A DNA stretch of 64,000 bases, from assembly GCA_025617745.1 (NCBI GenBank), contig CM046856.1:46863049-46927048 (forward strand), in the 5' to 3' direction. This DNA comes from Heliocidaris erythrogramma (lineage: Eukaryota > Echinodermata > Echinoidea > Camarodonta > Echinometridae). Below are positions 1 to 64,000 of the stretch, in pieces (position 1 is the first letter of the stretch; the number at the start of each line of letters is the position of its first letter). The position numbers and the translations under genes were made by a program. The notes beneath the pieces are model-generated. The model saw only the letters and a list, made by a program, of their open reading frames with translations, was not told where the DNA came from and searched no databases.

Positions 1-145
1 TTCTTCCAGATTTTATTATGTTGTAGCTGAGACTATAAGCTTTCATTAGTAAGCCCTCCAATTTTTGATCAGATGTCGGGATCATGCCCAATTTTTCAGT
101 ACAAAATGTGATTTGAGAATCCCGTTTTCGTTTACGTGCTATCTC

Positions 146-222
146 TATGGGAAATATTCTGGTCTATCGGTAAAGCACATGACTACCATGGTCAAGGTAC
201 CTGGTTCGATCCCCGGGGCCGA
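146..222 (+). pseudogene. tRNA-like segment (copy A)
   Basis: Contains an A-box-like tggtctatcggtaaag and a perfect B-box core ggttcgatccc (203-213), spaced as in a tRNA gene, then poly-T (222-243), a pol III terminator. The acceptor stem does not pair convincingly, so it is a tRNA-derived module of the repeat, not a working tRNA. Confidence 0.5.
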
Positions 223-439
223 TTTTTTTTTTTTTTTTTTTTTGGCTTCTTTTTGCCTGTCATTTTACCATCCTCTTCGACTATTGTAACATAAAAAATC
301 ACAAATCATGTAATAAACTGCCTTATTTTCCATATTATGTCTATTAGAAAGTAGTGTGCAGTAGTTTGTGTACAACCCTATGGAAATTGTGATTTCCTGT
401 CCTGTATTAGAGCTATGGGGTTAATCTCCCAAGTATCCT

Positions 440-565
440 GTATCATCATCATTATTATCGTCACCGTCATGATCATCATCGCTATTATTATATCATCGCC
501 ATCATCATTATATCATTATAATCATCATAATCACCATTATCATCATCACCATAATCATTTTACAA
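440..565. repeat. Cat/Atc-rich simple repeat
   Basis: Imperfect catcat / atcatt tract. It belongs to copy A and has a counterpart in copy B at about 40950-41005. The His/Ile-rich reading frame over it is an artefact. Confidence 0.8.
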
Positions 566-741
566 TGACCGTTACACATTTTGCTACATTCCTGTCCTCA
601 AGAAGCATCTCCATTCATGGCATTCTTGACATCCTATCTTCAGTTTAGCATTTCCCCATTATTATGATCATCCTGATTACAATCATGATCGTACAAATTG
701 AAAGACAGACCACCTAATTCGTCCTCATGACGAATTAAATT

Positions 742-1158
742 CTAGTTAGTCATTAATTTTGCATCCCCCTTTTTAAAGACAGGCACAACTTTTGCAATTT
801 TTATCTTCAAAGGCACAACCCCATTAAACATAGACAGATTAAAAATGTGTACAAGAGGTTTCAAGATACCTTCAGCTACATCCTTAATTAAATCATTCCG
901 AATATTATCGCATCCAGGGCTTTTTCCTTTCTTTAAGGCACAAATTAAGTCTAAAAGTTCCTTCTCGTTTATGGGTGTTAAAAATATACTTTGATGGTTT
1001 GGCTTCTTAAGATAATTATGAAATTGTTTTTGACAATCTGGTATTCCACTTGACAAATTCGGTCCAATATTACAAAAATAAATATTTAATTTCTCAGCAA
1101 TAACCTTTTTATCAGTAATCAAATAACTATCAATCTCCAAATCAAAAAGAAAGAAAAG
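742..1158 (-). pseudogene. Non-LTR retrotransposon (LINE) reverse transcriptase fragment
   Basis: A minus-strand frame contains LDLICALKKGKSPGCDNIRN, then HIFNLSMFNGVVPLKIKIAK and VVPVFKKGD. This is the linker and first blocks of the reverse transcriptase of jockey/CR1-like non-LTR elements (K-x-KSPG-D-I and P-x-x-x-K-x-A-x-VVPVFKKGD). The rest of the RT is missing: right after KGDA the reading runs into the end of the element at 1-747. About 130 residues remain of a normal RT of several hundred. A dead fragment. Confidence 0.85.
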
Positions 1159-1159
1159 T

Positions 1160-1240
1160 CTTGAAGCAATTGGGAAAGATTGATTACATGTTTGTCTATA
1201 AGAATTGGTGTATACTGTGAGGTTTTGGAATCCTCAAAAT
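1160..1240 (-). repeat. Fragment of the TTGAGTTCTGG MITE family
   Basis: gaagcaattgggaaag...tgtatactgtgaggttttgga closely matches 14722-14800. Only part of the element is left. Confidence 0.6.
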
Positions 1241-1369
1241 ATGTTTGCGATCACGAACGTGAGTCACATGAATATACTTTTTTTGAGAAGGAAAGATATT
1301 CGGAGAAATTCATTATTTTGACACCAAAACAACTCTTTGAAACAGGAATCCAACAAAAAATCAAATTAA

Positions 1370-1530
1370 ATCAAAGAATACAAAATAATGTCTTTTACTG
1401 GAGGCTGAATTGTGGCATGAGTTTTCAGCTTTGAGTTACAATTAAAGTGAGATTTCAGCCAATTTTTTGAAGTGTCTAACCAACTTTTACATGGCAGAGT
1501 TTATGTTCAAATTAAAATGCAAGATTTTTT
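1370..1530 (-). repeat. Fragment related to the 13044-13588 element
   Basis: Inverted match to about 13165-13345, sharing ggcatgagttttcagctttg and the ctaaccaacttttacat block. Confidence 0.55.
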
Positions 1531-4500
1531 TATACCAACATACTTTAAAATAGCAATTTAAACAGACATGCTAAAACTTATGTACAATATTCTTGGTCAC
1601 TTTGCAAACTGCGAAAACAACAACTCGCAAAAATATCCGTTTTGTGAAAATAACAGGTTTTACAGTACTTAGCAAGTCCGAGGAGAACCCCTATGAACAA
1701 TAAAAATATATTCTACATGTACACTGCAAAGTATTGGGTTAAGTTGTCAGATTAATGTCTGTACTTGTAGACTAGCCCTGGAGGGAGGATGAATCATGTA
1801 TCATAGAGACAGATGACGAAATGAGGAGGCTTGGTTGCACACGTGGATGCAGAGAACACATGGGGCATAGATACCGCGAGATGCCTCTGTGTGCATCTCC
1901 ACTACCTTTGTCTCAAAATTAGATTCAGTAGGGAAAAGCGTGATTTGCATCTAAAGTTCTAAATCGCCTTTGTTGTGTGGTCGATCGGAAGATAGAGACG
2001 AGGGAGCATCGCTTTGCTTTAAGATGCCTTTGTGAGAATCGCCCATGCCTCTGTCTGTGAGCAGGAGGAGGGTGTGTACTTTTAGATGGAGGTGGCCATG
2101 TGAATGATCGTTATTTGAATCATGAGATTTAATGATCAGAAGCCAGAGACGGGGAGTATCACTTCTTTTTTTTGTTGAAAGATCTCAGTAGGAGATGGAG
2201 GCATCTTTGTTAGCATGAAGAGGATGTACACTGTTCGGATGGAGGAGGCCATGTCAATGATGTTCATTTGAATCACAAGAATTTAAAATCATGGAGCTAA
2301 AAGAATAAACTGAGGGATGTGGTTGGCGAGTTCATGTAATGGTGCAGTTTGTTCGATTGTGATTGTGGTTTCAGGTTTGATCCAGTACTGCATCTGCAGA
2401 AGCAACATTTACCTATATACTTGTACAACATTAGATGCCGACGTGTCGATGTAGACATTGTAAAACATTCCACATTGCATGTGCTAAACTTGTAGTCTAC
2501 ATACATTCCGAATCCTTAGCCTGAGGACCTTTGCAGGTGTAATTCATACATCTCTTAGCTATAGAGATGGGAATCATTTTGCATACGTCAAAATACTGTT
2601 AATTGTGAAAATATGAACACGAATCCTGATATTTCAAACCACCTGAAAGACTGACCTCTCGCTCATCGAATGAGGTGATTTGTGTGAAGAGTTTTGTACT
2701 TTCTCTCTCTGTAGTATTTTGTTACATACATTGTGTGCATGTAGGAAGTGTTCTGTGTCCCATTGGATTGACTGTTCAAGCATATGCAATTATGTTCAGT
2801 GCATTCCTGACGCTGCTGTTTCCATGGCAGCATGTTTTTTTCTAGAACTTCGGCGGGCAATTATCTTTTAACCCTTTAATACTGTGCTGGGCTATTTCAA
2901 GCTATTTCAGTTGCTTTGAGACAGTTTCTTTCACAATGTCATTGCATGACCAGAACTCAACTTTATCTTTAAGCAGCAGCCCAGCTTTCATACCACATTT
3001 ACATTAAGTGCTCAATTTCTAACCTTTGGCTTTTCATTGTAAACTCAAAAGCATTTTTATATGTTTCATTGTATGAAGATAAAGATATAAAATTAACTGT
3101 TAACATATGGAGAAAATGAAATCTCTCCTTTTCAAAAAAAGATTTAGATTGGTAACTAAGAGTAATTTTCATTGGCCTGAGGGTAAAACATATTGTGTAC
3201 AACATACATGTATACCTGGAGTGGTATTCTGAAAATTGTTCTAACTTTTGTTACATCTTCCAGAGATAATAGAGTGCTAATATTGTTGTAAGTTGGTATT
3301 CTGCGCAATTGTTTAAGTGCAATATTATCTCTTTAAGGACTGCTGTTGGAGAATCTGTTGAAAGATTGTTTAAAAAAAACTACGGATACTCCAACATCTT
3401 CAACAACTGTGTTATATGAGAAAAAACAAAAGAAAATCGGAATCAACCACTAGTTGATGTATGGCAAGTGCACTCTTGTTTCGGCTCTCCCCTTAGCCTC
3501 TTCTACCAGGCTTAAATACAAAACAAATGAGTTCCATTAATTTGGAATGAAAGTAGTTATGTATCATCTTTTAAATAAAAAAGAAATGGCATTCTATGAC
3601 AGCCACCTTTATCTTATCTTTGACACGCCCATTTTTTGACACGCCCATTTTTTGACACTTTACCAACAGGAGCACCCCTTAGATAAAAACCTAAGGATAC
3701 GCTTTGCGTGTACATGTATGTTTCGGGCATAATTAATAAAATATGCATTTTATATGTGCTATTGGCAATTAATTCTCAAAACGGTCCATCCTCTCCTGCT
3801 CGAATGAAGTCACATATTGATGTAAAATCCATCAATTTCCTCTCTGTAGTTTCTTCAATATATCTCCTCTGTTAGGTCTTGAATCACAAACAGTCTCCAT
3901 CTTGCTATTCAAGCATGTACAGTACTGCCTGTGCTGAGCTAGAAAAATGCCAACATCATCAGATGCAAAAGCCTCTAGCTGTTGTAAGCTTCGTTGTACA
4001 AAAGATACAATAATTTTCAGAATTCCAATTATTACAGTATTATCAGCCAACTCGCATTATATGTTAATTAGGATCATGAGTATTGAGGGAAAAGATATAA
4101 CAAAAGTTACAACAATTTTCAGAATACCAGTTTTGTTTTAATGACAAAGATTTTTCGGGTTTGAAAATCAGCGACAGACCTGCTTAAAATTCTTGCAGTT
4201 CTGTGAACTCTCAAGCAAAATTATTTATGAAATAATGATCATGAAATTTTTTTGATAATGCTTCTGCATGTACATGTATGGCTCGGAATGCACCAGAGAG
4301 CATCCAAGAACCCTAGAGCTTCCCAGGGTCCACTTAAGGGCCATGGACCCCGCTTTGCAAGGGATCTCGTGCTTCGGACACATCAATTCATACTTCTTCC
4401 AAGTTCCAAGTTTTCACGTTTGAATTTGGGGTGTGGATCACCCTGTCTTAGAGATCCCACCCCTGGTATATACCTTGTTTTTAAGATATTTTTTAACCTT

Positions 4501-4857
4501 CCACATGATTATTTATTTACAAACCAGTGTTATCCTTAGACGATTTGACACAAACAGATTATATATGATGAAAAGCAGGGAAAAAATTACAAAATGATAT
4601 CCATATTCAACACATGTAATGTGACCAATACATAGTGAATATGGGATATTTTCATGTTGCCATGCTGCCAATAACAGCAATGAACAGTATTAATTTACTA
4701 CATTTCTCTCAGATTTTTTTTCTTTAAGGTTTATCTGACACTATTTTCTATTTTATAATAACATTTTGCAGCTGACATAATTTTTTTGTTGTTGTTCAAA
4801 TGAAGATAATTAATTGTTTTATTGAGCCGGAGACATATTTTATTCTTTCCTTTCCAG
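1531..4857. other. Non-coding stretch upstream of TRAK exon A
   Basis: No supportable gene. Holds a degenerate tandem pair (gatggaggtggccatgtgaa at about 2085 and a similar block at about 2239, 153 bases apart), a fragment of the TTGAGTTCTGG MITE (about 2911-2972), and a dispersed repeat at about 4265-4480 (agagcatccaagaacccta...). An upstream TRAK exon ending in phase 1 could hide here, but I did not find a convincing one. Confidence 0.4.
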
Positions 4858-5088
4858 ATCTTCACAACACTTCTAACATTCCAGAAGTGGAGATCATCAG
4901 CCTATTGGAAGAGCAGATACCGCTGTACACTCTCCGGGCGGACACTACCTCACACTACAGCTATGAACATGATGATTGGTTGGGACCGGCTGCCACGGCC
5001 GGACTGGTAGCCTCCGGTCAAGACATGGACGACGATGATCGATACATCCTGTCGTCAGAAATGATGGAGGAGACCCTCAAGTATTTCA
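4858..5088 (+). CDS. TRAK1: TRAK exon A: N-terminal HAP1_N-type segment
   Basis: Encodes [19 protein letters not shown], then a Tyr/Asp-rich stretch (YEHDDWL) and EETLKYF, matching the N-terminal region of the long TRAK isoforms. The acceptor is a pyrimidine run ending ag at 4856-4857; the donor is a|gtaagt at 5089. The exon enters at codon position 2 and leaves in phase 1 (the last base starts a codon). Joined to 34052 it reads ETLKYF-T-LCGDRVV. It needs an upstream phase-1 exon, not found in 1-4857. The isoforms that start downstream lack this whole segment. Confidence 0.92.
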
Positions 5089-8000
5089 GTAAGTCGTTAT
5101 TCTTGCTTTGCGTTGCTTTGCTTTGCTTTTTTTTTTTTAAATGCTTGTCAACATATCAAATATTTGATTACGATCACGAATAAAATCATGCGATGTAGAA
5201 AAATACTGGATCCGAGAAAATCAGTCCAGAGGCTCATTAGCATTAACTGATGAAGACCATTCATCTTGTTCATAGACCAATTTTATTATGAGCATTATCG
5301 TCATCAAATCGTTTATGTGGCCATGCATTTTGAGGGCTAATTGAAATAAAAAAACTTTTTAGAGTAATATTATCCACTTTACCTCAATTTTCAAATCGTT
5401 AATCCTTTGGATTTTGGGACTAATTAGTTCTAATTATTTAACCATGTTATCAAGTTGGCAAGAGTTGGCTGAGTCCACAAGAGATTCACAAAAGTTTCAT
5501 GCCGCGAAATAATCGAATCACAATCGAAACAATATAAATTATTGCCATTCGCGAAAGCTTCTTGCTGCAATGTTGGCTGTCATTAATGATTCAAAAAAAT
5601 TTTTGGTTTTATAGTACACGAACTGAAGCCTGTCTGCTTTTACAGAATACTTTGTCAATATCTTCTATACATGTTTTATATATATATAAAGAAAGCACCC
5701 ATTGATCCATAATGGTTTAAAATAATGGTGTGGAAAAAAAATACCATTAGTACTTAAACTGAACAAGTTACATGTACATATTGTGAGTATGGTGGTGTAT
5801 GTGTGGAGTATTTTTCATCACTATAATCATTATAATATGAGTAGCCCTTGTTTCACCACCTGGTTACCACAGGGCCTCTAAAAACATATATAATATAATA
5901 CGTATAATTAATTGTAAAATGTTAGTAGCCGCGTGACAATATAGATACAAAAAATAGACACTGTAAATTGTGGTTATAAATCCCCAAAATGTATCATGTT
6001 CAAGTTCTGTGATACAGTAACTCCTTGATTTTACCTTCCCAATCCTCATACCTGAACTCCTTACATACATGACAAAACACATTAAACACGCTTTTATACC
6101 ATCAAATATTAATGGGCATGCTTGCCTGACGACTTGGAGCCGCCTGTTTATTTAGAAATGCACATTCAAAACAGTTTTGTATGTTATACACAAATGATAT
6201 GACCCCAACCGAATAATAGTTATTTTGGACAAGTAGGACCAGGGTTAAAAAAACCCAGAGATAACGCCTGATGAATCAAAAATCTGGGAAACCTTCAGAT
6301 CCAATTTTGCACAGTAAATATTTCACAAATTTTTATTGAATATAAACAAATTTGAAATTTGTTGTGATGACTTTGACTTAGTGGTTACGGGACTATGGTA
6401 CTGCTATTTTCATTCAGTTTTCTGCTTATTTTGATGAAAATTTTACTCTGAAGACGAAGAAAAACACTCTTCCTGGAGAGACCTTCCGTGGAGCCCTTCC
6501 CTGTTGCACTGTCTGAGAGGGAGTTTGCCCTCATAAGTTTGCTCCATTCTCATTAAGAATGTTTAAGAAGGCCATAGTAGATGTCTAAATATTAGTTGGT
6601 GCCATTTTAATAAGTTTGTTCAGTTACACAAACTGACACAATCGGATCTGGACACTTGCCATAAGGTCCTTCACAATTGGGTACTCTGGTAATACTGTCT
6701 TTATTTTCCTGTGTGCCGTCTAATTGGTAGCATTTTGTGCTCTGCAGCTGGTACCATTGAGGGAATATAGTATAAATTTATTTCCCAGTGATATCAAGGC
6801 TAGTACCCAACATACCAAGGGTAGTATCAAAAATATGAAAATTAGCACAGTAAAAGTCAATTTGGGATGTGTAAGGTACTCAAAGGATACATACTGTAAT
6901 CAATGGTGACCTGGCATCTGGGTCATGAAGTGACTTAAACATCACTTACATGATGTCCTTCCTAAGCACTCTGAGAATGGAACCAAAGAATGGCATTGGT
7001 TTGCCTGGCTTTGCCATTGTAATAAAACATGAATATTATTATAAGACCTTTTATTTAAACTTATATGATGTATAATACAAATATTGGAAGGTTGTGGCAG
7101 AGTGAAGTTATAGAGTTATTGAAATAAAATAAGGAGATCAAAAACAAAGTTTTAAAATTTGTAATAAAATTACATACAGGATGTATGTTTGATTTTGTTC
7201 TTTCTTTACATTGTATGGCATGCCCCATGTTTCCACAGGGCAAGGGAAAAATCTTTATAGACTCATCAATGTGTTCCTCTGCACGGAAATCTTTAGTAAA
7301 AGGCGAAAGATTTATGCGTCTTGCAGAAAAACCAGAGTAAAGAATAGTGGAGCAGAGAGGTACATGAAGATTTACATAGTACTGTTTAGTTTTGGTTAGT
7401 ACTTTATAAAACTTCACTGTTATTTGTCATTTATTTGTATTAGTAAGTTGTGTTAGATGATTCTCTTTGAGTTATATAGTATATTTATATAAGAACAATG
7501 AATTAGAAGAAATTCCATGTAAATCCATAAGCGATTTATTGAAATATGAGATTTTAAACAAAATTTATGACCATACTTCCAGATACTCTGAGTCAGTCTC
7601 TGCTCATTTGCCTAATCAATTATAGATTGACCAATGAGAAGCAGTCATAGCTGCAACTGCATAGTGTACACCCACACACAGTTCCAGTGCAGTGATGCTG
7701 CGAGCTGCATGAGTGCCCGCAACACAATACAAGTGTGTGTGTTTGTGTGTAGTGTTAAGAGCATAAGATTATAGATACAGAATAACCTTGAATACAATAG
7801 GTGTGGATTGTGTGTGTGTGTGTATATGGCACTGTATTTGACGAATATTTGTGAAAAACATGCATTTCAATTCAGCATTCAAGCAGCTTTGTGATTTTAT
7901 AAAACAATGGGAACAAGTTTAAGTTAAAAAGAACATTTATTTTCCACAAACATAATTTATAACAAATATCAAGTTTGCATCAAAAACATAATGGAAGGCA

Positions 8001-11000
8001 ACAATTCAAAAAGCATAAAGCTTGTGGCAAGTGAGAAAGAATAAATATACTACATTTAGTATCACATATACTGATATACGTGAAATATGTAAACATTGTC
8101 TTAATGAATAACTAAAGTGTATATAAATAAGCAAATAATTATTGGTAAAAATTATAAGAAATTTGTTTCTGTGTTCTTGGAAATTATTTGATAAATAGAT
8201 GTTTAAAAGGCACCAATCACCGAAACATACTTTGCTCTGTATGTTTGGGGTCCCATTGCCATACAATACATTCACTATATAAAAAAAAAAAACTTCAAAG
8301 ATTTACCCTTTGAAGAGATATTGCAAGTTTAGATATGGAAATTGCTCTTTAAAGGTTAAAGCGACTTGTGAGTAGACTAGTCGATACACTCGCGCGCACA
8401 TATATGAGTTAACTTAAAGTTGTTTTTTTTATTTCATTTTTTTTATCTGTTATTAATTGGTCCCCTTGAAGGGAGAAGGAACCAATCAAGATCATTTAGT
8501 GGAAGGAAATACAAATTATGTCAATTATTGAGTTGTCATGACGTGGTGGTATTCTGAGATTTATTTTATCTTGATTTTAGTGAAAAGATTTTAATTGTCA
8601 TAAAAACTTTTAAATTGCAACATTTCAGTGGTGTTTGCGCAGATGAATTTCGCGTACACAGCCACTTTTGCGCAGTCATTAACCAATGATGCGACATAAG
8701 CGTACATTTTGTTATGACAATTAAAATTATTTCACTAAAATCAAGATAAAATAAATCTCAGAATATCATATTAAACAATAGTTGTTTGCATCAGAGTTTA
8801 ACTCCCTGTTTGAATTGAGATTAAGAAAATCAATTTCATATACCCTATTAAAGGGCAATCCAACCATGGTAAGAAGGTGATTTGTGTGAAAGCAGAAAAA
8901 TAAGAAAAACAGGATGGTGAAAGTTTGAAAGAAATCGGACAAGGACTAAGAAAGTTATGGATGTTTGAAAAATGAGATCACTACATCTATGCAAATCTCA
9001 AATTGGCAATTTGGTGAGTCGATTGTGACATTTTTGTGGACAACTCTCCCGTTTGTCGTACACAAAAATATCATTAATTTGGGGTTTTCTTCGAGGGGCA
9101 TTTACCCTCGCGGCAGTACTCAAATATATATTGGAGATAACATATTGTTATAGGTCCTCATGAAAGAAAAAGATCTTACTGAGTACTACATTTTGAAAGA
9201 AGTGACATTTCAGTCATTTTGTGTGTTGGAGCGAATGGGGGAGTTGTCCACAGCTACATCACAGTGACATGACCTATTCGGCCAATTTGAAATTCCCATA
9301 TGTATAGTGATTACAACTTTCAGAAATTCATAACTTTCTTATTGCTTGTCCAATTTCGTTCAAACTTTCACCAATCTGCTTCTCTAAATTTTCCTCTTTC
9401 TTTCAAAGCAACTTGCTATCAAGGTTGGATTTCCCTTTAATGTACAGGTACAAAAAAAAAAGAGAGAGAATATGATCACAGTTCAAGTGTTACTTTTTTC
9501 TCCTTGCCAATGATTCTGTCCTTGAACATTTGTAAAATCAAAGGTTTCCAAGCTCTCTCCCCAGGGATGGGTGTGTTTGTTTGGATTGTGTAGCCTGTAA
9601 TTCAACACCTCACCAGTGGGGGACGAGCCCTATAATTAGCAGCTAGTGTCTATTGAGTTGACCCCCTTTGACCTTGCCAGTTGTTTCATTTTCCCACGAT
9701 TTACGTAAAGTTGTTTACCAATGCAAGCTGAAAAATAATGTATTAAACACCACTTTTTGTAAGCATAAAGTTTTTAAAAAATGATTAATATAGATGTATC
9801 TTTCACAACAATAGTGCAAAATCAAAGTTCGACCAACAGAAAATATTAGCGATATTGCTTCGGTTTCAAACAGAAATTTTATGTCATAAACTTACCCTAA
9901 TATTCCTCACTTCGGCTAGATTCGCAAGAAAATCACTGAGATCAATCATTAAATTGTACATTATTCTACAACCGTACGGTATTTACTGTACTTGAGCTGA
10001 AATTTCCGCATAAAGTTGTTTCAGAAAAAAAGGATCTCGGTGTCAAATCACTGAGACTGATAACAGAAAAATATTAAAACCTCGTCCCACGCCTTGAAAT
10101 CTGTGTACGGCTGTGCTGTGTGAATTGAGAGAGTGAGTGGTTCATGGGCCATGCGCATGCGCAATCCATGAATGGGCTAACTATGGCTAATTCATGAATA
10201 TCGTATGTGCAGATCGTGAATTTGGCATCGCTGCGCTTAATTTACTGCTCCAAATTCCTGCAAGATATCGTGCGAAAAAGACGTAACATCTCTGCAAAAC
10301 TTCCTCTAAATATGGAATATACACCCCCAAATAAGGAAATGAAGTTTCATGAATATCTGTGCAGGGGTAGACTTGTGTCAGAAAAAATTAGACACGTAGT
10401 TGGACGATTTCATTTCAAAATGATGCTAAAACTCAACAAAACAGACATCATATTTCACGATTTTGGTAATCCCGCTGATAATTGGTGTTCTCCACCAGGG
10501 CTGTCACTGGCAGAGTTGGTATTTATTTTAATAGTTAGCAGGCCCAAACACTTTTTGGTCACTCTAGTAGAGTCTGAACCGTATGCATTCAAGACTAGTC
10601 CTGGTAGATGCATGTACTGTAACTGGTTCATATTCGAATGTGCATTTGCAGGCACAAACCCTGTCAGTTGTTGAGGAATATAAACAGAGTGTCTGAACTG
10701 TAGAATATTCAGTCTGCTGTACTAAATAGGCCTTGTATCATAGCTGCTCTTAATTAATAGACCGCTTCGGTAATGTATACAAATTTTAAAAATACCTTCC
10801 AAACAAAGAACAACCTGAAAGCTTACCTGACATAGCAACAAATAATGTATGCAAACTGGATTCCAAGCATTGAGGCTCATTTATAAACAGCAGGTTATTG
10901 GAATAGCTTGTCACTAGGTGCACAGAGAATATACGTGCATAAATTTGCATACATTACAGAAGCGGTCTATTGACCAGGGAGGTCGGAGTCGGTTTATGTA

Positions 11001-14000
11001 GAAGCAAAAAGATGAGAGAAACAGATTAGTGAAAGTTTGAATAAAATCTGAAAAGAAATAAGAAAGTTATGAATTTTTTGAATAGTAATTGATCAAACAC
11101 AAATCATAATTGGTAACCCTCTGATGTATCTTAGGAGGTTTTCTCCCATTTGCTGTGTACTAAAAATGGTAAATTTCTTTTTTTCTCTTTAGAAAATATT
11201 TAATCATGCATGCAAACAAGATATAATCATTCCTCCCATGTTTTCACACAAATCTCTTTCTTAATTAACCCATACAATGCCACAGTCTTGTGTACTGATC
11301 TGCATCTGCATAGCCATGCCGCGTATATGTGCACTAGCTAGCCCGTGCATCTACTGCTGAACCTATGATAAACACGGTTACTTTCATTTGTGAAACTCTG
11401 CCATGTTCTATCCATGTTTTGTTCAGGTAACAGTTCCTTGGGATGAATTTTAAACAACATTCACTCCTCTTACAGAACAATCCAACCTTTGTATTTAGCC
11501 GATTTGTGTGAAAGCAGAAATTTTTTTTTAAATCCAGAAGGTGAAATTTGAAAGAAATCAGACAAATAATAAGAGAGAAATGAAGGTTTGAAAAGTGAGA
11601 GCACCAAATCTTTGCGAATCTTAAATTGGCAATTTAGTCAGTCGAATGTGATGTATTCCTGGTCAACTCTCCCGTTCGTTGTACACTAAGTGCCAGTTCC
11701 CTCGGGGCAGTACTCAAAATATATTGTAGATTGCATATTTTCATAGGTTCTCTGAAAAGAAAAAACATCATACCCAGTAATACTTGAAAAAAAATTTTTT
11801 TTTAGTCATTTATGTGTTGGAGCAAATGGGAGAGTTGTCTACCCTACATCAAAGTGACATATTCCGAACTTCCCTTATGTATACTATAGTGATTACAACT
11901 TTCATATTGCTTGTTCGATTTCGTTTAAACTTTCACCAATCTGCTTCTGATTTTTCTGCTCTCATTCAGAGCTACTTGCCATTACGGTTGGATTTCCCTC
12001 AAATCCATTTTTTCAGAGCTCTTTGGGAGTTTGGGAGTTGCATCGCTCTCCACTGTCATGTATTTTTTTAAAGCTGGATGAACGGACTCTGAGAGATGTT
12101 TGACCAGGTTTATCAAGAGTCCACATATGAGGTCATTCCAGGGAACAATCCATATCATTGAATAAACAGCAGAAGACAAAACAAATAATTTGTCATCATG
12201 CTATTTGAAGCACAACAAGAAACCTTCAGGTTAGCTATAGATGTAGGCAAATATTAGCACTTGTATCGTCATTGCAGTTCTCCAGAATGCTACATTTGCT
12301 GCACGTAGCTGCTTGCATTCTTTATAGGAGTGGCTTGAGAAAATTTTACAAGACAGAATTGATCTCTCTATACATAATACAGGAGAGCGTTTCATCAAGC
12401 ATTTTGTCAGTGATTTTTACCGACAACTGTTATAAGCTACTGAAATCCTTGCATCTGATTGGCGGAGAGTGAATTTGTCAGTAAAAATCACTGACAAAAC
12501 GCTTGATGAAACGCTCCCCAGTTGTATGATGCTTTGTGTATGGAATTTTTCATGAATGGGGTATGAGTGGTCTACCCAACTACTGCCAGAAGGATGTGTT
12601 CTTGTGATTTTTAAACATTCTCGGAATAAGCTTGAATAAAAGAGATCTACATTGATAAGAACAGAGTGAGTTATAATTTCAAAGTTTTTCTGTGTTTATT
12701 TGTGGTTTAAATAATGAATAGTGTGGATACCAATTTTATGAATGATGTTATAAAGTTGATTGGGGCTCTTCTTTCACAATAGAAAATCCTGATATTTTCA
12801 TGGATTATTTGATCCCGCAAATTATATTATGCTAATGTCTCACTGTACTTATAGGTTTCTTCAATTTATCTCTTTTTAATTAAATTGCAAGCACACTGTT
12901 ATTTTATTTTCATTAGGAATACTTGTCTATACTTTGAATAAAATAAAACATTCCTTTATGAACATGCTTTTATTGTTTAAAAGTTTCTTTTGATAGATAC
13001 TATAAACATTGAAAAGGAGAGTATATTTTTGCATATAGTTACTGGGGCTGAGTCATACCGGTTATTTTGTAAACTTTACTCCGGTCGAACACCGGTGCAC
13101 CAATAAAATGATGGACCAAGAATATTTTACATAAGGTTTAGCACGTCCATTTGATTTGCTATTTTTAATTGCGGTACGTGGGTCACAAAGACTTGCATTT
13201 AATTTCAACATAAACTTGGCTATGTAAAAGTTGGTTAGACACTTCATAAAATCTGTTTAAATTTAACTTTAATTGTAGCTCAAAGCTGAAAACTCATGCC
13301 ACAGTTTAATCTCCAGTAAAAGACATTTGTATTCTTTTATTTCATTTGATTTTTTGTTGAATGAATGAAAATACATGTATAAGGATTGAAACAAGATGAT
13401 TATTTCGATCTGAAATCCTTTTTTCTCTCGTCCCAACATCAACTCGCAAAATTTGCGCTCGCTACTTCTTTTCTTTGTATTATATAATTTACATAAATTT
13501 CATCGATGCACCAGTTTTGCCGAAACAGCACCGGGAATCGATAGCCTCGATTAAGGACCGGTTTAGAAACCGATATGACTCAGCCTTAATAGTTACAAAG
13601 CTTTATTCTTAGAGTTTTAAAAACTATAGTTGGTCAATGAAGATTTGAATCACACTGACATTGAAATTGATGTTTGTCTTCAACTGATATCCATTTCATA
13701 CCAAGCGCTTCCCCAGGGAAGTTACCTGCCTAAGTTCAGAGTATCGTGGGGAAAGGTCCAGTCTGAAAGGAACAAGGGAAATTTTCCGTCCTACTTATTC
13801 ATAGTACATTACCAAGACACTTTCTACAGGGCATCAATATCAATTTAAAGGATAACACAAGAAGCATTGAAGCAAGTATAATAGACCTTGATCGATCTGT
13901 GCAGTGTTTTTTCTTTTCTTGCGAGGACATATATATAGCTATTATATTTTAGACGCACTGAAAGAAATTTAGACACACTGAAAGAAATTTAGACACAACA

Positions 14001-17000
14001 TCTTCAGGATGGATGGAGTGCCTGAACAATTTTCAGGAAGCTGGAACCATTTGATGCTCATACATGTATATTCTGCAGACAATTATTTCCAAGAAACTGA
14101 AACCGTTTGATGCTTAGAAATTCTGCAGGTCTATGATTTTTCATTTGGATGTGTATTGAAATTTCATTTTATCATTAAGGTTTGTATCCTCAATGTTTTT
14201 GGGGTGAAGCAGATCACGAGTGCACTTTGAAAGCCTCCAGAAGATCTCGATAATCAAAAGAGAGATGGATACGGGAAGTTAAAATGTTGACATTTAGTTC
14301 TTTGAATGCAAATCTATTTAAAAGCTGTGTGCATCATGTAATTTTCCTGGTGCCATCTGTATATTATTATCAATTGAAAATATTGGGGGTTCCATGAAGA
14401 GTGAATACTGGAGAAAAGATACAAGGTTAGTTGGCTTCTTGTTGGCTTCTTGTTGACTTTTTGTTGTACTGAGTTAGGGAGGCAAAGGCAGTTATGAGGC
14501 TCTAAGTAGTAAATATTCAGGGGCAATATTAAAGATAGAGTTGAGTGCTGAGGAGCTTTTCATCAAGCGTTTTGTCAGTGATTTTTACCGACAAATTTGC
14601 TCTCAGCCAATCAGATGCAAGGATATCAGTAACTTATAACAGTTGTCAGTAAAAATCACTGACAAAACGCTTGATGAAATGTTCCCCAGGTCATGCAGTT
14701 ACATTGTGAAAGAAACTGTTTGGAAGCAATTGGGAAATGGGTTGATCATGTCTAAATAAAGATTGCTGTATACTGTGAGGTTTTGGAATCATCAAAATGA
14801 TAAGAAATGAACCCATACTCTCTCAAAAGAACATGGATCGCACACAGATGTGGCATGAATGTTCCGCCCGAACACTTTAGCTGTTTTTCGTCGTATTTTG
14901 AATATAAGGGCATTTGAAGATAAATCCTTTTCAGGGGACATTTCTACTACAATGTTCTTCCAAACTGACATAAAAGGAAAGAGAAAGCTCACAGATTATT
15001 TTTGATCTTTCCCAGAACTCAACCTTCCCTTTAACCTTAAAAAGAGAAACAATGAACAAAATAATATAGACCCATATAGAGAAGGATATTGTGGTAGTTT
15101 ACCAAACTACAAACTACAAATTAAATATTATAGTGAATATCATAATAGATTTGTAAACAGAAAAATACACTAATATTCCAGGGAAATACTACGGCTGACT
15201 GCTCCAGAATGCTTGCTTTTGTTTTCAGCTTTCACATGTGAAGGTACACCAAGGTATAGCTAGCCTGTGAATCATTTCTGTGGTAGATACCACTTCTATT
15301 ACTTGCATAGTAGTGGTAGTCTGCAAGTACAAACACTGTCGTATTATTTTGGATATAAAATTCACAATTATCTGACTCAAGTGGAAGAAAAGTATAATCA
15401 TTGATCTACAAACATCATCAGGAAAGCTACTGTCCAAGTCACTTGTCAGCTTTTTGGAATTATAGACAGTGCACGCCAACTGATATGAATGTATGCCTGC
15501 CGACCTTCATTGCGTGTACGCGTGTAGGTGGAGTTCCACTCCATCGCTCGAGATAGACCAAGTTAATTACATCTCGGCTAATATCTCTATTCTCTGTTGG
15601 CGAAATGACAGATTATTTTTTTTACTTTTTTGCAGTTATGTTTGACTGGGCAGAGTGAGGATTTTATTGTCCCTTTGACATTTAAGTCTTCTAGTCGTGA
15701 ATACCTTAATTTATTAGTGCTTATGCTCTTAACACTGGATTAATGAGGAATTTCAATTGTATGAAATATAGTATGGAATGCAGATATAGTGACCAGGCAT
15801 CAGCTGTATATAGTACGTCAATATTGATGTATTCCTCAGGGAATATGTGGGGTTTAATTACCTTGGATATATAACATGAATTGACTGAATTGCAAATTTG
15901 AAGACTGGTGATTATCAAAACACTGCCTTTAAAGGAAATGCCACTTATTATATATATTTTGTTACTATATTTCCTTGAATGACTGTAAGTACTCTGTATT
16001 GGAAGTGTGAATGTATAGTCAGTCAGAGAGTAAGATTGTCATCCTTCATACCTAATACACTACACCATTAACCCATACTGCGACTCTGTTCAGAACATTG
16101 TCCAGGGACCATGTTTTGCACCAATTCTGGATGGAGTGGACTAGTATGACACATTGCTAAACCAAATTTGAACAAAGGTAGCTGATCGATGACATGTCAT
16201 GAACATCTGAATGTTTTTATCAGCAGACCAAAAGCAGGATTATTGTCTCAACAACTGTGGCCGAGTGGACTTGGACTCGGTTATATTTATCAACTCGTAT
16301 CTACCATCCCTGGATGCAAACAGGACTACTTTTAATATTTTCCAGAAAATTTTGCATGGTGTGATTATATGTGATTGTGCAATTGTGAGAGACTTTGAGA
16401 ATACCACTTCTGCAAATCAAGATCACTTCTCCATATTTCTTTGCATGGTAGAGATTACTGTGCAAGAGGGTGAAATCTGGATCGACTCCTTATTATATTC
16501 TGTTTCCTTTTTCCTGTCCATTTAGTTATAAATACATGTCTGTGGAACATGGGAATATGGGAATGGGTGTTACAAATACATGAGCATGATTCTAGAAGAG
16601 AGGTGATTTGAATGCCTCCTTGAGTCATGCTTGTTGATCGTTACCATGGCAACATGAACATGACTTACATCTCTATGAAAGTTATCCGTTGGTTAGCTGC
16701 TTTTCTCTCTTCATATCTGACCTTGTGACCCACAAGACGTTCTTCTTTAAACTGGCAAATCGGATTATCTGATTTGTAAACTACATGACACTCTTCATTT
16801 AATTGCCATCTTGTCATCTTGGATATACGCAAAGCTGCGTTGTGTTGTAACACGTCCTCGGTTCTCAAAGAAGAGGAAAGACTAGATGTTGAATCTACCA
16901 AGTTACTGAAGCTGACTGAAATACATGTATGTACCTTTGACTCATGAGCCATCACTGCCCTGCCCAGCCCAGCTTGGTATTCCATTATTCATTAACTATT

Positions 17001-20000
17001 CTACTCTGTATAATGTCATGGACTGGACACACCAAATGAAATGTGGTTTATAAAACAAAACCAAAAAGAAAAAGAAAAGAACGAAGGGACATCTCCTTGG
17101 AGCATTTTTACAGCAGCTTAACTGAATCACTTTCTCCTCTTGGCATCATTGCAATAGGGAAATGTGTGAGAGAAGCTCTTTGACATGTCCATCTGTTTGA
17201 AACGATATTGTTGGCCTAGATGCATCCTATGTTTACAGTGGCGAAATTAACATCAGTCCAGCATTATGACGTTTTTGTGGACATTCCGGTTTGTGTTGGA
17301 TTTGGAAAATGTCACTCATTGTGGTAGCATTTCTAGCATGGGCTGATATAACTCATCACTTTTTGTGGAACACGGCCAGTCTACTATACACAGTGTGATA
17401 TCTTTACACCGAAGGAATATATAATTTGGAATAATGGCTCCCATCTTGTACTAATCATGTTTGTGTTAGATTTTGACGGACTCTCGCAGGAGAGATTATG
17501 AGTAGTTTGGATAAAGGAGATAAAGTAGAAGATCCCCTTGCTTGGATATATGACGAAGAGGACCTCAGAGGTAAAGTTGATTTAAAACACATAAATTATA
17601 ATCTTATTCATAGGGCCTTATTTAGCATTCGAACAAGGATGTCAGTTTTCTTGAAATTTCATGATTAAAATATTGTTATTGATAACTACATGTACATGTA
17701 GCTGGCATCCCTCATAGCTACATAATAACCATATATATTCTAGGATTTTACACAATTCATTTGCCAGAAATTTTTATGCCTCTGCCCACCAAAGTGGTGT
17801 CGGAGGCATTATGTTTTCAGGTTGTTCGTACGTATGTCCATCAACTGAATTAAGGCGGAGGCATATAGGAGATGCAGTCGCATTCATCTTGTTTTACTTT
17901 ACTTCCTAAAGTAGATTGCACTTTTCAGGAAAAATCCTTTTCTAAAGGGGGGGGGGGGGGGGGGGGCGGGAATTGTACCAAATTCCAAATTTCTTTTTGT
18001 TTTTTTGGGGGTAAATAAGATAAAATTCTTTCTCAAAAATGAATTTATAAATCTAAATATCAGATAGATATAGAGGAAATGTAACCAAAAGGTGGAAATC
18101 TTAAGTTTCCCCTAAGCCTTAGAGCATAGAATTATTCTATTTGTTCTTTTACATGTAGGTAAACATTGCAATATTCAAGCACGCAGATGTACAGTACAGT
18201 CCACATATGCTTTGTATCAGTTATTAAAAATAACTTCATTGTTACATGGCAAACAAAACGATCTATTCTTCTCACACGCCTATTGTTCATATTGCAACTG
18301 ATCAACTTTTTTTAACCTTGGTCATAGGCATATTGCTCAGTGGAAAAATATTTCTCGTTATCAACAAGTGGGCGTTGATAAGATATCGGGCTCTGTGTAA
18401 GACAAATGTGTAGTATTTGTGAATTAATACACACATTTGTATGTGGTTGAATGGCTGTTGTATCTTGGTAGTGTATAGGGATTATGTACATTGTATTGGA
18501 TTGGTAAACATTATATATCCACTGGATGCTTGATGTCACTTCTTGGTTTTGATAAAATAAATGGTATTATTTTAATGAGAAAGGAGATGTGCATGGCTCT
18601 GATCATGGGTACACTTAATGCGCCTTAACCCTATCCCATGATAATTTAATGTTTGTTTGTTTAAAGGATTAGGCAATCATATTTTGAGAGAGTGAATAGT
18701 ATGAGGAAGCTTACCAAACCATAACTAGTTTAATAAATAAGGTTATTTTTTCTTGGTGCACCACTAATCATGAAAAATTGCTCATATTTTTGAAATAAAA
18801 TGTTACCTAGGCAACACTCATTTTTGTTGTCTTACCATCAATAATTTTATTAATTTTTAATGTTTCGTCAGTGGAATTGAAGAATAAACTTGTGTGAATG
18901 TGTCCAATGTATATATCTTTCACAAAACCCAGAGACATTTCTGGTAACGATGATGTTCACTTTAGTTTAAGTTCATAAAATTTTGTTCGGTGTTTCCCGT
19001 TTGTTTTGAAGAACCCGATTCGATACTATTAATGAAGAAAAGTCAGCAAAACATTACTAGATTAGTTAAATCTGATGCAAAAAGCACACAAGCGATGATA
19101 TATTTGTCCCTAAATTTGTGCAAAATTTATAGTGCAAAAACAAAATAACCACCTCTTTTTCGTGTCAGATATTATGAACGCAAACATGACTCTTGATTAC
19201 GCCCGATTGTTCGTGGGAAGAATTTAATTGGGCGGAAATTGAAAGTGACATTGTCTGGTAGAGCAACAAATCTTAGGTTCATATTCTGTTCTAACTTCAT
19301 GTAACTGTGTTTGCATAATTAATGCCTCTTAGTTCACATGAGTTGAGGCCTACCTGCATGGAATGTATTGGATTATTCTCTTTCAGTTGAGACTGCTTTG
19401 GAAGTAATTTGTTCCTAGGTTTGGAATGTGGAAGAATGTTTGTGAGGTAGAGAGTGAAATCTTAGGTTCCTATTAGGTGTCAGTATTTTGTTTTCGCTAT
19501 ATCCTCACTGCATTTGCATATTTTCAGTAGGGAAGTTTGATATTGGCTATTTTTAAGGTACATTTTTGAGGTACATTTTACTAAACAATTCATTTGGTTT
19601 TGCACAAGTGCAGTTAACCAAGTGATAATTGCATACCCCTGATACCGAGTTATGAACGAAAGATTTTTAGAACGGTGAACTTTGGTGACTCGTTACCAAT
19701 TGTTGATGAAGTCTGGAGGTCCAGCATTTCAGGTTTCTCTGCTGCAATGTTTGAACATCAACTTCATAACACTTTCCCTGTCTTTTAGTGAGTTTGAAAT
19801 TTTCCCTCATATGTAAGACTAGTGAACCCTAGATCAGAGCCATGCACAAATATAAATAAGAAGCTAAAGAAGAATGAAATGAACAATGAAGAATGAAAGC
19901 ATTGTGAAAGCATTATGAGTTTACGAAGTAATGTCAGATTTAGAATTTGCAATAATTTACATTTTCATTTATGTTAATAGAACTGTAACTATATTCAGGC

Positions 20001-23000
20001 ACCATTACACATAAATATTATCTGGCACTGCACTGTTTAGGTTGAAATAATGTCACTATTATTTTTTCTGTAGTGCCTTTCACAGGAACTTAGAAATTTT
20101 GCTATTTATACACCTGAGTTGAGAGGGACAAATGTTGGCAAAACACCCTTGTCCAAGGATGTACCAGTAAGCACCAATCAAGGATGAAACCCAGGACATT
20201 TTGTATGAGAGTCGAGAGCCTGCACCAAATGCTCTCATAATTTATTCACATGTGGTAGATGAAGAGTACAAAACGTAATCACTCGCGAAACAGCCTGGTT
20301 AATTAGTCCAATTCGCGAAACATTATGTCCGCGAAATATATGGCGTATACAGTACCTCATGAATGGATCATTGAAAACAACTTCTTTGTGTGTTGTCTTT
20401 CACCCTCTATTGAGAGAGTTGCTTCTGGAAACAGTTGTCATGGCAATACTGTAAATGAATATGGCCTTGGGTATGCTATGACTGTGAGGGCAGTCAGGGC
20501 ACTTTAGCTGGTTGTATACGATCATTGCATGTAGAATGTATGTGAATGCTATACAGGGATGGGTATTGATAATGCACACAGTGAAACTCGTGACTTGCCA
20601 TAAGTCTGTAAGGCAAGAGAATTCGATAGGGGAACTTGAGTCTTGAGGCCATGCTTTTAAAAGGTACAGAATAGGAAAAGAATGTATACCTTAATATCTG
20701 GAAAGGTAGAAAATAGCATGTGGTTATGTTTACAGTTTTTTTATTTTAGAATATAGGCTTGGAGAATAAAAAGAGTCCACCTGAATCCCTTGAAAGGAAT
20801 TTACCTAAATCCTGTAAAAAGAATTTTCCTTACCGGTAATCCTCTGTGATTAAAATCTTTGGAAAGAAAAGTGTGTAGCAAATTATGCTTAAAAATTGAA
20901 TTCATGATATGTTGGCATAATGGTCTTGATGTTGATGATGCAATGCATATATATTGGCTAAATGTTTTTCTATGTGAATATATGCTATGTGGATAATTGT
21001 GATTGATATTTCCTGGGCTTGAAATCAGTGAGAGCATATTGCGATAATAACATTTCACACCATTAATGTGCTGTATTGTCTGGCAATAATGTAATTTAGG
21101 TTTCTCAGGCTTAGAAGTCATTGAGAGCATATATCCGCACAGATTTTCCAAACATCCTCACCTATTGAAGCAATAACGAGGGTGTAATTAAGGCCATCTT
21201 GAATTGTTTTTGAGTGCTAATTGAATTACCTGCTTCCCCCTATGTATAATCACCTGCATGTCATGGTAACTGTAATTGTCTATTTAAGGACATGGTATAA
21301 TGGTGGTAACACTGAATAAGATACCTTGTGATTTAGTAGTCCAATAGGGTCTCATGTTCAATTTCTTGGCATTTTCATGTGATAGCCAGTCTCTTGGATA
21401 GGTATCATTTAACCCTGAGATCAGAAAAGTTGCAAAATGGACCTTAAAGGGATACCTCACCAGGAGGCCGTGGGGAATGTCAGGATTGCGTGAGTCCCAT
21501 TCACTCATACACAAAATTTGTGCGTCGAACGCGTCCGTTGGACTACTAGGATTACTTTTCGGACTGCATGAAGCCGACCGAAGTGGAGCGTGCATGTTGC
21601 GCGGCGAACAGCCTGTTCGAAGTTTGCTCGCGCGGGGCACAGCATGATCAGGTAACGATCACACGTGCCCACTCGCGGCATAAAAACCTCCACAATCTGC
21701 GGTTGAGTATCCCTTTAACCCATTCCTTACCAGTGATGGCAAATACTGCCCAAGAGTAAATGTTCCACTTTATATGTTTGTAAGTTTGGACTAAAATGAG
21801 CTATATCTTTTGTCTTATATTGAAAAATGAAAATATGCTCAAGGGCAGTTCCAAGCTATTCTCCCCTTTGGGGTCAAAATTTCAGACTCGTCCAAATATG
21901 GCAATATTTACCTTATTTTAAAGCTAAAACCTTCAGTATTATGATTCTCTTGTAATTAACATCATTTAACGTAGAGGGCGCTAATAGGATTTAAAAAAGA
22001 TAACTCCCACAGACTTTGTACACAGGCTGCCCACGTACAAAGTGTATGGGAGTTTTCACTTTTTGAACTTGTAAGCCCCCTCCTTTCCACAAACTTTCAA
22101 CAAATTGTAAAGTTTTGTGCTTCCCAAATATTCAAACACTTTTTAATTTGTAAATGAGTCATTAATCATGAAAAGTAATTTTCCATAGTATAGTAATAAT
22201 GTTTTTTTTAACAGAAATTACCTGTTTGCATGCATTTTACATACGGACAAATTGTCCCGTACGTCACATGCAGACCATCAGATTTGCATCTGTTACGCAA
22301 CAGTAACATGTGGCATATTTTTTCTTCATGGTTTCTAATGCCTGAATAGTTGTGGAATTGATGTGTCAAGAAAAGAAATTCTCACTCTTGATGATTCAGG
22401 AGATTTTTAATGACCATTTTGGTTATAAAATAAACTTTTCTCAGGTCCCGTACGTCACAACGCATACTAATTAGAATTGAACCTCGTTAATGGTCATATT
22501 TTAAAAAAAAATTCATTTATTTTAGAGGTCCTAGGTAGCTATTCAAACATCAAAAACGATTTTAATATGTGTCTTCTATTTCGAAATCAGAAAGGTTTAA
22601 ACTCTCTGATTTGTCCCGTACTTCACAGGTCAAATAGCTTGGACCTGCCCTCTGTCATAGCGTAAACTGCATCTATAGATTTATTCCAAAGATTCAGCCA
22701 AGTTATCACCTTCTAAAGAGAAATTTTGTCTCTTTTGTATTTCTTCAGTGGAAAATAATCAAATCTCTCACACATGTTGCTGTTGAGAGAAAAATCACCG
22801 CAAGTTTGTTCTCACGGTTATCTTAATATCTATTTTTTGATGGATATTGCATGTTACAGCACTTAATCATTAGTAGTACCATTAATTAATCAAGAGAATT
22901 GTTGTCGTTGTTGGTTGTGTGAGACTAGGCCTTTAACTGTTTATGTATAGGTAGCTACAATGTAAGTCCCTGCTAAAAACCAGCAAGGGTCTGTGCCTGC

Positions 23001-26000
23001 AGAATTTTTCAGAATTTTTAAAAGGACCTGAAAATCTTCTTATCTTGGGCTGTTTACGTAAATTCACTTCAAGCTTTAAATGAGTGGTGATCCAAAACTT
23101 CCTAAACCCTGGTAATTATATCAGGAGATTAGCAAAATCCTGTTATCCTCATTTTGAGGCAGTACGAACGAATGTTACCAGCCAATCAGCTATCTGTAAG
23201 AGGTCGACAGGCACATCAAACAAGTTTGTTAACGCAATGTCACCCATGATTCACCTTCAGATTGGCTCAGATTTTTCGGTGTGGACGTGACAAAGTAACA
23301 CGCGCCACTTTCTGAATCGTGAAACCATTTGCAAGCATGAAGTCACGAGAGGCAGACGCTTACAGCGTCGATGTGGCTGAGCTGTCTGCCTCATTGGATT
23401 TTTAAGAAGTCAGTTTTACTGGAAGTCAGATCCTGAGCTTGGCAAATGGATTTTCTGTAGAAGTTCAGATTCTAGAAGTTCCTGACAAACCATATCCTGT
23501 AGAAGCCATTCCTACTGGGGAAAACTGCAGAGCTAACTTTCTATTTGGTTTCTTTGAATGTAGGATGTGTGAAAACCCTTTGAGACATTCACTGTTTGCA
23601 AACATCTGTTTTGTTTGTTTACAGAGGTTTGATTTATATTCCCTGGAAGTTGTACTGTTCAAATCATATTTTCATGAAAAGGTGACAGAACTGAAGCTAT
23701 ATGAACTTTTGACTGCAATTTCTATCATTATATGATATGTGGATGGTGGAGAAATATCAATATTTTGTTTGCTCTGTGCAGAACTAATCATAAACTGATA
23801 AGTACATGTATATTGGTGTGGCGTGTACGCTGCCTACGTGATCAAACATCAGATTTACCAGAGCCCTCCAAGGTAGAAGGCTTTCCTGCCAGCATCTTCC
23901 TGGATCATTGGTCCCGAGTCTCGTAAAACAGAAGAGAATTAAAACAAACTAAATAACAAAAAAAAAAGAAAGAAAACAAATGAAAACCTCTTCATGATTT
24001 TTTTCTCTAAAATCAAAACTCATTGAACTCTTTGAGGTTGAAGAGGTGGATTTTCACATTAATTGTATGAGTTTCTCAATAAATGCTTATTTCCATTTCA
24101 AGATTGCATCCTTGGACATTTTTTGAACAGCCTTGAACTCTGCAGGAATTGAGAAGGAACACGTTTCCTCCTTGGTGCATATGTGATTGCCATACTGCCG
24201 AAGGTCTTCCATCTTACTATCACTGACATTTTTACCTGAACGAATACCTGTTAGACTATGACTATCAACACTCTTTATGTCATGGCAACTTTTTGAATGT
24301 CGGACAATTGATGGACATCATGATCTAATAATATCCAAGTGCCTGTCCATTTTGAGACTGTCACAGCCGGTAACGATATCTCCGTTGCCAGGTTTTGTGA
24401 ATTCTTGGAATACAACCGGAACTTTCTTCACTTAAGGAGATTGGACCGCTCAACAGACATCACTGTTAGAGGGGTCTTTGTTGATCTCATAAAAAGGAGG
24501 TCAGATGTTTGAGTTGATAGGTTTTGTCAGGGTTTACCAGGTTCCTTGAGGAGATGTGAAGGGTGCTCAAGATGGGCAGACTTCAAGGTGAAGATGCTTT
24601 TCAGCAGCGCACAGGCTGCCTCAGGCGCAGGGCATCAATAGGTTGGTAACATCATTTCCACTTATTCCGTTGTTCATCCAATGATATCAAACATTTTGAG
24701 AATTGCTTGATAGTGCATTGTTTTGTCATTGTATCCTTTTTTCTAGATATCGTTTGAGTGTTTCTGTTCATAATTTGATTTAAGTGTAAATTTTGTGTGT
24801 TTTAAGATATTTTTCAAATATTTATCAGGGTAAGGGTAAGGGTATCTTTGCAGGTTCCTTATCACTATTTATATTGTTATGAAAGAGTTTTATCTGTAAG
24901 TAATGTGGAGCTGAAGAAGAATGAAATAAAATAGGACAAGATTATGTTTTTTTAATCAGAGAAGAAGAAAAATGATTTACTGTAGGACTTGTACTCATTA
25001 CATGAAAACCTGGAAAATGCAAGTGCTTCAAAACAATTTCATGGTGTTTCCAATCTGTTATACTATTAACTCTGGAGGCCTTAATTTGTGCACTTTATTT
25101 GTAAATTAGAAAATATTGTACAAATTGAGGATTTAGGAAGAGATGAACTATTGCAACCTAATAGACACAGAAATGTAAATATAAAAAGAGCATGTAAGAA
25201 TTAGGTATGAAAAAAGGATGTCAGCCATCATAGTCTCTATCTGGAACGACATGTGGTTGACAACATATTTGAAGTCCATATAACATGTGAGCAATAAAGT
25301 CCAAAACCTGTGAGTTGGAATATTATCATATGACATCATGATAAATATAATCATTCTTCTTGTACTTTGGTCATGACCCTGGTAATCAAATAACAATTGA
25401 GATTTGCTCAAGTACTACATCTACATGCAGCGCGTCCAGACCCCGCACAGTTGAGAGGAAACCAGCAAGCTCGGCATTTCCGCCTGGACATCCTTCGTTG
25501 GGTGCTATCTCCTGGTCTCTGTAAAAACCAATCTGTGGCTGGACGTTTCGCAATGGCATTGAAACAAAAATGGACATGCCACCGGAGTGTGCCCTACCAG
25601 ATATTCATCTGTGATTAGTGGAGCACTTTTCGTGCTCCTCTACAATTCTTGAATTTGGAAGATCCACCCAAAATTTATATCTTCTAAAGGACTTGCATAC
25701 TGAGCTTCTCGCAAGATCAATACTTCATACCTCTACAGACTCTCATATCAGAGTTTCAGCAAGTACTCTATGTTTTGTTTAGTGTAGGAAATACAACAAA
25801 CTTTGAGTTTTTACTGTCTACCTCTTGTAAGACAAGACTTTTTACTGTGTTTTGTAACGGGTTATGTACTACTTTGCAGGAAACCAAACTAATGATTTTG
25901 CTCACAAACTGTGTCGCATGTCAACTTCAGTCCTGTGATCAACCTAACCGCACCATTGCTCAATTTCCTCCGCTTTTTGCATGCCAACATTTTTCCTTAT

Positions 26001-29000
26001 ACCTGTGTATTTTGTATTTAGCAGAAAGCGGAACTACATGTAGAATGCGTTTGGAAAGTGTTCAAGTCTACATTGACAACTAGAGCTTTTTAACGTGTTT
26101 ATATTTCTCTGTATGATTCTCCACTCAACTGAAAGCACTTCAGAATATCAGTATCGTTATAGTGCCTGGTAATGATGAGACACTGTTCTAGTGGTTGCAT
26201 TTCATACATTTTATTGATTCTACCATCATCAAACTGTGATGAAGCTGTTCTCTGAGATTTATAAACTGGAAACCTGTTGACTGTTTTTGTACATCTTTCC
26301 TCCAAATCATTCTGCGAATCAGTCTGCAATCGACGCTTGTGGGGAAAAGCCACTTGTTCAACCACAGACCTTCTGTAACCACCAGAGGTTTTTGGTGCAA
26401 CATCTGTTGCACTCACATCTCAACCCATTTTCTGAAAGGCTTTTGCCAAACTGCTAATCCTCACCCATAGATATATACGCTGTAAACTTGTTAATCCTGC
26501 AGATCATCACCGAGACATGAACCGATAAAGTCCGACATATGCTAAGCCTCTTCACGTCTTCATTTTTCTGCAAAACTTGTAGGTTTACAATTTGGAAACA
26601 GGTGCCCGATTTAGTATCCTGATTCATCTCCTGTTGCTCAGCAGAACAAAAAGAATCAAATTGACCTGGAAATCTACTTAAATCTTAGAGAATTCACTAT
26701 CCAACTTAAAGCAATACCTCATCTTGATATGTTTTAATCCTGAATGTGTAAAAAAACTGGAGAAGTTCTTTTGCTCTCAGAAAGAGTATCTTAAGGACAC
26801 TTCTTCAGGTCTGTGAAACTTGCATGCCCTTTAATATAGTTGTCCTCAAACCAAACATATTGTTGAGAGGCAGGTATACCTTTTGACTGACTCACTTTAA
26901 CTATAATAGAAGGAGTACATTTCACTGACAATGCGAGAACCACATTTGAGTCCAGTGTGAGACTGGTTGTAGATATTGTTTTTGTCATGGAGTACCCTTT
27001 AACTGACGTCAGCATGAAAGACGAATGGGACTTCATCAACTCGTACCTGTACGATTGTTTAGAGATAGGAGATCTCTATTGTAAGTACCACTCTCTATAT
27101 AGTATGTCACTATTTAATGAAATAGTAGGCTTTGCCTTCTATACATTGGTAGAAATCGGGCAGAGTGTAGGCCTATTAGTATTTAGAAATTGAAGTTAGC
27201 CAGTGAGCTAATTGTATGATCTCTCTTTCCAATAAGCCAGTTCGGGGTTGCAATCTGAGCATGAGCAGATAAAGGTCATCTGTACCAAATTCTAAAACCC
27301 ACTGACACTAACATTCGATATGTGCTCATGAATGTCATGTAATCATTATTCAATTATGCACTAATGGTGCATTCCATGATATCCAGGTGGAAGTATTCTT
27401 TTTAAAGGGGGAAACAAAAGCTATTCATGAGGCACCTCTATCACTCCCAGAGTTATTTTTCTGAAGTGCACATAAAGGGACCCTCCATGTCTAAAATATC
27501 TGTGGATATTTGGGGTCATTTGTACAATCTCAGTACCATCGCTAACCCCGAACTGGCTTATTGCATTGTATGTCATTAGTTGAAAAATATTTGAAATTGG
27601 ATTTATAAAAGGGGACTCTGTTTTTGGTTCAATGCTGGTATTATGTTTTTAGAAATTTTACTTGATTACGATGTTTGATTACTTTTTAAAAAGGATTTTG
27701 AAATTTTGAAGAGTCCGATTGCACTTGAAGGTGACTTATGATTAGACACTCGTGTAAAATCGGGCATGCATATTAAAGAAGTTAACTCAGATGAGTTGAT
27801 TTCCATTGCTCTCCAGTGGGAGATGCATCAACAAAACACATTTTTACTCAGTCTGTGACCTTCACCATTTAGAATTTACATAAAAATCATGCTTTTCATG
27901 GTTTCGTAGGAATACTTCAAGAGAGATCTATAGAAAAAAACCCACCTGCAGAGCTGCCAACCAGTACGGATTTTCCGTATTTGTTACGGAATTCAAACAC
28001 AAATACGGAAGTACGGATTTCCTCTAAAAAGAAATCTGATTATGCACTATTCGTCTTATACGTTGCGCACATGTATTTGTTATCACTCATACTTTCACAC
28101 TCATATTGTATTATTTTCGCTGTTCCCGGAACTCCGCACTGTGTACGTACCTAAAGTGCATACAGAAAGGAGACTGCGAATGTACTTTCACCGCACACTC
28201 AAACTTCTAGCTCAAGCTATGAGCTCAAGCGCTAGCGGTGCGGCTGCTCTTACACACCGAGGCGTTAGGCAGCCGGCCAGCGTAGCCCGCGGGCGGCATG
28301 GCGCGGCTGCTGCTTGGTGTAAGGCGGCAGTATGTGCAGCTGCTCCGTAGTGGAATCGAAAGGATGAATAGGGAACGTGAGTCTTTAGCTGGTTTTTTAT
28401 GTTTCTTCTAGATCTAGATAATTATATTATTCCCATTGATAATTATTGGGGTGTCATAAAGAGTAATTTTAGGACATTTTTAGATCTAACTTATACAATT
28501 TTGGTGGCAGTTGCAGTTTAAAGATTTGGTATTTGGGGACTTGCAAAAAATTACGGATTTCATCACCAAAATACGATTTTTCAGCTTGGCGTGTACGGAA
28601 AAGCTTGGCCAGAGGTTGGCAGCTCTGCACATGTTATATTAAGTCGTATAATTAATTTGCTCATATATTTCGGCATTTAATTCCTCTGTGATCCCTGCAA
28701 TAAATGTGTTAAGTGTCCTGAAGAGAAGGTTGAGTGCTGGGTAAGTTTTAAAATAACTTGGGAGCTTTCTCATTCCTCTTATGTCAATTTGGAAGGACCT
28801 CATAGTGGAAATGTCCCCTGAAAAGGATTGCTCTTCAAATGCCCTCATATTCAAAATAGGATGAGAAATAGCTGAAGTGTTGGGGCTGAACATTCATGCT
28901 ATATGTGTGTGCCGTCCCATATTTATGTGTGCAGTGTGTGTGCTTTTCAGTGAGATTGTGTCAATTTCTCATCATTATGATGATTTCAAAATTATTTATT

Positions 29001-32000
29001 TTTTACCTTTCCCAGAACTCAAGCTTAATAGGAGAAATTTGCCTATAGCACTAAAACATTCATCTACTTCAAGGATAACAAGCACATGAAATCTGGAGTT
29101 AAAGGAACATCCTCATTCTCAACATGTAGTGTCATGCGTTGTGTTGTAGTTATTGAATTGGAATATTCTCATGATACATTTCCTTCTCGGCAATTATGTA
29201 GGCCTATACTGATAATAAAAATAAAACCAATCCTCAATTCAAGAATGATTACCCTTTCAAAATATTAAATACCGGTAGCTAGAGATATCAGGCAAGATTG
29301 TATAGCATATTTGTGATGTAAATTAATCAATTAGATATAATTGCAAGGCAACAAAATTTGTTATCCTATTGATATTAATCGATATTGACATACAATAGAA
29401 TCCATTGGTTACCATGGATATGCCCTTGGCCCCTGGATGATGAATTTATTATCAAAGAAATTGCTGTACTTAAAAATCCCATAATTAGATATTAAATACT
29501 GAAGATAATCTTCAGTTGTAATAGCAAGAAAGAAATTGAAATGAAAGATGAGGAAATCAACATTGATTTTCCTAAACGTCCCCTTGTGCTAGATATATCT
29601 TTTGTTCCATTCATGAATTTCAATGAATTTTAGTGTAAATATCTGGAAAGAAACCCCAAATTGAGGCTAAACTATGCGCAGTGAAATTATTGCACATGCT
29701 TATAGCTTTTGTTTGATCTTGCTTTGAATGCCAGGGATATTTCTTCTCAATTTTCTAATCATGGAAATCTAAATTTGGCTTTAAGCATATAGACCTATTT
29801 TTATTTTACTTTTCATCATTGAATGAGGGAAATGTTTTATTGACCAGAACAACTGTTTCAGGCCTATCTGAAAGTTTACCCTCATGATTAGGGCCCATTA
29901 ATGCTAATTGATTCAGCTGTGTATTGTATTTCATAAGAAGAAATATATTAGGTTTCACATACTCAGATTTTTAGAGATGAATAATAGCTTTATTTATAAT
30001 TTCCTGGTTTGCCTTGGCCTAGATCTGTTGTAATAATTCATCTTGATTTTAATCCCCCTTGCGATTTTCAATCCGCTATTGATTCCGCTGTCGTTCTGCC
30101 TTCCTTAGAAGCCCTTCGCATCGCTTTGCTTTCACATCAAGCAAAAGATATACTGCTATTTCATGGAAGCGGAATAGAGCGCGTTGCTCAGAGCGGAAGT
30201 ATGTCATCTGCCCCAATACATTGCGTTTTTTTCCCCTTCATTTTGCTTTATTCGGTGCGACTGTTCACATATAAAAACTGAGGCTTTATCAATTCCGCTT
30301 TTTGCTTGATAGCGCTTTCAAAACCACCGCTAGAGCCTAGAGGTAGTCACAGACATCCCGCATCATGAGTGGAATATCTGACTTACTACCCTTTCACATC
30401 AAAGAGTTATCTGGCCAAAGCACTGTTGATTCTGCAATATTGGCTCAATATGAAAGGGGTAAAAGTATTACATAATAATCATATGAATTATATCTTATCC
30501 ACCTAAGAAAGAAATGCTTGATAATGATTCTATCCCAGTAGTCATAGGAAATGTGTATTTGTCATCACTAGTATTATGGTACCTCTGTATTGTTTTTTTA
30601 TTTTCTCCATGCCTGTTATCAATATTTTAATTAATTTGAAGTCAAAGTAAATCAGGAAGAAAATTTATAAAAGCATTAGCAAGGTATAATCATTGTTACA
30701 CATGCTCATAAACATTGCCTTAATTTTTGTGAGAAATGTTGACTAGGGCTGCATGATATCACTATGCTAATATTCGATATTGAATTTTGCCAATATACGA
30801 TATATCGCCTTCAAGCGATATTTGAAAATGTATCGTCGATATAGGTACACTAGCGAGTTTTAGAAATGATTCAGGAAATAAAATGTCATAAATAAACATG
30901 AAAGAGATCGTGAAGGATCTGTGAAGTATTCTGACAAAGAGAAGGACACAAGCTAAGTCACGAAGGTGTCCACTAGCACGCCTAGGGCACGAATCCCGTA
31001 TTTTTAGAGCGATTAAAAACATTTTGCTCTCCTTAAAAATGTTGTAATCTTATTTTCTTATGAATCAGAATGTTTTATTCAATTTAAATAAAATATGATT
31101 ATGACTGGGCGGGTAACCGTCTCGAGTTGTGCTGAATTTTAGGTGAATGGAAATGTACACTTTTGGGTGGTGACGATAAATCCCCATATCGACGATACAG
31201 AAGCTGACGATTATCAAATAACCAAAAATGTGAAAAACGTGCAGCCCTAATTAATGTGGACTATTCCTGCCTATAAAAACTTTGCAACTGCATGCCACAA
31301 ATTCTTTTTTTTTTAAGTAGTTGGGAATATCAGTCATGCTATTTCCATATATTTTCCTCTCAAAGCTGGCACTGCCATTTGCTAATTCTAATGCTAGGAT
31401 CATTTTGAATTTTTCAGTGTGTTGACAAAGTTAGTGAAATAATCAGAATTTCTTTGGAAACAGATAACACATGATAATACAATGATAATGATAATAATAA
31501 TCTTAAGTATTATGCTGTGATTAGTATAATACTGTGACTATGCAGCTGTGTCTATATGCTCCTCCCAAATAAACAAAAAAGAACCTGATAAAAAAGAGAA
31601 ACACAGAGAAGTTGCATATGATATATGGATTTCCTGGACAAGAAATATAAGCAATAATGGCTGCAAATTAGTGCAGCTAGTGCTTAAAGGGTGTGGTGTA
31701 TGACCTCAACAAATGAACTTCATGTGTAGTACACATAGTAAAATGACTAATTAGTTTAATTATAGGGATATTGGATAGCTAGCAAGTACCTCCCTCGATC
31801 TCTGTGTTCAATTTCCATATCTTTATGACAGTTGTTATCTGCAGAGGAAATAGTATTAATGAAAGTCATTGGATATTGTTGTGCACTGGTGTGGTTAAGA
31901 TGTATTAGATTCGTTTGTTGTTGTATGTAGTATGTTTAAGTACTGCTCATACTGATCTATAGATAGTTATATACAGAAACTCTTCCTTGATCACATAATT

Positions 32001-35000
32001 ATTTTTTAAAGTGAAAGAAGAAACTTTATTGAGTCATTGCAAAGTTTGTTGGAACTATGTACAGATTTATTCAATCAAATATCTTTCATTTGAGAGTTGG
32101 CTTTAAGCATTGTGTTTCCCAATCTTGTAAAATTATTTTATCTCATCAAAATATATATGTCAGGACTATAAACTAACACTTGGCATTGTTGAGTACCATA
32201 TTTCATCAGATAGCTTTGCACATAATTGTTTACACTTTGCAGTCATTTGGTATTTCAATAGAGTTTAAAAGGCAACAATGTACACTGTAGAGACTGGCTA
32301 TTGTTCTAAAGAAAGTTCATATACAGTACCAGGAAGAGGAAGTCATATTGTAGTGGAATGCACATCATATACTGAACCGGATTCTTATGGAAAAATGAAT
32401 GTACACACACACACACACACACACACACACCCCCACACACACACGTTTACATGGCTTTACTTCCGAGGACAACTATTGTTCCTCTATTGTTACTCGTCCT
32501 CGGACAGTCGACGGAATAAGGCATAAATTCATTGTTCGACGTTCGAGGACTATTGTCCGGCTTCCGAGGACCATTGTTCTCATGGGTTTTTTTTTGTTCT
32601 CTGTCCGAAAATGTCCTCGGACATAATGCTAAACAAACGCACACACACACACACAGCACTCACACAGCACTCAACCCTTTCAGGACAGGATTATTTATAG
32701 GCTAAATTGATCACATTTTCAAATTGGCAACAATAGTATTTTTCTTTTAGTGCTGCATGGTTCTAATAAGGTGTAATGTCTTTGAAAACAAAATACAGGG
32801 TAAGGGATTTGTTGAAATGTTGAAAGAATTGCCAATTGTTAAAAAAAAAATGTTATTGAACCTCTCAATGTGTTGCCAATTTTAAGGATTTTAAAGCTTA
32901 TTCTCATTTTTTCAAACCCTGGCATATATGGTCATGCAACAAAAATGGACATAGTGTATGCAGAAATTTTTGCTCTTTCTGCTCATGGATCTGGTATATT
33001 TTTTAAAGCTCTGAATCAAAAGTAATTGAACCAAAACCACAAAATGTGGTAAATTGTCTCGAAAGGGTTAAGGGCTTTATTTGATGCACCAGAGTGGAGA
33101 GAGATTTAGCTCAGGATTGCTGTGAAAAAGATCTGAAAAAAAAATTAAATGAGCTCTTAAAAAACAAAACACAATTTGACAATGAAGTAGATTTTAAATA
33201 AAATCACTGCAAAGAAGTCTTTTTTTTTTTGCATTGATGTATATCCAAAGAGTTACCGCGAACACAAAAAGTATTTTTGGACACCAACTCTGTGGTAATG
33301 TCAGAAATGTAAGAAATGTAAATCCATAAGAATAGTATGACAAAATATGACAAAATATGAAAAACTTGGTTCCTATATATATTGGAAAATGTAATTGCAT
33401 TTACATATTTCTTTACCCAAAATCTGTGAAGTCCAGCTGTGAAGTTGTTCATCATTTAAAGCAGAATGTTTGGGTTTTTTCATGGAAGTAGGAATTTCCC
33501 GTCTATTCTTTTTAGGATGTTGGTGACATGCCTCTTCCAGAAAACAGGAAACTTTGCAGCAAATAGCCATGGCCTATACCAAGCTTTTTCAAATGGATTG
33601 TGAATGATAGAAATAGATTGGGAATAAGAGGAAGAGAGGGAAAAAACAAACTTATGTGATAAAACAACCCATCTTTTCAAAGTGACCAGCCATAGATTTT
33701 CTTTTCAAATTCATTTGACTGCTATCTCATTTTTTTATTGGTATATTCCTTTTTTTTTCCTTTAGAGGGCCAAAAGAGACAAAGAGACAGTTGATGTTTC
33801 AATATTTTGTTTATTCGTTTCTTCTATTTTTCAATGCTACATATATGTGGTGATCAATTGAGAAGAGACAGTTCATGTTTAAGCATTCCTGTATTTTTTA
33901 ATTCTATTCCCCAGCACTGTGTGGTGATCAGTTTAGAAGAGACAATTACAGTTCAATCATTTCTTTTATTTGTTGCTTCTATTTTCCAGTGCTATGTCGT
34001 GGTCGTGTGGTGTTTAATAATTTTGTTTTCTTTGTTTGTTATGTTTTACAGCACTATGTGGTGATCGTGTGGTGCAGATGACCAAGACCTACAATGACAT
34101 TGATGCAGTTACAAAACTACTGGAAGAGGTCAGTCATTTTCATTCTTTCTTCGGCAAATATATTTTGTAATATTCACATCAGTTTGACAGATGCCAAATT
34201 CAAGAGCTCTAATATATCTAGCAGAGGAGTTTCAAACTGGAAAGTAAGCTCTCTGCCATGAATTCTACCTATCTTGAAATATTGAACTTCAAATGCTTGT
34301 ATTCATTGTTACTGCTTTCCTATGATGCATAAAAGCGCTGTAGATTTTAGAAGTTAGTTGTAGAGTTTTCATATACAAAACATTTATTGTTTTCATATCT
34401 GTGTGGGGTAAATGAAAGGTCTGTTGTTATATGTGTGTTGGAGTACAGAAGGAGAAGGATTTGGAGCTAGCAGCAAAGATTGGCCAATCTCTCCTTCAAC
34501 AGAACAAGCAACTTGAGGGTCGGATTGAATTAACGGAAGAGAAGCTGACAATCGTAGCTGATCAGGTAAAAATCTCTAACTCATTTCACCCTGATGTCCT
34601 TTCTTCTCTTCTTCATTTCGTAGTTTTGTCCTTCCTTCTCAAAGCTGTTTGTTGTTTTTTTGTGGAAAATGTAGACAAATTTACTAAGAAATATATTATC
34701 AGTTTTAAAGAACCATGTTTTATGTAGATTTAGAAGCTTTCACTGAGATTCAGAGAAAAAATACATGAATTTGATAACTTCATTTGTCTTTCCTTCTTGT
34801 CATGGAGTAATTAAATTCAAGTAGAAATAATAAGTGATGGCATGTTCCGGGAAAGTGAAAAGAGAAAAAAAAAAGTGAATTGAATATCAGGTATGGATAC
34901 TGAATGGAAAAAAAAGAGTCTTGAAAACTATTATTAGCTGTATTGAAAAGTGGAATTTGAATTAGAGAAGGTTGAATTTTATTTGTTTTTATTTGTTTAT

Positions 35001-38000
35001 TTCTGATATTTAGACAAGGGTGACTCATTATCACCAATAGTTGTGGTCTTCCACGTGGCCCTGTTAACGATAATAAGAAACAATAGTAAAAAAAACCCAA
35101 AACCAACACTAATCATGAATATAAACTCACAACAGCAACAAAAAATAAATAAGAATATTTTTCTTAGCAAAATGCCAAATCAAGCTAAAAACATACATGT
35201 CCCAGGGGCTTATATCTATCATTATACTAGGATTTTATAGTATATAGATTATAAGTGGATTGTAAATATGGCGTGTAAGCTCTTAGCTTAAATGTTTTCA
35301 TCAAGGTATGGTTGCATGAATGTGTACTGTGGATTGTTGGGACTTAAATAAATTCAATGCTGTACTTTTCTTGTACTAGGCGTAGAGTATTTTGAATAGG
35401 GAAACAATGTAGTAGGAATGTTTGTTGTCTATGCTACTCGCTATGCAAACTTGCTTGCATATGGCCTGTAAATTGAGAATATCATTGAGGCATAATGCTT
35501 TTCAATACCTGCATTTTGTTTCTAAACTGATTTATATAGCTTTTTAAACAGTTGAGATGTTAATGCGAACACTTTCAACACAGAAAATATAACACTTCAA
35601 ATGAACAAATAGAGAAGTGAACGGCGCAGAGATTTCGACAAAATATTGACCAAGCGCGTTATACTCAAACTCAACTTGCTTGAAAGTCATGTTCTCGCAC
35701 AAAGAAGGTCCACATTTGCATTGAAGTATTAGAAGTTTGTGATTGGCTAATAAGAGTTTGTTACGCATATCAAGTATGAAGTATTTGTAAAGAGGATCAT
35801 GTGATCACTAATGGTTAACATGTGAATATACGAGGTGTACATGTGATCTTCCTAGCTTCTTATGAACTCTGGCCTCCTTGAACATTGAGCACATGAGTGG
35901 GTGATATGTGGTGTTGATATTGATAAGTAAATGACAAGTACCAAATAAAACAGAAAAGAAGAAGTCTTCATATTTTCTTTAATAAAATTACACATTAATT
36001 TCAAAGATATAATCCTTTTATACATCGTAGCTTTTCCAAGAATTAGTAGCGCTGTAGTTGCTTTCTTTGTGTGATTCTTTAGTTAATACTTAAATAGAAA
36101 TTAATTCAAATCTAGTTGTGGCTGTGATAAAATTCTCATTAAACTAAACAAGAATTAATACAGAGTGTTAGAAAAAATAGATGATAAAGATTAATTTGAT
36201 CTGGCAAGAAATATGATAGAAAGTTCATAATATCTATGCAGTAAGGAGAGGAATATGAATACCCTTTATTACGATTGATAAATAGAAAGGGAAAGTTAAG
36301 CCCCGGGCACACTGCACGATCTGACTACGATGCGATTTTGGGAAAAGTTGTTATAACATTTGATATGAACCTTTAAACATGTAAAATCTTCGTGATCAAA
36401 GTTCCGAATAGTAGTATGAATACTAAAATTGAAATTCCAGGCTACTGCGAGCCCCCTTGTAGGAATAAAAGCGAATCCAATTCCAAATCGTAGTGACGTC
36501 ATACCAATCTTGCGATCGACTAAGATTTGAAGCCGATTTGGCCTTTACTCTAACCAGAAGAATTGCAGTTAACCAAAATTTCGATATTAGTATTCGTATC
36601 ATTATTCCGAACTTCAAATGAGATAATTTCACTTTATAAAACTTTCACATTTAATGCAAACTGCATTTTTTTAGAAAATCGTGTCGCAATCGGATCGTAT
36701 AGTGTGCGCCAGGCTTAAATGTATATCATAGTGTATAGTGACAAAGTTTTAACATTATTCTGATTTTCATGATATGGTTTGTTGTCTAAAACATTATTAC
36801 TAGAAGCAGTGTTCACTGAAATTTTCTTCTTTTATTTCTTTCTTCCTTCTTCAGAACACCCAGTTCCGGCATGACTTAAAATTGAAGGAGGAGCTACTCC
36901 ACATCTATACCAATGATGTGGATCATAGTGACTCAGAAGATGAAGCAGTATGGTAAGTGACAAGATGATATTACTCTACAGCTAATTGAAGTCGTAACAA
37001 CCAACAGATACAACACAACAACAACAACAACAACAACAACAAAAACAATGACATCGAAAAAACAATGACATCGACAGGCAATAACTGATATGGTTTTTAG
37101 ATGAAGGAGTAATTGTAAAGAGGGAAAAGGTTTTTTTTTTTTTGGGGGGGGGGGAGTTAAAATTTAGAGTAATGTTAATTTGTTTATAGAACATGATGTA
37201 TTATAAAAATTGCTTTCTGATAGACCCAATTTTTAAATGGTATGAAGTTTTACTTCCTAGTCATAGAGTCACAAAAAGCTATTTTTTCGTTTTGACATTT
37301 TTTATACCATATCTCAAAGGAACATGGTGAAAAACATCCAGAGCCAAAATTTTATGGCAATTGGCTCATTGGGCCCGAGATATGGCCGCATGAATACCTC
37401 CTTAGCCCCATTGAAGTCAGTGTTAAATTGGCCTGGTTCTAAACTGTTAAGAACCAGGCCAATGTACACTGACTTCAATGGGGCTAATTAGATATTCATA
37501 TAGCCATAACTTGGGCCACCATGAACTGATTCATGTCAAATTTGATGTGTGAACGTTTTCCATCATGCTCTACCTAAATATGGTCATAAAAATACTGAAA
37601 TACAAAAATCAAAATTTGATGACGTCACACTTCGGTACTCTATAGCATTTTGCATGTAGGAACTTTTTCCGTTTACATTTAGGGTAATAAAAATTTGCCT
37701 TTATACAACCATTGTTTAACCTATAGATAAACTCACATCTCGAGATTAGAACTTTTTAAAGTTGGAATTTAATGAGAATGTCAATTAAGCTCAAGGAAAA
37801 TGAGTTCCTGAAAACATTTATTACTCTCAAGAATCATTTCTGAAGTGGTAAAGATATTTATTTGTTTTTTGTTTCTTTTCTCAAAGGAACGAGAAGGGAA
37901 AGGCTACCATCCAGTCCAAGTACATCAACATTGACAACCTGCAGAAGAAGATTAAGAACCTGGAAGAAGAGAATCTCCATCTCAGGATAGAGACAGCCGA

Positions 38001-41000
38001 GCTCCGCACCACCACCACTAACATCGAAGAGAAGGAGGAGGAGCTGGTCAGGGACTGCTTCAGACAACTGAGTAAGCATGGGTTTCTTGCAGTGGCGTAG
38101 TGTGGGTCCAGTCAATGGGGTTGGGGGGGGGGGGGGGGAAGTCAGTTAAATTTATGAAAACCTTGACAAACTATAGGACAGTTATAACAAGAAGGTTGTC
38201 CAAACATCAAATTGGAATCTCAGTTTTACAACTCATCATATGGCAGTGCTTGTACTTGTCTCCATTTTGCTTCACTGTAAGTTTATAACTGCTTGTTAGC
38301 ATCCCAGCTAAAACAATCAATTCTATTAGAAGTCAGCAAAACTTCAAAATCTCTATGTCCATTCAATGGATATGTAAGAGATACTTATTGTTTGTAGGGG
38401 TAGGAAAGAGGTTTTATTTGGGATATTCTTTTTGGGATACTCAGCTCTTCATGCTTAAAAACATGAAATTATTACCCCAACACGATCACAAAGACTTTCA
38501 GGAAATCAACCTGAGTCAATTTCAACAGCCTGGGGGTGTTTCATCAAGTGTTCTGCAGTGATTTTTACTGACAAATTTGCTCTCAGCCAATCAGATGCAA
38601 GGATTTCAGTAGCTAAAGGCCCGGTCACATCGCCAGAACTTTGTTGGAGCGTTCCTTGAACAGTGGGGAGAGGGGGCCGAATTTCGACAACGCTCGTCAC
38701 CGCGCACAAAATGGGGAAAAAATAGAAAACACGGGCGTTGCCTTAGCGGTGCACCGCTGAAGCCGGCGTTGCTTTAACATTGGTTTAACGGTAGCGAGCG
38801 TTGGTCCCGCTCCGACACCTCCATACCAACGCCAAACCAAAGTTCATCACCGCAATGGATCGCTGCTTCAACGCCCGACACCGTTGCAGCAATCCCGTGT
38901 CCGCTCGTTAAACGCTTATAACCGCTCCACCAAAGTTTGTGCAACGTTTAATCACCGCCCGGGCAAAGCTGGCGAAGCAGCGGTGGTCCAGCATTCAAGA
39001 TTTCTGCGTTGGCGTAGCGGACCCAAGCGTCCACGAACTTGCGTCTAGCGGTGCCAAACTTTGACTGGGCGTTGTTGGAGCGGTGGTGAACTTTGCCGGA
39101 GTGGAAAATTGCCCGCTCCTCACCGCTCGCAATATTTTGTGCAGCTCAAAACTTTCGGAGCGGTAGGAGGGACCATCAGCGGTGGCCGAGCGTATACGGC
39201 GATGCCTTAACGGGGGCCAACTTCTGTTAAACGGTGGTGAACGGTTACGAGCGGTGATGAATTTTTTCACCGCTCCAGGAACGCTCCAGCAAAGTTCTGG
39301 CGGTGTGACCGGGCCTTTATAACAGTTATTGCAACTTGTCATTGATGACAAGTTTTATGAAACAGGCCCCTGGTGCATCAACCTAATGAAATGGGCAAAC
39401 ATTGCAGTGGCAATTTACACAATCCAATCCTAATTTCAATGGGTATTACAATAGGGGTTTGGCATTTCCATTGATGAGCTGATTTCTTAAAAGTTTTCTC
39501 CAATTCTGTTCCCAAACTATCCATTAGAATGTATGTTGAAAGCTTTCATATCCCTTTCTTTGGTGTCTTAAAGGAAAGCTTGAGTTCTGGAAAAGGTAAA
39601 AATAATTTGTGAGCTTTCTCATTCTTTTTATGTTAGTTTGGAAGATTATCATTGTAGATATGTCCCCTGAAAAGAATTGCTCTTCAAATGCTCTTACATT
39701 CAAAATATGCCAAGAAACAGCTGTAATGTTCAGGCCGAACATTTGTGTATAGTCCCATATACGTACATGTATTTATGTGTGCAGTGCATGTGACTCTCGG
39801 CAGGATTGAGTCAATTTCTTATCATTTTGGTGATTCCAAAAGCTTACAGCATACACCAATTCTTATTTGCTATATAATAACCTTTTCCAATGGCTTTGAG
39901 ACAGTTTCTTTCACAATTCAATCTGATGACCAGAACTCAACTTTATCTTTATATGTTTTAAGTAGTAATCTGTCTCCTGTACATTTCAAAAGAAATTCTT
40001 GTTATTGCACTCCATCTTTAACATCTCTGCTTTGTTATCTTTGTTCAGGTGAAGCTCGTGGGACTTGTGAGATTTTGACGGATGAGCTGAGCAAGAAGTT
40101 TGAGGAAAACATGAGGCAACAAGAAGAGATCACTTATCTTCTGGCGCAACTTGTTGACCTCCAGCAAAAGGTTAAAAAGGTTAGTGACCTCTATAAAACT
40201 TAGTTTGAGTGGTTTTTTGCTAAAAAGGCTCTTCAAAGTTGCCTCATATAAAGTGTTTGAAATTTAAGGATCATAACAATACTATGATTATAGAATCTGG
40301 AACATTCATTTGGAAATTGACAGGAAATTGACAAGCCCAGGGCCCCATTTCATAAAAATTGTTATCAATAACAATTGCAACAGCTCTCAGCCAATCAAAT
40401 GCTTGGATTTCAGTAGCTTATAACAGTTACTGGGCCCAGAACTGAATGAATTACTAATATATGTGACAGGTGTATTGAATTGAATACTGGCTGTGGACTG
40501 GAGGTCTCAGCATCATCACTCCTAGTTAATGTGTCTGTACTTTCTTGCAGCTCTCTGTGGAGAATGAGGAGATGAGTAGACATCTTACAGCTTCCAAAGA
40601 AGCCCAGCAAGATTTAATAAAAGAGGTAAGAAATGCCATGCCAAGCTTTCATGTATTTTTCCTTATGTGTAACATTCCCCTAAAGGGAAAGTCTACCCTG
40701 ACATCGAGTTGTTTAAAAAAGAAAAGAAAAGAAGCTCATTACAAGTTTGAGGAAAACTAAATAAAGAACTAGAGTTTAATTCGTCATGAGGACGAATTAG
40801 GTGATCTGTCTTTCAATTTGTACGATCATGATTGTAATCAGGATGATCATAATAATGGGAAAATGCTAAACTGAAGATAGGAAGTCAAGAATGCCATGAA
40901 TGAAGATGCTTCTTGAGGAGAGGAATGTAGCAAAATGTGTAACGGTCATTATAAAATGATTATGGTGATGATGATAATGGTGATTATGATGATTATAATG

Positions 41001-44000
41001 ATATGATAATTTAAGATAATTGACTAAGCCAATTTTGAGAAATTGTGATATCAAACAGGACTATTTGATATTGCAGGATACTTGGGAGATAAACCCCGTA
41101 GCTCTAATACACGACAGGGAATCAAAATTTCCATAAAGTTGTACACAAGCTACTGCACACTAATTTCTAATAGACATATCATGCAAAATAAGGCATTTTA
41201 TTACATAGTTTGTGATTGTTTATGTTATAATAGTCGAAGAGGATGGTAAAATGAAAGGCAAAAAGAAGCAAAAAAAAAAAAAAAATTATGGACCCAACGG
41301 GGATCGAACCTGGGTCACCGGAATGGGAGTCAAGTGCTTTGACCAATAGACCAAAACATTTCCCATAGAGATAACACGTACACGAAAAACGGGATTCTCA
41401 AATCACATTTTGTAGTTAAAAATTGGGCATGATGCGGACATCTGATCAAAAATTGGAGACCACACTTGTAAAAGCTTATAGTCTCAGCTACAACATATTA
41501 AAATCTGGAAGAAAATAGACCAGAAATAACTGAGATACTGCTCAGAGAACGATGTCATGTAGATTCATGATTAGAAAACAAATCATCTTCCATAGACATA
41601 ACACGCAAATTGGGAAAATTCTGACATGGCGTCTTTAATTGAAAATTTCACTGTGATGACGTCACAAAAATGAAAAACCGTGGTGACTATATTCGTAGAG
41701 AATTGTCTCAGCTACAACATATGGAAATCCCGGCGAAAATCGACCAACAATTACTGAGAAAGTCTTGCTTAAAGTTAAAATTTATAATGTCATTTTTGAA
41801 AAAATGAAATTTTAAGAACCGACGCCATTTTGATGTCGTTGTAATATATTTGAGCGTCAAATGACCCATGAAATCATATCTCTGATTCATTCCCTACCCA
41901 AAGATGAAAAAAAAATGGGGGGTTTCACGACTATTTAAAGAGCTACTGTTAATTATGTAGAGGCATGTTTTTGCACGTTTTTACGTTATTTTCGCCATAG
42001 ACGCGCGCACGGATTTTGGACTTTGACGCGCCCGTACGACCTTATTATTGATCGAAATTGATTCCAAGTTGATGGAAATGATCAAGAAAAATGTCTGGAG
42101 GACAAACCATGCGAAAAAACGGCGTTTTTACGTTCCGTACGTGCTGCACGGACGGAAAATTTTAAAATGCTTAAAATGTCCTGAACAATACTCTAATTTG
42201 ATTAAAAAGTGATTTTGAACATTTTTAAATTTTGACGCGCGCGTACGTGCGCGTCATGATGTGCGCGCGGATTTTGATGACATTTTATGTTGACCCTCGA
42301 CCTGAAGTTTATGTGTACCAAATATGGTTGACTTTGGATGACTTGTAATGAAGATATCAACGATAATGTCATTTTACAAAATGGCGTCTGGATGACGTCA
42401 TGATGACCTGATGACCTTGAAAAAGATTTTGGAGCTTGACCTGATATGCCCTGATGACTGACGGAAATGTCATGAAACGTGACTGGAAAGTTTTTGAGAT
42501 TTCGTTGCAACAAGAAAGTGGGAGAAAAATAAAAATAAATAAATAAATAAAGAAAGAAAGAAAATTCTGACGAAATTAAGAGGTGATCTGTCGATACCGA
42601 CAGATCACCTAATAAGAGAGCTATAAAGTTGTGATGTATCAATTTACAACTCCTTGATATGTCCAGCCAGCAGCATTGCATTTTTATGCCTCCGCCCACC
42701 GAAGGTGGGTGCCGGAGGCATTATGTTTTCGGGTTGTCCGTCCGTCCGTGCGTCCGTGCGTCCGTCCGTGCGTCCGTCCGTCCCACTTCTCGTTACCGCG
42801 ATATCTGAAGAATCATTTGAGGTAGGAACCTCAAACTTGGTACTAGTATGTATCCCCATACGAAGATGAACTGATTAGATTTTGGGGTAAGTAGGTCAAA
42901 GGTCAGAGGTCACAGAGGTCAATTTACATGAAATTACATAAGAATTCTTGGTTTTTAGCACCGTTACCACGATATCTCAAGAACTATTTGAGGTGAGAAC
43001 TTCAAACTTGGTACCAGTATGTATCCCCATAGAAAGATGAACTGATTAGATTTTGGGGTAAGTAGGTCAAAGGTCAGAGGTCACAGAGGTCAATTTACAT
43101 GAAATTACATGGAATTACTGGTTTTTAGCACCGTTACCGCGATATCTCAAGAACTATCTGAGGTGAGAACTTCAAACTTGGTACCAGTATGTATCCCCAT
43201 AGAAAGATGAACTGATTAGATTTTGGGGTAAGTAGGTCAAAGGTCAGAGGTCACAGAGGTCAATTTACATGAAATTACATGGAATTACTGGTTTTTAGCA
43301 CCATTACCGCGATATCTCAAGAACTATCTGAGGTGAGAACTTCAAACTTGGTACCAGTATGTATCCCCATAGAAAGATGAACTGATTAGATTTTGGGGTA
43401 AGTAGGTCAAAGGTCAGAGGTCAATTTACATGAAATTACATAAACATTATTTGGTTTTTAGCACCGTTACCACGATATCTCAAGAACTGTTTGCGGTAAG
43501 AACTTCAAACTTGGTACTAGTATGTATCCCCATAGAAAGAGGAAGTGATTAGATTTTGGGGTAGGTAGGTCAAAGTTCAAAGGTCACAGAGGTCAATTTA
43601 CATGAAATTACATGGAATTAGTGGTTTTTACCACCGTTACCGCGATATCTCAAGAACTGTTTGAGGTAAGAACTTCAAACTTGGTACTAGTATGTATCCC
43701 CATAGAAAGAGGAAGTGATTAGATTTTGGGGTAGGTAGGTCAAAGTTCAAAGGTCACAGAGGTCAATTTACATGAAATTACATGGAATTAGTGGTTTTTA
43801 CCACCGTTACCGCGATATCTCAAGAACTGTTTGAGGTAAGAACTTCAAACTTGGTACTAGTATGTATCCCCATAGAAAGAGGAAGTGATTAGATTTTGGG
43901 GTAGGTAGGTCAAAGTTCAAAGGTCACAGAGGTCAATTTACATGAAATTACATGGAATTAGTGGTTTTTACCACCGTTACCGCGATATCTCAAGAACTGT

Positions 44001-47000
44001 TTGAGGTAAGAACTTCAAACTTGGTACTAGTATGTATCCCCATAGAAAGAGGAAGTGATTAGATTTTGGGGTAGGTAGGTCAAAGTTCAAAGGTCACAGA
44101 GGTCAATTTACATGAAATTACATGGAATTAGTGGTTTTTACCACCGTTACCGCGATATCTCAAGAACTGTTTGAGGTAAGAACTTCAAACTTGGTACTAG
44201 TATGTATCCCCATAGAAAGAGGAAGTGATTAGATTTTGGGGTAAGTAGGTCAAAGGTCAGAGGTCACAGAGGTCAATTTACATAAAATTACATGAAATTA
44301 CTGGTTTTTAGCCTAATTATTGTTATCAAATATTTCTAGTTTTATATGAAAATGAAATGAAATAAATTTTTCTGTCTCCTGTGCATTTTAAGTGAAAAGA
44401 TTTTGTTGGACCAATCATTTTGTTGGACCAATCCTTTTTAGAGTGTACATGTATGCCATACATTTCCAATCTGGTGATGGCGGAGGCATAAATTCCGACC
44501 GCGCGCGGTCGAATATTCATCTAGTTGTAGTCTGTATTTATAATTGACTATTTTTGTTTATATTTAAGAAAGGCTGGAGAGGGACAAGATTTTTTTCCCA
44601 TTTCATGTTCTTAAATTTTCCAGAGTTGCATTTGATTCCATCATCTGAAATGATTGTAACTGAACTTTAAAGTGCTATCAATCACAACTAGGCAATTGCT
44701 ACCTTTGCGATCGAGCGGAGGACTTGTGATCAATTGGGATCTATTACAACTCTTTATGAAACGGGGCCAGATCTGAACAGCTTAATAGTGTTTATGACAT
44801 TTGTTATTCCTGCATATGATTCCTGATAAATTGACAAACTATCCTTCTTTCATTTCTGGAGAGGTTATTTGAAATGGGATTCTCTATTCACTATGAATGG
44901 ACTGTTGTTTCTTTTCAGTTGATTGAGACAAAGGAGAAGTATGAGGAAGTGTACACCATGTTCCAAGAAGCGCAGGAGACGGCAAAGAAATCTAATCGCA
45001 GTTCCATGTCTCATGGCGGCATTGGCTTTGGCACCTATCTGAACCCACTACCAGTCTTCCCTGCAGTAAGTTAACCCTCCCTGTTCTTAGATAGTGGAGG
45101 CAATGCGCCCACTGGAACAATTTGATGTGGCCCACCAAAAATATCAAGTAAAAAAAAAAAACGCCCCAAAACATGATAAAAAAACCCAGTGGTTTAGTTA
45201 GTTTTTTTTAATGCTGTAAATGTATTGGTATGTACAAAAGTCTCAAAAACTTTTGCTTGCTCATATCACTCGCTCACAAAATAGTCCTTCATAAATCATC
45301 TGTCACTCTGTGCTACCATGTATGATTTGAAAAAACAATTTTGATATTTACAACAAACAGGGAAGGGTAAATATATTTCATGAGAATGGATTACATTTGA
45401 GGGGGATCATGGTTTTTTGTACCTGTTGACCACCCGAGATGGGCCATGTTTATGACGTATGTATATTCAATGACTCGCCATTAATTTCAGAAATATTTCT
45501 GGCCCATGTTACAAATTAACTAAAGAACCGTGTAATAGGCCTGTACCATGTAGGGATGCACCAATTCCCACCCCAAGGGTGCGTGCCCCAGATTGTGTAG
45601 GGTACTGATGCTCAGTCCCTCTGAGTTTTAAGGAGGGGGTTGTTTGATGGGCGGGGCACTAACAAACACACGCATCTCATGAAACACATTTTAGATTCAT
45701 TTCTATAAACCGTAACAGGACAAATCTCAATAAAAACATATTACGATGTATCTCAATGAAGCATTAAAAAGGTCAATGTACATGGGTAATGTTTTTATTT
45801 GCCTAAAGCGGAGACATTCTATCGTGAATGATCTTATCATGTTGATTGTCAATATCATTTCATGGACTATGTACCAGTGGTAAATGATGATTTATGATAT
45901 GCTTTAATATAATATATTAAAATCATCAAGTGCATGTAGAGATAAGAGAGATACTGTAGGACAGTTTGCCAAGGATGTTTCCAAGATAAGTAAATATTTT
46001 TGATGATGGCAAACGATAAGGGAAAATTTTTCAGGTGAAGAAATTTTTACATGACAAGATAACCTAGTTTTGACATAGAACCTCAAATTTTATCTCAAGT
46101 CATTGGCATCAAAATTGGTAATTTTATCAAGATATTTGTATTTGTGAAGATTTGTTCTGAAGAGCACATCCTTCAGAGCACCTATGTGGAAAAGATTTTT
46201 GTAAAATACTGTCTAAGCAAATAAACTAAAAACCTGAGAGGAAATTCTTTTACCAACTAAAAAATTGCAGGATCTGAAACTGGTTGGTTTTTACATACAT
46301 TTACTCATGTTTTCAACATTTCCAAATTCATTTTTAACAATTCCATTCAATTTTAAATCCTTTTTCCAGTCACATGGCAAGACATGGATTTTTTTTCAGG
46401 TCAGAGCTATAATTAGTCTGAGGAACATGATTGCACCTAGTCTTATCTTTAATATTCAAACTACCTTTGATATTGATGTAGTTGGAACGTGACTCTCTTT
46501 CTTAAGGAGTGACAAACTGATAGTTTATCTCTGAGTATGTAGTCATGTTCCCACGGATGCTATGATGGAAATGTGCTATTTACCAAGCAGTGTCAGTGGC
46601 TTTTACTGTACAAGGTTCTTGGAGAACAATGCATGTACTCGCAAGGTTGTGCACCTCTGTAAAAGTGTAGTGCGAGTAAAGCGTTATGCCCTTGGGAACA
46701 TGCCTTTGATTCTATTTAAGCACACTTGAAGATGGAGTGGAACCACTTATGTGAGGTGATGTGAAGATATTCACAATGACCTGATCTGCATCGATCAATG
46801 CCAATTTAAGGATTTTAAAGCTTATTCTCGTTTTAAAAATCTCTGGCATCAAATGCAATATGGTCATGCAACAAAATTGGACATAGTGTGAAATTTTTGC
46901 TCTTTCTATTCATGCGTGTGGTATATTTTTTTGAGCTCTGAGTCAAAAGTTATTGAGCCAAACCACAAAATGTGGTCAATTGTCTCGAAAGGGTTAAGCT

Positions 47001-50000
47001 GCAGACTGTGGTTGTATGACGCACGCTCCGGCACCAATTGCTCCATATCAATTGATTACACTAACGAAATTCTAAACTTCAGCAATGTACCTAAACCCTA
47101 GCCCTATCCCTAAACCTATAAACCTAACTGCAACCCTAACCCGAACTCTATTGTCTTCTAAGATATAATGCCCAAATACTGTTGGTAAAGACATCTGCAC
47201 ACCTGTGATTCACAGCCGATTGGGTTATTTCTCGGACTTGAATGCTCACAATACCCTGCAATTCTTCATAAAACCATTTAAAAAGAACATTTTGGACCTC
47301 AATCAGGAAGAATGTGAATATCTGTGTTTTCATATTGCAAAGCCTATTACAATTTCATACAAAAATCTAGTCGTCGTCCGGTCTTGAGGTGTGCGTTGGC
47401 CTTAAATGTACCTCTTCTTTGCTCGTATTAGTTTATTGAAATTACTTGTTGAAAAAGAAAGACTGCGTTATCTCTCTTACATGTAGATATTTGCCACAAA
47501 ATAATAAGATATTGTTTGATTAGATGAGTTTACTTTGAAAAAAAAATGGTGAATAATATATTCAGTGGTCATCCAAAAGTTGAGGGGGAAATTAGGTGAG
47601 AAATCTGCTTCAGTTTATTCAATCCATACTGGAATATGAAAGATTTAGTTCCTATTTGCAGAAATGCTTTGATTTTGCAAGACTTTCAAAATTTGATGAT
47701 CAATGTTGCCCTGTGTTAGGAGTTGGGGACTCAGTTGAAAGATAAAAGGAAGTGTCGCCAGTGCTCACATTTTAACGATGTGTACTGCCATTATCAGTCT
47801 GTCATTAAACATACTCCATAAATGGTAAATATATGGTAAATCCTTTCCTTTATTGCTTATCCCATAAAGTAAACTTAAGGCATTGTGTCAACAATTGTGT
47901 TCGTGACTGTAATGACATATTGAGGGGTAGAAGCAATCTGTCATTTATAGAGAAAAAGAAAGGTTCATGTAGTATTGGGAGATATATCGTTATGGCCCGA
48001 TTTCACAAAGGGGGTTTAAACCATGGGTAAGGTTTAAACCTCCAAGTGTATGAAAATAAGCATAAATAAGCGCACAATGCCCATGCACGCACTTAACGAA
48101 AACACATAATTGGACCGGATTCTGTGCGCACGTATGCATAAAAATACCAGGAGGGGGTTTAAACCACCCACGGTTTAAACTTCTTTTGTGAATTCGGGCC
48201 TATGTGTTTAGATGCATAGCCAGTGGATATACATTTCTTAACATATTCATCTTTAAGGTTTAATTTTCCTTTAACTACATCATCACTGCTGATTTCAGTT
48301 TCTGCATCTTCCTAAATGGAATAGTGAAAGGTTATAATTTTCCCATGTTATTTCTTTATCCTTTCAAAACTACAAAAATGAAAAATTAGAGTAAAAGACA
48401 TTTTCAAAGTCATGCCGCCAGGCATGTGAGTGACGTTGTGTTATGCTTGTAAAGATAAAATATGTTCTACTTTCTACTTAATGACCTACATGGAGTCACG
48501 TACATGTATTTTATGCTTATGTAAACACTCCAAAATGTACTTAATTTTATCTTCTCAAATATTGGACAGTTTCCAAAAATACATGACGCTGTTATGTCAA
48601 CAAATAATATATTATCTGAGAAAATCTGTATCACTTAACCGAATGCCTCTTCTAACAGAGACTGAAAAGAATATAGTACAAATAAAAACATGAAGGAGAG
48701 AGAATGTTTTTAGTTCAAAAGTTCAGTCAAAATAAAATTTTGTGGTACCACCACCGCATTATTTAATAGTAGAAATTAAGGAAGAGTGCTTTGATAAAAG
48801 AAGTATTTTTATTCTGTTTGATTTCTTCCTCAGGATTCGTTAGCAGCCGAGCTAGTGGACTCGGTAGAGCAACGATTAGAGAAAGACCCACATCTCTCCA
48901 AGAAAGGGAAAAGGTATGCACAGGATGTGTTCATGAATTAACCCCTTCCATGCCACCAGATTTTTATATTAACTTTCAGTGCGTTGTTTCTTGAGCAAAC
49001 TGGGCAAAGATATATTACATAGCAAAAACATTGTATTGAAAGCACAGGTTTCTGTATGAGGAAGAATTTTCAAGCCATTCTAAGCCTAAACAAAATGTTC
49101 AATACTCAAATTTTTGGACGGGATTTGCCGCCGATGGCATGGTAGGGGTTAAAGAAACATCTATAACTTGTGTGTTTATTTTACAGAACATATGGTTGTA
49201 CAAAATAGTTCACACCATTTACTTATAAAAGTATGTTGAATGACATTGCTCATCACTGTTGCTGGTTTTTTTTTCTGTTTTTCATCCTAGATGTAGAGTT
49301 TTAGAACAATGTAGCAGTAAAAGAAAAAGGCAAGTTTGACCAATTTGAAGAAGTAAAGTTGACCAATTTAACCCTTAAAAAATATTTTCTAGGCCCCCGT
49401 TTCATAAAACTAGATATCTATGACAATAACAGTTATAAGCTACTGAAATACTTGCATCTGATTGGCCGAGAGTGAATTTGTCATAGATATGTGGCAGTTG
49501 TTATTGATAATAAGTTTTATGAAACCGGGCCCTGATACCCCAGTCACCCCAAGGAGACTGACACCAGACTAACAATAGACCGAACAAAACAACAAAATTA
49601 CTTTACACTGAATGGCCAAGAATCAGTTAGGAATCGGTTTGGCAGTGTGACTGGAGCATTAAAGGGAAGCTTGAGTTCTGGGAAAGGTAAAAAATAAGTT
49701 GTGAGCTTTCTCATTCTTTTTATGTTAGTTTGGAAGATTGTCATAGTAGATATGTCCCCTGAAAAATATTGCTCTTCAAATGCTCTTACATTCAAAATAT
49801 GACAAGAAACAGCTGAAATGTTCGGGCCAAACATTTGTGTGTAGTCCCATATACACATTTCTGTGTGCAGTGCATGTGACTCTCAGCAGGATTGAGTCAA
49901 TTTCTTATCAGTTTGGTGATTCCAAAACCTTACAGCATACACCAATTCTAATTTGCTATATAATCAACCGTTCCCAATTACTTTGAGACAGTTTCTTTCA

Positions 50001-53000
50001 CAATTCAATCTCATGACCAGAACTCAACTTTATGAGTAGCGCACAGACTTTTGAAAAGCTACATCTTATAATTCATGCAATGAGTCTTTCACGCAATCTT
50101 CAAGATAGTTTACGCTAACTTTCTCTTTGTCATCTTTTCCTTTATTCAGGGAGTACAACAAGAATGTGATGAAGACTGTAAAGGTGGTGAACAAGAGAAG
50201 TCATAACAGTCCCGGGTCTGGCTATAGCAGTGATTTCTACAGCCGTCCAGTCTCTCCATCCAGCTCCCTCGTCTCTCTTGTAGGTTCACCCAGGAGTGAG
50301 ATGTATGAAGGCGATAGTGAAAGCGTCAATAGCTCTCATGGGTAGGTAGCAAAAGAGCATGGTCTTCAAGTGGATAGTCCCCCTATTGAAAGCCTCAAGG
50401 TTATGTGAAAAGTCATAAGTATTTGTATTTTATGCAGTGTTCTATACTAAGCCAATGCCAGTATTTGCTTGCATCATTTGGCGAAGTAATTTATTCAAAG
50501 TTGAGATGTTTAAGAAGCAGTATTACTCCAATTATTTTGTAATCTGCCCAGAATGGATCCTTAATGTTAAGATAACCAAGCTGTGTGTGAGCATACCCAC
50601 AGTACAATGCTCATCTCCTTGCATCTGATTATTGAGGTAGCTGAGGCGGACAAAACAGCTATATGTGATTGTTCATTAACTATTTGTTTCATGTAGGCTT
50701 CCTTAAGTACAGAACTTAGGTGTGATCTGAATAATACATTGTCATTTAAAATAGCCAAGCTAAAGGCTAAGTAAAATGCTGACCTACAATAATGATAATG
50801 ACTATGACTGATTCTTATAAAGTGCTTTACCCGTTACAACATTACTTAGCATTATTACCCCAGTCATTGGATTTGGTTGTGATTCTACACTCTACAGTGA
50901 ACATCCTCCACTCCTCTGGGGAGCATTGGGGAATAGTAGCCCTTGTACCTAAATAGTGGAGTAAAGAAGAATTAATGGTGGACTGTTTTACCCCTCCCCC
51001 TCTGTAGGTCAGGTCTACATCCTCCTGTCTCCAGCATCCCTGGTTCCAATGACCTAGCGACCGCTTTGAGACGACTCAAGCTCAGACGAGAGAATGAGAC
51101 GGCCGAGCGGGACTATGCCGAGGCTCACATCAACTCCCCAACCTGTCCTAGCCCAGATAGTCTTCTGTCGGGACTATCGGGAATCTCCGGAATCTCTACG
51201 GTACCGATGGGAGGAGCAGGAGGGGGCCAATCCTTCAGGGCGTATATGCCAGAGAAACTACAGATTGTCAAACCTATGGAAGGTGAGCTTAATCACAAGA
51301 TCTTCCATTCCTGTAGTTTGGCATGACATCAATGTAAACACATTCAGGAAACTATGGAGTGTTCATGGAGACAAGACAGGAGATATACATAGACTAATGT
51401 TTTGATTACCTTATGGTAATCAAGATTATTCAACATTATTCAACATTATTCAACATTTCCTCTATTGGCCTTTGCACTGGACTTGATAGGATAATGGTTA
51501 CTGATTGGGTTGGGATGGGGGCTTTTTTTTTTTTTTTTTTATAGTGTTGGGTCTATGGTGTCCTAAGTGAAGGTAGGAATTCGCTTAGTGTCAGAAATTG
51601 ACCAGATTAGCAATAGGTCTTGAAGCATGTGCTGTGCAATCATTATACATCATTATTAAAATTGTTGACATTGTGATTACCTGGAAAAATAGTTATCATA
51701 TTAAAGTTGCAGTTTCCTTTGTAAAATGGCATCTCTAAAGTTTACGTATGTTGATTACAGCATTTTAGCTATTGGATATTGCCATACAGACATATAGAAA
51801 CAGGAAATTTATCTCTCCCACTCTCCCCCTCTCTCTCTGTCTCTCTGTCTGTCAATGTCTCATGCCATCTCTCATATTTGTACTACAGGTTCCATGGCCC
51901 TTCACCACTGGCAGCGTCTTGCCACCCCACACATCGCCAGCTTGCTAGACTCCAGACCAGGTGTTGTTGTCAAGGGCTTCAGGGAGATTGACACCAGGCG
52001 TGACAACTTCCTGGATGAAATCGAGGATGACGGCTGCGTCCGGAGTAAGTTTATGAAGACTAATATATTGTTTGTGATGAATTTCTTTGGAACACTTGTC
52101 ATCAAGATTTGTGTATTAAAAGGGGAATGACATTCAAAAGTGAAAATGGTGTGATATTTATAAATTCTTTATAATAATGATAATATTCAAAATTTGAATT
52201 GCTTTTTCTTGAGGATACTATGACTAGGTGCTCAAGTTTTTGAGGAATATCTTCCTGCCGGGTATTCATTTACTTGGCATGGGTCGAGAGTGACAAATTC
52301 TGAAAAATGTGTTGCCAAGAGACTTCATCGCTATTGGGTTTAAAACCTTGTACCTTGTTATTAACAGTGATTTATCCACTAGACAATGACACAAAGAGAT
52401 ATGCAAACTGTTTAAGTATGGTGACTGATGTTTAGACAATTTTATCAAGATTTTGCTTTAATAGAATGGATGATTCCTCTCTTGCTTTTTGCAGGTGGTA
52501 CTTATCCCAGTAAAGGCTTTGCACGCACCAGCAGCACATTCACCTATACCACCAGCAGGTTAGGACAGACTGGTGACACCTTCATGACCTCTCGGTAAGA
52601 ATGGAATGGTTCAACTCTTTTGTAAGGATTAAATTTCATTAGTAAAAACAGCACAACTTAGAGATGCGAATCTCATCGGATAAATTTAGCAGATTTGGGG
52701 TTCTGTCTTCAAAAGCTTTAGTTTGGCAGTACAGCACATGATCTTGTGTTACACCTCATGGCCTGTAATAAAAATGAAGTGTTGGAACTAGGTTATGTGA
52801 TGTTAGAACAGAGAAAAAAATCTATCATGGATTCTTAAAATTTCATCATTTTATTATTTTGAACTTGATTTTTGTAATGTATGTGGACCGAAAGTAATGC
52901 ATAATCTTCTTCATAAGGGACAAAAATTGCAGTGCTGTGCATCATCAATAAATTAAAGAAAAATATTAATTGTTTGTACATCCTTCTTTGAATTTTCATA

Positions 53001-54402
53001 ATTTCTAAGAATGTTGATGCAAATTAAGCTGCATTATTTTGTTTCTTCTGAAATGGGTGGAGCTGAATATATTTTGACTATCTGTGATATGGTTGTTATT
53101 TTCTGCAGCAATCCTGCTGGAACGAGGATGACCATTGACCTTCAGGAGACTTTCCCTGGTGTCTATGAACCTCCCCCTGGTGCTTCTCTTGGTCTTGCTT
53201 CCGTCCTGGCAACCCCTCAGGTCACCAGTGGTTCGGCTGTCCGCCTCAAGGCCAGCCAGACCGGAGGAGGTGGTGCCAAGTCCAAGCGTTCCACCATTGG
53301 TCTTAATCTCCTATCCACCAGCCCCAACTCTGAGAAGAAGGCTGAGTTGGATGTCGAAGCCCCATCGGGTGTTCACAAGGTGTCTGGTCAGATCTTCTCA
53401 AGGAATGCCTCCCCAATGAGCTCCATCAGCAGTGGGATCAAGATCCTGGATCCTGACACCAAGGCTCGACTGATGGAGAAGGTGAAGAGCATCAGGGCGG
53501 AGAAGGCAGCTCAGAAGGCAACGATGCAACATCAGCTGTCGGTAACGACAAATGCAGTGATGCTCGCTCCCTCTTTGGCTGTCAGTATTCCTAGGACGAC
53601 GGTTGGGCTTGGTGGGATGATGTTGTCTTCCAACACCTCTGCAGTACCTCAAATGTCATCCTACAGCAAAGGTTCTGCAGGGCAGTCAATGAACATCAAT
53701 CAGGGGGGTATGGTGATGTCCTCAAGTACAGCCCCCAGGATGTCTTCATTCACAAGTGGCTCAGAAGGGCCATCAGCAAATGCTGGCCTGAATAAAATGT
53801 CATCAAGTGCCACCCCCAAAATTGGAGGAGGGCCTTCAATGAATTTTGGCCTGAATGAAATGTTGATGTCTTCGAGTTCCACCCCCAGAATGTCAGCAAT
53901 GAGTGGTGCATCAGGAGGGTCATCTATGGGTCCTGGTCCTGGTCTAGGTGGCATGGTCATGTCATCAAGTAGCACACCAAGAATGTCTTCATTCAGTAAT
54001 GGATCGGTAATTACTGGAGCAACGTCATCAGGAAGCATACCTTCATCTTATGGAACTTTGTCAACTCCAACAATGTCCATGTCTTTAGGTGCCACTACCC
54101 TCATGTCAAGTAGTTCACACCTATCAAGCACAGCAAGTCCATTTCCCGGGGGACTAATGTCTCCCGGTTCTTCGTTCCCTCCAGTCCTAGGCCAACCTAG
54201 GGGCCTAGCTAGCCCAATGTCACTCTTAGCAGCTAGTCGACCTATCACCGCTACCACATCCTCCTGTGAAACTACCACAGCTGGTCTTGGACACGCTCTA
54301 GAACCGTCTGGACTAGGCTCAGTCTTAGGCTTGATGGACAGTCCTAAGGCTAAGACCATCATCACAAAGACCAAGACTAAAGCAGGAATGAAGAAGCTAT
54401 AG
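4858..54402 (+). CDS. TRAK1: TRAK/Milton mitochondrial trafficking adaptor, whole spliced gene (14 exons, 5' end missing)
   Basis: Orthologue of vertebrate TRAK1/TRAK2 and Drosophila Milton, the cytoplasmic coiled-coil adaptor that links Miro GTPases on the mitochondrial outer membrane to kinesin-1 and dynein-dynactin. Joining the exons listed separately gives about 1,052 residues with consistent phases and no internal stop. Visible in order (numbering from exon 4858): the acidic [12 protein letters not shown] segment (about 8-20), [18 protein letters not shown] (about 86-103), a dynein-LIC-type CC1 box AAKIG (about 110-114), heptad-rich coiled coil to about 335, DSLAAEL (355-361), the Milton-domain hallmark [12 protein letters not shown] (about 526-537) followed by HHWQRL and [11 protein letters not shown], then a long Ser/Met/Gly-rich tail ending in a Lys/Thr-rich patch. 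Human TRAK1 is about 950 residues, so this tail is longer. The start codon of this longest form is not identified. Family assignment is recognition of motifs by eye, with no alignment run, and I am very sure of it. Confidence 0.95.
8551..8764. mobile_element. MITE with about 55-bp terminal inverted repeats
   Basis: attctgagatttattttatc at 8551 is mirrored by its complement ending at 8764. The arms extend through ttgattttagtgaaa..attttaattgtcata. Total 214 bp, no coding capacity. Confidence 0.8.
8848..9440. mobile_element. TTAA-flanked MITE, about 590 bp (family with 11471-12003)
   Basis: Starts ttaaagggcaatccaacc and ends ggttggatttccctttaa. TTAA at both ends suggests a piggyBac-like target. 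Shares the gatttgtgtgaaagcagaaa and gggagagttgtc blocks with the second copy. Confidence 0.8.
10152..10163. promoter_or_regulatory. Perfect NRF-1-type palindrome TGCGCATGCGCA
   Basis: Exact match to the (C/T)GCGCA(C/T)GCGC(A/G) consensus, inside a larger dyad ttcatgg...ccatgaa (10141-10172). It may mark a promoter in the long TRAK intron; no exon was found next to it. Confidence 0.35.
10756..10971. mobile_element. Short MITE, about 216 bp
   Basis: Inverted ends aatagaccgcttcggtaatg and cattacagaagcggtctatt, with arms of about 30 bp. Confidence 0.8.
11471..12003. mobile_element. Second copy of the 8848-9440 MITE family
   Basis: Begins cagaacaatccaacctttgt and ends cggttggatttccct. Internal blocks match the first copy. 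The outer TTAA is lost. A more diverged relative may lie at about 10975-11260. Confidence 0.75.
12382..12520. mobile_element. Foldback MITE (TTTGTCAGTGATTTTTAC arms)
   Basis: ggagagcgtttcatcaagca at the left is the near-perfect complement of the right end, ...cttgatgaaacgctcccc. The arms are about 45 bp and the centre holds a gcatctgattggc core. Related elements: 14551, 38530, 40341, 49392, 55343. Confidence 0.85.
13044..13588. mobile_element. MITE, about 545 bp (CTGAGTCATACCGGTT ends)
   Basis: ggctgagtcataccggtt at the left and aaccgatatgactcagcc at the right form imperfect inverted ends. An inner block recurs inverted at 1370-1530. Confidence 0.75.
14551..14689. mobile_element. Foldback MITE, second copy of the 12382 type
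   Basis: aggagcttttcatcaagcgt ... cttgatgaaatgttcccca with core ctctcagccaatcagatgca. It directly abuts the next element at 14691. Confidence 0.85.
14691..15034 (-). mobile_element. TTGAGTTCTGG MITE family, inverted copy
   Basis: Reverse complement of the 49659-50033 type: starts tcatgcagttacattgtgaa and ends cccagaactcaaccttccct then ttaa. Confidence 0.75.
17418..17424 (+). promoter_or_regulatory. TATA-like box before alternative exon 17498
   Basis: tatataa about 75 bases before the ATG. A start site near 17450 would leave a short leader. Chance occurrence is easy in AT-rich DNA. Confidence 0.3.
17498..17570 (+). CDS. TRAK1: Candidate alternative first exon 1 of TRAK ([10 protein letters not shown]...)
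   Basis: A 73-base coding stretch starts at ATG 17498 and reads [16 protein letters not shown], then an acidic IYDEEDLR, up to a donor AGAG|gtaaag at 17571. It ends in phase 1, so splicing to 34052 gives ...[15 protein letters not shown] in frame. From memory, a human TRAK1 isoform begins MSLRDKG followed by an acidic stretch and then LCAERV, a striking likeness. A TATA-like tatataa sits at 17418-17424, about 80 bases before the ATG. A cag at 17488-17490 could instead be an acceptor from a 5' non-coding exon. Transcript data would decide. Confidence 0.7.
17771..17866. mobile_element. Minimal copy of the CCTCCGCCC element, without tandem units
   Basis: tttttatgcctctgcccacc ... ggcggaggcata: the same ends as the element at 42681-44493 but only 96 bp, with no 170-bp units. 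Confidence 0.75.
17947..17966. repeat. Poly-G run
   Basis: About 20 consecutive G within the intron, with a possible sequencing length error. Confidence 0.8.
21444..21718. mobile_element. TTAA-flanked MITE, 275 bp
   Basis: Starts ttaaagggatacctc and ends gagtatccctttaa. GC- and CpG-rich inside (gcgtcgaacgcgtccg). The minus-strand reading frame over it is not supported as a gene. Confidence 0.8.
27004..27011. promoter_or_regulatory. Perfect CRE palindrome TGACGTCA
   Basis: Consensus CREB/ATF site 3 bases before the ATG at 27014. If transcription starts near here it would be a core-promoter CRE; if the ATG at 26987 is used it is inside codons. Confidence 0.35.
27014..27080 (+). CDS. TRAK1: Candidate alternative first exon 2 of TRAK ([14 protein letters not shown]...)
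   Basis: ATG at 27014 opens a 67-base exon reading [18 protein letters not shown] then GDLY, ending at a strong donor T|gtaagt (27081) in phase 1. Spliced to 34052 it gives ...[14 protein letters not shown]. An in-frame ATG at 26987 (MEYPLTDVS before the second Met) would add nine residues and is an alternative start. The acidic, aromatic-rich short N-terminus resembles, from memory, a TRAK1 isoform with a Tyr/Trp-rich start before LCAERV. A perfect TGACGTCA lies 3 bases upstream of this ATG. The phase match alone would occur by chance one time in three. Confidence 0.65.
27230..27563. mobile_element. MITE, about 334 bp (CAATAAGCCAGTTCGGGGTT ends)
   Basis: caataagccagttcggggtt is repeated inverted as aaccccgaactggcttattg. 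It lies 150 bases downstream of alternative exon 27014-27080. Confidence 0.85.
27947..28629. mobile_element. hAT-like non-autonomous element, 683 bp
   Basis: Perfect 16-bp inverted ends tgcagagctgccaacc / ggttggcagctctgca, with subterminal tacggattttccgta-type repeats. CAGAG..CTCTG ends are typical of hAT elements, but no 8-bp target duplication is visible. The centre (28200-28380) is GC- and CpG-rich and contains the weak exon candidate at 28298. Confidence 0.75.
28298..28376 (+). CDS. Weak candidate alternative first exon inside a transposon-like element
   Basis: A GC-rich stretch from ATG 28298 reads [20 protein letters not shown] then ERMNRE and stops at a donor-like C|gtgagt (28377), in phase 1 and so compatible with the TRAK acceptor at 34052 (...NRE-P-LCGDRVV). 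It lies wholly inside the 27947-28629 element with matching 16-bp ends. It could equally be the first exon of that element's own transposase gene, or chance. The basic N-terminus is unlike the acidic ones at 17498 and 27014. Confidence 0.25.
28719..29029. mobile_element. TTGAGTTCTGG MITE family, diverged copy
   Basis: Starts ctgaagagaaggttgagtgc and ends cccagaactcaagcttaa. Shares the gtcccctgaaaaggattgct block with the other copies. Confidence 0.7.
30269..30276 (+). promoter_or_regulatory. TATA box before alternative exon 30365
   Basis: atataaaa in a CpG-containing stretch about 95 bases upstream of the ATG. A start at about 30300 is expected. The best promoter candidate of the intron. Confidence 0.45.
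30365..30458 (+). CDS. TRAK1: Candidate alternative first exon 3 of TRAK ([15 protein letters not shown]...)
   Basis: ATG at 30365 opens a 94-base exon reading [18 protein letters not shown], then a stretch ending LAQYER, with a donor GGG|gtaaaa at 30459. It ends in phase 1; joined to 34052 it reads ...[14 protein letters not shown]. The 350 bases before it are richer in CpG than the surroundings and carry a TATA box (30269-30276) about 95 bases before the ATG, a sensible layout for a promoter with a short 5' leader. No human counterpart of this N-terminus is known to me. Confidence 0.6.
30744..31250. mobile_element. MITE, about 507 bp (TAGGGCTGCA ends)
   Basis: tagggctgcatgatat at the left; the right end gtgcagccctaa is its imperfect complement. 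Inner cgatatatcg / atatcgacgata repeats pair further. Looks like a hAT-type MITE. Confidence 0.75.
32401..32656. repeat. CA microsatellite interrupted by a CCGAGGAC-repeat block
   Basis: (CA)n at 32401-32444 and again at 32638-32656. Between them (about 32460-32622) there are five copies of cgaggac or its complement gtcctcg, some palindromic. His/Thr-repeat reading frames here are artefacts. Confidence 0.75.
32672..33070. mobile_element. MITE, about 400 bp (AACCCTTTC ends)
   Basis: aaccctttcaggac at the left and gtctcgaaagggtt at the right. Its right half recurs at 46800-46996. Confidence 0.65.
33784..34051 (+). repeat. Decayed tandem copies of the exon B acceptor region
   Basis: About three imperfect units of 62-80 bp, each with gagaca(g/a)tt, a pyrimidine-rich run, an ag-like end and a copy of the exon start: catgctacatatatgtggtg-like at 33832, ccccagcactgtgtggtgat at 33909, ttccagtgctatgtcgtggt at 33984. 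The true acceptor and exon follow at 34044. Using the earlier acceptors runs into a stop. Confidence 0.8.
34052..34128 (+). CDS. TRAK1: TRAK exon B: common acceptor exon, [19 protein letters not shown]
   Basis: First exon shared by all inferred isoforms. It reads [19 protein letters not shown] then TKLLEE, nearly identical to the vertebrate [20 protein letters not shown] block that opens the first coiled coil. The acceptor is ttttacag at 34044-34051 and the donor gaagag|gtcagt at 34129. It enters at codon position 2 and leaves in phase 0. Decayed copies of the acceptor and exon start precede it at 33832, 33912 and 33987. Confidence 0.95.
34449..34565 (+). CDS. TRAK1: TRAK exon C: CC1-box coiled coil
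   Basis: Thirty-nine codons, phase 0 on both sides: [20 protein letters not shown], then coiled coil ending IVADQ. The AAxxG pattern followed by hydrophobics is the CC1 box by which TRAK, HAP1 and BICD proteins bind the dynein light intermediate chain (known family fact). The donor is cag|gtaaaa at 34566. The acceptor gagtacag at 34441-34448 has a weak pyrimidine tract. Confidence 0.95.
36296..36718. mobile_element. TTAA-flanked MITE, 423 bp
   Basis: Starts ttaagccccgggcacactgc and ends gtgtgcgccaggcttaa. 137 bases upstream of TRAK exon D. Confidence 0.8.
36855..36952 (+). CDS. TRAK1: TRAK exon D: coiled coil ending in an acidic linker
   Basis: Reads [20 protein letters not shown], then an acidic [12 protein letters not shown]. 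This matches the TRAK segment (RHELSMKDELLQFYT in human) followed by an acidic Ser-rich gap between coiled coils. Acceptor cttcag at 36849-36854; donor tg|gtaagt at 36953; leaves in phase 2, so a Trp codon is split across the intron. Confidence 0.95.
37013..37043. repeat. (CAA)n microsatellite
   Basis: Run of caa units starting 60 bases after the exon D donor. Confidence 0.85.
37262..37650. mobile_element. Foldback element with a near-perfect central hairpin
   Basis: The centre (37405-37487) holds ccccattgaagtcagtg..ttggcctggttct and its complement. The flanking halves match each other more loosely (ggctcattgggcccgagata versus its complement), so the whole 390 bp can fold back. Confidence 0.75.
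37887..38071 (+). CDS. TRAK1: TRAK exon E: kinesin-binding coiled coil, first half
   Basis: After the split Trp codon it reads through [20 protein letters not shown] and [15 protein letters not shown], a long heptad coiled coil equal to the human LDSLQKKLKDLEEEN...EEKEQQLVNDC block. In mammals the kinesin heavy chain-binding region lies in this part of the protein. Acceptor tcaaag (ag 37885-37886); donor ctga|gtaagc at 38072; leaves in phase 1. The human protein has more Ser/Asn between the acidic linker and this coil. Confidence 0.95.
38530..39371. mobile_element. Foldback MITE of the 12382 family, split by another MITE
   Basis: Left part ggtgtttcatcaagtgttct...tcagtagc and right part taacagttattgcaacttg...gaaacaggccc are two halves of one element. 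The 38616-39317 insert separates them. Confidence 0.75.
38616..39317. mobile_element. GC-rich MITE, about 700 bp, with TA flanks
   Basis: aaggcccggtcacatcgcca at the left, tggcggtgtgaccgggcctt at the right, with long arms including the gaactttg / caaagttc block. ta on each side fits a Tc1/mariner-type target. Its GC content is far above the surroundings. Confidence 0.85.
39568..39953. mobile_element. TTGAGTTCTGG MITE family copy
   Basis: Starts ttaaaggaaagcttgagttc and ends ccagaactcaactttatctt. 96 bases upstream of TRAK exon F. Very similar to 49659-50033. Confidence 0.8.
40049..40179 (+). CDS. TRAK1: TRAK exon F: coiled coil ([20 protein letters not shown])
   Basis: Enters with gt completing a Ser codon. 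Reads [20 protein letters not shown], then [18 protein letters not shown] and KVKK, matching human RQQEEITHLLSQIVDLQKK. Acceptor ttgttcag (ag 40047-40048); donor aag|gttagt at 40180; leaves in phase 0. Confidence 0.95.
40341..40437. mobile_element. Short GGGCCC-ended foldback element
   Basis: ggccccatttcataaaaatt ... taacagttactgggccc around a ctctcagccaatcaaatgct core. Confidence 0.7.
40551..40625 (+). CDS. TRAK1: TRAK exon G: short coiled-coil exon
   Basis: Twenty-five codons: [20 protein letters not shown] then DLIKE, matching human VENEELVQHLGAAKDAQRQL. Acceptor ttcttgcag ending at 40550; donor gag|gtaaga at 40626; phase 0 on both sides. The next intron (40626-44918) contains two large transposon-like elements. 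Confidence 0.95.
40767..42613 (+). mobile_element. Transposon-like element, copy B (about 1.85 kb)
   Basis: In the intron after TRAK exon G. It begins aactagagtttaattcgtca with a hairpin (arms taattcgtc / gacgaatta). Near the ends are inverted ttaggtgatctgtc (40797-40810) and gacagatcacctaa (42599-42612). Inside are a Cat/Atg-rich simple repeat (40950-41005), a poly-A run (41267-41284), a reversed tRNA-like segment (about 41285-41370) and non-coding CpG-containing sequence. No transposase is seen, so it is non-autonomous. Its first 740 bases recur inverted at 1-747. Confidence 0.7.
41288..41372 (-). pseudogene. tRNA-like segment (copy B)
   Basis: Reverse strand of copy B holds tttggtctattggtcaaagc, a stretch resembling an anticodon arm, and ggttcgatcccc (B box; complement at 41299-41310), followed by poly-T on that strand (poly-A at 41267-41284). 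Same module as at 146-222. Confidence 0.5.
42791..44303. repeat. Nine-unit tandem repeat, 170-bp period
   Basis: Unit starts (cgttac or cattac) at 42791, 42962, 43132, 43302, 43465, 43635, 43805, 43975 and 44145: spacing 170, except 171 and one of 163 where a short block is lost. Units 5-8 are almost identical (recent amplification); units 2-4 form another subtype; unit 9 is a hybrid. Confidence 0.95.
42893..44274. promoter_or_regulatory. Array of AGGTCA direct repeats (nuclear-receptor half-sites)
   Basis: Each unit has AGGTCA-a-AGGTCA-g-AGGTCA-cag-AGGTCA or the subtype with AGTTCA as second half-site; unit 4 has three. I count 35 half-sites, first cluster 42893-42921, last 44246-44274. One-base spacing is the DR1 layout used by RXR/HNF4/COUP-TF-type receptors. 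Function is not shown. Confidence 0.6.
44675..44768. repeat. Fragment of a GGGCCC/TTTCATAAAG-type repeat
   Basis: gtgctatcaatcacaactag ... actctttatgaaacggggcc: the right end matches the family's typical terminus. Confidence 0.45.
44919..45065 (+). CDS. TRAK1: TRAK exon H: end of coiled coil and linker
   Basis: Forty-nine codons, phase 0 on both sides. [20 protein letters not shown] ends the coiled coil (human ...LEDKYAECMEMLHEAQEEL), then a Ser/Gly-rich linker closes with LNPLPVFPA. Acceptor cttttcag (ag 44917-44918); donor gca|gtaagt at 45066. Confidence 0.95.
46800..46996. repeat. Partial copy of the 32672-33070 MITE
   Basis: gccaatttaaggattttaaa ... aattgtctcgaaagggttaa, about 85 percent like 32874-33070 by eye. 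Confidence 0.75.
47089..47150. repeat. Degenerate CCCTAA tract
   Basis: Repeated aaccctag / ccctaaacc / aaccctaacc units resembling decayed interstitial telomere repeats. Confidence 0.5.
47994..48200. mobile_element. MITE, about 207 bp (GGCCCGA ends, GTTTAAAC arms)
   Basis: ggcccgatttcacaaagggg-tttaaacc at the left and ggtttaaacttcttttgtga-attcgggcc at the right. Confidence 0.8.
48834..48913 (+). CDS. TRAK1: TRAK exon I: DSLAAEL (Spindly-like) motif exon
   Basis: Reads [18 protein letters not shown] then PHLSKKGK. It equals human DSLAAEIEGTMRKEL, the LxxE(L/I) segment proposed as a Spindly-type motif contacting the dynactin pointed end (family knowledge; applying it here is inference). Acceptor ttcctcag ending at 48833; donor aaag|gtatgc at 48914; leaves in phase 2. 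A TTAA-type MITE begins only 25 bases downstream, at 48938. Confidence 0.93.
48938..49152. mobile_element. TTAA-flanked MITE next to TRAK exon I
   Basis: ttaaccccttccatgccacc at the left, ggcatggtaggggttaa at the right; 215 bp. Begins 25 bases after the exon's donor. Confidence 0.85.
49392..49532. mobile_element. GGGCCC-ended foldback element
   Basis: ggcccccgtttcataaaact ... agttttatgaaaccgggccc with core cttgcatctgattggccgag. Confidence 0.8.
49659..50033. mobile_element. TTGAGTTCTGG MITE family copy
   Basis: ttaaagggaagcttgagttc ... ccagaactcaactttatga. 116 bases upstream of TRAK exon J; near-identical to 39568-39953. Confidence 0.8.
50150..50341 (+). CDS. TRAK1: TRAK exon J: Ser/Pro-rich linker
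   Basis: After the split Arg codon it reads [20 protein letters not shown], then a Ser/Pro-rich low-complexity linker ([20 protein letters not shown]) and NSSHG. The start aligns with human KRVFETVRNINQVVKQRS. Acceptor tattcag (ag 50148-50149). The donor must be gg|gtaggt at 50342; moving four bases on would put a stop codon in the message. Leaves in phase 2. Confidence 0.9.
51008..51282 (+). CDS. TRAK1: TRAK exon K: Milton domain start ([24 protein letters not shown])
   Basis: Reads [20 protein letters not shown], then [20 protein letters not shown], a Ser/Gly-rich run, and [16 protein letters not shown]. These equal human DLETALRRLSLRREN and [15 protein letters not shown], the hallmark of the Milton domain in the C-terminal half of TRAK. 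Acceptor ctgtag (ag 51006-51007); donor gaag|gtgagc at 51283; leaves in phase 1. Confidence 0.95.
51889..52044 (+). CDS. TRAK1: TRAK exon L: Milton domain core ([21 protein letters not shown])
   Basis: Reads [20 protein letters not shown], then [14 protein letters not shown] and an acidic end FLDEIEDDG. Human TRAK1 has HHWQQLAQPHLGGILDPRPGVVTKGF at the same place. Acceptor tactacag (ag 51887-51888); donor cgga|gtaagt at 52045; leaves in phase 1. Confidence 0.95.
52495..52594 (+). CDS. TRAK1: TRAK exon [12 protein letters not shown] motif
   Basis: Reads [20 protein letters not shown] then [13 protein letters not shown], equal to the human NSTFTFTTCRILHPSD region that closes the conserved Milton domain. 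Acceptor tttgcag (ag 52493-52494); donor tcg|gtaaga at 52595; leaves in phase 2. Confidence 0.93.
53109..54402 (+). CDS. TRAK1: TRAK last exon: long Ser/Met-rich C-terminal tail with repeats
   Basis: After an acceptor ttctgcag (ag 53107-53108) the split Arg codon continues [20 protein letters not shown], then 430 residues to TAG at 54400-54402. A charged stretch [20 protein letters not shown] (from about 53473) could form a short helix. From 53611 to about 54006 there are five imperfect copies of a [MV]xMSSSxTPRMSSF-type unit, followed by Ser/Thr/Pro-rich sequence and a basic end [12 protein letters not shown]. The tail is little conserved with vertebrate TRAK by eye. Its size and repeats are unusual. 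Reading frames on the opposite strand here are shadows of this exon. Confidence 0.92.
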
Positions 54403-54955
54403 CATTGGAAATACAACTTAGACCAAGAACTGAGAGCATTTCGAGCAAAAAACTAATTGTGTATTATCTTCTATCATCTGTCAGAAGATTAATTGGCTCT
54501 TTTCACCTGAGGCTTTCAAAAGATTCAGAATGGCTCGGTTGCTCGAAAACTGAAGTTGAGATGGGAGACAGGCAGTAATGGCCCAAGTTGTTGGAGAAAT
54601 CTGCAACTTTTCAGCTGCCTCCCTATGATTACACTAAACGGTGGCTTTCCAATGAAAACAAATCAATCAGAAATGTGCTGTGTAGAACTCTAAAATTTTC
54701 ATCATGCAATAGGTATTATACACGTTCTTTGAATATTACGTCCTTTGATTATTTAATATGTAATATATACATTCATGAATATATTTCTACATCTACATGT
54801 GTCACAGTATGTATATCTCAGATCAAGATGATTAGCTCTGTACATGCTGATATGTCCATTTCCATGCTTGGCTGAAATTTTATTTTTTTCTTATGTTTTA
54901 TTGCTAGCCATATATAGTGAAGAGAAAAATAAAAAGCTACTTAACTATATATAGT
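54403..54955 (+). other. TRAK1: TRAK 3' UTR (proximal estimate)
   Basis: AT-rich non-coding sequence after the stop codon. The first AATAAA is at 54928-54933, which would place cleavage near 54950. A second AATAAA at 55047-55052 and others further on (for example about 60920) could extend the UTR. The real end cannot be read from sequence. Confidence 0.5.
54928..54933 (+). terminator. Polyadenylation signal AATAAA, proximal
   Basis: Canonical AATAAA about 525 bases after the TRAK stop codon, in an AT-rich context. The next candidate is at 55047-55052. Confidence 0.5.
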
Positions 54956-55342
54956 GAGGAAAATATAACCACAGTGCAGCTATTTTTGCTTATTTTGCAT
55001 ATAAAGTCCCTGAATTTCCCAGAAATGGCAAAACTTTGAAAGATATAATAAAATTTATTTTCTGCAGGAAAAAAAATTGTTTTATTTGGTCCTTGTTATT
55101 CATTTTCAGTACTGTGTAATGATAGGCTATTAAAGATTTTTTTTTTAAATCCAGTCTTGAATTTATTAACACTTTGAATGTGATGGATCATAGAATATTT
55201 GGTGCTGAGCCGAAACGAGCAAAGGAAATCAAAACAATGACCAAGATATATGTGGTTCAAAATTGGATCAGTGTGTAGCTCGATGAAGAGATCCACTGGT
55301 TCAGCTCAATGTTCGATAGTAGTGTTTGAATCGGTCTGTTCT

Positions 55343-55498
55343 GGGCCCTGTGTCATAAAACTTGCTATCAATAACAATATACTGACACATATCTGTGACA
55401 AATTTGCTCTCAGCCAATCAGATTCAAGGATTTCAGTAGCTTATAACATTTATTGTAACTTGTTATTGATGACAAGTTTTAACATGAAACGGGGCCCT
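55343..55498. mobile_element. GGGCCC-ended foldback element
   Basis: gggccctgtgtcataaaact ... aacatgaaacggggccct around a ctctcagccaatcagattca core. Confidence 0.8.
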
Positions 55499-57648
55499 GA
55501 TATTGTTCTAATAGGCAGAAATGTCTTCCTCTGAATTCCCAAAGGTTTCTTTAGCATTTTTTCTTTGTGCATTGATTGTGAATGGACAGCATCTTAATTG
55601 ACATTTCTCTTTTTCAAAATTTAGCCTCCTGGTGTTTTTAACAAAATTTACCCTGTATTTTAAAGTTTGATAGTGCAATACATGTTTATCAGATTGGTGA
55701 TGTTAAATATATCTTGTTTTTTATTTAATTTACGTTTATGCATCAAAACAATATTTCTTTACAGAAATTGGCTTGATTCAACGTGTTGCCTTATTATTAC
55801 GCTACCACATGAAACCTTTTGTTTTTATTCAATCGAATTTTTTTAAAGAATCATTGTTGAAGTGCTTCAGGTAATGTGTGTCAAAACTGTCAATGTTCTT
55901 TATTGAAACAACTCGATGAACCAGTGTCTTTGGGGTAATTTTTTTATTGTGTCGCCAGCGCCTTTTATGAATGTAAAAATTGGGTTGCTGGATCGTCTTT
56001 TTCATTATAAGGAGTATTTTTTTTGTCATTGTAATGAAGCAATGATTTAAAAGAAAGACCTCCCGCCCTCCTCCCCGGAAAACTTCAAAATTTGCTGAAA
56101 GAATAATAAAGTAGGACAGGTGATATAAAGAGTAAGAATATCAAAAATAGGACAACATCAAGGTTTACGGCATGTTGAAAGTATTTTGTCAAGAACAGTA
56201 AAAGACATTGAGTTGTTATTATTTTTTGTGTGCAAGTGGAATAGAGGGAAAGGATGCATAGTGGAAAGTTGAGAAACAAAGTTAGATTGATGAATGAACC
56301 CCCTTGAGTCTGTATATTAAACAGATAACTGTTTTGTGGACTTGTCACCGTGGTGTATTTTTCGTATCATCTGCCTTGTTTCAATGCCTTGTCAAGCAGC
56401 ATGTTTTTTCCTCTTCCTTTTCCAGATTTGGCGATTTTTAACATTAAAAGGTTAAAGTTCCTTGAAGTGTTCATTTACTGTTTGTGTTAGCTCATCATAG
56501 AGGGCGCTGTCTTTATAAAGAGTAGCGATTGATTTCAATCAATTGAAACTTGACATGAGATTGATAGCAATTGGAACTCTATACATATTAAGAGATCTTT
56601 AGAAGATTGTAGATTTGCAATTGATTAGATTACTTGTGCTCGATTCAGATCAATCGTAAATCGTTACAAGATGGTACCCAGCAACACTGGATCTTGCATT
56701 GCGATTGAGAAAAAGTACTAAATATGTTGTGTAAACTATTTTGTTGAAGGGAATATACTGTTGGTATTTGAAGGTACTGCTATGTAGACTAGTGCTGTCT
56801 TGTTGATATGCATGTCATGTTGGTGACCACTCTCTTGCAAGTACTATTTCATTGCATTTTTGTCCCTACGCATTTATTAGTAGAAAAAAAGAGAATATAA
56901 AGATAGTGAATCCACAGGTTCATAACATCAAATAACTCCTATATAATTGAATTTAAGAAAATCAGTATTTTTTGCTAAAATTTGACAGAATATCTCAGGT
57001 AAATAGTCTCTTCATATTTTTTTTTCTGAATGTCTAAGTAAGTCATAATTGGTTGAAATTACTCTTCATTGGTACTTCGCATATTTGGCAATTTGAGCCT
57101 CTTTTGGTAGAATCGGAGGAAAAAATTAACAATTCATTTTGATTTTGGTTTTGAGACCTTAGATAATCCATCATTATTAGGATTTAAATTCTGTATCTCC
57201 ATTCAAGGGTTAAATTTGTGAAATATGAATACAATTGTATGGTCATAGCAATGAAATTATTTTAATCAAGTCTTTATTTAATGGTTATTTCTCTCTCCTT
57301 ATTTTTATTTTAATTCTTGATGCATGTATATGCTGTTTGTATCTAATCTTTGTATATCTGATACTATTGATTATAAAAAAATTATGCAAGATTGTAATTT
57401 ACAAAATTATTTTTATATTTTGCATGTGGCTGATTTTTGCACAAGTATTTGTTTTCAAAGAAAAGCAAACATGATAATTTGAAAGCAATGTTGATGATTT
57501 CTAAGGATAATTATGCGGTTCAGTTGTGTAATTTCTTTTAATTTTTGTTGACATTCAGATTTAATTTTTTTTCCCCAGTAATCAGCTCCTGATGAAGAGA
57601 AGATAAACAGAATTGTTCTGATAGTGCTAGCTATTTCAGTAAGCATAT

Positions 57649-57895
57649 TTAGCCCTTACTGTACTGGGGGGGGGGGGGGCCTCCCAGACCCCACCCCCCC
57701 CCCCCCCCAAGACAAATTTTGCTGCACAGTTCGAACCACTGCAATTCAAGACATGCAACTTTCTGACTTTTTCCTTTCAAGTCTTACGCATCTTTTGACA
57801 CCAAGTTTACAATTTACAAAAATTGTCATACCATGCAGAGCTCCCCCCCCCCACTCCGAGAGAACCTCGAAATAACCCAGTTCAGTAAGGGTTAA
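57649..57895. mobile_element. MITE with long G and C runs
   Basis: Ends ttagcccttactgtactggg and cccagttcagtaagggttaa. Just inside are about 14 G, then about 16 C, able to pair. Confidence 0.75.
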
Positions 57896-58732
57896 TAAAG
57901 AACCAAAGGTGATTCATTAATAAAAGACCCGAAGAAAAAACATCTCTGCACTTCTTTTCATTAATGGACAATGAGAAATTCTTACTTTATAGCCTAAGTT
58001 GAGTGTCATATAGTTTTTGTGCTGTGCAATGCATATATTCACATTTGTATATAAATGTACCACGTGAAATACAAGTATATACTATTGAATCTGCACTCGG
58101 TCACTCAGAAGATTTTATTGTCACTCGACATTGTGTGAAAGAAATTTGAATTTCACAGTACTCTTCCAGGATATTTATGACACTTATTTAACATAGTATC
58201 GTCATAGAATTACTGCTAATCATATTGAATTAATATGTAGCAAAAGATGATTAAAACATTAATACTGCAAGCACTTGGCATATTTTAGTCTACATTCTCA
58301 AACATTTACAACCTCATGTACATGCGCTTTGACTTTGAGAAGTTTTCATGAAATCCTGTTTTGTAATTGGTAAGGAAGCAAAAATTATTTTGAAACATAG
58401 ATACCCAGATCAGAAAGAAACACCACATTTGGCTTAAAAAGTCAGCTTATAAAATATTTTGCTGTCGCCGGCTTTTCATCGCTGTAAGTTATGAATACAA
58501 AGTTTATTTGAATTTAGACAAAAATGAATTAAAAGATATTAACTTCTAAGCATTTTGTGAACCTAAATACTAGCATGATAACTGTGGTTGATGTCAATAT
58601 TCTGTATCTATACTATAGTAAGATTCGTAAGAAGTATTTCCTAAGTTTATGTACAAATGCAGTACGAATGTACTTACATTTGTATCTAGTGTTTTATAAA
58701 ATGGAATTCCCCTACATCTATATACAGGGTAG

Positions 58733-59961
58733 CCCAGAAAGAATGCAAAACCTGAGATCTGCCATTTCAACAACATCACTGACACAATATCAGCAGATTT
58801 TGTTTTATTGGGTAGAAAATTCTTTTCTAATTAAAATGACACCAAGATCATCAAGTTTGGGTATTAACCCTATTCTAACTGGGCTATTTGACCCCCTGTT
58901 TTTACTGGGGGGGGTCAATCTGACCCCCCCTTCAGATCTCGGCCGCTGATCACGCGATTGCCACGAAATTTTGCCTGAACATAGAGCCAGATGTAAGCTA
59001 CAAGATTATAAAGTTAAATTTAAGAAAATTATTGATTTTCTAGTTTTAATTAATTAATTACGCAAATTTATGCATGAATTTATGTTTTTGCCTGTAACTC
59101 CATAAAAAAGGCTGAAAGAACGCTAATTTTTTGTGTCAGTATTCCTCAAGACACATTGAACAATTTCCTTGCAAAAAAAATCCACAATCAAAATTAATTT
59201 CTTATATTTTTTATTGTTTTGCTAATTTCTTATGTATTTTATTGTTTTTTGATCTTTTGTTTTCTATTGTTTTTTTGCCGAAATTTGTTGGGGACAGTTT
59301 TTCAAGCTTATTTACATTAGAATAAATTAATTTCAATGATTTAAATTTGAAATAATCTAATTAATATCAATTTAACCCCAAAACAGAATTTGCATTGGAT
59401 TTGCACACAAAATCACAAATTTGAGCTGTTTTGGGGCCGACGTGCATGTACAAAACATTATGTAATTTCGGAATGGTCTATCCGGACATCGCAAATTTGG
59501 TCTCAAAATATGCGGGAGACTTCAAAGAAAAAAGTCATGAAATGGCGCGGCAAAATCTTTGCGCGTTGCAGAATTATCGCGCAAAATGTCGAGGGGGGGT
59601 CAAATTGACCCCCCCCCCCCCCAGTAGGAATAGGGTTAAAGGCATTTTCATTCTATGGCTATATTTGTGAGGCAGTGCCATTTTCAAAATATGCTACTTT
59701 GCAACCATAGTCATGCTTGAATCGGCGAGAAATTTATGTATGACAGCTTTCCATAGAGTCAGCTTTGTTGACAAACGCATGACTGCTCTCGCTTTGGAAA
59801 TGAAGACAACATGAAAGGAGCGGAGATTGTATGGAAAGCTGTCATTCACAAATTTCTCTCGGAAAAGAATTTTCTACCCATTAAAACAAAATCTAATGAT
59901 ATTGTGTATGATGTTGAAATTTCAGATCTCAAGTGTAGCATTCTTTTTTGGTCACCCTGTG
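58733..59961. mobile_element. Tc1/mariner-like MITE, interrupted by a TTAA MITE
   Basis: Outer ends tacagggtagcccagaaaga and the complement of tcttttttggtcaccctgt, with inverted arms running through gcatt..gagatct..cattt..ttttgtttta..gggtagaaaattctttt. CAGGGT ends and a flanking ta fit Tc1/mariner-type MITEs. Confidence 0.8.
58864..59639. mobile_element. TTAA-flanked MITE nested in the previous element
   Basis: ttaaccctattctaactggg at the left, cccagtaggaatagggttaa at the right, TTAA at each border; 776 bp. Long C and G runs next to gggggtcaaattgacccc palindromes. Confidence 0.85.
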
Positions 59962-61027
59962 TTGTTCACATATGAACATCTAAATAAATTGCATTGCATT
60001 TCATGATGCTTGATATCGTTTGTCATAAGCAGCTATTACATGATTGTGTCGGTAGTGTATACACACACGACATGTTTGTTTTGACACTTGTACACTTTAG
60101 ACAGTAATTTTCTACCCAGTCGATCATTGGAGGTGTATCAATAATCTTTGACTGAAGTGTGTGATCTTTGTACAATACTTCATGTAATCTTATGATCTTT
60201 ATATACAGTACGTGGGAGCATGATGGGAGAGAGTATGCATACTCGTCAGAGTATGAACCATATATTGGCCATCTCGTGAAATAATCCACTGTTAATCAGT
60301 GTGTACACAAAGAAGCCACCATAGCATTGCAAGCAATGAACCGCTACTGTGCGAAGTGACACGAGTGGTGTCGACTCTGTCATGACAATTTCAAACCATG
60401 TTTTAAATTCCATATGGCATTATTTGAATGGCAGAGCAAATTTTTTCTCAAAAATGAATATTTTTACTGCAAAAGAGATGTAGTCTAAATTGTACAAACC
60501 TTTTATATATTAAAAAAAAAAGTGCAAATGTTATCAATTGGATGATCCAACTAGTGAGAGTTGTTTTTGAAATTCATTCAAATCATTGGTTTTCATGTTT
60601 TGTATTACCTTTTAAATTGACCTCTAAAATATCGAGTTCAGCAAGACAAATATGAATATCGTAATTTCTTACCATTAAATGTATGTAAGTGTAGATACCG
60701 TGTAGTTTAAATCTGACTGGGTTTTATTTGTACAATGCACAACACTGACATGCTTATTGAGTAATGTTATTATTGGTTTATGTCCAATGAAAATAGTATT
60801 TAAGAATAGATTTATATTTGGGCACTTTTAATATTGTATGTTTACATATGATGCCCTGAGTTATGGATGCCATTATGTGAATAGAGAATGAAGGAGAAAC
60901 AAAATGTTGATATGATATAAATAAAACATAAAAATCCTTAAATATCACATATTGGATTTATCTGTGCATACCTTCATAAGCAGAATAAGAAGATGGGAGA
61001 ATGTAAGAATTCGAGATTTGTCTTACC

Positions 61028-61600
61028 TTAAAGGGCCCCTGAAACCCAAACGCAACCCAAATGAAAGTTTATTCCTGTTGATGTGCAGGGATGCATACCA
61101 CTAATATTCTGTTATTCAAACATCTATATATGTTTCATAGATTTTTAAATGTGATTTTTCTCAATCTGTCAATCATCAGTCAGCTACACTAACATTCTAC
61201 AATAGACAGTGGAATGTAACTTCCCCAGCTCAGCACATGCTCACAATAGAATTGCATGCTTTCAAACAATACCATTCTTTTCCTGATGATGCTATAGCAT
61301 GTCAGATATAGCAACTACTATGTAGGCATTGTATGGTCTATTAGAACAGATGGTCATCTCTGGCAAAGCTACATACCACTGTCGCTCCTTAGCACACTGA
61401 TTGACAGATCATGTCATTGCAAAAATGAGATCTGGGGCATATTTAGGGGGTAGAGCTTAGCATGTTTGAGAAAATGATTTTAAAAATATTTAAAAATTTA
61501 TGAAACATATTTAGATGTTTGAATAACAAAATATAAGTTGTATGCATCCCTGCACATCAACAGGAATCAACTTGCATTTGGGTTTCAGGGGACCTTGAAA
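61028..61600. mobile_element. MITE with arms of over 100 bp
   Basis: ttaaagggcccctgaaaccc...cctgttgatgtgcagggatg (61028-61150) is mirrored at about 61490-61600 (gcatccctgcacatcaacag ... gggtttcaggggaccttgaa). Confidence 0.85.
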
Positions 61601-62465
61601 GCTTGTTGCAGAGTGAAGTATCACCAGTTGAAGTAAACGGGCCTCTGGCTCACCCAGTTTCCATGGTAACCATCGATGGCAATGCCGCGATGGTAATGAA
61701 AATGGCTTAATGAAGTGAACTCTGGATGACAGCGGACCATTTGGAAAAATGATTTCTATAAATTTTGTTGTGAATATTGCTGTTACTAGGAACTTTGATC
61801 TTTCACCAGAGGCAATAGTCATGCATGTATCACAATTTTCTGCTCACTACTACTAGTACTTATGACAGATAAAAATCAGCGTTAAATCTGTGTTAAAGTA
61901 TATGAGTTAACGCCATTCTGGCTCCAAACGGACAATATATACCTCAAGAAATTTGTAAGTTTATACATAGTTTCTCTACAGCAATACACAAACTCAGTAA
62001 GAAAACAAAAGGCTTCTGATGTCACATTCCTAGCAATTTGTATGCAATTTATTTGATCATTTTAAAACTACTACATATTCAGATATATACACAAAGACAT
62101 AAATACAACTGTATTCAGGTCACATACAGAACTAAAATTTACACATAAGACTGCATCAAAATACAATACATACAATTGGAATTTCTGTTTCTCAAACATT
62201 TGTGCTAAATATACAATAACAATAAAATGCTTAATTCTAATTTCTATAGATAGACATTTTTTTTCAGTTGCTCTTACAGAAATAATATCAACAGCAACAT
62301 TGCATGAATAATTGTCAATATTATAATTTGTCCAAGTGGTGATCAACATTGAAATGTCCAATTACAATAATACTGATAAACTGGCTACAATGCTGAACCT
62401 ATATCAACCAAAGATTCTTTCTTCGGCCACGTCACATTCACAGAAAATAATGGAACAAACTGGTG

Positions 62466-62632
62466 GCGGATCTACATAGGGGGAAAACCGGCCCGTGCCC
62501 CCTCTTTTGAAACCCAACTGGCATACCTTAAGTACACAATGAAAAAAATTGCCCCCTTATAATTGTGTAGGCCTACTTTTCCAGCTCTGTGCCCCCCCCC
62601 CCCCCCTTTTACAAAATCCTGAATCCGCCCCT
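62466..62632. mobile_element. Short MITE with GGCGGATC / GAATCCGCCCC ends
   Basis: ggcggatctacatagggg at the left and aaaatcctgaatccgcccct at the right, with a poly-C run inside; a very common repeat type in marine invertebrates (from memory). Confidence 0.6.
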
Positions 62633-63393
62633 GGAACAAACGACCTACCAGACTGACCATCGGTCACTCACTACTAGTATAAGTTGATCAAGTGAGCTTA
62701 CTACTTTCTTTGACGAAAAACCTTACTGTTGTAAACTAAATATATAGGCCCATGTGCATCTTATATCTCTACATACATGTATGAAAACAAGCATAGTGTT
62801 GTACAAAATGTTATTCACATGCAGTTGTATGGGAAGAGTAAATGTCCTGTACGAATGAGAGAGAGGCGTACAGACCGTTATCAATATAAAATCTGAATCC
62901 CTTTGGTAGCATGATTTGGATGAACACATGATGCAATATTGAATATTTACAATAAGCTAATAGCACTCTGGAATATTACAGAATAATGATATAACTGAAA
63001 AGAATTTGGTTTTATACCATACATTTACATTTGAGTCAAGGTGAAATTTTTAATATCAAAAAGGATCAATTTTAAAATTAAAATCGAAAATCTAAAGAAA
63101 ATCTTTGAGGGAAAGAGACTAATGTAAGGACTATGTAAAGATAAAATAGTGAAAATTTAAGGAATGATTAGTGAGGAATTGATGCTTTCTATATATTTTA
63201 AAATGGAAGTAAGCATGTTTAGGAAGAAGGAAATTGGAAGGTTAGAATAATTAATGAATCATCATAAAAAATACAACTGTTGGAGGACTCATGTTAAAAA
63301 GTAATAGATAACACTTTTGCAGATACATTAAAAAAAAGGTGCATTTAATGACGGATATGACTATTTTTCTAAAAATCCATGATTGATTGGGTC

Positions 63394-63478
63394 CCTAAGC
63401 GCATAGAGACATGCTTAAGCGCATAGAGACATGCTCTGCAAAGTGTTATGCGCTATATAAGAATTGTTAATTATTATT
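63394..63478. repeat. Short tandem duplication and SINE/MITE-like tail
   Basis: taagcgcatagagacatgct twice in a row (63397-63436), then gttatgcgctatataagaa and (att)n. The gcgctatataa + att tail is typical of dispersed invertebrate repeats. Confidence 0.55.
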
Positions 63479-63591
63479 ATTATTACTACAGATTTTCCTA
63501 ATTGAAAATAAAAAGGATGTTCACTGCATAAAGAGTCTACCGACTTTATGAAATGTCCATCTGGCTTTCAATATCAGACAAGATCACATCC

Positions 63592-64000
63592 TCATTCATC
63601 ATCATCATCACGGAAGACTAGCGTGTTCTTGTCCCCCTCTCCTTCAGCAGGACTAAAGGTCGGTGACGTGGGAGGAGTTATGAGGTCCATCTCCGGTAGC
63701 GGGACCATCCTCGCCTGTCCGTTCATCTCTCCTCCAATCTGCAGCTCAGGAGGGGGTGGAGGGAGGTCATCTGGAGGAGGAGGAGGGATTGCAGAGGCAT
63801 CTATCCCACCCGATGGGACCCCCATCTTCTTGGGCATTATGTACATGCCATCGTCAGGGCTGGTTGTAAGGGGTGGCTTTTCGAGCCCAGTGTTGGGGTC
63901 ATAGATAGGATCGTAGTACCCCTCAGCAGCTAGCTCATCGTCATTCATGTAAAGGTTTTCTTCAGTGTTGCCGTTCATATTGGCAAAGATGGGGTTCTCA
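63592..64000 (-). CDS. C-terminal exon of an unidentified gene: acidic, proline-rich tail (partial)
   Basis: Minus-strand frame open from the window edge to a TGA at 63592-63594. It reads ENPIFANMNGNTEENLYMND, then GYYDPIYDPNTG, polyproline runs IPPPPPDDLPPPPPE, DLITPPTSPT and an acidic end FRDDDDE. The 136 codons have no in-frame stop and use codons like a real exon. NPIF and YDPIYD motifs plus polyproline suggest the cytoplasmic tail of a membrane receptor or cadherin-like protein that binds SH3, WW or EVH1 domains, but I do not recognise the family. No acceptor is needed inside the window, so the exon continues beyond 64000. The gene is convergent with TRAK. Confidence 0.75.
   Translation of the reverse strand, partial: ENPIFANMNGNTEENLYMNDDELAAEGYYDPIYDPNTGLEKPPLTTSPDDGMYIMPKKMGVPSGGIDASAIPPPPPDDLPPPPPELQIGGEMNGQARMVPLPEMDLITPPTSPTFSPAEGEGDKNTLVFRDDDDE

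Follow-up and report, generated by a model that had tools for sequence, protein, structure and literature searches.

Which start exons does the sea-urchin TRAK (Milton) gene use? We analyzed a stretch of Heliocidaris erythrogramma DNA of 64,000 nucleotides (the window; G000:C4:46863049-46927048, + strand), which holds this gene. According to the part of PMC3208247 available, human TRAK1 has the start exons 1A and 1B, and primers place 1B between exons 2 and 3. Fly Milton is described in the available text of PMC10450580 as having four isoforms that differ at the N-terminus. In the accessible part of PMC8077471, nothing was found on N-terminal isoforms. A literature search, judged on titles and the opening of abstracts, found no publication on urchin TRAK. 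The initial annotation of the window proposed that four alternative first exons, here called A to D, feed one common exon through the acceptor at 34052.

The TRAK gene and its common exons

Thirteen common exons were found on the + strand between 34052 and 54402. Their introns have GT-AG borders, and their phases match, giving a single open frame to the stop at 54402. The first common exon (34052..34128, LCGDRVVQMTKTYNDIDAVTKLLEE) has a phase-1 acceptor and takes exons A and C. The 12 further common exons (34449..54402) are located at 34449-34565, 36855-36952, 37887-38071, 40049-40179, 40551-40625, 44919-45065, 48834-48913, 50150-50341, 51008-51282, 51889-52044, 52495-52594, and 53109-54402. 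The joined protein matched the Pfam profiles HAP1_N (E 3.5e-94) and then Milton (E 3e-8), each passing its curated cut-off, which places it in the TRAK/Milton family. A search of the 1.06-Gb genome gave four HAP1_N matches, all of them within the TRAK gene of the window.

With exon C as its start (form C), the protein was 86% identical to and collinear with P0004 of Lytechinus pictus. Its identities to P0003, from a close relative, and to P0002 of Strongylocentrotus purpuratus (XP_011683969.1) were 83 and 80%, respectively. The common part was 64% identical to P0008 of Diadema setosum. Among solved structures, the single chain matched was TRAK2 in 9dgv.

Phase-matched ATG-to-donor stretches occur near chance level

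The three stretches proposed as exons B, C, and D each contain an ATG, an open frame, and a GT donor, and their lengths leave a remainder of one when divided by three. The acceptor at 34052 needs phase 1, and this part of the initial annotation was confirmed. We then counted such stretches in the intron (5094-34030). With a minimum of 66 nt and a donor score of at least 0, the + strand had 13 frames in phase 0, 14 in phase 1, and 9 in phase 2; the corresponding counts for the - strand were 14, 13, and 13. The phase-1 mean in 10 order-1 resamplings was 8.2; the observed 14 was 1.7-fold higher, yet no higher than on the other strand. With a donor score of at least 2, the counts were 5, 3, and 1 (+) and 6, 6, and 3 (-), and the resamplings gave 2.5. 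Frames of at least 54 nt totaled 94, including 18 in phase 1 on the + strand (16 distinct ATGs), from which the initial annotation had chosen three. The ATG-to-donor phase pattern alone is little evidence, as its counts lie near chance. Because similar numbers of such stretches occurred in the remaining phases and on the opposite strand, we rejected the phase match as stand-alone evidence.

Donor scores were computed with a matrix not trained on this species; it gave 0.99 for exon A and 0.1 to 7.2 for 12 common-exon donors. Codon-usage scoring failed as an exon test. The confirmed exon C scored -4.1 and was not set apart, since 4 of the 24 chance-set frames scored equally or higher. The similarity tests used 49 N-termini, extracted with a pattern from the 106 fetched proteins; the other 57 proteins were excluded as exon-A type, too short, or motif-less.

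Exon C as an alternative start exon

Exon C (26987..27080, + strand, MEYPLTDVSMKDEWDFINSYLYDCLEIGDLY) ends with the donor ATT/GTAAGT in phase 1. The donor score was modest (1.68). Like an exon of the 1B type, exon C is flanked by the PEVEIISLLEEQ exon on one side and the LC..RV common exon on the other, and it has an ATG and a phase-matched donor. Its in-frame ATG is located at 26987, nine codons before 27014, where the initial annotation had placed the start. The stretch and its phase were real, whereas the start at 27014 was not upheld because relatives use the equivalent of 26987.

P0002, P0003, and P0004 all have the exon-C peptide as their N-terminus, beginning at the ATG equivalent to 26987 and joined to the common exon at the same junction, which marks exon C as conserved coding sequence. 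When these proteins were compared with the window by tblastn, exon C was matched with 77-84% identity (E 1.4e-14 to 3e-15). When the first 42 residues, 31 of which are specific to exon C, were searched against a protein database, the E values were 4.7e-16 (P0004) and 1.7e-15 (P0003). In unanchored similarity to the 49 N-termini, exon C exceeded all 300 shuffles. The entries P0002 and P0004 may represent computed gene models. The source contig of P0003 has 3,343 bases, which is too short for these introns, so P0003 is probably a transcript. The 42-residue search returned only two candidates, P0004 and P0003.

A weaker relative of exon C was observed in P0007 (E 7e-4, anchored score 62). The starfish Acanthaster (P0001) also has a recognizable relative, with an anchored score of 39 that none of 120 shuffles reached. 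At the same junction, the other starfish proteins P0005 (Patiria) and P0006 (Asterias) carry N-termini unlike exon C. No other genomic copy of exon C was found among the 40 scored of 339 candidates. Repeat matches near exon C begin at about 27216, beyond the exon.

The core idea of the initial annotation, that alternative first exons feed 34052, was right for exon C, which is backed by database proteins of other urchins, and did not hold for A and D. Judged from sequence, exon C is well supported as a real alternative start exon feeding 34052.

Exon A is internal, and exon D lies in a repeat

Exon A (4858..5088, + strand, PEVEIISLLEEQ segment) belongs to the long form as an internal exon. It has AG/GT borders and phase 1 at both ends. 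An 88% identical stretch is present in P0008 of Diadema setosum, where the exon-A segment joins the common exon at a 34052-type acceptor. Some 5.5 kb ahead of the window, another exon was located at G000:C4:46857425-46857568; its donor was placed by eye, and residues 3-50 of the P0008 piece matched it with 67% identity. Exon A was rejected as a first exon because an acceptor precedes it, its start is in phase 1, and it has this upstream neighbor. It does end in phase 1 as annotated, but a promoter of its own was not supported. The long form would start upstream of the window and pass through exon A.

The stretch proposed as exon D (30365..30458, + strand) does have an ATG, a frame, and a donor in phase 1, but all of it falls within a dispersed repeat of about 400 bp (30061..30465). 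The repeat was present in at least 39 other genomic places (40 scored of 100 candidates, with a query that began at 30165). We examined 27 copies, 7 from the genome search and 20 fetched additionally. None of them had the ATG, 22 had the donor GT, and 18 had the stop-free frame, indicating that the open frame is a feature of the repeat and that the ATG is private to the copy in the window. The proposed donor GGG/GTAAAA is the end of the repeat. The TATA-like string before D is also within the repeat and differs in the 7 copies compared. The repeat ends appear mutually inverted (CCCCTTTCA.ATTG, by eye in the copies inspected). With its length of about 400 bp, its at least 39 other places, and these ends, the repeat looks like a mobile element (MITE-like). 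No carrier of D's own part was found among the 23 proteins listed. The best unanchored similarity score of D to the 49 N-termini was reached by 142 of 300 shuffles; its donor and codon-usage scores were 0.52 and -6.5, respectively. Exon D was rejected as a first exon on account of the dispersed repeat, the ATG missing from all copies examined, and a frame not conserved as coding sequence; it was a chance frame within the repeat.

Exon B as a candidate

Candidate exon B (17498..17570, + strand, MSSLDKGDKVEDPLAWIYDEEDLR) has an ATG, an open frame, and the donor GAG/GTAAAG in phase 1. It is single copy in the genome (one candidate, itself). The donor score was 3.07, and the codon-usage score was -5.0, with 4 others at or above it. 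Its start was absent among the 100 proteins listed of 186 candidates, in which 90% clustering can hide isoforms differing only here. Unanchored similarity to the 49 N-termini was at shuffle level (140/300), and the best anchored score over all 49 was reached by 16 of 120 shuffles.

Anchored comparisons were also made with separate sets of proteins. Among the 94 intron frames, exon B ranked 1st against 15 teleost N-termini chosen by hand (91 of 3000 shuffles did as well), 2nd against Acanthaster (36/3000), 3rd against P0007 (428/3000), 5th against the urchin C type (104/3000), and 11th against four hemichordate proteins (score equaled or exceeded by 239/3000). As these rankings are several comparisons, we did not count them as proof. 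The mean score against the 15 teleosts was reached by 2 of 120 shuffles. This result was weakened because the teleost test also favors the frame at 28298, for which there is no reason for belief. That frame had the best codon score; its best similarity score was reached by 33 of 120 shuffles and its teleost mean by 3 of 120.

The start of exon B had been likened to MSLRDKG, given as the start of a human TRAK1 isoform. This string was not found in the literature searched and was not seen among the N-termini of the fetched TRAK proteins inspected. On the sequence comparisons, we judge the chance that exon B is real to be slightly below even, a figure that is itself a judgement.

The N-terminal junction across animals

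From the 106 proteins, we chose by hand 32 that lack the exon-A segment; one more (P0036) failed to match the pattern. The 32 were placed by eye in seven groups and include P0003, P0007, P0014, P0021, and P0026. Between-group identity was 0.04-0.22 at positions -16 to -2 and 0.33 at -1. It was 1.0 at the two residues directly after position -1 and, further on, at many positions; at three of the first seven positions past the junction it was 0.23-0.38. Since the proteins were collected with the common exon as query and with the pattern, part of the conservation after the junction follows from the sampling, and the sharp edge at the junction is the informative part of the comparison. Within this sample, N-termini are swapped at one place in urchins, starfish, hemichordates, teleosts, and crustaceans.

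Discussion

The data are best explained by an echinoid TRAK gene that very probably makes at least two kinds of N-terminus, a long form via exon A and a short form from exon C. The short form would start inside the 29-kb intron after exon A, at the ATG at 26987, and the donor at 27080 would be spliced to the phase-1 acceptor at 34052. Exon C would then have its own promoter, and the choice between A and C may be regulated by stage or cell type. In the HAP1_N profile, the match of form A begins at position 1 and that of form C at position 49. Form C would thus exchange the first 48 HAP1_N positions for 31 residues plus one split-codon residue.

Exon C might instead be an internal, mutually exclusive exon in transcripts from an upstream promoter. 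Exon A has phase 1 at both ends, so a swap of A for C would keep the frame, and the frame before the ATG at 26987 is open for at least 90 bases. But P0002, P0003, and P0004 all start at the same MEY, and in the available text of PMC3208247 no human TRAK1 transcript with exons 2, 1B, and 3 is reported, exon 1B being read as an alternative start. We consider an internal exon C quite improbable. The full model of the initial annotation, in which exons B, C, and D all serve as first exons and yield at least four N-termini, is less probable still. All three stretches do have an ATG, frame, donor, and phase, and exon B is single copy and ranks high in the anchored tests (1/94 against the 15 teleosts and 2/94 against Acanthaster). 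Against this, D lies in a repeat and its ATG is missing from 27 of 27 copies examined, exon B is within reach of shuffles in the unanchored test (140/300) and in the anchored test over all 49 N-termini (16/120), the frame counts are near chance, and A is internal. Four or more promoters were thus not borne out: A is internal, D is repeat-derived, and B is undecided.

The initial annotation had suggested a tissue-specific choice of motor, which was unsupported, as the recognized motor-binding parts map by eye to common exons. That alternative N-termini select the motor, with some forms losing kinesin or dynein binding, seems unlikely. In the part of PMC9626967 available, a mutated fly Milton isoform affects oocyte transport, and this review infers an isoform-specific effect on dynein, so an N-terminal effect is possible. 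However, according to the available text of PMC10011603, TRAK1 residues 100-360 are enough to co-precipitate kinesin, and TRAKs need the CC1 box and the Spindly motif for dynein-dynactin activation; by eye, the counterparts of all these segments lie in common exons here. A simple motor switch by site loss is therefore unlikely, and the N-terminal swap more likely alters regulation or partners. Either form would keep the CC1 box, the Spindly motif, and the coiled coil that binds kinesin, and the likely effect would be a different cap at the N-terminal end of the coiled coil, acting on regulation, partners, or stability. In the AlphaFold model of P0004, the exon-C part is drawn with low confidence as a helix running into the coiled coil (mean pLDDT 48.6; block means 36, 53, and 47 over residues 1-30).

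A broader reading, which we offer tentatively and hold to be rather less likely than not, is that the junction before LC..RV is an ancient slot. Echinoderms, hemichordates, teleosts, and crustaceans would have fitted start exons of their own lineages to this unchanging junction. Exon C would be an echinoderm start exon that predates the divergence of urchins and starfish, exon B might be a second member, C-like or vertebrate-related, and the cap would tune the adaptor with the motor sites kept.

The analysis corrected the gene model at the start of exon C and in the status of exon A. It also calls for caution, as phase-matched ATG-to-donor stretches mislead: of the three proposed, one was real, one was repeat-derived, and one is a candidate. 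Exon C would represent an echinoderm case of the TRAK N-terminal swap that is testable in urchin embryos.

Comparison with known systems

Database entries of Lytechinus pictus (P0004) and S. purpuratus (P0002) already contain the exon-C start; these other species share the exon-C N-terminus and its junction at 77-84% exon identity. The N-terminal-swap arrangement is also already known from human TRAK1 and fly Milton. Drosophila Milton has alternative N-termini, as urchin TRAK would have, in a comparison made by description and not by sequence (PMC10450580, available part). Likewise by description and not by sequence, exon C resembles exon 1B of human TRAK1 in being an alternative start exon between an upstream and a common part (PMC3208247, available part). 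A difference is that 1B usage was measured in human tissue, as that part of the source reports, whereas exon C was recognized here by sequence.

Repeats downstream of exon C and enclosing the D stretch

Shortly 3' of exon C, the alternative TRAK start exon at 26987–27080 (+), a repeat begins at about position 27216 (27216–27300 and beyond). In the genome search, the final 70–85 bases of the query, which fall within 27216–27300, had 95–100% identity at no fewer than 40 other places among the matches listed. The repeat from 27216–27300 onward is high-copy and very young.

The D stretch, the rejected start exon at 30365–30458 (+), lies within a MITE-like repeat of about 400 bp with inverted ends (30061–30465). 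Its numerous copies were 77–84% alike. The open frame across the D stretch was kept in 18 of 27 copies examined, a hint that this family may once have had a coding or otherwise constrained piece.

Other frames and the last TRAK exon

Two frames were located on the minus strand. The 132-codon frame at 742–1140 recalls, by eye, a retrotransposon reverse transcriptase (KKGKSPGCDNI, VPVFKKGD), and Pfam gave no match to it at E 0.1. The acidic, proline-rich 128-codon frame at 63592–63978 was also without a Pfam match; it looks like a real coding exon, judged by eye to be of the cytoplasmic tail type.

The last TRAK exon (53109–54402) encodes a repetitive MSSSSTPRMSS-type stretch. Comparison with the proteins of Strongylocentrotus purpuratus (P0002) and Lytechinus pictus (P0004) and a database protein of a close urchin relative (P0003) showed that its repeat number varies between urchins.
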